Below, one piece after another: positions 1 through 64,000 of a stretch of DNA of 64,000 nucleotides. The notes under the pieces are model-generated. The model worked only from the letters and a program-made list of their open reading frames with translations. It searched no databases and was not told the DNA's origin. Source of the DNA: Watersipora subatra. Its lineage: Eukaryota; Bryozoa; Gymnolaemata; Cheilostomatida; Watersiporidae. The translations under genes and the position numbers were made by a program. The stretch's first letter is position 1. Each line of letters opens with the position of its first letter. The stretch covers positions 24,580,499 through 24,644,498 of the forward strand of contig NC_088715.1 in assembly GCF_963576615.1 (NCBI RefSeq), read 5' to 3'.

Positions 1-609
1 TTAGTATTTATGTATCCTGTCGTAAGAGCATTATACACCTCTTACGGAACTACTCATCCCCTTTTATTTAACCATTTTTGATATAATTAGGAAACAGCTT
101 TCTGGACTCTTGGTAGCCTGACACGCCGATTTGTTATTCCAACTTCCTAACACCTGCTATTTTATTGCTTAGCATAAATGTTATCTGCTTCTTTGTACTT
201 ACTCGCTTACTTCCTAGGAAGCTTTGCAGCGCCCAATCGTCTGTGATCTACGGATGTAATGATTGCTTGACTGATTAGGCAAACATATATAAGCCTGCGT
301 AGATCAGAAACAATTCGAATTCCATATTTTACTCACGCTCTACGTATCACTCTGCTCTTGTATCACTCTTTATATTTTTAGACTTGCGCAATTAGTATCA
401 GCCATTGACTTGATTAGCCTTCATATATTTTATGTTTTTGCAATTGAAAGTTTGAATTTTTAATAAATATCTGTTTTTAAGTTTTCAGCTAAAACAAACC
501 AGTCTAATTCTTGACCTTAAATCTACACCTGAAATACAGTCCTTTAAATTCGCAAACCATAAACCAACTACTTGAACCACCAATCTAGCACTTATAGTTA
601 ATAATCCTT
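1..609. other. A+T-rich sequence without recognised gene
   Basis: No open frame, RNA gene or transposon end could be supported here. The sequence similar to the repeated membrane-protein exon begins abruptly near 610. Confidence 0.5.
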
Positions 610-867
610 TTTAAACAGAGGGTCATTACAATATCAACTAAGGAGAGCTAAAAGAACAGAGCATCTTAATGAACAAGAAGCTGACTCTGACAGTGCAACA
701 GTTAACACTGCTGAGGGCAGCGCTGCTAGCGTCAATCCTAGCACTGACCCAGAAAGTAGATTTTTAGACATTTCAACTACCGGTACTCGTTTGGCTGTGA
801 AGAAGCCAAAATCAAATAAAAGACTTCGTGGCATTCCGTTATTCACGTCTTGTTTTGGTTTAAAATG
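610..867 (+). pseudogene. Stray 3' exon fragment of the repeated membrane-protein family
   Basis: The + strand frame from about 619 to the TAA at 865-867 encodes the C-terminal part of the family found repeatedly between 25 and 63 kb. It contains LRRAKRTEHLNEQEAD, then SAASVNPSTDPES, then the basic tail KKPKSNKRLRGIPLFTSCF. The first third of the exon, its splice acceptor and the upstream exons are absent; similarity starts abruptly, so this is a truncated dispersed copy. AATAAA-type signals follow at 893-910, as in the other copies. The frame is open but cannot make the full protein. Confidence 0.7.
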
Positions 868-1775
868 ATTTAAATGTTATTTAACTTTTTTTTAATAATA
901 AATGTTTAAAACTTATAAGAATTACTTGTTGATTCACAACTAACAGTTTCTATAGACATGTAGTTATCTCCCTTGACTTAGTCAAATGTGTAACTAGCAA
1001 AAGTTAATATCACTGCTTAGTAAAAGCATTTGCACTCTGGCAATCTAGTGTGCCACAGAGGATCATCAGGTGTAATATATATGCACACAGTTATACTTGA
1101 AACAGTTGTGTAACATAAATTCTGAATCTAATTTATATGAATTTAGCTTACTAAAAACATGTCTGAACTAAAATACAATTAACATTTACATACAATTTCC
1201 ATACACTACCATTTTAATTTTGAAACAAATTATTGTTGATATCATTTTGCGAAAAATTATTCACTCAATGGAAATACATTTCATCACTTGTTTTTGCAGT
1301 AGCGTACTGAATAGCTATTTGCTTCGTCTAAATATAAATTATATATATACATATAATACTTTGTTTACAATAACTTTATTTCAAAAATAAAAAAATTTAA
1401 AACTTTTTATTTTAAAAAAATTTTAAACAAAGGTAAAACAAAAAAATCGAATAAATAGTTTGTTTTTAAAACTAATCCAACATGCTGTCATTTCCTTGCT
1501 CCACGTTTTATGTCAAACTGTTTGCAAACTTTTAAACTAACAAGATTGTTTTAGTCTACATATATCATTCTAAATTTAAAATTACTGAAAGATAAGCATA
1601 TGTGGTGTGTTCCGTTAAACTCATTTACTCCTTTTACTATAGTAGCTTTAACTAAAACAAAAAACATCATTTCTAAATTATAAAGTAAGTAGAAGAGAGC
1701 AAAGGTAAGTAGCAGTATTTCTACAAAGTAGGTAACGTACAGCCAGATATGTGTAGCTTATTTACATCTACCAAC
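868..1775. other. Spacer resembling the unit downstream of the family exon
   Basis: The first 150 bases match the spacer after the other family copies (CATGTAGTTATCTCCCTTG, then ATGTGTAACTAGC). At 1032-1080 lies a short element also found inside the gene at about 61465-61515 (shared ATCATCAGGTGTAATA). The rest is A+T-rich with nothing recognised. Confidence 0.5.
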
Positions 1776-3006
1776 GGGTAGGCCAGTGGATCCCAACCTG
1801 GGGGGAATTCCCCCTAGGGGGGAATTTGGCATTTTAAAGGGGGGAGTTTTAGTTTTTATAATTTCACATTTTACGAACGCGCTTTTAAGCCTTAACAAAA
1901 TCCTAGATGTGTTTTCTGTTCTCATTCCTCTTCTATTACATGTATAATCTGGCTGAAGTAGTAGACCAAGTACCTTTTACTATACATTCATTGTAATACA
2001 GTCTGCATGTAGGTAGGCCTACTGTAAATGTAATCTTTGCCAACAATTTGGAAAAATTCCAATAAGCCAACTTAACCTTAATTAATGACCTTAGTAACTA
2101 AGGTAAGACTAAGGCTTAGTTTGACATTGTGCTGCTCACAGTGCACATGTATTTGACACAAGGACACACTCACTTGTCATCTACTGCATCACATGTAAAA
2201 GAAAAAAATTTGTAAGATTCTTTGTACAAGTATAATTACATCTATGCTCCCATTATTGTTTCCTATTATCACTCATGTTGTCTTACTTGCTTTTCTGCAA
2301 ATAAGTTGCATAATCATGTATCTATTATAGTAGTAGATTAAATATAAAATATTAATACAGTCCAGATGATTATTATTGTACAAACAGATACTAGATCGTT
2401 TATAATAATTTTCAGCCTCCGCTTTATTTTTACAACTACTAATTAGTGCAAGATGTCAAAGGCAAAAAAACGAACCTACACTGAGAGTTACTTAGATTAT
2501 GGGTTTTCGTATCTTCTGAAAAACGGTCATCGGCCTCCGCAATGTGTGATATGCCTGAAAACTTGCTCAAATGACTTCATGAAACCCTTCCAGTTGAAGC
2601 AAAACTCGCAAAAAATTTACCCCACACTAGCTGAGAATGACCGGAATTACTTTTAGTCCAAAAAGCGGCAAGTAAAGAGAAGTCGACTTGATGCAAGTGG
2701 AGATCTCTATGCTCATAGTAATGCACTTTTTACAACTTCACACACTGTTTCCTACCGTATTGCTCAGTGTAAAGAGGCACATACAATAGGAAAGACCTTG
2801 ATCAAGCAATGTATGTTAGACTGCACATCAATAGTACTTTGAAAACTAGCTGAGCAAAACTTTCAAGACACCCCACCATCCAACAACACTGTGAAGCGAT
2901 GCATTGATGATATTGTAGTAAGTATTGAAAAGAAATTAGTTGCTAAGATTAAAGCATCCCTATTTTCAGATATGTTTCCGCACCGGAATCGGCTTACAGA
3001 CTTTTT

Positions 3007-3400
3007 AACAGACTTTTGTATGATCTCTAGTTATATTAGTATATTTTGCTATTTTTAAATATTTAATGGTTAAATAAGTCAATTGCAAATAGCTGAGATA
3101 GGTATTTATTGAAAAATAATGAAGTTTGCTTTTCGTGAATGCTATTCGATTGGCTTAGCTCAAATGCGAAACTGCGCATCTCATTCAGAAATCATATAGC
3201 ATTCATGAAAAGGATTTCCCAGGGTTTTCCATGGCGTTACGGTGGTTTTGACTGAGTGAGATAGTGATCAGAAAACAACCAAAAACGTCATCATTTTTTA
3301 ATAAATACCTATCTCAGCTATTCACAATTGACTTATCTAACCATTAAATATTTAAAAAGAGCAAAATATACTAATATCAGAAATCATACAAAAGTCTGTT
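3007..3400. mobile_element. MITE-like element with ~100-bp inverted repeats nested in the hAT transposon
   Basis: The sequence from 3007 (AACAGACTTTTGTATGA) is repeated inverted, ending at 3400 (TCATACAAAAGTCTGTT). The arms extend roughly 100 bases with a few mismatches and include TATTTAATGGTTA on the left and TAACCATTAAATA on the right. A second inverted pair (TTCGTGAATGCTAT / ATAGCATTCATGAA) lies between the arms. It interrupts the transposase frame, so it arrived after the host transposon. The DNA-transposon family is not clear. Confidence 0.65.
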
Positions 3401-4578
3401 ACAAAGTCTGTTAGCCATATTTGGTGCGTAAAAATACCTCCTATTTTGAGCCATACAACTTGATGAGTCAACTAATGTTGCCAGTCTTTCCCAGCTATAG
3501 ACTGGTGGATGGTAGATATGTGCATGACACATCCATTGAAGAAGAGTTTCTGTTTTGTCAGCCCTTGCTTCGAACAACTTCACCAAGAGATGTGTTAAAA
3601 ATAGTTGAAAATTTTTTTGAAAAGGCCAAGTTAGGTTGGGAGAAGTTAATAAGTGTATGCACTGATGGAGCACCTGCTATGTTAGGATGTAGATCAGGCT
3701 TTGTAAAACAGATCAAGCAGAAGAACCCTGATATAGAAGGAGTGCATTGCTTCATTCACCGTGAAGCATTGGCACCAAAAACTCTTCCACAAGCGTTGAA
3801 ATCAAACTTGGACGTGAACATAACAGTTGTGAATTACATCAAAGCATCAGCACTAAATACCAGATTGTTCTCAGCACTATGTTCTGAAAGTGATGTCGTG
3901 TTTACAACTTTGCTATTTCATACTGAAGTAAGGTGGTGGTCCAAGGGAAACATGTTAGGCAGGCTCTTTTAGCTACATATGTCCGAGGTTATGAAATTTC
4001 TTGAAAGTAAAGGCCAGCATGAACTTTTAGCAGCCATGAAAGCTGATAACTATGTATTTGAGACTGCATACCTGGTTGATACATTTGCCTAGCTAAACAA
4101 GTTGAACTTGAAGTTGCAAAGGAGCAATCATAATTTCTTTGCGTTTCATGACAGCATTGATGCTTTCAAAGCAAAGCTAGTACTGTGGCATACACAAACC
4201 TGCACTGGGAACACAGTATCCTTTCCCACACTCACTGAATTATTGGAACACAAAACCTGCTCCTGGTAGTCTAGTGGCAACCATTACTGAACACCTGTTC
4301 GAACTCATAACAGAATTTGGATGCTACTTCCCTGAGCTACCTTCAGAAAAAAAGAAGATGCTCAACATCACACGAAATCCATTTCAATGCACTGTTGAAG
4401 AAATTCTAGATGAGCTACAATAGGAGTTTGTTGAGTTGGTTAACATTTCTGCACTGAAAGATGATCTCAGATCAATGTCTATTGACCATTTTTGGCTCTC
4501 AGCAAAAAAAAATTCTCTACTCATTGCTAAAAAGGCAATAATGATTCTGATGCCATTTAGCTGCAGGTAAAAATCCTT

Positions 4579-4625
4579 CAGCATTGATGAAAATCCTACG
4601 CGTAGTAGGATTTTCATCAATGCTG
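4579..4625. repeat. 47-bp near-perfect palindrome
   Basis: Two exact 21-base arms (CAGCATTGATGAAAATCCTAC and its reverse complement) flank the 5-base loop GCGTA. It interrupts the hAT transposase C-terminal coding relic and may have arisen by a local inverted duplication. Confidence 0.9.
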
Positions 4626-5021
4626 CACCTTAAAAATGAGAAAAGAAATCGACTTGACCTTAAGAGCGACTTGAGATGAGCATTATAAAAACAAAGCCTC
4701 ATTTGTGAAAACTTGCATAGAGGCATCAGCAGGAGCAGTCTCGTTAAAACTCATAATCTCACCCCACACCCGTTAAGTGTATCGGAATAACAATAATGTT
4801 GACGTGATTTATTACTATATATGCTACTCTCAGTTATTTAACAAATAAATATATGTATATATGCTGCTGACTTACATATATGCACCTGTCTAGCCCTTTC
4901 AGTGAATACATTATATAGTAGGCCTGTAGGTTCACACTTCACTTTTTTCAGGGGGGAATTTGTATTTGAAAATTTTGCAAAGGAGTAAAAGCAAAAAAGG
5001 TTGGGAACCACTGTGGTAGGT

Positions 5022-5804
5022 TATGCACAGCTACACTAGAAAACCATGACAGATTACCATGAATAAGCATGTCACTTATAACCGCAAGGTAACTTTATGT
5101 TAAAAGAAAGATACACATGAAGTTGCATTAGGCTTGGGAGCAATTTTCATAAAATCGAACTTGTTATCTTCCGATATTGGGTAGTTGAGAACTGGTATAA
5201 ACCAAGTGCTTACTTGCCTAAAGGGTGATTGTAAAGACGTGAGTTGAATCTATTAAAAACCTTGTTTATGCATAAGAGATTAGGAATTTTCAGACTCAAA
5301 ACTAGTGAAACTAATTTTCCTGTAATAAACCCTAAATAACAAATAAAAACGTATACAAAAATATTGAATTCAGTAAAATAACTGACAATGCTTCAAGTTA
5401 AAACTACTAAATTTGTCTTTCCTTATAAAAAATCAAGGATTAATTGACAGAAGATTATCCACAATCAGACAACTCTTGATAACTTTTCTCCTCATTTGAT
5501 GGAATACGGAAATCCTCATTTACAACATATTTAAAAAAGTTTACCAATTATGATTTCAGTTCATAGCTATAAATTATATATTAAATTAATCTTCTTTTTG
5601 TCTTCATTTCCAATATGTAAACGAAGCAGATGTAAAGTTATGTTTTTAACAATTATGTAAGCTAAAATCTAATAATTTCATTCTTTCAATCTTCAACATT
5701 TAAAAATATTGAAAAGGTCAGAAATTAGCCTACATAATTATTAAAAAATATAACTTTACAGCTGCTTTGTTTATATATTTGAAATAAGGAAAAAGAGAAT
5801 TAAC
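5022..5804. other. A+T-rich spacer
   Basis: Nothing recognisable beyond A+T-rich sequence. If the minus-strand exon candidate ending at 5805 is real, its 3' UTR would lie here, but no clear AATAAA was found close to it on that strand. Confidence 0.4.
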
Positions 5805-6113
5805 TTAATATACTAAATTTACAGTGAGTAGCGATGATATGAATGAGAAGTTTAGTATTCCAACAACTGGGTCCAGTTTATGTCGTTCTTGACTGTATAT
5901 GTCATAGGTTTGTAAGAATATTATTTTGCACAAATCAGTAACACTCAAATGGTCAATAACCATGTACTTTAGATACTCCCTGTACCATTGAGTCAAATGG
6001 CTCAGATGTACCTGCTGCAGAGTATAGTTGGTGCAATAAAATGAGCTCTTGTAGCGCAACTCGTTATACACCAAATAGTAAGTCAACAAACCATGGCTGC
6101 TGCTTGACATATC
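5805..6113 (-). CDS. Candidate terminal exon, unrecognised protein
   Basis: A minus-strand frame of 101 codons ends in a stop at 5805. It has varied, protein-like composition (LRYKSSFYCTNYTLQQVHLS, LKYMVIDHLSVTDLCKIIF, ERHKLDPVVGI). Directly upstream on the same strand is an acceptor-like sequence, CTACGCTTCAG followed by ATATGTC, so it may be a last exon. No domain is recognised and no partner exon was identified. The acceptor-like sequence is itself the repeated unit of the adjacent 31-bp tandem array. It could also be a chance open frame. Confidence 0.3.
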   Translation of the reverse strand, partial: DMSSSSHGLLTYYLVYNELRYKSSFYCTNYTLQQVHLSHLTQWYREYLKYMVIDHLSVTDLCKIIFLQTYDIYSQERHKLDPVVGILNFSFISSLLTVNLVY

Positions 6114-6346
6114 TGAAGCGTAGGTAATATCTAAAGGACATATCTAAAGCATAGGTAATATCTAAAGAACATATTTAAAGCGTAGGTAATATCTAAAAGA
6201 AACATCTAAAGCGTAGGTAATATTTAAAGGATATATCTAAAGCGTAGGTAATATCTAAAGGACATATTTCAAGCGTAGGTAATATTTAAAGAACATATCT
6301 AAAGCGTAGGTAATATCTAAAGGACATATGTAAAGCGTAGGTAATT
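6114..6346. repeat. 31-bp tandem repeat, about 8 copies
   Basis: Imperfect units of the form AAGCGTAGGTAATATCTAAA plus about 11 more bases (GGACATATCT). Read on the minus strand each unit contains CCTACGCTTTAG followed by ATATGTC, the same sequence that borders the exon candidate at 5805-6113. Confidence 0.85.
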
Positions 6347-6867
6347 CTCATTTACTGCTGCAAGAGACAGTCATAGTTATGCTCACTAAACTAAATTGAA
6401 CCGGCAGTGTTTTTTTTAGAGGCTGACAAATGAGTTTGTGAAAAACGCAGCAAGCCAACGCAGCAAGCCAACGCAGCAAGCGGAGCAAAATTCTTCATGT
6501 CAAATAGAGGGCTTCAAAAGGGTCTTTGTTTAGTTTTCTAACCCGTGACAATTGGTAATTAAACTTTCCTCTCATCAATTAAAACTTCCAAGAATACTAA
6601 GAAACAGTGTTTCTTTAACGAATGGTTTAACCAAATACAGTGACATATAATAAATTTATGTGAATTATAACATTGACAAAACAAATCACAAACAAAATCG
6701 TCGAATTGAATGTTAACCATACGATAAGCATAAACGATAGACTATATATTCAAATTAAATTATACATACATAGCTGTTTTTCTTTGAGTTCATCTAAAAC
6801 AATAACGACTGTAGCCGCAGCGCAATACAATAGTAAATCGCCGTTGTCTTGTTCCATCATAGCAAAA
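6347..6867. other. Spacer with a short 13-bp triplication
   Basis: At about 6446-6482 the 13-mer ACGCAGCAAGCCA is repeated three times. Otherwise A+T-rich sequence, with no coding exon recognised. Confidence 0.5.
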
Positions 6868-8337
6868 GCTTACTTATTATTACTATTATTACTATTATGG
6901 TTGTAAAAGTTTTTCTTCACAGTCGTGTGGTGGTAGGTGACTGGTTGTTGTCCATGATGAGTCCGGGTCTTAACAAAAGGCCAAAGGATCCAACATCTTC
7001 CTCAACTCCACTAAGAGAGGACCTTCCTCAAAATGTGAGCTGTTCCTAAGATGGCCGTCTTCTGTATAGTCTCAAAAGACATATTCACTCCCACCTCCGC
7101 CAAGTATGCTATATGCCTCATTGATATTGTTTCGAGTGCACCAATTACTATCGGTATCACGCCGGTCTTCACCTTCCACAGTCTGTTTATCTCGAACCCA
7201 AGCTCTTTGTATTTACCAATCTTCTCATCTTCCTTCTTTACTACCCTTGTGTCTCTAGGTATTGCTATGTCTATGACCTGACACTGTTTGGTTTCTTTAT
7301 TTATTAGTATCAGGTCTGGTCTTCTAGCTTCAATAACCTTGTCTGTCTGCACACTGAAGTCCCATAGCAGCTTCACTTTCTCGTTCTTCAATACAGGTTC
7401 TGCACGGTGGTTGTACCATTTTTCTGTGTGGGGCAACTCATGTTTCTTGCATATGCTCCAGTGCACTGCACTTGCCACTTTGTCATGCCGCCTTTTATAT
7501 TCTGTCTGTGCAATCTTACTGCATTCGCTGACTATGTGGGACACTGTTTAATCTTTCTGTTTGCACAATCTGCATTTCGGATCGTTTGTTAACTTTTCTA
7601 TTTTGACCTTCCTATAGTTGGTTCTTAATGCTTGATCCTGGGCAGCAATGATCAGGCTTTCAGTCTCTCGTTTGAGACATCCCCTCTTCATTCATTGCCA
7701 TGTCTCCTTTGTTGCTTGATCTTCTGTCTGTCTTAGATGTTGTCCGTTCATTGGCTTATCATGCCAGTTTTGCTTTCGTTCAGTTTTCTGATGGTTTCTA
7801 TACTCTTGTCGCCCATCTTCACTGTTGGTATTTATGATCTTACCGGCTGTTCTTATAAATTCGACTGGGCTGCCTTCTGTGTACTTTTTCAGACTGTGAC
7901 ATTCGTAACTCACAGTTTCCTCAACACTCATTAATCCTCTTCCTCCTTGGTCTCTTTCAACATATACTCTATCTACATCAGATCTGGGATGAAGACCTTT
8001 ATGCATTGTCATCAGTTTCCGCGTCCTTCTGTCCAGTTGCTGTAACTCAGCCTTCGTCCACTGAATAATCCCTGCTCCGTATCTGTACAAGGACACAGCC
8101 CATGTATTGATAGCGGTAATGAGATTTCCAGCAGTCAGCTTTGATTTCAGCACTTTCATAAGCCTGTGAATGTATTCCTTCTTGATCTTAGCTTTCATTT
8201 CAGATTGTTTTATATCATTTGTCTCCATAACTCCTAAATATTTGTAGCTTTCATTATCTTCTAGTTCATGGATTTCTGTTTCATTTGGTAGCATGATATT
8301 TCCTCTGCCAGTTAATTTCCCTCTTATCATCTTATCA
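6868..8337 (-). mobile_element. 5'-truncated R4/Dong-like non-LTR retrotransposon inside a TAA/TAG-type microsatellite
   Basis: Minus-strand coding relics of a restriction-like-endonuclease retrotransposon run from about 8330 down to 7011. The same TTA/CTA microsatellite motif borders it on both sides: 6868-6897 at its 3' end and 8338-8804 at its truncated 5' end. Dong elements of insects are known to insert into TAA repeats, so this arrangement fits a target-specific 5'-truncated insertion. The RT catalytic core is absent. Confidence 0.75.
7011..8330 (-). pseudogene. R4/Dong-like reverse transcriptase C-terminal part plus endonuclease domain
   Basis: The upstream part (8330 to 7692) carries the post-catalytic region: SYKYLGVMETNDIK, INTWAVSLYRYGAG, RRTRKLMTMHKGLHPRSD and GGRGLMSVEETV, all characteristic of the R2/R4 group. 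A frame break follows. The zinc knuckle CRLC...HIVSEC (about 7590-7510) contains a TAA stop between its cysteine pairs. The restriction-like endonuclease follows at 7544-7011 (RRPDLILINKE...VIDIAIP, the PD...D/E...K type core, then PIVIGALE). RT motifs with the YxDD box are missing, consistent with 5' truncation. It is dead because of stops and frame breaks. Confidence 0.8.
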
Positions 8338-8804
8338 TCACTATTATTACTATTATTACTATTATTACTATTATTACTATTATTACTATTATTATTATTA
8401 CTATTATTACTATTATTACTATTATTCTATTACTACTATTATTACTATTGTTACTATTATTACTATTATCACTATTATTACTATTATCACTATTATTATT
8501 ACTATTATTACTATTATTACTATTGTTACTAGTATTACTATTATTACTATTATTACTATTATTACTATTATTACTATTACTACTATTATTACTATTATTA
8601 CTATTATTACTATTACTACTATTATTACTATTATTACTATTATTACTATTACTATTATTACTATTATTACAATTACTACTATTATTACTATTATTACTAT
8701 TATTACTATTACTATTATTACTATTATTACTATTGTTACTGTTATTACTATTGTTACTATTATTACTATTATCACTATTATTACTATTATTACTATTATT
8801 ACTA
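8338..8804. repeat. Long (TTA/CTA)n microsatellite
   Basis: About 465 bases of interspersed TTA and CTA triplets with few substitutions (on the minus strand TAA/TAG). It gives long poly-Leu or Asn/Ser-like frames that are not genes. Confidence 0.95.
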
Positions 8805-9272
8805 ATGACCCTAAGAATCACAACAAGATTCAGTATGTATATGATATGTAGCAACAGCGTGAATTCCTTTTTTCCGTTTATGGTGATAATTGGTCAAAAT
8901 GGAACAGATATCGATGTTGTATTTCATCGATTGAAAAGGGTGGCCCATTTTGGATAATTAAAGTTTGAGTTAGTTTTGTGTAAAGTCTCTGTAAACAGAC
9001 TAGAAGCCAGTCAAACTCTGAATCCCCTAGGGTTGTAGCCACACTGATAAATCATCCTCGTGTTAACACACCTTTACCCAAATTTCAGTAGATTTTATCA
9101 GAAAACCTCTGTTCTTTTTTATTTTATAGGATTGTTTTTGAGGTTTGAGACGATCTGTTTGCCAGGGTGTTTCAATATTAAAATCAACAAAACCTCATTG
9201 CTACTAAAAGGCTAAGAAGAAAGCTTGTTCAAAATAAGCTGATTACTTTATTTGTTCAAAATAAGCTGATTA
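8805..9272. other. Spacer with half-copy of the 9.27-kb hairpin
   Basis: At 8910-8940 the sequence ATCGATGTTGTATTTCATCG, followed by ATTGAAAAGGGTG, duplicates the right part of the hairpin at 9273. AAAATAAGCTGATTAC is duplicated in tandem around 9229-9275. No gene seen. Confidence 0.5.
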
Positions 9273-9460
9273 CCCTTTTCAATCGATGTTGTATTTCATC
9301 GATTGAAAAGGGTGACTCATGATAGTATGATAGCAACATGATTGCTGATATCATTTTGCTATATCAACTATCATGATATCAGCTTCAACATGATATCTAA
9401 ATACATCTGTTGCTGATATCAACTACCGCTTGTTGCGGTAGTTGATATCAGCAATCATGT
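9273..9460. repeat. Nested hairpins
   Basis: Hairpin 1 at 9273-9312 has 16-base arms (CCCTTTTCAATCGATG) around an 8-base loop. Hairpin 2 at 9412-9452 has 18-base arms (GCTGATATCAACTACCGC) around TTGTT. An outer pair AACATGATTGCTGATATC (about 9343-9360) and GATATCAGCAATCATGTT (9443-9460) lets the region refold as a larger stem. This looks like the end structure of a palindromic DNA element, family unknown. Confidence 0.75.
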
Positions 9461-9725
9461 TGAAGTATACTTATCTGGCTAGCAATTCAAACTTTCACTT
9501 TTGCCAAGCTTTCGCTAAAATGCAAGTTTCTCGGTTGCAAATAAACTCCTTTTAGACATTCATTGTTAGCTATAGTTCTGTCTGCAGCAGTTGCAACTTT
9601 ATTCTCGCTATCACCTTTATTCAGTTTCGGTATAAAAAAGTTAATATTCTCACAATTATACCCACAAAGCCACCAAAAATAAAAAGTATGCACAGCTAAA
9701 ACTTTAGTTTAAACTGAGGCATGAA

Positions 9726-9956
9726 ATGAAAAAAAATGATTCAAAACCCAAAGTAGCTCCAAGACAATTGGTAAAAATTGCCCAGATTCATGAACTGCTA
9801 GAAAAACAGGCAGCGTTTGGCAAAGTTAGCAAAGCTGAAATCACTGAGCAGACTCAAACACGAAATGAGCAGAACAGAAGGTCCACACCAGAAACTAGGG
9901 TTGTTGAAACCCCAAGCTCATGCACGCCATTAATAAGAAAGAACTCACCATTAACG
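9726..9956 (+). CDS. Candidate first exon, unrecognised lysine-rich protein
   Basis: Begins with ATG at 9726 and encodes 77 codons (MKKNDSKPKVAPRQ...IAQIHELLEKQAAFGKV...SSCTPLIRKNSPLT). It ends in phase 0 at a possible donor ACG followed by GTAGCA. The next candidate exon at 10321 starts in phase 0, so the two can be joined without breaking the frame. The protein is charged and hydrophilic, with no recognised domain. The splice join is inferred from sequence only. Confidence 0.3.
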
Positions 9957-10320
9957 GTAGCAATATACATACCCAGTTAGCGGGCAGCGAGAGCATTCTA
10001 ACAAGACTAATAAACCACTTGTTGGACACTTTCTATTACAAGCACAAAATTTTGCTTTAAACTATGAATCAAAAGCCCAGTAAAAAATGAACTGTTGGTT
10101 TCTTATGAGAAGGATGTCTGTCAACTACCCTAAATGTACTGCACTGGAAAAATGAAACACTTGAAATTTGCTGCAAACACAGTTAAATCCATTTGCATGC
10201 TTTGACTAAAAATATTTTACCTATTTTGAAGCACATTCTTTGTAATTCAGTTTATATGTATGCAGTAATTCTGAATCCATGTTTCTTTTATGAATTGGAA
10301 AATATAACAGCTGCTTTCAG

Positions 10321-10426
10321 CTAACTTCACTTGAAGCCAAAACGGTTGATAAGTTTGGGTTAAGACCAACATTTAAGAATAAAGGTCAAGGAGAACATTT
10401 AATTGGCTCTTTACTTTCATTACCAG
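10321..10426 (+). CDS. Candidate internal exon
   Basis: Preceded by a good acceptor (GCTGCTTTCAG) and followed by CCAG/GTAATC. The open frame reads LTSLEAKTVDKFGLRP, then KNKGQGEHLIGSLLSLPG, from phase 0 to phase 1. It follows the candidate exon at 9726-9956 in a compatible phase. I could not find a phase-matched third exon; the heptapeptide-repeat frame beginning near 10508 does not fit phase 1. Confidence 0.3.
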
Positions 10427-10510
10427 GTAATCTACCACATTTTCTTCAAATTATTTTATGGGTTATCAACAAGAGCAAGCAAAGCAAAAGTAAACCATTG
10501 TTAAAAGAGT

Positions 10511-10879
10511 TTGAGCAAAACTAATCCTGCGCTTAACAAAATGTTGCATGATCCTAACAAAATGTTGCATGATCCTAACAAAATGTTGCATGATCCTAAC
10601 AAAATGTTGCATGATCCTAACAAAATGTTGCATGATCCTAACAAAATGTTGCATGATCCTAACAAAATGTTGCATGATCCTAACAAAATGTTGCATGATC
10701 CTAACAAAATGTTGCATGATCCTAACAAAATGTTGCATGATCCTAACAAATATGTTCAAGATTTTGAACTGCTATTGAAAGAGTACCTTAAAGTACAGAT
10801 GAATTTGGAACTGTTGTTTGTGCAGAAAATAGACTCACTGGAAAGCAAAAAAGAAACAGATATAATTCACTGGTGGTGA
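10511..10879 (+). CDS. Open frame with ten identical heptapeptide repeats
   Basis: The + frame reads LSKTNPAL, ten exact copies of NKMLHDP, then NKYVQDFELLLKEYLKVQ...IDSLESKKETDIIHWW and a stop. The non-repeat C-terminal part is hydrophilic, helix-prone and protein-like, which supports this frame over the others, but the frame starts on TTG after a TAA just upstream. An acceptor-like TAAAAG at 10502-10507 would allow it to be an exon. The function is unknown and it may not be a gene. Confidence 0.3.
   Translation: MSKTNPALNKMLHDPNKMLHDPNKMLHDPNKMLHDPNKMLHDPNKMLHDPNKMLHDPNKMLHDPNKMLHDPNKMLHDPNKYVQDFELLLKEYLKVQMNLELLFVQKIDSLESKKETDIIHWW
10532..10749. repeat. 21-bp perfect tandem repeat, 10 copies
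   Basis: Unit CCTAACAAAATGTTGCATGAT repeated ten times with no visible substitution. Because 21 is divisible by 3, every frame without a stop stays open; this accounts for the opposite-strand frames here. Confidence 0.95.
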
Positions 10880-11429
10880 ATGTTGACATTCAATTTTTTG
10901 CCTATTATCACACAATAATGCAACGCCCAAACAATGACAGGTACCACAACTAGCATTATATAGACAGCAAAAAAAGCCATTCAAATGATTTTTTGAAGAG
11001 TTTTTGAATGGACTGCTGGTGGGGTGTGGGAGGTTTCCACAAGTTTCTGTTTGAAAATTAAGCTGTATCTGCCAAATATTTGAATTCAACTTTGCAATCA
11101 CAACTTAAAAATGATACTTTGGCTTGCCTTTTATCTTTTACTATGGCATGTAGGAAAAACCATTCACAAAATTTTAAATTACACGAGCTAAATATAGGGA
11201 TTTGTCTACACTTTACATTTCCATAGAATTCTGTGCTCCTGAATTTGCATTGATAATAGTACTCATCAGATCGTACATTTTTTATGACATGCAAATTTGC
11301 TTTTTATTATACTGTGAACGAGCTACTTGTGCCGTGTGATTGCATTTGTTAGCTTTTGTACCCAAGCGAACAAACTAGAAAAAAGTTTTAGAACTATTTG
11401 AGAAATCAATACTGCCACTGGAAAGGAAG
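10880..11429. other. Spacer upstream of the glycosyltransferase-like gene
   Basis: No coding exon or repeat recognised; promoter elements of the downstream gene could lie here but none is distinctive. Confidence 0.4.
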
Positions 11430-11534
11430 ATGGATAGAAGGAGTTACAGAATAATGCTAGTTGTACTAATAGCTGTGTCTGCACTAGCTGCATTTACTGT
11501 ATCTACTGCAACCATCAAGACACACTATCACTAG
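11430..11534 (+). CDS. Possible signal-anchor exon of the glycosyltransferase-like gene
   Basis: ATG at 11430 opens a 34-codon frame MDRRSYRIMLVVLIAVSA, then LAAFTVSTATIKTHYH and a TAG. It looks like a type II signal anchor (short basic N-terminus, then about 18 hydrophobic residues), as expected for a Golgi enzyme whose lumenal exons follow. A donor-like CTG/GTGAGA lies three bases after the stop, so either the stop is a lesion or the true donor is elsewhere. The position upstream of the other exons supports the link; the join itself is not demonstrated. Confidence 0.35.
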   Translation: MDRRSYRIMLVVLIAVSALAAFTVSTATIKTHYH

Positions 11535-11840
11535 CTGGTGAGACTCTGGTACATGATTCTCTAACCCTAGTTGCTATGACTATTAAGAGGTTTGGATTAC
11601 ACCGCTCTTGGTTTATAGGTGACTAGTATTGATGCAGTTTTTTTTTGTTTTGTTTACCACCCTTAATTTATTGCTTATACAGAATTTAGTTATTCAAATA
11701 CTATAAATGTTGTGTGCCTACTACAGCCCTAAATGCTGAATTTGCCACAGTACGGTAGTAAATGCATTTAAGAAAAGAAGTTATGCTCCCTTGATTTGAA
11801 TAATACTACTATTAACTAAAGCCTCGTTTGCCTGAGTAAG

Positions 11841-12001
11841 CATTTTTGATCTATCCGTACCAACTGTTGTTTATTCAATCCTTTCTATTTTGGACGGCAA
11901 CCTTGACAAACATTTTGAACTAATTGATCTGTTAAAAAAGGAAAAGAAACCTGTTCACGAGCGCTGCGAAAAGTTTCACTTGATGACCATGTATTTTAGT
12001 G
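11841..12001 (+). CDS. Glycosyltransferase-like gene, exon B (N-terminal lumenal region)
   Basis: An open frame ends at 12001 at AGTG/GTATGTG (phase 1) and encodes ...ILDGNLDKHFELIDLLKKEK, then KPVHERCEKFHLMTMYFS. The next exon at 13374 begins in the complementary phase, giving FHLMTMYFSAELQKNY across the junction. A short strand ending in an aromatic residue and serine just before an R-x-x-EY segment is typical of the start of this transferase-like fold. The exon's 5' limit is uncertain; AG dinucleotides at 11835 and 11839 are the only near candidates. Confidence 0.5.
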
Positions 12002-13373
12002 GTATGTGTGTAGTATGAACCACTTCCTTCCCATTTGCTCTCTTCTCTTTCATTTTTAACTTTTTACCTGCTTCTATTTTTTTATTATTTCACTTCCTTG
12101 CATTTTCCTCACTCTCCTGTTTCTCTATTTACCACTAAATCTTTACCTACTTATTTTGATTTCACCAGCTATCATAACAGTTAGTCGCTAGTATGTCAGT
12201 CTCTCATTTGATTTAGTTGTTTGATCCTATAGAACACCAGAGAACAAACTCTAGAGTAAATAAACTGATTTCTTATGGTCAGCAGTTTATGTGTTTTAGC
12301 TCATCTCTGTGTTAATTATGGGATTAAATAGACTGAGCTCCTGATTTATTTAACCCTCGATTACCACAATACTTGAAAAGAATAAGGTGAATTTATTCTG
12401 CAGAAAGCTTTTTATAAGCCTGTCAAAACTTGAGTCTGGACAAACTTTAAAACTATATAAATTTGACCAGTAGCTGACTAAATCTTTCTCATGGCTTTAT
12501 TGCTTAAGCTCTGGTCATCATCATAGCTTACAAGGCCTTTCACCTTGCCAGAACCTTGTTCCACTTGAATTTTACTGCTTACTCACTTTCTTCCAGATTG
12601 ATGAGTATATACATTTACTTTCATGATTATTTACCTAGGTAATTTATTAGTAATAATTTTATCCTGTAGTACAATATATATTGGAATTGTATTTACATCT
12701 TAAACTTACAAGTCTCATGACCAGGATAAAAATACAACCAAAAATTTTATTTCAAATTAAAGAAGTTTCATTTTAGATCAAGTATCACTTGTTTGAAAAA
12801 CTGTTACACTAACAGTGAGGCAATTCAATAACTAACACTACACATTGTTAATATAACTAAGGAGTTAGGTATAAATATAAATGATTGTAATTCTACGCTA
12901 AGAGTAAAACTAGATTATCACATTGTTGTTTTTATACTCAGACCTTGGTAGAACTCTGTCTAAGACAGCTTAATAGTAGTTAAAAACCAATCTACTGTAG
13001 AGATAAGTCTTAGTGAGTTGTTATCTAGTGTTTTAAGTGTATGTTGCTCATAAATGACAGCCTGTTAACTAACACTGTCTATTATTCTGCTTTTTATTGT
13101 TTTAATATTATACTTTTATGTTTTAGTTATTTGCTGCTTTCTTAATTTTCATCAAACTCCTTAAGTTTTATTAAAAGCCGTGTATGCAATTTCTTTAAAT
13201 ATTTGTTCAATCTAAACTGTGTAATCCATAAAAATAAATTCTAATGTGAGTCTGTGTAGGTAAGCGAGTGCGTGGCTGAGTGTGTAGGTGACTGGGTGGC
13301 TAGGCGTGTGGTTGTGCGTGTGTATGTACTTTTGTACATGAACAGCATTATTCAAATCAATTCACACTTACAG
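12002..13373. other. Intron B-C of the glycosyltransferase-like gene
   Basis: Intron sequence between exons B and C, A+T-rich. A short G+T-rich stretch (GTGTGTATGT-like) occurs at 13255-13325. No transposon recognised. Confidence 0.4.
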
Positions 13374-13519
13374 CAGAACTCCAGAAAAACTATGTTGAAA
13401 AAATTTCTAAAGAGGAACTATCAAGAAGAAATCAAGAATACATAGATGTACTCCAATCTAACCTGAATCATCCCTGTATAGAGAAAACTCATTTGTTTTA
13501 TGTTTCAGAGAACGATTTG
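13374..13519 (+). CDS. Glycosyltransferase-like gene, exon C
   Basis: Acceptor ACACTTACAG and donor GATTTG/GTAAGA bound a 146-base exon, phase 1 to phase 0. It encodes ELQKNYVEKISKEELSRRNQ, then EYIDVLQSNLNHPCIEKTHL and FYVSENDL. The pattern R-x-x-EY-x-x-x-L-x-x-NL-x-x-P-x-I-x-x-x-H is what I associate with a family of uncharacterised eukaryotic glycosyltransferase-like proteins; this is family resemblance from memory, not a search. The gene continues at 20386 after an intron of almost 7 kb that holds an R4-like retrotransposon. Confidence 0.55.
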
Positions 13520-14915
13520 GTAAGATTTTAATCTATCAGTTTTAGACTAGTGGGTGGAACTTGTGGTAAATGGTATCGGTAGGTAATATTTAGTAATTTA
13601 GTAGGTTGGAGTTGTCTAATCAATGTTTTAGTGAACAGCCATTTATTTCAGTCAAAACTAGAAGGAATAAAACAGTGTAGAGCATTTAAAACAACTAAAA
13701 ACGTTTAAATAGTTTTGGTTCAAATAAGTAGTAGATTTTAATAAAGGTTATCTAAGTCTATGTATAAGTCTATATATAAGCCTATGACCGAGTGTAAGTA
13801 AACTTAGTTTCTTTCAAACAAAAGCATAAAACAATTTAAAAATGCAGAACAATTTGTACTAGGCATCTACTATAGAACATTTTCCATGAACGCTACTCCG
13901 AAATGTGTAAAAACTTCAATTCTTTTGGCCAGTACATCAGTGTGAGAGAACTATATTGCGGAAACAAATTAATGCGCTTTTGAACCCACTCACTAATCAC
14001 TTTCAAAAACTAGTTCTGGTGTTTTTAACAAAGGTTTTATTTTGGCTTGTGTATATTAACAAATGTGAGAATGTTCTGTATTACTCATCAAAAGATGATT
14101 AGGAGTTTAAAATTGTGCTGACTGAGTAAAGTTGGTTACTTACAGCAGCCGACTTTCAGTAAGTTTCTTGTTTGTTAGGAAACTTGCTTTTCTCATTTAT
14201 ACAGTCTGATTTAGTCATTACTTACTACAAGTTAAAATACTACAACATAAAAAACATGAATTCGCAACTGACATATTTATTTAAAAGCGTTTGGTTTGAA
14301 GGAAGTTGTATACTCTTACCTAACTTTAGCATTAGTTAGATTAATTTGAGCTGATACACTAGAACCTTATTAGGTGTACTCAAGGACTTTATACAATAAG
14401 GTGATCATGTATGCTATATTTAGAACATATCTTTGAGGTGTCAGCCAATAAGATAGCTGTAGTGGCATTACCAAAAAACTTTCAGAGGATATAGCCAAAC
14501 CAGTTTTAAAAGCGTACAACCACGAATAATTAGCATTCTTATAGGTCTCTAAAGAATTTTTTTCTTGTAGCAGTTTTTACAGATGTAGTACCTCTACCAT
14601 AAAAGTATTAAAAAAAATAAATGAAGAAAATAAAACTCTGAGTTGCATTATTTGTTTGATGCCCCTTATTGTTGCTACTTTGTTCTTGCCATTGTTTTTA
14701 TCTAAAGTCATTATTATGCTTTTTTATAGAATATAATATGCATATATATTTTTTTGTATTCGATATATATATTATATATATGTTGAATATAATATTACAA
14801 AACAAATAAATATAGTTATAAATAAATTGTAATTTTAATTTTAATTAAATTTTAGTTTTAATAAATAATTATTAAAATATTATATATATATTGGTATATA
14901 TTATATATTTCAAAT
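13520..14915. other. Intron C-D, 5' part
   Basis: Intronic A+T-rich sequence; no exon or transposon recognised. It ends in an AT-rich low-complexity patch at 14735-14910. Confidence 0.4.
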
Positions 14916-14948
14916 GCGCTATCTGTCCTTATATAGGACAGATAGCGC
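14916..14948. repeat. 33-bp inverted repeat
   Basis: GCGCTATCTGTCC, the spacer TTATATA, then the exact reverse complement GGACAGATAGCGC. It lies at the boundary between AT-rich intron sequence and the SINE-like/R4-like insertion. Confidence 0.85.
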
Positions 14949-15060
14949 AGGTATTAAGGTATCAGGACAGTGATCATTAGAACCTAGGTTTAAACCCCAA
15001 CAACGGCACCCTTCTGGCAGTCCTTAGACAAGACCCTTGATTGTATAGTGTCTACAACCT
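14938..15060 (+). mobile_element. SINE-like tRNA-derived head
   Basis: An A-box-like TAGCGCAGGTATTAAGG and a B-box-like GGTTTAAACCCC are spaced as in a tRNA. Downstream GGCAGTCCTTAGACAAGACC resembles the conserved centre of animal SINEs. It directly precedes the R4-like coding region, so it may be a SINE next to the element or part of its 5' UTR. Confidence 0.4.
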
Positions 15061-15716
15061 CTATGATGAGTGCAATAACCAAAGCCATGCCTGCTCGGAC
15101 GTCGCTTGGTCAAACAAGATCTGCGCTGCCTGTAGCTGAACCAGGACCAGGCAGTGAAAAATGGGCTACTGGTTCAAAACGGATGAAATGGACCCGGACT
15201 GATAACACGAACCTAATGAAGTGCTACTTTATGAGTGAACCTCAAAAGTGGGGCTATATGGGAAGGATGCGTCAACTGTTGATAAACATGTTCCCTGAAT
15301 TGCCACTAACCGCTAAGCAACTTGTAGCTCAAAGGAGTAGCATAATCAAGCGGCACCTCATATCAGAACTTGCGGTAGATGAAATTAGGGAACAGTTCAC
15401 CCAAGTAACCTCCACCAATGAGGAGTGCATATCAACACACACAGTCATAGTTACACGATCTTGTGTTGACTCACGAGTTGAAGAATACATGCACCTTTAC
15501 CCAAGGGTGAAGGAGCTTGTGGAAAATAGCATCAACAAGATCCCAGCTGCTAATGATTTTGGAAGCAGGGTACCACTACGGAGAGTTAGCCAGACCATAC
15601 CAACGAAGTTGTTAGAAGACATTAACTTGGCACTAGAGTCGATCTCAACTAGATCAATCAGTGAGACTAATGCCCTTATCTACAGTACGGCAAATCTTGG
15701 AAGAGATGTGTATTAA
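15048..15716 (+). CDS. R4/Dong-like retrotransposon, N-terminal region
   Basis: The open frame of 222 codons begins MSTTSMMSAITKAMPARTS and contains WTRTDNTNLMKCYFMSE, WGYMGRMRQLLINMFPE and LTAKQLVAQRSSIIKRHL. This W-x-x-x-x-N-x-x-LMKCY...GY-x-x-RM pattern is typical of the region preceding the RT in R4-type elements. A stop at 15714-15716 separates it from the remaining coding sequence, which continues in other frames. It is part of a dead element, not a host gene. The start codon is not certain. Confidence 0.65.
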   Translation: MSTTSMMSAITKAMPARTSLGQTRSALPVAEPGPGSEKWATGSKRMKWTRTDNTNLMKCYFMSEPQKWGYMGRMRQLLINMFPELPLTAKQLVAQRSSIIKRHLISELAVDEIREQFTQVTSTNEECISTHTVIVTRSCVDSRVEEYMHLYPRVKELVENSINKIPAANDFGSRVPLRRVSQTIPTKLLEDINLALESISTRSISETNALIYSTANLGRDVY

Positions 15717-17580
15717 GCCACTGTCAACAAGGCTTCAAGCCATTCCATCTTGGCAGCTGAGGGTACAAAATTAGATCAAAGATTTGTGCAAGAAAGTTAG
15801 TAGTCTCAGTTAGCAATCTAACTACAATTTGGAGCATCCAAAAGGGAAGCCACAATAGAAGCTCTAGAATCTGCCAAACAACAGCTAGTAGCACTCTCGG
15901 CACGACTGAAGGGGTACACCAAAGAGAGGGATAACAAAAGAATGAATAAACTGTTCATCAATAATCCGTCTAATGTGTATTCCCAGTTCAAAGGTGAATT
16001 GTGGAGGCCAATGTCAAATCCTCCTTGATCCCTTACCTCAAAGTTCTGGAAGGACATCTGGGAGAAAGAGACTACTCGTAACACTACTGCAAATTGGCTG
16101 AAGAGGCTTAAAGAGAGCCACCAACACACTGTGGTTTAGCAAGGACTCACCATCAGCGAAGTGGACATCAAGTGCAGAGTGCAGCGTATGAAGAACTGGG
16201 CAGCACCTGGCCATGACATGGTTCAAGCCTTCTGGTTGAAGAAATTTGCACCACTTCAGCCTAGAATGGCTAAGCAAATGGAATGCCTAATAGAAGAAGG
16301 CGATCATCCGCAATGGCTGACCAAAGGATGAACTGTACTTCTGATAAAAGATCAAAAGCAGGGGCTGATTCCCAAGAACTATGTACCAATAACATGCTTG
16401 CCCACCACCTGGAAACTCCTCTCAGGAATAGTTGCAGACAAACTGGAAGAGCACATGAGTCACTATATGACCAGTGCTCAGCAAAGAATTTGGCACAACA
16501 CTTGAAGAGCCAAAAATCAGTTACTGGTGGATCGGATGGTCTGTCAAGACAGCAGAAGAAGGCATACCAATCTTGCCATGGCTTGGATCGACTACAAAAA
16601 GGCCTATGACTCAATTCCTCATAGTTGGATGCTTGAGTGCTTCAGTATGTACAATGTTCACCCCGCTCTTGTGACATTCATCGAGATGTCAATGACCAAA
16701 TAGAAGACGAAACTGAAAACTAATGGTAAAAAGCTGGCGAGTGTACAAATTAAGCGAGGCATCTATCAAAGTGACTCCTTATCACCACTGCTTTTTTGCA
16801 TATGCCTAAACCGTCTAAGCATTATGCTGGAGGAGACTCAATATGGGTACCAGTTTAAGAGTGGCACCAAAATAAACCACCTCTTTTACATGGATGACAT
16901 CAAGCTGTACGCTAACAAAAAAGGGGACATTGATTCGCTAATACACCTCACTTAGGTATACAGCAAGGACATCGGAATGACCATTGCTATTGAGAAATGT
17001 GGAAAGCTAATTCTTAAGAAAGACCATTCTATGCTCAGAGATGGCCTAAGAATGCAAAATGGTACCATCAAAGATATAAAAGAAGGGTACAAGTACTTGG
17101 GGATTATGCAAAGCAACATCAACCACGAAGCCTAGGTATGTCACAAAGCCATTACTGAGTACAAGAAACGCCTTCGGCAGGTTCTACGAAGCCAACTCAA
17201 TGCCAAGAACCAAGTCATGGCAATAAATACCTACGCACTGCCAGTAATAGATATCCAGCAGGCATAATAAAGTAGACTGAGGAAGCCATCACGGAAACAG
17301 ATATAGCAACTCGTAGACTGCTGACCATGCATGGAGCACTCCACCCAAAATCTGATACTACTAAATTGTATCTCGAGAAGGAAAGATGGCAGTAGGGGAC
17401 TCAAAAGTGTACAGCAGACAGTGAAGGAGGAATTACAAGGCATCAAAGCTTATGCAGCTTCTATGGCCACTCTAGATAAGTTGCTAGATAAATTTCAATC
17501 GGCTGCTCTGACAATGGAGCTTCGCAGTGATGAGGAGGAAACTGACTGGCACATGAAACCTCTTCATGGTGCCTACCATT
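15717..17580 (+). pseudogene. R4/Dong-like reverse transcriptase, multiply broken
   Basis: RT blocks are recognisable in successive frames: NWAAPGHDMVQAFWLKKF (about 16190), YVPITCLPTTWKLLSGIV (about 16385), AMAWIDYKKAYDSIPHSWML (motif A, about 16580), QSDSLSPLLFCICLN (motif B-like, about 16768) and HLFYMDDIKLYAN (motif C, about 16880). KYLGIMQSNI and QVMAINTYALPVID follow near 17100-17250. Motif C is YMDD. In-frame stops occur near 16330, 16700, 16955 and 17130. The polymerase is inactive. Confidence 0.8.
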
Positions 17581-17618
17581 GACAGATATCTAAGGTTGGC
17601 GATCTTCACCAGACATAT

Positions 17619-18317
17619 ATGTGGCTGAACAAAGGAAACCTAACGGCCAATACAGAGTCGCTAGTCGTGGCAGCCCAGGAGCAAGTGCTCCCCACAAGGC
17701 AACTCCAAACAAAAATCTATCACACTAGAAATGATCCTGGATGCAGACTGTGCAAAGATACACCTGAGACTATCCAACACATCATCAGTGGACGCAAGCA
17801 GCTAGTAGGAAGCACATACACTGAGCCGCATAATCATGTCGCAGGTGTTATGTATAGAAGTCTATGTGATGAGCATGGCCTTAATAAACCACAGCATGAG
17901 TGGAAAGCTCCTGGTAAGGTCAATGAAAATGACCACGCTAAGATTCTCTGGGACTTTTACGTCCAGATTGACAAGCATGTGCTAGCGAACCAACTAGATA
18001 TAGTGGTGGTGGACAAAGAGAGCAAGAGGGCTACTATAATAGATATAACAGTACCCAATGACTACAATATAGCCAGCAAAAAAAGAGAAAAGATAGAGAA
18101 ATATCTCCCTCTTGGAAAAGAGATTGAAAAACGCTGGGACAGAAGAGCAATGGTATTCCCAGTAGTCATTGGTACACTGGGTGCAATAACACCGCCGCAT
18201 AAAATGTGGCTTGCTCAAATACCAACAGCAATCAACTCAGGTGAGTTGCAGAAAAGTTCGCTATTGGGAACAGCTAAGATCTTGAGGCAAATGCTCAAAC
18301 TCCCAGGTCTCTGGTAG
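17619..18317 (+). pseudogene. R4/Dong-like zinc knuckle and restriction-like endonuclease
   Basis: The 232-codon frame has CRLCKDTPETIQHIISGRK, where the fourth metal ligand expected after HIIS is arginine instead of cysteine. The endonuclease core LDIVVVDKESK...IIDITVP follows (the usual RPD is here QLD), then FPVVIGTLGAI. It ends TAKILRQMLKLPGLW. It parallels the minus-strand copy at 7011-7544 residue by residue, so the two are members of related families. Loss of metal and catalytic residues indicates an inactive protein. Confidence 0.75.
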
Positions 18318-18420
18318 GAGACCTGAGTTAGAGCAGAGTTTACCACCCATACTAGTTAATCGGGGTGAAGAGACAATTTATCCCACGACCAAACGAGCGG
18401 AAGCGAAGTTTGAGAGTTTT

Positions 18421-19005
18421 TATGATAAATGCATGTGCACACAACTTACGAAAATTATTCATCAACAATGAGACGAACCCTTGTATCAAAATTTTATCAA
18501 CAAATTTAACCATTGTTTTGTAGAGTCGTTAAAGTATAATAACGCTACAAAACACATACAAACCTATTTAAATATGTTACCAAGTCTTTGTAAATTATCG
18601 AGATTCTCCTAAAACTTACCAATCTGATCAGATTATCCACAAATAGACAGATTAATTTGGCCGAAAATCGTTATTAAAATTTGCTAAGCCACACTTTTAT
18701 CAAAGTTGAGACCCGAAATTGAAACGCCGAGCGACAGGGATAAAACCATTAAGTCATGCGCAGTTCACGAAAAAAACATGTGCACAGTTCACTAGTCTAT
18801 AGCATTGTCGAATTGCCGAAGATTTCTGTAACTAGCGTAGGAGTACTGAAATCGTTTCATCTTTGCCGATTTCAAAGTATCTGACTTTTTAGAAACATTC
18901 GAGTACTTTGGTATTCTAACTGATGTCCAACGCAGTGTAAGTAAAGGAAATGACGATGATATTTTTCTCTAAGGATTCTTATGAGACTACGATATTTCAT
19001 TATAA
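18421..19005. other. Intron C-D, 3' part
   Basis: Intronic sequence between the R4-like element and a local tandem duplication; nothing else recognised. Confidence 0.4.
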
Positions 19006-19213
19006 GTTTGGATATTATTCTTTATACTTATTGATATTGTTAGCTATGACGTTTTAAAATGTAAACAAAATTGTGCATTGGTTTTCTATTATTACTGTAT
19101 CACTATTACTAAGTTTGGATATTTTTTTTGATACTTCTAGATATTGTTAGCTATGACGTTTTTAAATGTGAACAAAATTGTTCATTGGTTTTCTATTACT
19201 CCTGTATTACTAC
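19006..19213. repeat. Tandem duplication of about 105 bp
   Basis: Two adjacent, moderately diverged copies share TTGGATATT, GATATTGTTAGCTATGACGT and TTCATTGGTTTTCTATTA (first from 19006, second from 19113). Confidence 0.75.
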
Positions 19214-19496
19214 ATTAATAATATTGGTTATTCTAATGATATAAATGCATTTTACTTCTAATATTGCATTTCTCCTATTGCTGGGAGAGAGATATAAACA
19301 TAAAATCTTTTCCTTTCATTTTTGCTGTTCATTGTATATAATAACACTCACACCCAGTGCATTACAGCTACCATTGCCGTTATCCTATTGCACTGCAGTG
19401 CCATTTGACTGCTAATATGGCATTTCTAACCATCAGTACCCTTTCTTTTTCCAATATCACTTTGGTCGTGGGCTGTATGACAGTGGATTTTCTAAT

Positions 19497-19506
19497 ATAT
19501 ATATAC

Positions 19507-19576
<70 letters not shown>

Positions 19577-19598
19577 GTATATACATATATATATTGAA
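19497..19598. repeat. (TA)n microsatellite
   Basis: Roughly 100 bases of TATATA with occasional C or G. Tyr/Ile frames on both strands here are artefacts. Confidence 0.9.
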
Positions 19599-20385
19599 TA
19601 GCATTTTATGCTAGTCAAGATTATATTCAGCTTTGCATTTATATTATGAGAGATTATATTATATATATTATATAATATATATTATTATAAAATGTATATT
19701 ATTAGATACTGCAAAAACGCTGGAGGAAAACAAGACTTCAGAGTTGGTGTGATTTCATAAACAAGCAATGTAATTATAATTAATAACTATAATTATATTA
19801 TAATTATAAATATATTCTTGCATGTTGTAAACAGCATGCGATAATATTTCAAACATTCTCACTTGTTGAGGTAGCAGAATGTAAAATACAATTATGTATC
19901 ACTTTTCCAATTTTCTATCGATTGCTGATATCTTTTTAAGTGTTTAAAATTCTGGAAAAACCTGCCAACAAACGCGAACATGCATCTAAGTATATAAATG
20001 TACTGCAAACAAAACTATATCAAAGATTCTTTCTTCATTTGGCAGTGTATTTAGTGGAATTAACAAAGATGTGTGTGCTGAAACTAACTGAAAATCCTTT
20101 TGTGCTAAGATAGTACACGCATATGAATTTATAGCTGAAAGAAAAAGAATATGTTTGCTCTTCTAAAGAACTTTCAAAGCTAGCAACGCTAAAAAATTAG
20201 CATGTCGATAGAAGTTGTTAGTAGATACATAGTGTTAGTTAAATAGTGATTTTAAACTTGACTGATAAGCATTTACCAAGAACTGCTAGGTGTACATCAA
20301 GTCATAAATAACAGTACTTGTGTTTCAAATATCTTATCGATATGATGAAAAATAAACGAAACTGACAAACTTAATTTTGTTTTAG
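19599..20385. other. Intron immediately upstream of exon D
   Basis: A+T-rich intron sequence ending in the acceptor at 20384-20385. No further features. Confidence 0.4.
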
Positions 20386-20527
20386 GAAATGCTGAAGGGT
20401 AAATTGAATGAGGTTGAAAAACTCAAATTCATAAAACTGGATCATTTCATCAACATGGCTGACTTTTTGTGTACGCATCTCAAAATCTGCTGAGAAAGCC
20501 TGCTATTGCTGCTAATGCTGATATAGG
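20386..20527 (+). pseudogene. Glycosyltransferase-like gene, exon D with a one-base frameshift
   Basis: After the acceptor TTTTGTTTTAG the frame continues in phase 0 (EMLKGKLNEVEKLKFIKLDH, then FINMAD). It runs into TGA at 20492. Beyond the five-T run at about 20462-20467 a shifted frame reads YASQNLLRKPAIAANADI, which fits the conserved 'NADI' strand end of the same family. One missing T would account for both halves. Either the locus is a pseudogene or the assembly has a homopolymer error. The possible donor is TATAG/GTTGGT. Confidence 0.5.
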
Positions 20528-20578
20528 TTGGTTTACTAAGAGACTCTCTGTTTTTAATATATTTTTAGCTTGGTTACA

Positions 20579-20690
20579 GAGTGGTGGTCAATCACCGGGG
20601 CCAGGGTTACGCTAGAGAACATAGCTGATGCCAAGGAAACCGATGACAGGACCAAGCCAAGCCCCAATTCAATAAATGACATCACCTTTG
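20579..20690 (+). CDS. Candidate exon E1, paired with a diverged duplicate
   Basis: Bounded by acceptor ATATATTTTTAG and donor ACCTTTG/GTAACA. In the open frame it encodes TEWWSITGARVTLENIADAK, then ETDDRTKPSPNSINDITFG. A related segment at about 21372-21486 reads NKADVEVTDSMTKPTLNSVN and also ends at a GTAAGA donor. The conserved skeleton N-AD-TD-TKP-NS-N-I-G suggests an exon duplication. It lies between exons D and F, but its phase does not match exon D, so membership in that gene is uncertain. Confidence 0.35.
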
Positions 20691-21019
20691 GTAACACTTC
20701 TGGTTGACTGAAAGTCCGCTAGCAAGGTTTTAACCTACTTGGAAGACCTGCTTTTGTTTAGCAGCTGTTCTTCTTTAGCAGCAGATTATTTAGTTTACTT
20801 GATCTGGTCAGTGACTACTGAAGGGTGTTGTTGATGTTGATGTGCAAAAGGGTCGACATTTTTGAATTACACCAGCTTGTGGAAATAAAAGGTTTTGCCA
20901 TTCAGACTATTCTCTGCATCAGCTACTTTTTAGGGGTTGATAGAGCGTGGCCTGAACTAAAAGAAATTGCTGTTTTGCCTAAATAGCATTGTCGTCATTT
21001 CTCAAGACTTCAACACATA

Positions 21020-21385
21020 CTTATACTGACGGGGGAGGTGTTCCAGCAACTGAAAAAAGTTAGACCCGAACTTAAGACAACTAAATATGAACTTTTTTAG
21101 TACCAGGTGCATTACTTGGGCTATAAGGTCAATACTAAAAAGGCGACTATTGACCCTAAAAAAAAACAAAAATAGGTCAAAGCATGGCTGACCAGCATGA
21201 GGCTCAACAAGCTGGAAGTTTACGCGGGCACGATAAGATACTACATTCAGTACATTCTAAAAGGTGTTGCTACAACAAGGTCATTGCACCAGTTGACAGG
21301 AAGTAGCATGAAGTGGACAAAAAGTGAAGAAAAGCAGGTGATCTTCGAGAATCTAAAGCACCATATTTTCTGTGTGCTGTGGCTG
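21020..21385 (+). pseudogene. Ty3/gypsy-type RT-RNase H boundary relic
   Basis: The + strand shows the end of the RT domain (VFQQLKKVRPELKTTKYEL, a TAG stop, then HYLGYKVNTKKATIDPKKK). The connection segment follows (RYYIQYILKGVATTRSLHQL), then KWTKSEEKQVIFENLKHHI, which corresponds to the start of RNase H. This order is diagnostic of Ty3/gypsy polyproteins. LTRs, the RT catalytic box, integrase and gag are not visible, so it is a small internal fragment. The frame runs on without a stop into the duplicated candidate exon sequence. Confidence 0.75.
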
Positions 21386-21846
21386 ATTGCTAGAGCCAGT
21401 GCCGGGCTAAAGAATAAAGCTGATGTTGAGGTGACAGACTCCATGACCAAGCCGACTCTCAACTCAGTAAATTACATAGACCCTGGTAAGACTTTCAGTT
21501 GATTTAGAGTCAGTTACCAAGTCAGCCCTGCAGGTGAGGGACGGAACCAAATCAAAGTTATTAGATATATAAGACGGTGCAGAAGTGAATGAATGCAGAG
21601 CATAAGAAAATCTCACAATATGCAGTTACTTATATGTTTATTGCATATTTGATTGTCCCCCCTCATATATTTAATGCAAAATATATACTCATTTATTTGG
21701 CATTTAAGGGGTCTGGCTATTGGGCAGCATGTAACGAAACTCAGTCAATTCCTTTACAATAGCTTGTTGAGGGGTTAAGCGTAACACGCAGTATAAAAAA
21801 CATTTTGCTTGAAATTTTATTCTTGCTTGCTGAATCTTGCTTTTAG

Positions 21847-22046
21847 CTTAGAACATAACAGCACCAATACTAGTTACAGACACAACGAGGTCATGAACTC
21901 AGTCTATGTTTTAGATTTAGGAGAGGGTTTGGAATTAATTGATGTTAAAAAGATGTTAGAAGAAAAACTGCTCTATACTCTGGCAAGATATGAAAGTAAC
22001 CTCAACTGCTCAGTGAAACGGCACCTGTGCATTAAGAACCGGCCAG
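21847..22046 (+). CDS. Glycosyltransferase-like gene, exon F
   Basis: Acceptor TTGCTTTTAG and donor CGGCCAG/GTAAGA bound a 200-base exon ending in phase 1. It encodes LEHNSTNTSYRHNEVMNSVY, then VLDLGEGLELIDVKKML and LYTLARYESNLNCSVKRHL. The run 'YxL.LGEG.ELIDV....L....YTLARYE....C' fits the segment after the NADI strand in the family proposed for exons B-D. Exon G continues in matching phase to give NRPGSHDTHMF. This pairing is the best evidence that the locus is a real gene. Confidence 0.6.
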
Positions 22047-22860
22047 GTAAGAAAACTGAATAATTCTTTACCAAGTATAGTTTGTAGATAGCACTAATGC
22101 AGTTTAGTTTTGGTATTGAAACTAAAAGCCACAAATTGTTTAAGTTGTCAGGAGATGCTATAATTTATGTTAGTTTAAATAAAGGCCAGTGAGGTGATTA
22201 CCTATATTTGCTGGCCATAACAGTGTATGTATAACTGTCTATTGTAATTTCACTTTACTTTGCTGACTCTACCTCTAAATTCAAAGAAACAATGCTGTAT
22301 GTTTCTAATTTAGCATATATATTTGATATATCTGAACACTGGATAGATCAGGTATATATTCTATCTACTATTTATTATTAGACATGAAAGTCTATATAAA
22401 CTTGGCTATTTCGGCAGCTTAGCAGATATAGCCGATCGAAATAGCTTTTCTTTGCAGATTACCTACAAAGTTAATGAATGTAATGGAATACTAGAAATAA
22501 TTATCTTGGATCACTGATATATATTTTTAAATTTTTTTTATCAAGTTTTATATTAATTACTATTTTCTTGCGTACGTTATTGTGCCAGACAGAGGCATAT
22601 TTTGCTACTCAGTAAGCTCACTATCTTGCTACTGCTCAAACTGAGTAGCTATGCAGTAAGCACTCCAATCCAATTAAGAACAAGCAAATAAGCTTTTCAG
22701 TGTGGGCAGTTCTGCAGATTGCTCTCAGCCTTGAGTGATGGGGTTGCCTCTTAACACTAGCCATGAGTATCCACCGGCAAAATTTTCATAGGGACTTGAT
22801 TGTTTTTGTTCATTTTTGTACTCCGACTATAGAGAGTGTTTTATATGACTTTTATGAGAA
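22047..22860. other. Intron F-G, first part
   Basis: A+T-rich intron sequence with no recognised insert before the long AT microsatellite. Confidence 0.4.
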
Positions 22861-22861
22861 T

Positions 22862-23203
22862 CATTTATATATATTATATAATATACATATATAATAATAT
22901 TATGTAATATATAATATAATATTACATAATATATATATTTTTTATATATATTATATATATAAATATGTATATTATGTGGGTATTAATATGTATATTATAT
23001 ATTTATATATATACATAATATATAGATTATATATATACTATATTTATTTATCATATATATTATTATATATAATTACGTATATATATTATACATTATATAT
23101 TTATAAATATAATACATATTTATAAATATTTTGTTTATATATTATATACACAATTATATATAGATATATAATAATACATATAATATATATGTATATTATT
23201 ATA

Positions 23204-23234
<31 letters not shown>

Positions 23235-23243
23235 TATATTACT
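22862..23243. repeat. Long AT-rich low-complexity tract
   Basis: About 380 bases composed almost only of A and T (TATATA, ATATAATA). It lies within intron F-G. Confidence 0.9.
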
Positions 23244-23481
23244 ACCTGATGCATTAATTCAGCGACAAAGATTATAATTTGTTTAATAGTAAGCCTCGCT
23301 ACATTGCAAACTGTTATCTGAACTTGTTGGTAACTTCTGTGACAATTGCCATTAACATGTTTAACTCGCTGCAAACTCTTCACCTAGATGACTTTATCTA
23401 GCCACTGCTACATGATAAATGGTCTAGAAGAAAATCAGTTTTAAGAAAGTTCTATTAATCATTTGTCTGTGTTGTTCCTAG

Positions 23482-23580
23482 GATCACACGATACTCATAT
23501 GTTTGTCCTCAAAGAGCCACTAGATGAGTGGCTGTTGAAGAGACTCCGCTACCCAACAAATAGGAGTCAGGCAGAAGCTG
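23482..23580 (+). CDS. Glycosyltransferase-like gene, exon G
   Basis: Acceptor TTGTTCCTAG and donor GAAGCTG/GTGAGA; 99 bases, phase 1 to phase 1. It encodes SHDTHMFVLKEPLDEWLLKR, then LRYPTNRSQAEAG. The motif GSHD-x-x-x-F-x-x-x-x-PL, directly after an ARYE...C segment, is the most family-specific feature of the gene. Phase agrees with exons F and H. Confidence 0.6.
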
Positions 23581-24094
23581 GTGAGATTATGTAATGCATC
23601 ACTGTAGTTCTTATATGCATTATTTCTCTTTTACTGCATATACACCGAAGTAAACACTATAATGCGTAAATGAATACACTTTAGAGCTTGGTGTGTACAT
23701 TACTTGTATGTAAGGAGAATAAGGTGTCTAACTCTTATGTCAGTATAACTTGCAAGCTAACATTTACCGTTCTATTCATACTAAAGACGCCAGAGAATCC
23801 TTGCATTATGTCTTTGTTTATGATTCTGGTCTAAAAATAGTTTTGTTGAATTAATTCATTTGCTTTATGTGCTGTGTACTTTGCTCATGTCATGCTTAGA
23901 TGTTTCTGAGCAGTCTTAGTCTAGTATGAAACTCTTTTTAGTGAGAGTCTTTACCTAGCTACTCTTACATCATTTACCTGCTTTTAAAACTATATCATAT
24001 ATTAAATAATCTCTGCTGCAAGTGTACACCATAATGTTTTGTGCAACATTGAAAAGTGGGTTAAAACATTATGTCTAACCAATATTTTTAACAG

Positions 24095-24135
24095 GAAAAG
24101 TGCCCAAGATTAACATCGCTAGACAGGTTAGCTAG
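24095..24135 (+). CDS. Glycosyltransferase-like gene, possible last exon H
   Basis: After the acceptor TATTTTTAACAG the phase-matched frame reads GKVPKINIARQVS and a TAG at 24133-24135. An AATAAA follows at about 24184. A donor-like GTTAGC overlaps the end, so it may instead be internal. If H is terminal, the protein is shorter than I would expect for the family, and the 3' end of the gene may have been lost where the repeated unit begins near 24.9 kb. Confidence 0.4.
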
Positions 24136-24189
24136 CCATCACATAGCTATTTATGTTAAGGAATACAAGATATAAAAGCTTATAATAAA

Positions 24190-24945
24190 ATAAAAAGTAC
24201 TAATAATTCTAATGATAGTTTAAATTTTATTTTACTCCAAAAACTGTGTACAACTGCATGAAGAAACAGAACTAAACACAACTTTACAGACCAAACTAGT
24301 GGCCAGAATATTATCAACACTATCAAGCACTGACTGGAAAGAATTGAAGACTTTGAATAGTTGATACTAAAGCAGCGTGTGACAGTCTTGAATCTTGACT
24401 TTGCCACTACTGCTCCTTCCTTTTCTTTGCTTACTTCAATAGAGTTATCGGGTACTGCAATATCTCAAAACATTACTGGATCATACCCCCTCTTTGCACA
24501 CCTGTTGTGCAAAGTATTTAACAGACATACACTAAAACCCAGCTATACTCTTCCATGTCTAACGTGAAATAGTATGTAGACTTTCCCAACACACACTTAG
24601 TAAACAACTAGCAAAACACAACTACCAGCAAAAACTGCAATGGTAAAGACAAGAATGCAATTGTAGACCAACTGAACCAAAACTGCCTCACCGCTCGCAT
24701 AGTATACAAGGCCATAGAAACTAGAGAAAACACAGGGCCCGAGAGCATTTACATCGGACGCGGTGTTACGGTGTTAAAGTGTCGAACAGTGTTGCATAGG
24801 ACTATATACCACCAACTTCAACAAAACAACACAAAACACCGCAAAAACATGTGGAGGCTTCAAGCTAACAAAAATACAAGCCCTAAAATTAAATGAAAAA
24901 TTATGAAGAAAGTTGAACCTATGCAGTTGCCAAATGTGCCATCTT
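24190..24945. other. Spacer between the glycosyltransferase-like gene and the repeat cluster
   Basis: No gene or transposon could be supported. Frames on both strands are short and of low complexity. Confidence 0.4.
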
Positions 24946-24959
24946 TGTTTCACTGAAAA

Positions 24960-25145
24960 ATGTGACATTTGTTTATGTCCATGTACAAGCACGTGTACTG
25001 TAAATTTCTACGTCCATAATAACTTTCATGAATTGAAACTATACATTGAATAGTATAATATGTTCATTTTACTCTGTACTAGTGTTACTAAAATTATTAA
25101 CTAGGGTTTATTAATAATAATATGATTTTATGACTTTTATACTAG
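24960..25145. repeat. Remnant of intron 2 of the membrane-protein family, minisatellite lost
   Basis: GTTTATGTCCATGTACAAGC and the following ACTGTAAATTTCTA...AACTTTCATGA match the sequence that follows the hexamer minisatellite in the other copies. Only one or two hexamers remain. Confidence 0.7.
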
Positions 25146-25471
25146 GTTACTATTGTATTACATCTGACTGTTCTGGTGACAATATAGTCTTTATAGAAGA
25201 CGACAATTCCGAGGAACAAAATGGTATAAGTAGTAAGATGCTGCTTGACAAAGATATAACCTCTGGACATCAACTAGGAAGAGTTAATACAACTGAGCAT
25301 CTTAATGACCAGGAAGTTGACTTTAACGGTGTAACAATTAACACTATTGAAAACAGTGCTGCCAGCTTCAATCATATCACTGACCCAGGTTTTATTGATA
25401 TTTCAACTGCTAATTTCTGGACTAGAATAACTGGAATTCCGTTATCTACTTCTTGTTGTGGTTCCAAATAA
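25146..25471 (+). CDS. Orphan exon 3 of the membrane-protein family (copy e)
   Basis: Acceptor ATACTAG, then an open frame to TAA at 25469-25471: GYYCITSDCSGDNIVFIEDD, KMLLDKDITSGHQLGR, SAASFNHITDPG and a tail GIPLSTSCCGSK. Unlike the sister copies, the basic stretch KKPKSNKR is replaced by NFWTRIT. Exons 1 and 2 are absent; the sequence upstream belongs to the glycosyltransferase-like locus. The exon is open but orphaned, and more diverged than the others. Confidence 0.6.
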
Positions 25472-26704
25472 AGTTACTACTATTTCACTTTTAATTTAAA
25501 TAATATATATTTATTTCTTTATTAATCACTTTTCTATTCATAACTAACATCTGCTATAGACATGTAGTTATCTCTCTTGACTTGGTAAAATGTGTAACTA
25601 GCAAGAGTTATTGTTGCTGCTGACAGCACTGCTGCTGCATCCTTGAAAACAAACATCACCAGCTCTGAATCATGCTCATCATTACTTGTCAAGTTTTAGG
25701 TTTACAAAATTGTGACAGCTTTTCATAGCTGTTTTTTATTATATTTATAAGGTATACCTGATATAAGTTAGTAATAAGTACTGATTTACAACCAGCAAAG
25801 CTTTCTAAACTATCAGCATTTCTGTTATTCAAATGACGATTAGTAGTTATATATATGTTTGATGGAAAAAACATCGCAGAAAGTGACTAATTAGAAAAAA
25901 TGCAGCGGTAAAGCCTAGTCAAAATATTTCAAAGGTGTATTAAAAAAAGAATACAACCACAAGTTAAAATAATTTTTAATATTACTATGCAAAAAATACA
26001 GCTGAATTTTAAAGTTTCAACTGAAATATTAAACTGAAAATATTATAAAAGATGCATCATAGTTATGTCATTGGAGTTGACAACTCTCGCAGGTGCTACT
26101 TAGTGTACCATGGCACAGCACCTGCAATGTTTTTTGAAAACATAAATGGAACAAACGGTATCAGCAAATGGAGGGAAATAACTACATTACTCCATGAGCC
26201 AAATTTTATCAAAAAAACCATAATTACAAACACGTGTTTCATAAGGTGAGCAACAATGAGTTAAGGTCAGAAAAAGGTGAGGACAGCAAATTACCTTCAT
26301 AAATAGTATTGTTTTATCTAAAGCTGGAGAGTGAATTCAACAACTGTTACAGCTGTAACAACTGTTACAGGGATTGGGAAGCAGTCTTTTTAAACTGACT
26401 CAAAAAGAATTGTGTTAAAAAATGGTTTTCATCACATTGTTGGCAAGAATATATTTTCCCCCAAAGCAGTTCAAATTACACAAAACAATAAAAGATGATA
26501 AAATGGCATGATTCCTAAGATAGTTATTATGATATATAATACTGAGATAAAATGAAATCAAACTGGACAAGAGCGTAACAACTGTTTGCTAAATATCACT
26601 ATCTGACTTCACCAAGATACCATCACCACTAGCTATAGAAATAATAACAGTGTCCCAGCCCAAGAGTATAATCCAAGTCTATAGTGATATGTTATTCCTC
26701 TTTC
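25472..26704. other. Unit spacer (copy e)
   Basis: Shares the spacer repeated after each family gene: CATGTAGTTATCTCTCTTGA, then GCAAGAGTTATTGTTGCTGC, and the segment around 26050-26250 seen again near 32240, 43360, 55600 and 63780. Short minus-strand frames in this segment recur between copies but carry no recognised domain. Confidence 0.5.
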
Positions 26705-26887
26705 TCACAGCGAGTACAGAAACTTTTTTAGTTGTTCATGCCAAAAGTGGAGGTTGTCAAGATAATAGGCGTGTCCAGTTTTAAGAACTACCTTGAGCTG
26801 AAGACTGCTGGGTAATTTCATGATCACTCTTTGACTTGCATCTCCAATAACCTGGTCTTGCTCTCCTTGGATCACTATAGCCTTCAA
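26705..26887 (-). pseudogene. ABHD14-like alpha/beta hydrolase, terminal exon only (copy 1)
   Basis: On the minus strand an acceptor CTCTAG precedes 60 codons and TGA: LKAIVIQGEQDQVIGDASQR, ...LKTGHAYYLDN, FWHEQLKKFLYSL. ABHD14/CIB proteins end with V-x-G-x-x-D...GAGH-x-CYLDKP-x-x-WH...FL-x-x-L, carrying the catalytic Asp and His; both are present (QGEQD and KTGH). CY is AY here. No upstream exon with the GxSxG nucleophile elbow was found in the window, so it is treated as an orphan exon. Confidence 0.6.
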
Positions 26888-27919
26888 CTAGAGCGCATGT
26901 ACTAGTGAAGACCAGTGAAAACAATATTTGTTTAAAATTTTGTTGTTCACCTGTAAACAGAAAGTAACAAGTCGTTTACACCAATAACTCTGATTTTACA
27001 ACTTTCTTCTTTCTGGGATGACAAAATGTTGATATTGAACTTTGTTAAAAGATTAACATAAAAAGGGCAAGTAAAATGTGTGGTAACTGCTGCAAGTACA
27101 TTTATATTACACACATAGTGAACTCATGTCATCTACCAGCATGTACAATAATAAATCTACCATTTTCATGGTGTTTGGCTGTCTTATGGTCTGTGTAAAC
27201 ACAATGCGCTTACTTTTTTTAATCGTGTCAAAACCTCACTCATATGCTCTGTTAAGTTGCCTTCCGATAAGTTGACAAAGATATTTGGTTTCAAAACTGT
27301 GTTTGGTTTTTAGCAACAAGCAGTTTCTTAACCATGAAAAAAAACTCAAGAACGCACATTTTCATTCCTTAAGGATGTGATTGCATCAAACTTTAGTTGA
27401 TTTTAACAAAAAGTATCAATTTTTTTATCAGTCGATGTGTTGTTTGTTGTTTTAGGCGATCTCATGGTCAAGATATTTAAAGATTAAGATCGACAAATCT
27501 TTACATCGGTAAAAACGCTCAGTAGAAAAGGATGTGCCCAGACTTGCCCAAAATGACGTATATAGTGAAACAGTCTGTGTCTATCTTTCGGATTCACATT
27601 GGCTATTGCGATAAAGGTCTATTCCTAACCGGCTCTATTCGTATATATATTGTTTTGTATTTTCTCAGAAGAGCTAAGATAAAATTTTTAATCTAGCTAC
27701 AAACACATTATTATAAATGTATCAAATGCCTCAAATAAAGATAGTTAGAAAGTTGTCATATTAGTTTCCTCTAAATGCTGTGTAAACATTTGAGTACCTA
27801 CAATTCCGCCAGTATACATCAGGTTGAGCATCAGGTTGTCATGTTCGAGTTGTTATTTTAATAATAATAATACGCTTCATCATGCATTGATTTATATCGT
27901 ATAATATCTTACTTTTTAG
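26888..27919. other. Unit spacer; junction sequence shared with the LINE 3' border
   Basis: From 27516 (CTCAGTAGAAAAGGATGTGC) the sequence matches the one resuming after the LINE at 39173. This shows the two regions are copies of the same unit. Confidence 0.5.
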
Positions 27920-27982
27920 CCTGGCGAAGTTACAGTTCTTGATTTACCAGTAAAAAATGTACAAGTAAGCATTGGTAGCAAG
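27920..27982 (+). CDS. Isolated candidate exon
   Basis: Acceptor TTACTTTTTAG, 63 bases in phase 0, donor GCAAG/GTAAGT. It encodes PGEVTVLDLPVKNVQVSIG, then SK. Both splice sites are strong, but no neighbour exon was identified. The flanks are direct repeats (27831-27907 and 28084-28160), and the sister units lack the segment. Could be chance. Confidence 0.25.
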
Positions 27983-28688
27983 GTAAGTTAGAATAATTTT
28001 ACTGGTGTTCTTGCGATTTACGTGTATTTAGTAAAATTCGAAATTGCTATAGCTCATTCAAATATAACATTATAACATTAGCAGAGCATCAGTTTGTCAT
28101 GTTTGAGTTGTTATTTTATTTATAATGCAGTTCATCATGCATTGCTTTATATCGTATTATACTATATCATATTACATACATGTATGATGAGAAGTATTTC
28201 GTTAAAGAGAGAAAGTCAGTACAGAAGAACCGGTCGTATATAAACGAGGTTAATATATCATTGCTGAGTAGGCTATTCTCTATGGTAGAAAATTCAGTGA
28301 ACTTGTCATAGATCTAAAAAAGCCAGAGTTTTGAAACGACGACAGTTGTCAACATGTGCTTACAGGTGTAATTAGCTATTTTAGTCACTGACCAATGACG
28401 TACATTCTTTCTTTGTGTAGTGTTAAGGCAAAAAATTTACTAAAAAGTTTACTCTGAACCACTTTACTTCCGTTCTTTTAAACAAATAATAAGTTAGTGT
28501 AAGTCAGTCTATATGACTTGAAGTACTCTAGGATACCTTATCTAAATTAGAATAACCTCTTTCCCGATTTTAAAACTCTTAATGCTTAGGTAAACATTAC
28601 ATTGTTTAGTAGTACATAGTAAGATATATCACTAGCTACAACACACACAGAGGGAGTGCATGAATTCAAATTTTTCAATAATCAACGA
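27983..28688. other. Upstream region of membrane-protein copy a
   Basis: Contains the second copy of the direct repeat and sequence conserved upstream of exon 1 in copies b and d (AAAGAGAGAAAGTCAGTACA; CTAGCTACAACACACACAGA). This is probably promoter or 5' UTR sequence. Confidence 0.5.
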
Positions 28689-28696
28689 TGACGTAA
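28689..28696 (+). promoter_or_regulatory. CRE-like TGACGTAA, copy a
   Basis: Conserved 53-55 bases before the ATG in three gene copies (also 40021-40028 and 60139-60146). Function is inferred only from motif and conservation. Confidence 0.3.
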
Positions 28697-28750
28697 TGAC
28701 TTTGTGCCAACAATCAAACTCACTCGAGATTTTAGCATACGACAAGCGAG

Positions 28751-31464
28751 ATGTGTTCGTTTAAAGCTCTGACACATATTCTTTTCTGCCTTTTTCTTTT
28801 CACATTATTCATGCCTATCTCTATCATTACTATGGTGGCCAGTGTGACTGAGCAACTTATTTTACTCGGAATCGTCTGCTCTCCCATACTATTCCTGCTG
28901 AGGTGAGTAGAGCGTTACTAGGGCTTATGCTGGTTGACTTTGTTAGTAAATATTTTGATATAGCGCAAGTTTTTAGACAAGAATGTAGATTATAATTGTC
29001 CAACTGCAGTACTGTGGGTACCTTATAGGACCTGAGGCTAATATTTCCTTTTTGCAAAAAACATGTGCAAAAACAATAAGTACACAACCTAATATTCCCA
29101 TCCGCGCAAAGAGCAAAACAGAATATTCTAGAATACCAAACACTTCTGTAACAGCTCTGATATAATACTGTATAATGTTTTATAAATCTATCATTCACTA
29201 CATTGTTGATGCCATCAAACAGGAAGTTTATATTAAGGTATAATTATCTGATTAAATATATCAGCAGTTTAAGGGTAACATTAGCTATGTCCAATTTGAT
29301 GAAATATTGAAATTGACCATAAGTGTGCTTGTGATGGGTTATTTACAGATTTACTTATACTGCTTGTTAGTTGGTTAGTTTATAAGTTTAGATGGTTTTA
29401 AACTTACTGAATATGTAACTGCAACTTTACTGACATATAAGAAAATATCTGCCTACATATTGGTACCCAGCATAGCCGAAGCTTTTCTATGAAATCATTT
29501 TCGTGATGTCGTATCAAAAGGTCATCATGCTCTAAAATATTAGTTATATCTGTTATATGAGAGTAAGTGCTAACTTTTCAGTTGAGAAACTAGTAGTTCA
29601 TTCGTCAAGTAACAACGAAATGATAACTTTTAAATAAATTATAAATGGGACATTGCCAAAACAAAGAGGAGACAACATCCTTTTTTCTTCCAAAGCTAAA
29701 ATAGCTTGCATAGTTGTGACAATGACCAATTATTTTTTATGTCATTTGGGTACTGTAACAGTTATGATCAGGAAAAGGAGATCTGAATTTTTAAAAGACA
29801 ACTCTGTTTGCATCAAATAGAGTATCCATCCCCTCCACAGACTATAAGATTTGTGCCTTCATTACCTACAATTCGAGAGGTGGACGATATTGAAGAGGTC
29901 AAGAAAACCATGCAATTTGAAAGGAGTGACAAGGCTAAGTGTAAAGGTGAGAGATATAAAATAAAGTTTAAAGCTATAAAATTGAGATTTAAATAGAGTA
30001 AATAAAAAGTCTTAGAAAGAAGCAAAGCCAAGTTTCCCAACGTTTTGTTTAAATCTGGGAGATTCTTCACCTAGAGTACTGCTAGAGTACAAGTTCTTTT
30101 ATAAAGCTCTAGTACTCTAACTTTTGTATCCATTGCATCTTAGCTTCTGTTGTCCATGTCTTTGTTTATGCCCCTTACCATGTCCACCTCCATGTCGACA
30201 TTCACATCTACGCTTATGTCTACTTCTCTATCTACGTTTAAATCTATTTCTACCAATACATCCACAGAAAGTTCTATGTCAATGTCTACATCTGTGTTTA
30301 TATCTATATCTTTCTCTGCAACTATGTCTGTGTCTATGTCCCTGTTCATATCCCCTTCCATCTTCACATCTATATCCATGTGTTCATTTATGTCCATATG
30401 CATGTTGACAACAAGGTTTACATCTACATCTATAGCTATGTCCATGTTCACATGTTCTTGTCAGTGTCCCTGTTCATATCACAGCCTCTGTCCGCATTCA
30501 TGGTTAACTCTACATCCACATCTATGTCAGCGTCTAGTTCTAGGTCTATCATGATATCAATGTCATTTTCCATGCCTACATCAATGTTTTTGATTATGCT
30601 TTTGTCCTTGTTCATGTCTGAGTCCATGTCTATTGTAATATCTACGTTTATGGATGTATAGGTATCCACATATGTTCCTACGTCTGAGTTTATGCCTGTG
30701 TCCTTGTTTAAGGCTATAACTAGTTTTATGTCTACGACAACATCTATTTCTAAATCCATGTCAATGCTTATGTGTATGTCTGTGCCTATGTTTGTGTCCA
30801 TGCGCACACTCAAATTCTCGTCGATATAAATGTCTATGTCCGCATCCATGTCTACACGTGCTTCCATATCCACATCATTGCCCATTCCCCGTGCTCATAT
30901 TGTGACCCATTCACACACCCATGGCCATGCCCTTGCCTATGCCTATGCCTATGTCCATGTACAAGCAAATGTACTGTAAATTTCTATGTAAATAATAACT
31001 TTCATGATTTGAAACTATACATTGAATAATCTATCTTCATCTTACTCTGTACTAGTGTTAGTAAAGTTATTAACCAGGGTTTATTAATAACAACATGATT
31101 TTATCACTATTATACTAAGTTAATATTACATTGCAGCTTCTTGTTCTGGTGACAATTTAGACTTTAATGAAGACAAAAACCCTGAGGAATGACATGGAAT
31201 GACTAGTAAGATGCTGCTTAGCAAAGAGATAACCTCTGGACATCAACTGAGGAGGGCCAAAACAACAGAGCAACTTAATGAGCAGGAAGCTGACTCTATC
31301 AATGTAACAGTTAACACTTTTGAAGACAGTGCTGCCAGTTTTAATCCCACCAATGATCTAAAAAGTGGCTTTTTTCAACCGCTAACTTGTCTGTGAGGCA
31401 GCCAAAATCGAATAAAAAACGCCGTGGATTTCCGTTATTTACTTCTTGTTTTGGTATCAAATAA
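28751..31464 (+). pseudogene. Orphan membrane-protein family, copy a (broken)
   Basis: Exon 1 is 28751-28902 (MCSFKALTHILFCLFLFTLF..., donor CTGAG/GTGAGT) and is intact. Exon 2, about 29773-29954, has lost the usual acceptor ATTTAG/GTACAG (here ATTTGGGTACTGTAACAG) and has TGA in place of the arginine codon after EKEI. Its end AAAG/GTGAGA is intact. Intron 2 holds the hexamer minisatellite at 30144-30968. Exon 3, 31137-31464, has TGA after NPEE and a frame change in the tail. The ABHD14-like exon follows on the other strand at 32856. This copy can no longer make the full protein. Confidence 0.7.
30144..30968. repeat. Hexamer minisatellite in intron 2, copy a
   Basis: Degenerate repeats of TCTATG, TCCATG and TTTATG (consensus ATGTCTATGTCC as a dimer). 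The unit lacks stops in several frames, producing Met-Ser, Leu-Cys and (minus strand) Asp-x-Asp open frames that I regard as artefacts. Confidence 0.9.
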
Positions 31465-32855
31465 TGTTAATGTTATTTCAGTTCTTGTTTCAATAATAAA
31501 TATTAGTTTCTTCAAGAATTACTTGTTAACCCATAACTAACAGCTGCTATAAAATTGAAGTTATCTCCCTTGGCTTGATAAAATGTGTAACTAGCAAGAG
31601 TTATTGTTGCTGCTGACAGCACTGCTGCTGCATCCTCAAAACACACATCATTAGTGATCATCAGCTGTTCTGAATCATGCTCTTGTTACTTGTCAAGTTT
31701 TAGGTTTGAAAAATCTTGAAAGAAGTTGCTAACTAATTTTTTCATACTTATAAGATATACCTGATATAAGCTAGTAATAAGTATTGGTTTAAAATTAGCA
31801 AAACTTTCTAAACTATCAACATTCTCGTACTATTCAAATGGTGAGCAGACAACTTCTTAGTTTCACTACATGAGTTCGCCTGAGGTCTAGCTTTTACAGC
31901 GAATCCGTTTTTCAGGATCAGCCATTGGTTGGTATTTTAACTTCACTTTCTCCCCCACCTACTTTCAGAGCATTTGCATAAATTTCATGAAACTGTCACC
32001 TTTTCTACAAGGATATATACGTTTGAAGGAGAAAACGTACCAGCCAAGAGGGGCTAATTAGGAACAACATAGCAGTAGAGCCTTGTCAAGCTAACATGCT
32101 TGAGAAATGTATTGAAGAGTAGAATACAACCAGCTAGAATAAGTGTTAATACTACAAGACAAAAAAGACAGCTTATTTTTAGTCATTTTAATTGTATTAT
32201 TAACTGGCAAATGTTATGAAAACCTGTATCATAACTAAACTCCTAGAGTTGACAACTAAAGCAAGTACTACTGAGTCTACCATGAGATTAGCACCTGTAA
32301 TGTGTGTCTGAACACACAAATGAAACAAATACTGCCAAAAAATGGAAGATAGTAACTACACCACTCAATGATTCAAGTTGCAACGAAAATGCCATAATTA
32401 CAAACACATGATTCATAAAACGAGACAAAATGAGTCAGCAAAAGGTGATGTCAGAAAAATACATCCATTAATATTAGTGTTCTATCTGAAGCTGGAGAGA
32501 AAATTCAACGACTTTCACAGCTGCAGGATTGGGAATAAGTCTTGTTAAACTGAGTCAAAAAGAATGGTGTTAAAAATGGTTTACATCACTTTGTTGGCAA
32601 AAATATGTTCTCCTCCGAAACAGTTCAAGTTACACAAAACAACAAAGGTTGATGAAATGGCATGATTCATAAGAGAGTTATGATATATGATGCTGAGATA
32701 AAATAAACTTTATCTAGACAGGGATGTAACAAATGTTTGCTGAATATCACTATCTGGCTTCACCAAGATACCATCACCACTAGCTATAGAAATAATGACA
32801 GCCTCCCAACCCAAGAGTATAATCCAAGTCTACAGTAATATGTTATTCCTCTTTC
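31465..32855. other. Unit spacer (copy a)
   Basis: AATAAA about 31497. Then the shared spacer, including GCAAGAGTTATTGTTGCTGC and the block near 31840-32060 (AGCAGACAACTTCTTAGTTT; AAGGATATATACGTTTGAAG) found also at 55200 and 63370. No recognised protein. Confidence 0.5.
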
Positions 32856-33038
32856 TCACAGCGAGTCCAAAAACTTCTTTAGTTGCTCATGCCAATAGTC
32901 TGGGTTGTCAAGATAGCAGGCGTGCCCAGCATTAGGAATTACACAGAGCTGAGGACTGCTGGGTAACTTCATAAGCACTCTTTGGCTCGCATCTCCGATA
33001 GCATGGTCCTTCTCTCCTTGGACAACCAGAGCCTTCAA
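32856..33038 (-). pseudogene. ABHD14-like terminal exon (copy 2, open)
   Basis: Minus-strand acceptor CTCTCTAG, then LKALVVQGEKDHAIGDASQR, MKLPSSPQLCVIPNAGHACY, LDNPDYWHEQLKKFLDSL and TGA. This is the best-preserved copy: the Asp of GEKD, the His of NAGHACYLDNP and the WH pair all match the ABHD14 C-terminal end. Upstream exons (nucleophile Ser) are not visible within the unit, so it is unlikely to encode an enzyme by itself. It could serve a longer gene only if exons lie in the 2.5 kb upstream that I failed to recognise. Confidence 0.65.
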
Positions 33039-35000
33039 CTAGAGAGCAATTACTAGTGAAGACCAGTGAAATTAATATTTGTCTAAATGTTGGATGTTTA
33101 CTAGACAATTACATCAATAATTTGATTTTGCAACTAATTTAATGACGCTAAAACAAACTTTTGAACTTGACAGATTGTTTATTACAAACTGTATTATAGA
33201 GTTAGTATAAAAATTAATGGTTCCAACAGCAAATGAAATGTGATTCCTGTGGCAAGTATGGTTACATTACACACATTGTTAAATGCCGGTATCGATTAGT
33301 ATCTATACTAATAAATCCCACTTAGTCATTGTGTCTGTCTGTTAGTCTGTGTGCCCACTCTCACATGTTTGTCTGATTTTGTACAAACTTCACAAGCATT
33401 TGCTCCGTGACTTTCGCTGAGTCACTAACAATATTTGGTTTTAAAACTTATTAGAAGGTTTCTAAGAACCCGCCTCTTAAACATGGATTATATACTCAAA
33501 AATCACTTTTACACGCATCAAAGACAATTGCCAACGACATGTGTTAAGAACAAGTGACTTCAATGAATGTGTACATGCTGTGAAAGGAGTGTAGCAACTT
33601 GTGTTGAATATGTACTTGTATACTGAAGGCTACCTGACTGAAATGCAAGAAATCCCAGACAAACCCAGGCTTGCTGCTAGTACATTATAGACATGCAGTT
33701 GTCTTTCTAGACAGAAAATAACATTCAAACACTTGCAAATTGTCATGCACTAATGTTATGATAGTACGTGAGTATTCAATCATTGTATAACAACATGATC
33801 AAATGTCTAAGATGTCTAAACTGCTTCTGCAGCATTCACAATCTATTTAAAAATAATTTTTTGTTGTTTTGTAAGCGAGTAATAAACACATTGTTCTGTA
33901 TCAAGCACGATTAAAAACATATTTCCAAATATTGTTTTTATTTTTTAGCTAGCATGTTTTTGGTTTTTAGGTAAATGAATTTATAGAAGCAAAATTGCAG
34001 TGGCTACTATTAGCATGACAAAAGGAAAAAGCCTCTATGAGTAATACACAGTTTAAAAAAGAACACGAGCAGATAAGTCATAATACCTACAAATTACAGT
34101 CGGGTGTTGCTATGAAACAATCTGCGGAATATGTGAGTTTCTGTTATATACACATATCTTTGGTGTGGAGCATAAATATAACCATGTATCATTAGATAGG
34201 ATACCATGAGCATTCTTTACAGTTTATATATACCCATGAACATAGAGTTACTATCTACACACAACCTTAAGTGTTATTCAATTGACTGAATAGCAGCTCT
34301 AAGGATGAATTGCAAATGAATGAAGGAAAAGCTCTTTCAGTATTCACCAACAATGTCTGTCCTACAGATATCATAGCCTTTAAACATTAATTACTTACAG
34401 AGACATTTCTACAGCTTCTAATGATACACACGCTGATCCACTGCCAGCAAGGCCTCTCGAACACCGTCATCGTACTCTGGATTAATGTTTCTTACAATAG
34501 CCTAGAGCACTATCATTTTAATCTAGGCTGCTGCAAATTTTTACTAGTTTTAGGGAATACGATTGGAATCCCTAGAGATGCCAAAAGCACCTGGCTGAAA
34601 CTTGACATAAAAAACAAAATATTAAATTTTACAATGTTATGATGACACAGACACCAACTACCTTTTACCACTCAAGTTTGATTTAGCTTTTGAGAAATTA
34701 AAATTAGCTCCTTTGAGAGAAATAAATAGACATGAATTTGATTCTCACTACTCACAGCAAATTAGACTGTGAGAGGTTATAAAATTACAAACAAGGAATT
34801 TTTGATGAGTTCTGAAAACGCAGGACCATGAAATATTTTCTTGAAATCTTTACTATAATAAGATTGTTGCCCATCCATCTGTCTGAAGCCATGGTTGAGG
34901 GTTGAGAAAAAGATTGTATTATGCAGGATTAGAACTTGTTTTGGATAGGATACCTATACCCAATACTTACATGTAGTTGTTAATGAAACAAAAGTTTGGA
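33039..35000. other. Unit spacer with shared repeat at 33300
   Basis: At about 33301 begins TCTATACTAATAAATCCCAC, then GTGTCTGTCTGTTAGTCTGT, repeated near 45229 and 56666. It resembles the 5' ends of some insect Helitrons, but no 3' end was defined. A short exon-like stretch between TTTTTTAG (33948) and TTTTTAG/GTAAAT (33970) recurs in sister units. Confidence 0.4.
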
Positions 35001-35460
35001 ACATTTGTTTTGTTTGCACAATTATTGTAATACTGAAGTGGTCATTACTATTGCTAATAGCCTTTGCAGACTAACTCGGGGAGATATTGAATATCATCTC
35101 TCATTCACTCGGTTTCCTTGCTTCAAATGGATTAAGAGTTCACTTCTGCCGATGAATTTGAACCCTATCATTTTAACCGTTTGGAGTTCCACTTTATCTA
35201 TCTTTCCAAAACTAGCGATGTACTCCTCAAAACAGAACTTCTTAAAGTAGACTCACTTTTGGGTCACTGTAGCTGTTTAGTTCACTTTTCGTACACTTTT
35301 GTCACTAACTCAGTACCTGAGAATATTTCTCTTCTTGTTTTCATTAATGCTGCCTCTCATATTACAAAACGGCATCAGAATTTACTACTTGCTGTACTGT
35401 TATTACTTTCAAGGTTGGAAAAATGACAGTCGTTTTTAGTAAGCAAAATCTTTATCAATG
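35001..35460 (+). pseudogene. Diverged copy of the 94-codon frame seen at 58457
   Basis: Corresponds to the segment at 58400-58741 and 46580-46920 (shared SKTSDVLLKTEL, LVHFSYT...TNSVPENISLLVF). Here the start region is in a different frame. Function unknown. Confidence 0.35.
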
Positions 35461-35636
35461 CCCGAAGAGTTAAACATAGGAAAAGGTCGGCACCAGTTCA
35501 GTAGGAATCTGAAGAATTGGTAAGGGTTAGTTATTTAATGACTAAGGTAATAAAATAAATAGACAGGTACTTATCTCATCATTGTCATATGTGTCAACCC
35601 ATCATTGGCAATAATAGTTAGAATATACCAGGATGG

Positions 35637-38600
35637 CATTGAAATTTGAAATAATTCTGAAAAGCAATGGGTAATAAGTCAAATAAGAGGAAAAAGCCAT
35701 CTTCTGAAACTAATAAAGAAGGGCAGATAGACGAACTGGACAGTCAGACTTCAGAGAAGAAACAAGTGGAGTATTTTAATCCAATCAGCTGCCATACATC
35801 TTGTCAAGGATCAAATCTCTTCACAAGAAAATAGATCATGCCGAAAGGACTAAAACTACCTACGACATTCTGGGTAAGCCTGAAAACCCACAGATAGTAA
35901 TAAATCGTACTGCTGCTGGTAATGAGGTTTTCAAACGTAGTTTCGTGGTTCACCTTTCATCTAACTATAAAGTGGAAGCGATCAAGGAGAATATAGACCA
36001 TTCTGGTCTAGTAGTGCACTCAAGTGTTTCAGCCTTGTATACGGCAAATTTTTACAACACTATGAGTAGAATACTTGTGAACAAGCTTACAAATCTTGAC
36101 ATCTTCTTTTCCTACTATGAACAAATATTAACCAGCTTCACAGAAGATCAAGAGAAGGCTTTTAATATGCAAATAAAAACAAAGTGCATTGATGAGCTTT
36201 CAACGCTGTCTTCATCTAATTCCCCATCATATATTCAATCAGTACCTTTGTGTCTGTCTACAATTAATCATGAAGCCTCAACAAGTGCTTCATACATTAC
36301 TTCCAAAAAAGCTACGGAAACATGTAAAAACTGCTCAAAATTGAGCACTACAGTAGAATTCTTAATCACCAGAGTTGCGGATTTGGAAACAAAAATTGAC
36401 AAGTTACTATCAACATCTATTTCTACAGAAAATCTTAAAGATGAATTCATCATGGTCATCAAATCAGTTTGATAACAAACTTTTAGCTATGCAGAAATCA
36501 TTATCTGATGAGCTCAAGGAACAACAAAGTTCTTATGCTGAGACGACAAAGCGAAATCTTTATTTTCAAGATCAACCACTAAGGAAAAATTCAGCTAATG
36601 CAACAGTGTGTACAAACCCAGAAAGTAAATCGTGCAACAAACAAAATATGCCGTCAACTTCTAATCTTACCCTAATGGATGTTGATCAGCGTATTCCAGC
36701 AACCGCTGTCAAGCAACCAGCTCAATCTAAACAACAGAAGACTGCTTTTGTTGGAAACAACAACATTGTGGTTTCAATTCGACCAAACTCTTCTCTCCAT
36801 AAATCATTTAATCAAGACACGGTACGGAAAGCTATAAACAGTCAGTACGGGCCAACCATCATTGAACTCGTTACTCGCTACAACTTCAAATCAAACAATC
36901 CTAGAATTATGATTCAATTCCGATCCCGGGACATCGCTAAAGGAGTTACAGATTGTTGGAAATCTGATCTGTTTGATGGATCATCTTGCAGACTGTCCAT
37001 TGATCCAGATTCTCTTAAAGAGAATGTAGTTATTGTTAAAGGTGTCCCACTCGATGCAGATGATGATAAAATACATCTAGATAACAAAGATACTGACCCT
37101 GATGCTTTCATAGAAAGATTGTTCAAAGACGGTAAAATATTGAGGTCCTTGAAGTTGCACATAAATCATTTCCTCAGAAAATCACTTATAGAGATTACTC
37201 CAGATTCATTCCTAACAATATTTCAAATAAGTTTTCCTTAATCAGTTGGAATGATATTTTGATTAAAAAGAACACTAATGACATGATTAACATATTTAAT
37301 CAAAAGTTTTTTATAGCTGTCAATGAGTTAGCACCTCTTAAAACTAAAAAAGTCAAGTCAGAATCTTTACCTATCTGGCTTGACAAAGAGGTACAGCAAA
37401 ATATAAAGTTGAGAGAAAAAGTGAGAAACTGCAAAGATTGGACTGCTTACAAAAAGCAGCGAAATTTTGTCACAAATCTCATTAAAAGAAAAAAAAAATG
37501 TATCGGCGAACTTGTTAAACAGACAAAGCTTGGTGATACGCGTAAGCTTTGGCAAGCTTTGAATGTGAAAAATAAGAAACTTCAAACCTGTGACACTTGT
37601 TTGCCAGCTTCAGAACTTGACTCACATTTTCTGTCTATTGCAAGTAAACTTTCAATTTCAATTTTACCGTCATCTAATCCTTATTTGTCTTGTCAAAACA
37701 CTGAGTTGAAGACCACATTTAATGAGTTTCCAAAATTTATTCCTCATGATATTGTAAAATATATCAGTAACATACCTAATTCCAAAGCCTTTGGCATAAA
37801 CAACTTTTCTGTAAAAATGATAAAAGCAACTCTTCCATTCATTGTACCTATTATCATTGATATGTTTAACAGAATATTGATTGATGGCTGTTTTCCTTCA
37901 GCATGGAAACATGCACGAGTTACTCCATTGTTTAAAAAAGGAGATAATAGCAACCCATCAAATTTCCGCCCTATTTCAGTACTCCCTATTTTATCTAAAG
38001 TTTTTGAAAAGCACTTAAATATTCACATCTACTCTCATTTGCCCAAAAATAATATTTTACATCCTTATCAGTGTGGTTTCAGAAAAAGTCATTCATGCAC
38101 TGATGCTGTTCATAAACTAATCTCAGATTGTTTGGATTTGAAAACCAGAGGTGAGAAGATTTGCTTGATGTTTTTGGATTTCAGCAAAGCTTTTGACTGT
38201 GTCAATCACAAAATATTATATCATAAACTAGAACTTGCTGGTTTTAAAAATAAATCGTTGCAAATACTTCAATCCTATTTTCACAAAAGGCGCCAAAAGG
38301 TCGTCATGAATGACAAGGAATCATTGACACTAGATATAAATGTTGGTGTTCCACAGGGGTCACTTATTGCGCCAGTATTATTTTTAATATATATAAATGA
38401 TCTTCTTAGACTTATTCCAAATGGTTTTGGCTACGCCGATGATACTGTTTTTGTTAGTTATCACAAAGATGTGCAACTTCTTGAGACGAACTGCAATCTC
38501 ATCATGAAAATTGACAGCAACTGGTGTACAGCAAATCATATGACAAACAATTTACAAAAATCACACTTTCTTCTTTATAATACTGATGAAAACCTTTGAA

Positions 38601-39177
38601 ACAGCTTTACTCTTAAGTTTAATAGTCAATCCATCACTTGTAGACATGAAACAAAATTGTTAGGATTTGTTTTGACAGATCGACTCTCTTGGAATAATCA
38701 TGTCGAAACTGTTTGTAGTAAGGTCACGAAGTCATTGACTCTGCTCCAGTTTTGCAGGCCATACATGAACTCAAAATCAGCTATTGCATTTTATTTTCAG
38801 TTTATATTTTGCCATATTATTTATGGTATCGACATTTATTATAATCTAGCTCCAAGATATGTCACTAAGGATTTATTTTTGTTGCAAAAAAGAGCATTTC
38901 GACTCATTGCAAATTTACATCATATGCCTGCATATATTATTCCAACAAATGATCTTTCCAAATCTCTGCGTCTTCTTACTCTGCCTATGCTAAATATTTA
39001 TTTTACTTCAATTCAATGTTTCAAGATTTTTCATGGTTTGTGTCCTCGTTTTTTACATGACAATTACAGGTTCTTAACTCATTTCAACTTACGTGATATG
39101 AACAAATTGCATACAATCACTAACAATCATTTTGAAAATGTCATTGCCAGCTGCTTTAACAATCTTCCACCTCAGTA
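35637..39177 (+). mobile_element. LINE of the jockey superfamily (CR1/L2-like), internally deleted
   Basis: Inserted in the unit: sequence matching sister units stops near 35636 (AATATACCAGGATGG) and resumes at CTCAGTAGAAAAGGATG (39173). It contains a broken ORF1 and an ORF2 without its endonuclease domain. No 3' UTR or terminal microsatellite is seen before the unit sequence resumes, so the 3' end is truncated as well or was lost in a later deletion. Confidence 0.8.
35667..37160 (+). pseudogene. LINE ORF1 protein, frameshifted
   Basis: ATG at 35667 (MGNKSNKRKKPSSETNK...) reaches a TAG at 35832. The frame continues as LSRIKSLHKKIDHAER...VVHLSSNYKVEAIKE (35801-36472) and, after another shift, from 36375 to about 37150. 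Features include a CKNCSKL...VADLETKIDKLL coiled-coil stretch, an acidic and Gln-rich linker, and a folded C-terminal part (PRIMIQFRSRDIAKGV; NVVIVKGVPLDADDDKI) resembling the RRM-like domains of LINE ORF1 proteins. It is RNA-binding in the family. The tail fuses directly into ORF2 sequence near 37150. Confidence 0.65.
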
Positions 39178-39178
39178 G
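37135..39178 (+). pseudogene. LINE ORF2: reverse transcriptase without endonuclease
   Basis: Open frame from the linker (QKITYRDYSRFIPNN, SLISWNDIL) through the RT: VTPLFKKGDNSNPSNFRPIS, QCGFRKSHSCTDAVHKLI, CLMFLDFSKAFDCVNH (motif A), GVPQGSLIAPVLFLIYIND (motif B) and FGYADDTVFVS (motif C YADD). One TGA at 38597-38599 interrupts the frame; the same frame then continues (LLGFVLTDRLSWNNHVE, KDLFLLQKRAFRLIANL) to 39178. The APE-type endonuclease that normally precedes the RT is missing, since ORF1 sequence runs straight into the linker. Catalytic RT residues are intact, but the element cannot have mobilised itself in this form. Confidence 0.85.
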
Positions 39179-40020
39179 AAAAGGATGTGCCCAGACTTGC
39201 CCAAAATGATGTGTATAGTGAAACAGTCTGTGTCTATCTTTCGGATTCACATTGGCTATTGCGATAAAGGTCTAGTCCTACCCGGCTCTATTCGTATATA
39301 TTTTGTTTGTATTTGCTCACGATTGCTAATATAAAATTTTTAATCTAGCTACAAATACATTATTATAGATGTCTCAAATGCCTCAAATAAAGATAGTTAG
39401 AAATTTGTCATATTAGTTTCCTCTAAATGCTATGTAAACCAAATGCGGTGCTTTTAATAATGTTCCACTTCAACATGCGCTGCTTTATATGCTATTATAT
39501 TATATCATAGTAAAAATGATAAGATATATTTTGTTAAAGAGAGAAAGTCAGTACAGAAGTACCGGTCGTATTTAAAAGAGGTTAATGTATGATTGCTGAG
39601 TACGCTATTCTCTATGGTAGAAAATTGAGTGAAATGTCATAGATCTAAAAAAGCCAGAGTTTTGAAAAGACGACAGCTGTCAACATGTGCTTACAGGTGT
39701 TATTAGCCATTTTAGTCACTGACCAATGACATAGATTTTTTCTTTGTGTAGTGTTAGGTCATAAAATTCAATAATAAAATGACTCTGAACCACTTTACTT
39801 CTGTTCTTTTTAACAAATAATAAATTAGTGTAAGTCAGTCTATGTGACTTGACGTACTCTAGGAGACCATATCCAGATTAGATTAACTTCTTTCACAATT
39901 TTAAACTTCTGAATGCTTAGGTAAACATTACATTTTTTTAGTAGTACACAGTAAGATATATCACTAGCTACAACACACACAGAGGGAGTACATGAATTTG
40001 AATTGTTCAACAATCAACAA
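39179..40020. other. Upstream region of membrane-protein copy b
   Basis: Matches 27520-28690 with a deletion that removes the isolated exon candidate. Promoter or 5' sequence of copy b is inferred from conservation. Confidence 0.5.
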
Positions 40021-40082
40021 TGACGTAATGACTTCGTGCCAACAATCAAACGCACTCGAGATTCTTGCATACGACAAGCGAT

Positions 40083-42821
40083 ATGTGTTCATTTAAAGCT
40101 CTGACAGATATTCTTTTCTGCCTTTTTCTCTTCACATTATTCATGCCTATCTCTATCATCACTATGGTGGCCAGTGTGATTGGGCAACTTATTTTACTCG
40201 GAATCGTCTGCTCTCCAATAATATTCCTGCTGAGGTGATTAGAGCATTACTCGGGCTTATGCTGGTTGACTCTGTTAGCAAATATTTTGATATGGCGCAA
40301 GTTTTTAGAGAAGAATGTAGTTTATAAGTGTCCAACTGCAGTACTGTGTGTACCTTACAGGATCTGAGGCTAATATTTCATTTTTCCTATTTGTGCAAAA
40401 ACATTCAGTACACAACTTAATATTCCTATCAGCGTAATGAGCAAAACAGAATATTCTAGAATACCAAACACTTCTGTAACAGCTCTGATAGAATATTGCA
40501 TAATGTTTTACAAATCTATCATTCACTACATTGTTGATGTCATCAAAAAGGAAATTTATATTAAGTTATACTTATCTGATTAAATATATCAGCGGTTTAA
40601 GGGTAACATTAGCTATGTCCAATTTGATGAAATATTAAAATTCATCATAAGTGTGCTTGTGATGTGTTATTTACAGATTCAGTTATACTGCTTGTTAGGT
40701 GGTTAGTTTATAAGTTTAGATGGTTAAAAGCCTACTGAATATCTAACTGCAATTGTACTGACATATAAGAAAATATCTGTCTACATATTGTTACCTAGCA
40801 TAGGTGAAGCTTTTCTATGAAATCATTTCCGTGATGTCGTATCAAAAAGTCATCATGCTCTAAAATATTAGTTTTATCTGTTATATGAGAGTAAGTGCTA
40901 ACTTTTAGGTTAAGAAATTAGTAGTATATGGATTAAGTAACAATGAAATGATAGTTTTCAAATAATTTATAAATGGGATATTGCAAAACAAAGAAAAGAC
41001 AACATCCTTTTTTCTTCCATAGCTAAAATAGCTTGTACAGTTGTAAAAATGACCAATTATTTTTTATGTCATTTAGGTACAGTTATGATCAGGAAAAGAG
41101 GATAAGAATTTTCAAAAAAACAACTCGGTTTGCATCAAATAGAGTTTCCATCACCCCCACAGACTATAAGATTTGTGCCTTCATTACCTCCAATTCAAGA
41201 GGTGGAAGATACTGAAGAGGTCAAGGAGACTATGCAGTTTAAAAGGAGTGACAAGGTGAAGTATAAAGGTGAGAGATATAAAATAAAGTTTAAAACTATA
41301 AAATTGAGATTTAAATAGAGTAAATAGAAACAGTCTTAGAAAGAAACAAAGTCAAGTTTCACCAAAGTTTGGTTTGAATCTGGGAGATTCTTCACCTAGA
41401 GTACTGCTAGAGTACAAGTGCTTTTATAAAGCTCTAGCACTCTATCTTTCATATCCATTTCATCCTAGCTTCTGTTGTCCATGTCTCTGTTTATGCCTCT
41501 TACCATGTCCACCTAAAAGTCGACATCCACATCTACGCTTATGTCTACTTCTCTATCTACGCCTAAATCTATTTCTACCAATACATCCACAGATAGATCT
41601 ATGTCAATGTCTACATCTGTGTTTATACCTATATCTTTATCTGCATCTATGCCTGTGTCTATGTCCATGTCCATATCCACTTCCATCTCTACATTTACGT
41701 CCATGTGTTCATTTATGTACATATCTATGTTGACAACAAGGTCTACATCTAGGTCTATGCCTATGTCCATGTTCCCATGTTCTTGCCAATGTCTCTGTTC
41801 ATATCACAGCCTCTGTCTGCATTCATGTCTAACTCTACATTCATATCTATGTCAACGTCTAGTTCTAAGTCTATCCTGATATCAATGTCAATTTCCATGT
41901 CTACATCAATGTTTATGATTAAGCTTTTTTCCTTGTTCATGTCTGTGTCCATGTTCATTGTAATATCCACGTTTATGAACGTCTTCGTATCCACATATGT
42001 TTCTATGTCTGAGTTTATGCCCTTGTCCTTGTTTAAGGTTATATCTAGTTTTATGTCTATGACAACATCTATGTCTAATTCCATGTCAATGCTCATGTGT
42101 ATGTCTGTGCCTATGTTTGTGTCCATGTGCACACTCAAATTCTCGTCGATATCAATGTCTATATCCACATCCATGTCCACACCCGCTTCCATATCCACAT
42201 CAATGCCCATTCCCCATGCCCATTCCCCATGCCCATCCCTTTTTCTCATGCACATACCTATGGCCACGCCCTTGCCTATGCCCTTGCCCATGTTTATGTC
42301 CATTTACAAGCACATATACTTTAAATTTCTATGTCCATTATAACTTTCATGCATTGAAACTTACAGTGAATAGTATATGTTTATCTTACTCTGTATTAGT
42401 GTTAGTAAAATTATTAACTAGGGTTTATTAATAATAACATGATTTTACTACAATGATACAAGGTTACTATTAAATTACAGCTTCCTGTTCTGGTGATTAT
42501 ACGGACATCAAGGAAGAAGATAACTCTGAGGAATCGAATAAATTGAGTAGTAAGATGCTTCTTGACAAAGAGATAACCAGTGGATATCAACTAAGGAGAG
42601 CCAAAATTACAGAGCATCTTAATGACCAAGAAGCTGACTCTATCAGTGTAACGGTTAACACTAGTGACGACAGCGCTGCTAGCGTCAATCCGAGCGCTGA
42701 CCAAGAAAGTGGGTTTTTAAACATTTCAACTACCGGTACTTGTTCGGCTGCGAAGAAGCCAAAATCGAATAAAAGACTCCGTGGAATTCCATTATTTACT
42801 TCTTGTTTTGGTATCAAATAA
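40083..42821 (+). pseudogene. Orphan membrane-protein family, copy b (frameshifted)
   Basis: Exon 1, 40083-40234, is open, but its donor is GTGATT instead of GTGAGT. Exon 2 starts after ATTTAG at about 41079 (RYSYDQEKRIRIFKK). It has one extra A in the run after TTC, shifting the frame; the second half (HQIEFPSPPQTIRFVPSLPP) is in another frame. It ends AAAG/GTGAGA at about 41269. Intron 2 has the minisatellite at 41471-42308. Exon 3 from 42481 is fully open to TAA at 42819-42821 (ASCSGDYTDIKEEDNSEE...KKPKSNKRLRGIPLFTSCF). In this copy only the second of the two family acceptors is usable, because TAA follows the first. Confidence 0.7.
41471..42308. repeat. Hexamer minisatellite in intron 2, copy b
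   Basis: Same TCTATG/TCCATG hexamers as copy a and similar length (about 840 bases). A run of CCCATTCCCCATGCCCATTC-type variants lies near its 3' end. Confidence 0.9.
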
Positions 42822-43949
42822 TGTTAATGTTATTTCACTTCTTGTTTCAATAATAAATATTAATTTCTTTAATAATTACTTGTTAACCCATAACTACCAG
42901 CTACTACAGACATGTAGTTATCTCTATTGGCTAGGTAAAATGTGTAACTAGCAAGAGTTATTGTTGCTGCTGACAGCACAGCTGCTGCATCCTCAAAAAC
43001 AAACATCACCAGCTCTGAATAATGCTCATCATTACTTGTCAAGTTTTAGGTTTAAAAAATTGTGACAGTGTTTCATAGCTGTTTTTATTATATTTATAAG
43101 ATATATCTGATAAGTTAGTAATAAGTATTGGCTTTGAGAGAGAACACGTACCATCCGAGAGGAGTTAATTAGGAACAACATGGCAGTAAAACCTTGTCAA
43201 GCTAACAAACTTGGGAGATGTATAGAAAAATGGAATACAACCAGCTAAAATAATTGTTAATACTATAAGGGAAAAAGGACAGCTTCTTTTTGGTCATTTT
43301 AATTGGATTATTAACTGGCAAATTTTATGAAAAGCTGCATCATAACTATACTCTTAGGGTTGACAACTAAAGCAGGTGGCACTGAGTCTACCATGAGCGT
43401 AGCACCTGCAATGCGTGTCTGAACACATAAATGAAACAAATGGTGCCAAAAAATGGAAGATAGTAACTACATCACTCCATGGTTCAAGTTGCAACAAAAA
43501 TGCCATAATAACAAACACATGATTCATAAGACAAGACAAAATCAGTCAAGGTTAGCAAAAGGCGATGACAGAAACATGCATTCATTAATATTAGTGTTCT
43601 ATCTCAAGCTGGAGAGTGAATTGAACACCTGTTACAGCGGCAGGATCGGGGAGCGGTCCTTTTAAACTGACTCAATTGGAATCGTGTTAAAAAATGGTCA
43701 ACATGACATGGTTGGCAAGAATATACTTTTCCTTAAAAACAGTTCATGTTACACAAAACAATAAACGATGATGAAATGACATGATTCATAAAAGAGTTAT
43801 GATATATGATGCTGGGATAAAAAAAAATACACCTGGACAAGAATGTAACAACTGTTTGCTAAATAATATCACTAGCTGGCTTCACCAAGATACCATCAGC
43901 ACTAATTACAGAAATAAAGACAGCACCCCAACCCAAAAGTATAATCTAA
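42822..43949. other. Unit spacer (copy b)
   Basis: AATAAA at about 42852. Shared spacer as in other units, with the block at 31840-32060 largely deleted (around 43130). Confidence 0.5.
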
Positions 43950-43957
43950 GTCTACAG

Positions 43958-44756
43958 CAGACCCGTATTTCCTAGGGCGGCGGGGCGGCTGAGCCGCCCC
44001 AACCTCTCAATGATTTTCAGCAGCTAAGTACTAAGAATTGCAGTCTAAGCGCATTCACTCAGAATTTCCAACAACTAGCAACTAACGCTACAGCGCTAGT
44101 TGCTAGTAAATTAGCAACTAGCATAAATTAGTTCATTGCTCGCTTCGTCGCTCTTAGCTCATTGCTCCACTTCATCGCTAGTCTATCGCAACTAGCGATG
44201 AAGTAGAGAGGCTCACTAGTATTAGTCTCGCCTGCCACTAATGCAGTGAGTTAGTGATCCTTTTCTGCATTAGAGCAATCAAAACATTGATGAGGAGCAC
44301 CATGGGGCAGGCTCGTCTAAATAATCTTCTAATATTATACATATATAAAGATGTAGAATTACATGTACATGTAGATACAGATTAAGTTGTGAAATATTTC
44401 TGCCATGGGCACATTGGCAGAACAAGAGTTATTGCAATAAAGAAGTGATAGCTCGTGTTCTGTCAATGTCTCTTACAGAAATATTTAGTGTCACGAGTTT
44501 TATATCGTTCGTTGAATAAGGGAAAAGTTCTGCCTACCATGAACCATAAACAATATGTTTATGTAGATTTTGATGCTTACAATTGATTGCATTTATGCAT
44601 ACTTTGAGAGTTGTTGATGCTTAAAATGTCTAGAGCTTCGGGCGCTGCCTCGAATCCCCTTGGGAGGCTAACAGCGCCCTAAACCCCCCTCCAGGTGTTC
44701 ATAACTAGCCGCCTAATATTTGCAGCTCCAATTTACAACCAGGGAATACAGGCCTG
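43958..44756. mobile_element. 799-bp non-autonomous hAT-type element
   Basis: Ends CAGACCCGTATTTCCTAGG and, inverted at the right, CAGGCCTGTATTCCCTGG. Flanked by GTCTACAG and ATCTACAG (7 of 8 identical), the hAT target length. The sister units at 32.8 and 56.2 kb show the empty site (AGTCTACAGTAATATG). The interior has GC-rich end sequence (GGGCGGC...GCCGCCC) and inverted CTAGTTGCTAG-type repeats, with no open frame. Confidence 0.85.
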
Positions 44757-44774
44757 ATCTACAGTAATATGTTA

Positions 44775-44970
44775 CTCCTCTTTCTCACAGCGAGTCTAGA
44801 AACTTCTTTAGTTGCTCATGCCAAAAGTCTGGATTGTTGCAATAGCAGGCGTGTCCAGCCTTAGAAATTACACAGAGCTGAGGACTGCTGTGCAATTTCA
44901 TAAGCACCCTTTGACTAGAATCTCAAATAGCCTGGTCATTCTCTCCTTGGACCACCACAGCCTTCAACTA
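44775..44970 (-). pseudogene. ABHD14-like terminal exon (copy 3, broken)
   Basis: Minus strand: LKAVVVQGENDQAI, TGA, DSSQRVLMKLHSSPQLCVIS, KAGHACYCNNPDFWHEQLKK, FLDSL. One in-frame stop, and LDNP has become CNNP. The acceptor CTCTAG is retained. Directly follows the hAT insertion. Confidence 0.7.
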
Positions 44971-47210
44971 GAGAGCAATTACTAGTGAAGACCAGTGAAA
45001 ACAATATTTGTCTAAATTTTTGTTGTTTACGAGTCAATACATCAATAATTTGATTTTGCAACTACATTAATGACGCTAAAATGAACTTTTGAACTTGACA
45101 GATTATTTATTACAAACTTTATTATAGATTTCGTATAAAAATTAACGGTTCCAACAGCAAATGAACTGTGATTGCTGTGGCAAGTACGTCTACATTAAAC
45201 AGTTTGTTAAACTCTGATATCTACTAGTATCTATGCTAATAAATCCCACTTAGTTATTGTGTCTGTCTGTTAGTCTGTGTCCCCATTCTCACATGTTTGT
45301 CTGATTTTGTACAAACTTCACAAGCATTTGCTCCGTGACTTTTGCCAAGTCACTAAAAATGTTTGGTTTTAAAACTTATTAGAAGGTTTCTAAGAACCCG
45401 CCTCTTAAACATGGTTTATATACTCAAAAATCACTTTTACATGCATCAAAGACAATTACCAAGGACATGTGTTAAGGACAAGTGACTTCAATGAATGTGT
45501 CCTTGGATTATGGCTGTGAACGGAGTGTAGCAACTTGTGTTGAATATCTACTTGTATACTGAAGGCTATCTGACTGAAAATGCAAGAAATTCCAAACAAA
45601 CCCAGGCTTGATGCTAGTAAATTATAGACATGCAGTTGTCTTTCTAGACAGAATATAACATTCCACCACTTGTACATTGTCACACACTGATGTTATGATA
45701 GTATGTGAGTATTCCATCGTTGTATAACAACATGATCAAACGTCTAAGATGTTGTCTAAACTGCTTCTGCAGCATACACAATGTATTTAAAAATATTTTT
45801 TGTTGTTTTACAAACAAGTAATAAACACATTGTCCTGCTTCAAGCTCGATTAAAAAGTATTTACAAATATTGTTTTTATTTTTTAGCTAGCGTGTTTTTG
45901 GTTTTCAGGTAAATGAATTTATATAGCAACTCTATGGATCAAATGTAAATCAATGAAAAGAAGCTCTTTCAGTATTAACCAACAATGTCTGTCCTACAGA
46001 TATCATAGCCTTTAAACATTAATTACTTACAGAGACATTTCTACAACCTATAATGATACGCGAATGATTGATTGGGATCCCTAAAGATTCCAAAAGCACC
46101 TGGCTGAAACTTGACTTAAAAAACAAGATTTTAAATTTAATTATATTATGATGACATGAATGAACACCAACTACTTTATATCAAACTAGTTTGATTTAGC
46201 TTTTGAGAAATTAAAATTAGCTTCATTGAAAGAAATAAATAGCCATGAATTTATTTACACTACTCACAGGAAATTAGACTGAGAGGTTATAAAATTACAA
46301 ACAAAGAATTTTTGATGAGTTCTGAAAACGCAGGAACATGAAATATTTTCTTGAAATCGTTACTATAACAAGATTGCTGCCCATCTATCTGTCTGAAGCC
46401 ATGGTTGAGGGTTGAGAAACAAATTGCATTATGCAGGATTAGAACTTGTTTAGGATAGAACACTTGTACCCTATACTTACATGTATTGGTTCATGAAACA
46501 AAAGTGTGTAACTTATTTGCCTTGTTTACACAATTATTGTAATACATAAGTTGCCATTACTGTTGTTAATAACTTTTACAGACTACCTCGGGAGATATTG
46601 AATTTCATATCTCATTCACTCGGTTTCCTTGCTTCATATGGATTTAGAGTTGACCTCTGCCGATGATTTTGAACCCTATTATTTTAAGGGTTGGAGGTCC
46701 ACTTTATCTATCTTTCCAAAACTAGCGATGTATTCCTCAAAAGAGAACTTGATAAAGTAGACTCACTTTTGGGTCATGGTAACTTTTTAGTTCACTTTTC
46801 GTACACTTGTTGCACTAACTCAGTCAGCACCTGAGAATATTTCTTTTCTTGTTTTCTTTAATGCTGTCTTTCATATTACAAAACGGCATCAGAATTTACT
46901 ACTTGCTGAACTGTTATAACTTTGAAGGTAAAAAAAATGACAGTCGCTTTTAGTAAACAAAATCTTTTTTAATGCCCGAAGAGTTAAACATAGGAAAAGG
47001 TTCGCACCAGTTCAGTAGGAATCTGAAAAATTGGTAAGGGTTAGTTATTTAATGACTAAGTTAATAAAACAAATAGACAGGTAGTTATCTCATCGTTGTC
47101 ATTGAGTCAACCCATCATTGGCAATAATAGTTATAATATACCAGAATTGCAGCGTGATGGAATGCGCTGAGTTTCTAACTTTTACTGGGAAGCTTACCCA
47201 GGTATTATCG
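44971..47210. other. Unit spacer (copies b-c) with a large deletion
   Basis: Corresponds to 33040-35640 and 56402-59050 with internal losses. At 46580-46920 lies the diverged third copy of the 94-codon frame at 58457 (broken). No gene supported. Confidence 0.5.
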
Positions 47211-47220
47211 ATTCAAACCT

Positions 47221-48851
47221 ATCAAGTCGACTTTCCATCGCCTCCACAGACTATAAGATTTGTGCCTTCATTATATTCAATTCGAGAGGTTGAGGAGATT
47301 GAAGAGGTCAAGGAAACCATGCAGTTTGAAAGGAGTGACCAGGCTGAGTGTAAAGATGAGAGATATTAAATTGAGATTTAAATAGAGTAAATAGAAACAG
47401 TCTTAGAAAAAGGCAAAGCCAAGTTTCACCAACGTCTGGTTTGAATCTGGGACATTCTTCCCCTACAGTACTACTAGAGTACAGGTGCTTTTATAAAACT
47501 CTAGTACTCTATCTTTCGTATCCATTTTGTCCTAGCTTCTGTTGTCCATGTCTCTGTTTATGCTCCTTACCATGGCCACCTCCATGGCGACATTCACATC
47601 TACGCTTTTGTCTACTCCTCTATCTACCTTTAAATCAGTTTCTACCAATGCATTCACAGATAGATCTATGTCAATGTCTACATCTGTGTTCATATCTATA
47701 TCTTTATCTGCATTTATGTCTTTGTCTATGTCCATGTCCATATCCACTTCCATCTCCACATCTATGTTCATGTGTTCATTTATGTCCATATCTTTGTTGA
47801 CAACAAGGTCTACATCTATGTCTATGCCTATGTCCATGTTCACGTGTTCTTGCCAATGTCACTGGTCATATCACAGCCTTTTTCCGCATTCATGTCTAAC
47901 TTTACATCCATATATATGTCGGCGTCTAGTTCTAAGTCTATCCTGATATCAATGTCAATTTCCATGTCTACACCAATGTTTATGATTATGCTTTTGTCCT
48001 TGTTCATGTCTGTGTCCATGTTCATCGTAATATCTACGTTTATGACCCTCTCTGTATTCACATATGTTCCTATGTCTGAGTTTATGCTTATGTCCTTGTT
48101 TAAGGCTATATCTAGTTTTATGTTTATGGCAACATCTATGTTTAAATACATGTCAATGCTCATGTGTATGTCTGTGCCTATGTTTGTGTCCATGCGCACA
48201 CTCCAATTCTCGTCGATATCAATGTCTATGTCCACATCCATGTCTACACTTGCTTCTATATCCACATAAATGCCCATTCTCATGCTCATCCTTTTTCTTG
48301 TTCACATATCCACGGCCACGCCCTTGCCCATGCCCATGTCCATGTACCAGCACATGTACTTTAAATTTCTATGTTCATTATAACTTTCATGCATTGAAAC
48401 TATGCATCGAATAGTATATGTTCATCTTTGTAATAGTGTTCGGAAAATTATTAACTTGGGTTTATTAATAATAAGAAGATTCTATCACTATTATAATAGG
48501 TTACTATTGTATTACAGCTTCCTGTTCTGGTGATAATATGGACTCTATGGAAAAAGATAGCTGCGAAGAACAAAATGGAATACATAGTAAGGTGCTTCTA
48601 GACAAAGAGAATGCCAGTGAATATCAATAAAGGAGAGCCAAAAGAACAGATCATCTTAATGACCAAGAAGCCGACTCTATCAGTGTAAAAGTTAACACTT
48701 ATGAGGACAGCGCTGCCAGTTTGATCCTACTACAGATCCAGAGAGTGGTTTCTTTGAGAATTCAACCGCTAATTTGGCTGTGGATAAGCAAAAATCAAAT
48801 AAAAGACTCCGTGCAATTCCGTTATTTACTTCTTGTTTTGGTTTAAAATAA
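47221..48851 (+). pseudogene. Orphan membrane-protein family, copy c (exon 1 lost)
   Basis: Exon 1 and the first third of exon 2 are absent; sequence equivalent to 58940-59040 joins directly to the middle of exon 2 near 47215 (QVDFPSPPQTIRFVPSL, EVEEIEEVKETMQFERSD). The donor is destroyed (AAAG/ATGAGA). Minisatellite at 47541-48356. Exon 3, 48518-48851, has TAA in place of a leucine codon (CAATAAAGG versus CAATTAAGA) and a frame disturbance after SAAS. The gene is dead. The tRNA-Ala array starts 120 bases downstream. Confidence 0.75.
47541..48356. repeat. Hexamer minisatellite, copy c
   Basis: Same hexamer family and position (between exons 2 and 3) as in copies a, b and d. Confidence 0.9.
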
Positions 48852-49137
48852 TGTTTCTTCACTTCTTTCAATAATAAGTACTCATTTCTTTAAAAATTAC
48901 TTGTTATTCTATAACTAACAGCCGCTAAAGACATGTAATTATTTCCCTTGACTTGGTAAAATGTGTAACTATAGCATCAACACCAACAACAAGCCAACAT
49001 TTGCAGTTGTACGTCACGCGGTACTCCGGTTTGCCACACATATTAAAAACTTTACTCATGTAAATTCTAATTTGTTTTAAAGCTTACTTACGGACAATTG
49101 TTGTCTTTGAATAATTTAATCAATGTTACAGCCATAT

Positions 49138-49210
49138 GTGGGTGTAGCTCAAGTGGTAGAGCGCTTGCTTAGCATGCGAGAGGTACCGGGATCGATGCCC
49201 GGTGCTTCCA
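49138..49210 (+). tRNA. tRNA-Ala(AGC), copy 1
   Basis: Cloverleaf forms; loop TTAGCAT. The acceptor arm GTGGGTG/TGCTTCC has a mismatch at the second pair. Confidence 0.85.
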
Positions 49211-49468
49211 AATTCTTCGTGTTTTTTTCCTGTCACTGTCGGTACATCATTCGAGCCCAGCACTGTCATCAATCATGACGATTGACAAAAATGTATACTT
49301 CAGCATCAACAAAAAGCCAAATTTTGCAGATGTAAGTCACATAGTGCTCCCGTTTACCACACATAATAGAAACTTTACTCCTTTACTCATGTAAATTCTA
49401 AATTGTTTTAAAGTTAATTTGCAGACATTTTTTGAGTTTAAATAATTTCATCAATGAGATAGCCTTAA

Positions 49469-49541
49469 GGGGGTGTAGCTCAAGTGGTAGAGCGCTCGCT
49501 TTGCATGTGAGAGGCACTGGGATCGATGCCCGGCACCTCCA
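49469..49541 (+). tRNA. tRNA-Ala(TGC), copy 2
   Basis: All stems pair; G3:U70 present (GGGGGTG/CACCTCC); loop TTTGCAT; T-run terminator directly after. Confidence 0.92.
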
Positions 49542-49797
49542 ATTTTTTTGAGGTTTTCTTGTCACGTTCAATACATCAATCAAGCCCAACGCTGTCATCA
49601 AAAATGACGATTGACAACAATGCTTACGTCAACACCAACACGAAGTCAACATTTGCAATGATAGATCACATGGTGCTCCCGTTTACCAAACATATTAAAA
49701 ACTTTACTCCTTTACTCATGTAAATTCTAAGTTGTTTTAAAGTTTACTTACAGACATTTTTTGAGTTTAAATAATTTCGCCAATGAGATAGCCATAA

Positions 49798-49870
49798 GGG
49801 GGTGTAGCTCAAGTGGTAGGGCGCTCGCTTTGCATGTGAGAGGTACCGGGATCGAAGCCTGGCACTTCCA
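49798..49870 (+). tRNA. tRNA-Ala(TGC), copy 3
   Basis: Stems pair, with G-U pairs in the D and T stems (GGGC, CCTGG). T loop ATCGAAG. Followed by T6. Confidence 0.88.
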
Positions 49871-50126
49871 ATTTTTTCGTGTTTTTTCCCTGTCACTGTC
49901 GGTACATCAATCGAGCCCAGCACTGTCACCAATCATGACGGTTGACAAAAATGTATACTTTAGCATAAAAAAACCCGACTTTTGCAGATGTAAGTCACAT
50001 GATGCTCCCCTTTACCAAATAATATTATAAACTTTACTCCTTTACTCATATAATTTCTAATTTGCTTTAAAGCTTACTTACGGACATTTGTTGGGTATGA
50101 TGATTTTCTTCCATGATTTACAACGA

Positions 50127-50199
50127 GGGGGTGTAGTTCAAGTGGTAGAGTGTTCGCTTTGCATGTGAGAGGCACCGGGATCGATGCCCGGCACTTCCA
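50127..50199 (+). tRNA. tRNA-Ala(TGC), copy 4
   Basis: Stems pair; the D arm is GTTC/GAGT and the anticodon stem TTCGC, both slightly diverged. Confidence 0.88.
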
Positions 50200-50454
50200 A
50201 TTTTGTCGTGTCTTTTCATCTCGCTGTCGATACATCAATCGAGCCCTGCACTGTCATAAATCATTTCAATTGGCAAAATGCATACTTCAGCATCAACACA
50301 AAACCAACCTTTGCATTTGTAGGTCAGATGGTGCTCCCGTTTACCAAACATACTCAAAACTTTACTCCTTTACTCAGGTAATTTCTAATTTGCTTTAAAG
50401 CTTACTTACGGACATTTGTTGGGTGTGATGATTTTCTTCCATGATTTACAACGA

Positions 50455-50527
50455 GGGGGTGTAGCTCAAGTGGTAGAGCACTCGCTTTGCATGCAAGAGG
50501 CACCGGGCTCGATGCCCGGCATCTCCA
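50455..50527 (+). tRNA. tRNA-Ala(TGC), copy 5
   Basis: GGGGGTG/CATCTCC acceptor with G3:U70; one mismatch in the anticodon stem (CTCGC/GCAAG). Confidence 0.85.
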
Positions 50528-50771
50528 TGTTTTTCAGGTTATTTCCTCTTACTTTCGATGCATTAGTCGAGCCCAGCACTGTCATAAATCATTACAATTG
50601 ACAAAAATGTATACTTCAGCGTCAACGAAAAACCAACATTTGCAGTGCTAGATCACATGGTGCTCCGTCTACCATGCATATTAAGAACTTTACTCATATA
50701 ATTGCAATTTTGTTCTAAAGCTTACGGACATTTTTTCACTTCGAATAATTTCGTCAAAGAGATAGCCACAT

Positions 50772-50844
50772 GGGGATGTAGCTCAAGTGGTAGAGCGCTT
50801 GCTTAGCATGTGAGAGGCACCGGGATCGATGCCCAGCACTTCCA
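50772..50844 (+). tRNA. tRNA-Ala(AGC), copy 6
   Basis: Acceptor GGGGATG/CACTTCC and T stem CCGGG/CCCAG each carry one mismatch. Possibly weakened. Confidence 0.8.
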
Positions 50845-51094
50845 ATTTTTCCGTGTTTTTCTCCTGTCACTATCGATACATCAATCGAGCCCAGCACTGT
50901 CATCAATCATGTTGATTGACAAAAATTTATACTTCAGCATCAACAAAAAGCCAAAATTTGCAGATTTAAGTCACATGGAGCTCCCGTTTACTACTCATAT
51001 TAGAAACTTTACTCATGTAAATTCTAATTGGTTTTAACACTAACTTACGGACATTCTATGATTTTGAATAATTTCATTGACGAGATTGTCATAA

Positions 51095-51167
51095 AGGGGT
51101 GTAGCTCAAGTGGTAGAGCGCTCGCTTTGCATGTGAGAGGTACCGGGATCGATGCCTGGCATCTCCA
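51095..51167 (+). tRNA. tRNA-Ala(TGC), copy 7
   Basis: The first acceptor pair is A-C (AGGGGTG/CATCTCC); the other stems pair. Confidence 0.82.
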
Positions 51168-51415
51168 TATTTTTCAGGTTATTTCCTCTCACTTTCGATA
51201 CATCAATCGAGCTCAGCACTGTCATAAATCATTACAATTGTCAAAAATTTATACTTCAGCGTCAACAAAAAACAGATATTTGCAATAGTAGGTCACATGG
51301 TGCTCCCGTATACCACGCAAATTAAAAACTCTACTCATGTAATTGCGATTTTGTTTTTAAGTTTACCTATGAACATTTTTTGAATCGAATAGTTTCATCA
51401 ATAAGATAGCCATGA

Positions 51416-51488
51416 GTGGGTGTAGCTCAAGTGGTAGAGCGCTCGCTTAATGTGTGAGAGGTACCGGGATCGATGCTCGACACCTCCA
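51416..51488 (+). tRNA. Ala-type tRNA with AAT anticodon, copy 8 (likely pseudo)
   Basis: The loop is TTAATGT, so positions 34-36 read AAT (isoleucine codon ATT), while the body is the array's alanine tRNA and keeps G3:U70. One mismatch each in the acceptor (GTGGGTG) and T stem (CCGGG/CTCGA). Confidence 0.7.
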
Positions 51489-51731
51489 AGTCTTTTTTTT
51501 CCTGTCACTGTCGATACATAAATCGAGCCTAGCACTGTCATAAATCATTTCAATTGGCAAAGTGCATACTTCAGCATCAACAAAAACTCAACATTTGCAG
51601 TTGTTGGTCACATGGTGCTCCCATGTACCACACATGTTAAAAACTTTACTCATGTAAATTCTAATTTGTTTTAAAGCTTACTCACGAAAAATTTTTGATT
51701 TCGATTAATTTCATTAAAGCGATAGCCACAT

Positions 51732-51804
51732 GGGGGTGCAGCTCAAGCGGTAGAGCGCTCGCTTAGCATGTGATAGGCACCGGGATCGATGCCTGGCACT
51801 TCCA
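51732..51804 (+). tRNA. tRNA-Ala(AGC), copy 9, C8 variant
   Basis: Position 8 is C instead of the nearly invariant T (GGGGGTGCAGCTC). The closing anticodon-stem pair is lost (CTCGC/GTGAT). Confidence 0.78.
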
Positions 51805-52059
51805 ATTTTTTCGTGTCTTTTCATCTCACTGTCAATACATCAATCAAGCTCTGCACTGTCATAAATCATTTCAATTGGCAAAATGCATACTTCAGCATAA
51901 ACACAAAACCAACATTTGCATTGGTAGGTCACATGGTGCTCCCGTTTACCACACATACTAAAACCTTTACTCCTTTACTCAGGTAATTTCTAATTTGTTT
52001 TAAAGCTTACTTACGGACATTTTTTGAATTGAATAGTTTTATCAATAAGATAACCATAA

Positions 52060-52132
52060 GGGGGTGTAGCTCAAATGGTAGAGCGCTCGCTTCGCATGTG
52101 AGAGGCACCGGGATCGATACCCGGCACCTCCA
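52060..52132 (+). tRNA. tRNA-Ala(CGC), copy 10
   Basis: All stems pair; loop TTCGCAT; T loop ATCGATA; G3:U70. Confidence 0.92.
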
Positions 52133-52386
52133 ATTTTTCCGTGTTTTTCCCCCACTTTTGATACATCATTCGAGCTCAGCACTGTCATAAATCATTTCAA
52201 TTGGCAAAATGCATACTTCAGCATCAACAAAAAACCAACATTGGCAGTTGTAGGTCACATGGTGCTCCCGTTTACCAAAAATATTAAAAACTTTACTCCT
52301 TCACTCATGTAAATTCTAATTTGTTTTAAAGTTTACTTATGGACATTTTTTGAGTTTAAATAATTTCATCAATGAGATAGCCATAA

Positions 52387-52459
52387 AGGGGTGTAGCTCA
52401 AGTTGTAGAGCGCTTGCTTTGCATGTGAGAGGCACTGGGATCGATACCCGGCATCTCCA
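52387..52459 (+). tRNA. tRNA-Ala(TGC), copy 11
   Basis: The D loop has AAGTTGTA instead of AAGTGGTA (one of the G18/G19 pair changed). The first acceptor pair is A-C. Confidence 0.78.
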
Positions 52460-52704
52460 TATTTTCCGTGTTTTTCCCTCACTTTTGATACATCAATCGT
52501 GAATGCACTGTCATAAATCATTTCAATTGGCAAAATGCATATTTCAGCATCAACAAAAAATCAACACTTGCAGTTGTAGGTCACATGATGCTCTCGTTGT
52601 CCACACATATTAGAAGCTTTACTCATGTAAATTCTAATTTGTTTTAAAGCATACTTACGGACATTTTTTGAGTTTAAATAATTTCATCAATGAGTTAGCC
52701 ATCA

Positions 52705-52777
52705 GGGGGTGTAGCTCAAGTGGTAGAGCGCTCGCTTAGCATGTTCGAGGCACCGGGATCGATGCCCGGCACTTCCA
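52705..52777 (+). tRNA. tRNA-Ala(AGC), copy 12
   Basis: The anticodon stem is damaged (CTCGC/GTTCG, two mismatches); the rest is intact. Confidence 0.75.
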
Positions 52778-53034
52778 ATTTTTTTGTGTCTTTTCATCTC
52801 GCTGTCGATACATCAATCAAGCCCAGCACTGTCATCAATAATGACGATTTACAACAATGCTTTCTTCAACACCAACACGAAATCAACATTTGCAATGGTA
52901 GATCACATGGTGTTCCCGTTTACCAAGCATGTTAAAAACTTTTCTCCTTAACTCATGTAAATTCTAATTTGTTTTAAAGTTTACTTACGAACATTTTTTG
53001 AGTTTAAATAATTTCGTCAATGAGATAGCCATAA

Positions 53035-53107
53035 GGGGGTGCAGCTCAAGTGGTAGAGCGCTCGCTTAGCATGTGAGAGGCACCGGAATCGATGCCCGGC
53101 ACTTCCA
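53035..53107 (+). tRNA. tRNA-Ala(AGC), copy 13, C8 variant
   Basis: C at position 8; one T-stem mismatch (CCGGA/CCCGG). Confidence 0.8.
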
Positions 53108-53364
53108 ATTTTTTCGTGTCTTTTCATCTCGCTGTCGATACATCAATCAAGCCCAGCACTGTCATCAATAATGACGATTTACAACAATGCTTGCTTCAAC
53201 ACCAACACGACATCAACATTTGCAATGGTAGATCACATGGTGCTCCCGTTTACCAAGCATGTTAAAAACTTTTCTCCTTAACTCATGTAAATTCTAATTT
53301 GTTTTAAAGTTTACTTACGAACATTTTTTGAGTTTAAATAATTTCGTCAATGAGATAGCCATAA

Positions 53365-53437
53365 GGGGGTGCAGCTCAAGTGGTAGAGCGCTCGCTTAGC
53401 ATGTGAGAGGCACCGGGATCGATGCCCGGCACTTCCA
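53365..53437 (+). tRNA. tRNA-Ala(AGC), copy 14, C8 variant
   Basis: C at position 8; all stems pair. Its unit is nearly identical to those of copies 13 and 15. Confidence 0.85.
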
Positions 53438-53694
53438 ATTTTTTCGTGTCTTTTCATCTCCCTGTCGATACATCAATCAAGCCCAGCACTGTCATCAATA
53501 ATGACGATTTACAACAATGCTTGCTTCAACACCAACACGAAATCAACATTTGCAATGGTAGATCACATGGTGCTCCCGTTTACCAAGCATGTTAAAAACT
53601 TTTCTCCTTAACTCATGTAAATTCTAATTTGTTTTAAAGTTTACTTACGAACATTTTTTGAGTTTAAATAATTTCGTCAATGAGATAGCCATAA

Positions 53695-53767
53695 GGAGGT
53701 GCAGCTCAAGTGGTAGAGCGCTCGCTTAGCATGTGATAGGCACCGGGATCGATGCCCGGCACTTCCA
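53695..53767 (+). tRNA. tRNA-Ala(AGC), copy 15, lacks G3
   Basis: Acceptor GGAGGTG/CACTTCC gives A3:U70 in place of the alanine identity pair G3:U70. C at position 8; anticodon stem CTCGC/GTGAT. Confidence 0.75.
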
Positions 53768-54022
53768 ATGTTTTCGTGTCTTTTCATCTCGCTGTCGATA
53801 CATCAATCAAGCCCTGCACTGTCATAAATCATTTCAGTTGGCAAAATGCATACTTCAGCATACACACAAAACCAACATTTGCATTGGTAGGTCACATGGT
53901 GCTCCCGTTTACCACACATACTAAAAACTTTACTCCTTTACTCAGGTAATTTCTAATTTGTTTTAAAGCTTACTTACGGACATTTTTTGAATTGAATAGT
54001 TTTATCAATAAGATAACCATAA

Positions 54023-54095
54023 GGGGGTGTAGCTCAAGTGGTAGAGCGCTCGCTTCGCATGTGAGAGGCACCGGGATCGATACCCGGCACCTCCA
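54023..54095 (+). tRNA. tRNA-Ala(CGC), copy 16
   Basis: Intact stems, loop TTCGCAT. Near-duplicate of copy 10. Confidence 0.92.
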
Positions 54096-54350
54096 GTTTT
54101 TCCGTGTTTTTCCCCCCACTTTTGATACATCATTCGAGCTCAGCACTGTCATAAATCATTTCAATTGGCAAAATGCATACTTCAGCATCAACAAAAAACC
54201 AACATTGGCAGTTGTAGGTCACATGGTGCTCCCGTTTACCAAAAATATTAAAAACTTTACTCCTTCACTCATGTAAATTCTAATTTGTTTTAAAGTTTAC
54301 TTATGGACATTTTTTGAGTTTAAATAATTTCATCGATGAGATAGCCATAA

Positions 54351-54423
54351 GGGGGTGTAGCTCAAGTTGTAGAGCGCTTGCTTTGCATGTGAGAGGCACT
54401 GAGATCGATACCCGGCACCTCCA
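54351..54423 (+). tRNA. tRNA-Ala(TGC), copy 17
   Basis: D loop AAGTTGTA as in copy 11; one T-stem mismatch (CTGAG/CCCGG). Confidence 0.8.
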
Positions 54424-54668
54424 ATTTTTCGGTGTTTTTTCCCTCTCTTTTGATTCATCAATCGTGAATGCACTGTCCTAAATCATTTCAATTGGCAAAA
54501 TGCATATTTCAGTATCAAAAAAAATCAACACTTGCAGTTGTAGGTCACATGATGCTCTCGTTGTCCACACATATTAGAAGCTTTACTCATGTAAATTCTA
54601 ATTTGTTTTAAAGCATACTTACGGACATTTTTTGAGTTTAAATAATTTCGTCAATGAGTTAGCCATCA

Positions 54669-54741
54669 GGGGGTGTAGCTCAAGTGGTAGAGCGCTCGCT
54701 TAGCATGTGAGAGGTACCGGGATCGATGCCCGGCACTTCCA
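54669..54741 (+). tRNA. tRNA-Ala(AGC), copy 18
   Basis: All stems pair with G3:U70. The best-preserved AGC copy in the array. Confidence 0.92.
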
Positions 54742-54900
54742 AATTCTTTGTGTTTTTTTTCCCTGTCACTGTCGGTACATCATTCGAGCCCAGCACTATC
54801 ATCAACATGATGATTGACTAAATGTATACTTCAGCATCAACAGGAAGTCAACATTTGCAATGGTAGGTCACATGGTGCTCCCGTTTACCACGCATATTAT

Positions 54901-56218
54901 AGCAAGAGTTAGTATCGCTGCTGACAGCCCATATGCTGCATCTTCAAAAACACACATCATCAGTTCTGAATCACGCTCACTGTTACTTGTCAAGTTTTAA
55001 GTTTGAAAAACCTTGACGGAAGTTGATAACTTCCGTCAAGGTTTTTCTTATCTTATAGGTTCTATCTAATAAGTATGAAAAAAGAAGTTGATAACTTTTT
55101 TTTCATACTTATAAGATATACCTAATAATTTAGTAATATGTATTTGTATAAAATCGGCAAAGTTTTCTCAACTATCAACATTCTCGTACTACTTAAATGA
55201 CGAGCAGACAACTTCTTAGTTTGACTGCAGGAGTTTGTCTGAGATCTAATTTTTACAGTGAAACAAATTGTCAGGATCAGCCACTGGTTGGTATTTTAAC
55301 TTCACTTTCTCCCACTTGCTTTCAGAGTGTTTGTATGATTTTCATAAAGTGTCACCTTTTCTACAAGGATATATACGTTTGAAGGAGAAACCGTACCAGC
55401 CGAGAGGGGTTATTTAGGAACAACATGGCAGCAAAGCCTTGTCAAGCTAATATACCTGAGAGATGTATTGAAAAATAGAATACAACCAACTAGAATAATT
55501 GTTGATACTACAAGGCAAAAAAGACAGCTTAGTTTTAGTCATTTTAATTGGATTATTAACTGGCAAATATTATGAAAAGCTGCATCATAACTGTACTCCT
55601 AGAGTTGACAACTAAAGCAGATGGCACTGAGTCTACCATAAGCGTAGCACCTGCAATGCGTGTCTAAACACACAAATAAAACAAATAGTGCTGCAAAATG
55701 GAAGATAGTAACTACATCACTCCTCGATTCAAGTTGCAACGAAAATACCATAATTACAAAGACATGATTCATAAAACGAGACAAAATGAGTCAGCAAAAA
55801 ATGATGACAGAAAAATACATCTATTAATATTAGTGTTCTATCTGAAGCTGTAGAGAGAATTCAACACCTGTTACAGCTGCTGGACTGGAGAGCATTCCTT
55901 TTAAACTGACCCAAAAGGAATCGTGTTAAAACATGGGTTACGTCACATGGGTGGCAAGAGTATGTTTTTCTCCAAAACTGTTCAAGTTACATAAAACAAT
56001 AAAGGTAGATGAAGTTGTATGATGCACGACATAAATTTGATATATAATCATACTGAGATGAAAGAAAATTCATCTGGACAAGAATGTAACAACTGTTTGC
56101 TAAATATCACTATCCGGCTTCACCAAAATACTACCATCACCAATAGCTATAGAAATATTGACAGCGTCCCGACCTAAGAGTATAATCCAAGTCTACAGTA
56201 ATATGTTATTCATCTTTC
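54901..56218. other. Unit spacer (copy c, resumed after the tRNA array)
   Basis: Continues the unit spacer from GCAAGAGTTA. At 55010-55043 ACCTTGACGGAAGTTGATAA and its inverted counterpart form a hairpin (AACTTCCGTCAAGGT). The remainder matches 31700-32850. No gene supported. Confidence 0.5.
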
Positions 56219-56401
56219 TCACAGCGAGTCCATAAACTTCTGTAGTTGCTCATGCCAAAAGCCTGGGTTGTCAAGGTAGCAGGGGTGAACAGCATTAGGA
56301 ATTACACAGAGCTGAGGACTTCTGGGTAACTTCATAAGCACTCTTTGGCTCGCTTCTCCGATAGCATGGTCATTCTCTCCTTGGACCACCAGAGCCTTCA
56401 A
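56219..56401 (-). pseudogene. ABHD14-like terminal exon (copy 4, open, substituted)
   Basis: Minus strand: LKALVVQGENDHAIGEASQR, MKLPRSPQLCVIPNAVHPCY, LDNPGFWHEQLQKFMDSL and TGA, with acceptor CTCTAG. Catalytic-type Asp and His are present, but GENDH replaces GEKDH and the small Gly before His is Val. Open frame, orphan exon as in the other units. Confidence 0.6.
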
Positions 56402-58456
56402 CTAGAGAGTAATTACTAATGAAGACCAGTGAAATTAATATTTGTCTAAATTTTTGTTTTTTACGAGTCAATTACATCAATAATTTGATTTTGAACTAAA
56501 TAAATGACACTAAAACGAACTTTTGAACTTGGCAGATTGTTTATTACAAACTGTATTATAGATTCAGTATAAAAATTAACGGCGCAAACAGCAAATGAAC
56601 TGTGATTGCTGTGGCAAGTATGGTTACATTACACACATTGTTAAATCCCGGTATTGATTAGTATCTATACTAATAAATCCCACTTAGTCATTGTGTCTGT
56701 CTGTTAGTCTGGGTGCCCATTCTCACATGTTTGTCCGATTTTGTACAAACTTCACAAGCATTTGCTCCGTGACTTTCGCTGAGTCACTAAAAATATTTGG
56801 TTTAAAACTTATTAGAAGGTTTCTAAGAACCCGCCTCTTAAACATGGATTATATACTCAAAATTCACTTTTACATGCATCAAAGACAATTGCCAAGGACA
56901 TGTGTTAAGAACAAGTGACTTCAATGAATGTGTACATGCTGTGAAAGGAGTGTAGCAACTTGTGTTGAATATCTACTTGTATTCTGAAGGCTATCTGATT
57001 GATAATGCAAGAAATCTCAGACAAACCCAGGCTTGCTGCTAGTAAATTATAGACATGCAGTTGTCTTTCTAGACAGAATATAAAATTCTACCACTCGTAC
57101 ATTGTCACGCACTGATGTTATAATAGTACATGAATATTCTATCGTTGTATAACATCATGATCAAGTGTCTAAGATGTTGTCTAAATTGCTTCTGCAGCAT
57201 ACACAATCTATTTAAAAATAACTTTGTTGTTTCATAAACAAGTAATAAACACATTGTTCTGCATCAAGCTTGATTAAAACATATTTACAAATATTTTTTT
57301 TATTTTTTAGCTAGTGTGTTTTTGGTTTTTAGGTAAATGAATTTATAGAAGCAAAGTTGCAGACGCTACTATTAGCATGACAAAAGAAAAAGGCCTCTAT
57401 GAGTAATACGCAGTTTAAAAAAGAACACGAGCAGATAAGTCATAACACCTACAAATTACAGTCGGGTGTTGCTATGAAACAATCTGCACAATCTGGATGA
57501 GTTGCAAATGAATGAAAGGAAAGCTCTTTCAGTATTCACCAACAATGTCTGTCCTGCAGATATCATAGCCTTTAAACATTAATTACTCACAAAGACATTT
57601 CTACAGCTTCTAATGATACACGCGCTGATCCACTGCCAGCAAGGTCTCTCGAACACTATCATTGTACTCTAGATTACTGTTTCTTGCAGTAGCCTAGAGC
57701 ACTATCATTTTAATCTAGACTGCTGCAAATTTTTACTGGTTTCAGGGAATACAATTGGAATCCACGAGAATTCCAAAAGCACCTGGCTGAAATTTGACAT
57801 AAAAACCAAGATTTTAAATTTTACTATGTTATGATGACACGGACACCAACTACCTTATACCACACTAGTTTGATTTAGCTTTTGAGAAATTAAAATTAGC
57901 TCCATTGAGAGAAATAAATAGGCATGAACTTTATTTACGCTACTCAGGGCAAATCAGACTTGAGCGGTTATAAAATTACAAACAGGGAATTTTTGATGAA
58001 TTCTGAAAATGCAGAAACATGAAATATCTTCTTGAAATCTTTACTATATTAAGATTGTTGCCCATCCATATGTCTGAAGCCGTGGTTGAGGTTTGAGAAA
58101 AAGATTGCATGATGGAGGAATAGAACTTGTTTAGAATAGGATACTTATGCCCTACACTCGGTTGTGCATGAAACAAAAATTTGTAATGCATTTGCCTTGT
58201 TTGCACAATTATTGTAATAGATAAGTGGTCGGTACTGTTGTACTGTGTCATTACTGTTGGTGTTTATTACTGTTTAATAGTGCATTGCTAACTCATCAAA
58301 GCTGAATACTTCAGCTGATCGAAAGCTATAGAAACCTTTCAGAGCAAAGCTTTTGCAGGTGTTTAGAAAAGCATTAAAAAGATTTAATAACTTTTGCAGA
58401 CTAACCCGGGGAGATATTGAATATCAGCCCTCATTCACTCGGTTTCCTTGCTTCGA
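56402..58456. other. Unit spacer (copies c-d)
   Basis: Matches 33040-35050, including the Helitron-like start near 56666. No coding exon recognised. Confidence 0.5.
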
Positions 58457-58741
58457 ATGGATTTGGAGTTGACCTCTGCCGATGAATTTGACCTCTATCA
58501 TTTTAACGATTTAGAGTTGCGCTTTATCGATATTTCCAAAACTAGCGATGTATTCCTCAAAACAGAACTTGATAAAGTAAACTCACTTTTTGATCATTGT
58601 AACGTTTTAGTTCACTTTTCGTACACTTCTTGCACTAACTCAGTACCTGAGAATATTTCTCTCCTTGTTTTCATTATAGATGCCCTTTATATTACAAAGC
58701 GGTATCAGAATTTGCTAATTGCTTTACTGCTATTACTTTGA
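58457..58741 (+). CDS. 94-codon open frame conserved in three units, unrecognised
   Basis: ATG at 58457: MDLELTSADEFDLYHFNDLE, LRFIDISKTSDVFLKTELDK, NSLFDHCNVLVHFSYTSCTN, SVPENISLLVF...QNLLIALLLLL and TGA. The related segments at 35100-35426 and 46630-46920 share most of the sequence but have shifted frames or altered starts. This copy is the only fully open one. There is an acceptor-like TAACTTTTGCAG at 58389-58400, so it may be part of a terminal exon. The C-terminus is hydrophobic. No family recognised. Confidence 0.25.
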   Translation: MDLELTSADEFDLYHFNDLELRFIDISKTSDVFLKTELDKVNSLFDHCNVLVHFSYTSCTNSVPENISLLVFIIDALYITKRYQNLLIALLLLL

Positions 58742-60138
58742 AGGTCGAAAAAAATGACAGTCGCTTTTAGTAAACAAAATCTTTTTCAATGCCTGAAGAG
58801 TTAAACCTAGGAAAAGTTCGGCACCAGTTCAGTAGGAATCTGAACAATTGGTAGATGTAGTTATTTAATGAATAAGGTAATAAAATAAAGAGACAGGTAG
58901 TTTATCTCATCATTGTCATGTGAACAGCTTACCATTGGCAATAATACATGTAGTTAGAATATACCAGAATGGCAACATGATGGAATGTCCTGAATTTTCA
59001 ACTTTTGCTGGGAAAGCTTACTCAGGTATTGATTCAAATCTATTCGCAACGAGCGTTTTTATGATCTTGAATAGTAGTCTCACTGTAAACAACTTCGCAC
59101 AAATTTAGCAAAACGCAATGCCGACGAATTCATTCCGATTTTTCAGCTCCGATGATTTGAAGTGAAAGAAACTGCAAATCCAGTCAAAGCACGGAAAGCC
59201 AGAAATTAAAGTTGATGTTCCTTGATAGAGTAAGTGGTGAGTAGCATGGGTCCAGAAAAAATAAACAGATGCAATTCTAGAAACTAATACAAAAATAGAT
59301 TTAGGAAGAAGGAAACACAAGTGGAATACTCACATTGACCATCGCTTACAATTTTTTAAAGAGTTTGAGAGAAAGTTATATTACTTCACAATAATCTTAA
59401 AATTTTTACCACAATAATCTTTTATAATAGTCATTGCTATCTCCAATCCTGTAATAAACATGCAGTTAACTATGATGACATCTGAGAATTAGAAGTTGTC
59501 TACTCAGAGCCTTGAGTGTATCGCAGCGTCAGGTTGTCACGTCTGGGTTATTATTTTAGTAATATACACTTCATCATGCATTGCTTCATATCGTATTATA
59601 TTATATCATATTGCATACATGTATGATAAGAGATATTTTGTCGTATATAAACATAATATATAGTTATTAATATAACTAATAAAATATAATATTGTCGGTT
59701 AGTATATGATTGCTGAGTGCGTTATTCTCTATGGTAGAAAATTCAGTGAACTCGTCATTGTTCTGAAAAAGCCAGAGTTTTGAAAAGACGACAGCTGTCA
59801 ACATGTGCTTACAGGTGTTATTAGCCATTTTATTCTCTGACCAATGACGTAGATTCTTCCTTTGTGTAGTGTTAGGCCATAAAATGTACTAATAAAATGA
59901 CTCCGAAACACTTTACTTTTGTTCTTTTTAACAAATAATAAATGAGTGTAAGTCAGTCTATGTGACTTGACGTACTCTAGGAGACCACATCCAAATTAGA
60001 ATAACTTCTTTCACGATTTTAAAAATCTGAATGCTTAGGCAAACATTACATTTTTTTAGTAGTACATAGTAAGATATATCACTAGCTACAACACACACAG
60101 AGGGAGTGCATGAATTCAAATTTTTCAACAATCAACAA
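58742..60138. other. Upstream region of membrane-protein copy d
   Basis: 58742-59060 continues the unit. 59060-59500 has no counterpart in the other units, and its origin is unclear. From 59520 the conserved upstream sequence of the gene resumes. Confidence 0.45.
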
Positions 60139-60146
60139 TGACGTAA
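60139..60146 (+). promoter_or_regulatory. CRE-like TGACGTAA, copy d
   Basis: Same site as in copies a and b, 53 bases before the ATG; the surrounding sequence (CAATGACGTAATGACTTCGT) is also conserved. Confidence 0.3.
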
Positions 60147-60198
60147 TGACTTCGTGCCAACAATCAAACGCACTCGATTCTAGCATACGACAAGCGAG

Positions 60199-63004
60199 AT
60201 GTGTTCGTTTAAAGCTCTAACAGATATTCTTTTCTGCCTTTTTCTCTTCGCATTATTCATGCCTATTTCTATCATTACTATGGTGGCCAGTGTGATTGGG
60301 CAACTTATTTTACTCGGAATCGTCTGCTCTCCCATACTATTCCTGCTGAGGTGAGTAGAGCATTACTAATGCTTATGCTGGTTGACTTTGTTAGTAAATA
60401 TTTTGATATAGCTCAAGTTTTTACAGAAGAATGTAGAACATAGTTGTCCAACTGCAGTACTGTGTGTATCTTATAGGAACTGAGGCTATTATATCATTTT
60501 TCCTTTATGTGCAAAAAACAATAAGTACACAACCTAATATTCCTATCAGCGCAAAGAGCAAAACAGAATATTCTAGAATAGCAAACATTTCTGTAACAGC
60601 TCTGGTATAATACTGCATAATGTTTTACAAATCTATTATTCACTACATCATTGATGTCATCATACAGGAAGTTTATATTTAGTTATACTTATTTCCAATT
60701 TGATGAAATATTGAAATTGATCATAAGTGTGCTTGTGATGTGTTATTTACAGATTTACTTATACTGCTTGTTAGTTGGTTAGTTTATAAGTTTAGATGGT
60801 TAAAAACCTACTGAATATGTAACTGCAATTGTACTGACCTATAAGAAAATGTCTGCCTACATATTGGTACCCAGCATAGGCATAGCTTTTCTATGAAATC
60901 ATTGCCGTGATGTCGTATCAAAAGGTCATTATGCTCTAAAATATTAGTTATATCTGTTATATGAAAGTAAGTGCTAACTTTTCGGTTAAGAAATTAGTAG
61001 TATATTGGTTAAGTAACAATGAAATGATAATTTTTAAATAAATTATAAAAAGGGTATTGTCAAAACAAAGAGAAGACAACATCCTTTTTTTCCATAGCTG
61101 AAATAGCCTGTATAGTTGTGACAATGACCAATTATTTTTAATGTCATTTAGGTACAGTTATGATCAGGAAAAGGAGATTAGACTTTTCAAAAGACAGCTC
61201 TGTATGCATCAGGTAGAGTTTTCATCACCTCCACAAACTACAAGGTTTGTGCCTTCATTACCTCCAATTAAAGAGGTCGAAGAGATTGAAGAGGTCAAAA
61301 AAGCCATGCAGTTTGAAAGGAGTGACAAGGCTGGGTTTAAAGGTGAGAGCTACAAGATTAAAATATGAATAGCGTAAATAAAAACAGCCTTGAAAAAGGA
61401 GTAGAGCCAAGTTTCACTAAGGCTTGCTTTAATTTGAGAAGTTAACTAAAGTTTTCATAAAGCACCAGTACCCTGGCAGTCTGGTATGCCGTATGAGATC
61501 ATCAGGTGTAATAGCTATGTAGAGTGACAAGGCTATGTGTAAAGGTGAGAGATATAAAATTGCGATTTAAATAGAGTAAATAAAAACAGTCTTAGAAAGA
61601 AGCAAAGCCAAGTTTTGCCAACGTTTGGTTTGAATCTGGGAGATTCTTCCCCTAGAGTACAGCTAAAGTACAAGTGTTTTTATAAGGCTCTAGTACTCTA
61701 TCTTTTGTATCCATTTCATCCTAGCTTCTGTTGTCCATGTCTCTGTTTATGCCCATTACCATGTCCACCTCTATGTCGACATTCACATCTACGCTTATGT
61801 CTAGTTTTCTATCTACGTTTAAATCTATTTCTACCAATACATCCACAGATAGTTCCATGTCAATGTCTACATCTGGTTTTATGTCCATGTCCATATCAGC
61901 TTCCATCTCCACATCTATGTCCATGTGTTCATTTATGCCTATATCTATGTTGACAACAAGGTCTACATCTGGAGTACATCTATGGCTATGTATATGTCCC
62001 TGTTTATATCGCAGCCTCTGTCCGCAATCATGTCTAACTGTACATCCACATCTATGTCGGCGTCTAATTCTAAGTCTATGTTGATACCAATGTCAATTTT
62101 AATGTCTACATCAATGTTTATGATTATGCTTTTGTCCTTGTTCATGTCTGTGTCCATGTTCATTGTAATATCCACGTTTATGAGCGTCTATGTATCCACT
62201 TATGTTCTTATGTCTGAGTTTATGACTTTGTCCTTGTTTAAGGCTATATCTAGTTTTATGTCTATGACAACATCTGTCTAATTCTATGTCAATGCTCATG
62301 TGTATGTCTGTGCCTATGTTTGTAACCATGCGCACACTCTAATTCCCATCGATATCAATGTCTATGTCCCCATTCATGTCTACACCCGCTGCCATATCCA
62401 CATCAATGCCCATTTCCCATGCTCATCCTCTTTCCATTCAGATATTCTTGGCCAAACCCTTGCCTATGCCTGTGCCCTTGCCTATGTCCATGTACAAGCA
62501 CATGTACTGTAAATTTCTATGTCAATAATAACTTTCATGAGTTGAAACTATACATTGAATAGTATATGTTTATTTTACTCTGTACTAGTGTTAGTAAAAT
62601 TATTAACTTGGGTTTATTAATAATAATATGATTTTATCATTATTATTCTAGGTTACTATTGTGTTCCAGCTGATTGTTCCGACGATAATATGGACTTTAT
62701 GGGAGAAGACAAATCCGAGGAACAAAATGAAATACATAGTCAAATGCTTCTTGACAAAGAGATAACCTGTGAATATCAATTAAGAAGAGCCAAAAGAACA
62801 GAGCGTCTTAATGACCAAGAAGCTGACTCTATCATTGTAAGAGTTAACACTAGTGAGGACAGCGCTGCTAGCGTCAATCCTAGCACTGACCCAGAAAGTG
62901 GCTTCTTTGACATTTCAACAGCTAATTCGAGTGTGAAGAAGCCAAAATCGAATAAAAGACGACGTGGAATTCCATTATTTACTTCTTGTTTTGGTATCAA
63001 TTAA
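60199..63004 (+). CDS. Orphan two-TM membrane protein, copy d (intact, three exons)
   Basis: Exons 60199-60350, 61152-61342 and 62652-63004 join in phases 2 and 1 to an uninterrupted 231-codon frame. Residues 10-33 and 36-50 are hydrophobic (ILFCLFLFALFMPISIITMV; LILLGIVCSPILFLL), suggesting a membrane hairpin or signal peptide plus anchor. Exon 2 adds YSYDQEKEIRLFKRQ, a proline-containing linker and an acidic EVEEIEEVKK. Exon 3 is Asp/Glu/Ser-rich and ends in a basic tail KKPKSNKRRRGIPLFTSCF. A second acceptor 18 bases on (TTCCAG, exon from 62670) would drop six residues in frame. AATAAA lies at 63035. No known family recognised. Copies a, b and c share every exon present but are broken. Confidence 0.6.
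61343..61725 (+). repeat. Duplicated exon-2 end and donor inside intron 2 of copy d
   Basis: At 61521-61560 GAGTGACAAGGCTATGTGTAA, then AGGTGAGAGATATAAAAT, repeats the end of exon 2 and its donor. The stretch at 61465-61515 between the two is the short element also found at 1032-1080. Confidence 0.7.
61726..62500. repeat. Hexamer minisatellite in intron 2, copy d
   Basis: About 775 bases of TCTATG/TCCATG hexamers, slightly shorter than the other copies, with an internal loss near 61890. Confidence 0.9.
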
Positions 63005-63034
63005 TGTTAATGTTATTTCCCTTCTTGTTTCAAT

Positions 63035-63040
63035 AATAAA
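63035..63040 (+). terminator. Polyadenylation signal of copy d
   Basis: AATAAA 31 bases after the stop codon; the same signal follows copies a, b and f. Confidence 0.5.
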
Positions 63041-64000
63041 TATTAGTTTCTTCAAGAATTACTTGTTAACCCATAACTAACAGCTGCTATGAAATTGAAG
63101 TTATTTCTCTTCACTTGGTGTAACAAAATGTGTAACTAGCAAGAGTTATTGTTGCTGCTGACAGCACTGCTGCTGCATCCTCAAAAACATCCTCAGTTCT
63201 GAATCATGTTTAGTATTACTTGTCAAGTTTTAGGTTTGAAAAATCTTGTAAGAATTGCTAACTTATTTTTTCATACTTATAAGATATACCTGATACAAGT
63301 TAGTAATAAGTATCGGCTTAAAACTTGCAAAGCTTTCTAAACTATGAACATTCTTGTACAATTCAAATGGCGAGCAGACAACTTCTTAGTTTCACCGCAT
63401 GACTTCATCTGAGTTTCAGCTTATACAGCGAATTCATTTTCAGGATCTGCCATTGGCTGGTATTTTAACTTCACTTTCTCCTACTTACTTTCAAAGTGTT
63501 TGTATAAATTTCATGAAGCTGTCACTTTTTCTACAAGGATATATACGTTTGAAGGAGAAAACGTACCAACCGAGAGGGGCTAATTAGGAACAACATGGCA
63601 GTAAAGCCTTGTCAAGCTAGCATACTTGAAAGATGTATTGAAAAGAAGAATACAACCAGCTATAATAATTGTTAACACCACAAGGGAAAAAAGACAGCTT
63701 ATTTTTAGTCATTTTAATTGGATTATTAGTTGGCAAATATTATGAAAAGCTTCATCATAACTATATTCCTAGAGTTGACAACTAAAGCAGGTGCTACTGA
63801 GTCTACCATGAGTGTAGCAACTGCAATGCACATCTGAACACATAAATGAAACAAATAGTGCTGCAAAATGGAAGATAGTAACTACATCACTCCATGATTC
63901 AAGCTGCAACAAAAATACCATAATTACAAACGCGTGATTCATAAGACAAGACAAAATGAGTCAGCAAAAGGTGATGGCAAAAAATACATTCATTAATATT
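63041..64000. other. Unit spacer (copy d), cut by the window end
   Basis: Matches 31500-32450 and 54900-55850. By analogy a fifth ABHD14-like exon would be expected beyond the window end. Confidence 0.5.

Follow-up and report, generated by a model that had tools for sequence, protein, structure and literature searches.

Caveolins and reticulons are membrane proteins with a hairpin or a long hydrophobic segment, in which a polar tail follows the long hydrophobic stretch. Taxonomically restricted (orphan) multigene families have no known domain, undergo tandem birth and death, and evolve fast. The SpTransformer (Sp185/333) family of sea urchins is reported to comprise about 50 small, similar and tightly clustered genes (PMC5491942, PMC8634487, PMC9623053).

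The stretch of DNA analysed here (the window) covers 64,000 nucleotides of the bryozoan Watersipora subatra, C8:24580499-24644498 (NC_088715.1), in a 784-Mb assembly. It carries a head-to-tail array of gene copies with a unit of about 7.5 kb in self-comparison. The six copies or fragments of the original prediction (a to f, Table 1) are real, the best piece of copy d matching each of the other five with E-values of 1e-92 to 0, far beyond chance. The tandem birth and loss that had been proposed is supported. Copies a to c had been described as broken in different ways. Copy b has stops in exons 2 and 3 plus a frame break in exon 3, c has a frame break in exon 2 and an altered first donor, and a is reduced to exon 3 and its 3' flank; exon 3 of a, c and f is open in one frame when the second of two acceptors (see below) is used. 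Exon 3 of copy e has one stop and one frame break, and an exon 2 match belonging to copy f lies at C8:24579183, 1.3 kb before the window begins. A common tail sequence had also been reported; it reads KRRRG in d, KRLRG in c and f, and KRLRA in e.

Several other elements occur in the window. Most of the 330-bp units at 48977-54899 contain a tRNA-like sequence, with 17 Rfam tRNA matches above threshold, and ARAGORN reports 11 genes, one for isoleucine and ten for alanine, the latter with three kinds of anticodon. The 7.5-kb unit was also searched for a further gene, but no frame of at least 60 aa was common to all three intergenic copies (four frames were common to two of the three), and this candidate was rejected. 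In the genome, COX1 gave no match although it did in the control; a mollusc haemocyanin beta-sandwich and GFP gave none either, nor did these two in any control genome.

Table 1. Positions in the window of the gene copies, the parts of copy d and other elements.
Feature	Position	Strand	Remarks
Copy f	630-1017	+	fragment, most of exon 3
Copy a	24974-25839	+	exon 3 and 3' flank only
Copy b	28085-35638	+	three exons: 28751-28902; about 29756-29945; from 31139
Copy c	39452-47151	+	three exons: 40083-40234; about 41081-41271; from 42483
Copy e	47221-48971	+	part of exon 2 through 3' flank; exon 1 and intron 1 lost
Copy d	59525 to window end	+	intact three-exon gene
5' box of d	60110-60198	+	directly upstream of the ATG; core 60126-60160; from an alignment of 47 loci
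Exon 1 of d	60199-60350	+	about 43 hydrophobic residues; ends in phase 2
Exon 2 of d	61152-61342	+	YSYDQEKE..PPQTTRF..LPPIKEVEEIEEV; ends in phase 1
Degenerate ATGTCY hexamer array	61700-62520	+	inside intron 2 of d; also in b, c and e
18 nt originally counted as exon 3	62652-62669	+	in frame in d; not in seven of nine modelled C9 copies
Exon 3 of d (most likely extent)	62670-63004	+	acidic tail, basic patch, LFTSCFG end; stop 63002-63004
AATAAA polyadenylation-type signal	63035-63040	+	after the stop; at the matching place in four of six window copies (b, c, d, f)
21-bp tandem repeat	10534-10756		10.6 copies, 99%; open in one frame (repeated NKMLHDP)
Reverse transcriptase frame	37136-38599		RVT_1, E 3.1e-29; part of a non-LTR-type element between b and c
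Tandem array of 330-bp units	48977-54899		about 18 units, in the 3' flank of e, splitting unit e in two

The exons, junctions and phases (2, then 1) first given for copy d were recovered, and its frame is open and translates to 231 residues as claimed. Nevertheless, 62670 is the most likely start of this gene's exon 3, giving a protein of 225 aa rather than 231, because a second acceptor (TTNCAG|YT, 18 nt downstream of the first in d) was found in all 15 copies compared and keeps the frame, whereas the first (62652) puts exon 3 out of frame in seven of the nine modelled C9 copies. Among the copies examined for it, the first acceptor was not found in C8r and C9_198. The hexamer array in intron 2 of d and its counterparts in the other three copies (b, c, e) contain long open frames with no clear sign of coding.

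Copy d is, judged by sequence, a member of a large genome-wide family of predicted protein-coding genes of one design. Protein searches of the genome were made with d (best 150 of 257 matches) and with a member from contig C4 (best 150 of 202), and DNA searches with exon 3 (best 40 of 50 candidates) and exon 1 (best 40 of 57). Chaining 183 of the 300 best protein matches gave at least 91 loci, under a loose rule that allows gaps of up to 4.8 kb, so that one 6.9-kb chain probably includes a neighbouring fragment. Family matches lie on at least seven contigs, and among the matches listed at least 34 loci, on C4, C5, C7, C8 and C9, hold all three exons, in the sense that every exon is matched, which does not imply an intact gene. 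Weak exon 1 matches at C10:49.2-49.3 Mb and C8:13.6-14.0 Mb represent very distant members.

Gene models were tried for 22 loci and built for 18, of which 15 are intact from ATG to stop and encode 214-227 aa (on C4, C7, C8 and C9); b, c, C4_20995 and C4_20755 were the loci among the 22 that gave no model. The three built but not intact are C9_248, with an early stop, and C8g and C8h, with GTG for ATG. The latter (C8:24649385 and C8:24660616) are the two copies after d, and apart from the GTG at the start codon their frame is open; these starts count against the explanation favoured below. Exon 1 was set at 152 nt; 17 of the 18 models have an exon 2 of 191 nt and one has an exon 2 of 188 nt, and an in-frame stop occurs six codons before the ATG in all 18. 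Two splice exceptions were seen: one donor in C8h is GC, and another second acceptor had to be used for C4_41748. The script that builds the models favours open frames and canonical splice sites, and the openness of any single model is thus partly achieved by construction; the comparative evidence is therefore the better support. The original picture, in which a cluster decays and a single member stays intact, describes the window but not the family, which has 14 further intact models elsewhere in the genome: as far as these models go, most copies inside the window are broken while the family as a whole is not.

A new feature is the conservation of the DNA directly upstream of the start codon. 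About 90 bp before the ATG (the 5' box) align across 47 loci, and only partly in the C10 and two distant C8 loci, where reading of the sequences (one locus on C10, two on C8) showed part of the box to be recognisable. In the 47-locus alignment the mean majority fraction is 0.91 over 60128-60162 and 0.81-0.84 in the rest of the box, compared with 0.59-0.63 over 60000-60109, where some of the aligned stretches are shorter. Between deep subfamilies the box is more similar than the coding sequence in all seven pairs compared (identity 0.76-0.81, against 0.65-0.73 for exon 1, 0.62-0.67 for exon 2 and 0.51-0.58 for exon 3), whereas in the near pair d/C9_889 exon 1 (0.88) exceeds the box (0.85). To our knowledge, it is uncommon for a regulatory box to be better conserved than the protein it accompanies. 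Allowing up to three mismatches, the 35-base core has 37 sites in the genome (a control with the reversed pattern had none), and every one of the 37 is followed on the same strand, after 39-86 nt, by a match to exon 1 of the family. With this many mismatches allowed, the box is confined to the family, as judged from the assembly, although no core site accompanies 13 of the 50 exon 1 matches used.

We consider the box a putative shared switch of the family. The sequence TGACGTAA may resemble bZIP sites, and AACAAT and CTTTGT may resemble HMG-box (SOX) sites. The strongest competing interpretation, which we regard as possible yet clearly the lesser one, is that the box serves chiefly for control from the 5' untranslated region, acting through upstream start codons or through a cis- or trans-splice acceptor at CTAG|CAT, rather than a promoter. 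The nearly fixed spacing to the ATG (41 nt at 28 of the 37 sites), the presence of CTAGCATA in 12 of 19 upstream stretches and the frequency of upstream ATGs in the alignment all speak for it; on the other hand, those ATGs have been lost in several loci of the C4 20-Mb and C9 39-42-Mb groups, there is no pyrimidine tract before the CTAG, and CTAG itself is absent from several loci, for example c, C4_20995 and C7_43525. A conserved upstream reading frame in the box was also considered and rejected as not general, its start codons being lost in several loci of two subfamilies. Whatever protein binds the putative switch would point to the time and tissue in which the whole family acts, so the box offers a direct handle on it.

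The second new feature concerns the last exon in the C8 cluster. Of the ten pairs that can be formed from b, c, d, C8g and C8h, nine show greater divergence in exon 3 than in intron 1 (0.15-0.21 vs 0.05-0.10), the exception being d/C8g (0.036 vs 0.062). Fisher tests were applied to 9 of the 45 compared pairs, which are not independent of each other: exon 3 is the more diverged in five C8 pairs (p 3e-3 to 1e-7), while d/C8g tends the opposite way (p 0.085), two C9 pairs give p 0.36, and d/C9_889 goes the opposite way at p 5e-3. Copy c illustrates the discordance, as its exon 3 is nearest to that of C8r (0.110) while its intron 1 differs by 0.235 from C8r and by 0.096-0.102 from the other C8 copies.

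Positive selection was rejected as the main cause of the fast exon 3, as synonymous sites are raised too. Because exon 3 has a Ks of 0.33-0.48 among b, c and d with Ka/Ks of 0.44-0.54, the exon 3 types in these copies look older than the adjacent introns, which suggests that older types have been exchanged among copies of the C8 cluster; on these comparisons, gene conversion or unequal crossing-over among paralogues is the best explanation. That exon 3 in the nine pairs has instead diverged where it stands, by diversifying selection or local mutation, would account for its excess over intron 1, yet we consider this rather unlikely in view of the high Ks, of the accompanying Ka/Ks and of the affinity of copy c's exon 3 to C8r.

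The pattern of substitution indicates that constraint acts on the predicted protein, most strongly in exons 1 and 2. The median Ka/Ks is 0.44 (range 0.30-1.61) for the 135 pairs compared among 17 models (C9_248 was left out, and one pair with Ks <0.02 and Ka>Ks was dropped), and Ka is below Ks at z < -1.96 in 112 of these pairs. Values above 1 occur in three pairs, all of close C9 copies with Ks of 0.02-0.03. Pooled Ka/Ks is 0.36 for exon 1 and 0.35 for exon 2, and rises to 0.66 in the middle and 0.61 at the end of exon 3, a weak constraint that counts against our preferred explanation. Within the window, exon 3 gives Ka/Ks of 0.27-0.63 over all 15 pairs of the six copies, not near 1, the value that the original prediction had named as a sign against it, as calculated with the six codons of the originally predicted, longer exon 3 still included. 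When d is set against four C9 copies, the divergence is 0.11-0.13 in exon 1 and 0.18-0.20 in exons 2 and 3, as against 0.28-0.29 in intron 1; the contrast between introns and exons is not uniform, as the final 160 bp of intron 2 have diverged by 0.12-0.14, less than exons 2 and 3.

Since 15 of the 22 loci tried give intact models, and the 104 pairs of these have a median Ka/Ks of 0.45, this is, on sequence grounds, a functional multigene family with several intact members under purifying selection. A dying cluster that decays like any tandem repeat, with d open by chance or because it is recent, would explain why b, c and e are broken, why a and f are fragments, and why C8g and C8h are devoid of an ATG; we think this very doubtful, as the intact models are spread over four contigs with the constraint just described, and as exon 1 has diverged far less between clusters than intron 1 has. 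It is extremely improbable that the genes are cargo or part of a transposable element, despite the spread of matches over several contigs and the reverse-transcriptase element inside the array, given that introns are retained, that the copies form tandem clusters, and that no convincing match to a transposon protein, an outcome that would have spoken against the original prediction, was found in the databases searched.

The predicted products share about 43 hydrophobic residues encoded by exon 1, an acidic stretch in the last exon, a basic patch and, in most of them, the motif LFTSCFG. In four members, residues 10 to 42-45 have high hydropathy, and the net charge is -12 to -15 in the middle of the tail and +5 to +7 over the last 30 residues; directly after the hydrophobic segment it is only 0 to +2, which counts against a cytosolic position of the tail. 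Residues invariant in seven diverse members include M21 P22, G34 Q35, S44 P45 and RYSY at 51-54, and near the C-terminus K207, K210, L217 F218 and C221 F222. AlphaFold folds exon 1 of three window copies as one helix (residues 2-50) and not as a hairpin, with a mean pLDDT of 91 in the best of five models and 78-83 in the other four, a result that does not separate a hairpin from a single span. No convincing match to copy d was found in Pfam (best E 0.062, under the cut-off) or the PDB (best E 0.72), and a profile of seven members found no relative in the PDB (best E 9.6). When the seven were compared singly with Pfam, PHROGs and NCBIfam, each hit came from one member only, the best being the unnamed phrog_27887 (E 0.0079); a scan of viral_contigs with two peptide patterns gave 108 pattern matches, none of which was confirmed as a viral relative. 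The statement that no domain is recognisable thus holds for these searches, and that of a small membrane protein as far as the strongly hydrophobic first exon goes: the family products appear to be small membrane proteins of no recognised kind.

Taking these observations together, we favour an explanation, which we regard as somewhat better than an even prospect as a whole, in which a family of one design combines a membrane anchor, a variable tail, a shared 5' switch and exchange of exon 3. Many members lie in tandem clusters which gain, lose and recombine copies. The hydrophobic segment, either a two-pass hairpin or one long helix, would anchor the protein in the membrane, with the tail possibly cytosolic according to the positive-inside rule, which is weak here. 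The variable part that does the work may be the acidic tail, and the basic-LFTSCF end may make a second contact with the membrane or a partner. The shared 5' box would switch the members on together, while duplication and exchange of exon 3 would vary the tail and leave anchor and switch more fixed. As to function, one may guess that the proteins are co-expressed adaptors or effectors tethered to the membrane and serve a process that evolves fast, such as defence or reproduction. In its boldest form, which we put forward as speculation with a low chance of being right, a family-private switch of about 90 bp, held more strictly than the proteins themselves, would drive dozens of membrane-anchored proteins with exon 3-exchanged cytosolic tails, forming a variable recognition or effector repertoire at the inner side of the membrane (in defence, allorecognition or gamete contact). 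The conservation of the 5' box and the divergence of exon 3 relative to intron 1 are new here, and the size, gene structure and 5' element of the family now give something to look for in relatives and in expression data.

The comparison with the systems named at the outset places the family as follows. The SpTransformer genes are reported to be small, similar and clustered, as found here, but with two exons and repeats in the second, while the present family has three exons and a long hydrophobic segment; compared on exon count, none of our models, all of three exons, has the two-exon design. With caveolins and reticulons the family shares a polar tail behind a long hydrophobic stretch, but it differs from them in having no convincing Pfam or PDB match. 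It resembles orphan multigene families in its lack of a known domain, its tandem birth and death and its fast evolution, and differs in a 5' element that exceeds the protein in conservation between deep subfamilies and whose sites, as found, all belong to the family. As read from its sequences, the family thus appears ordinary in its birth-and-death evolution and unusual in its private, deeply conserved 5' box.
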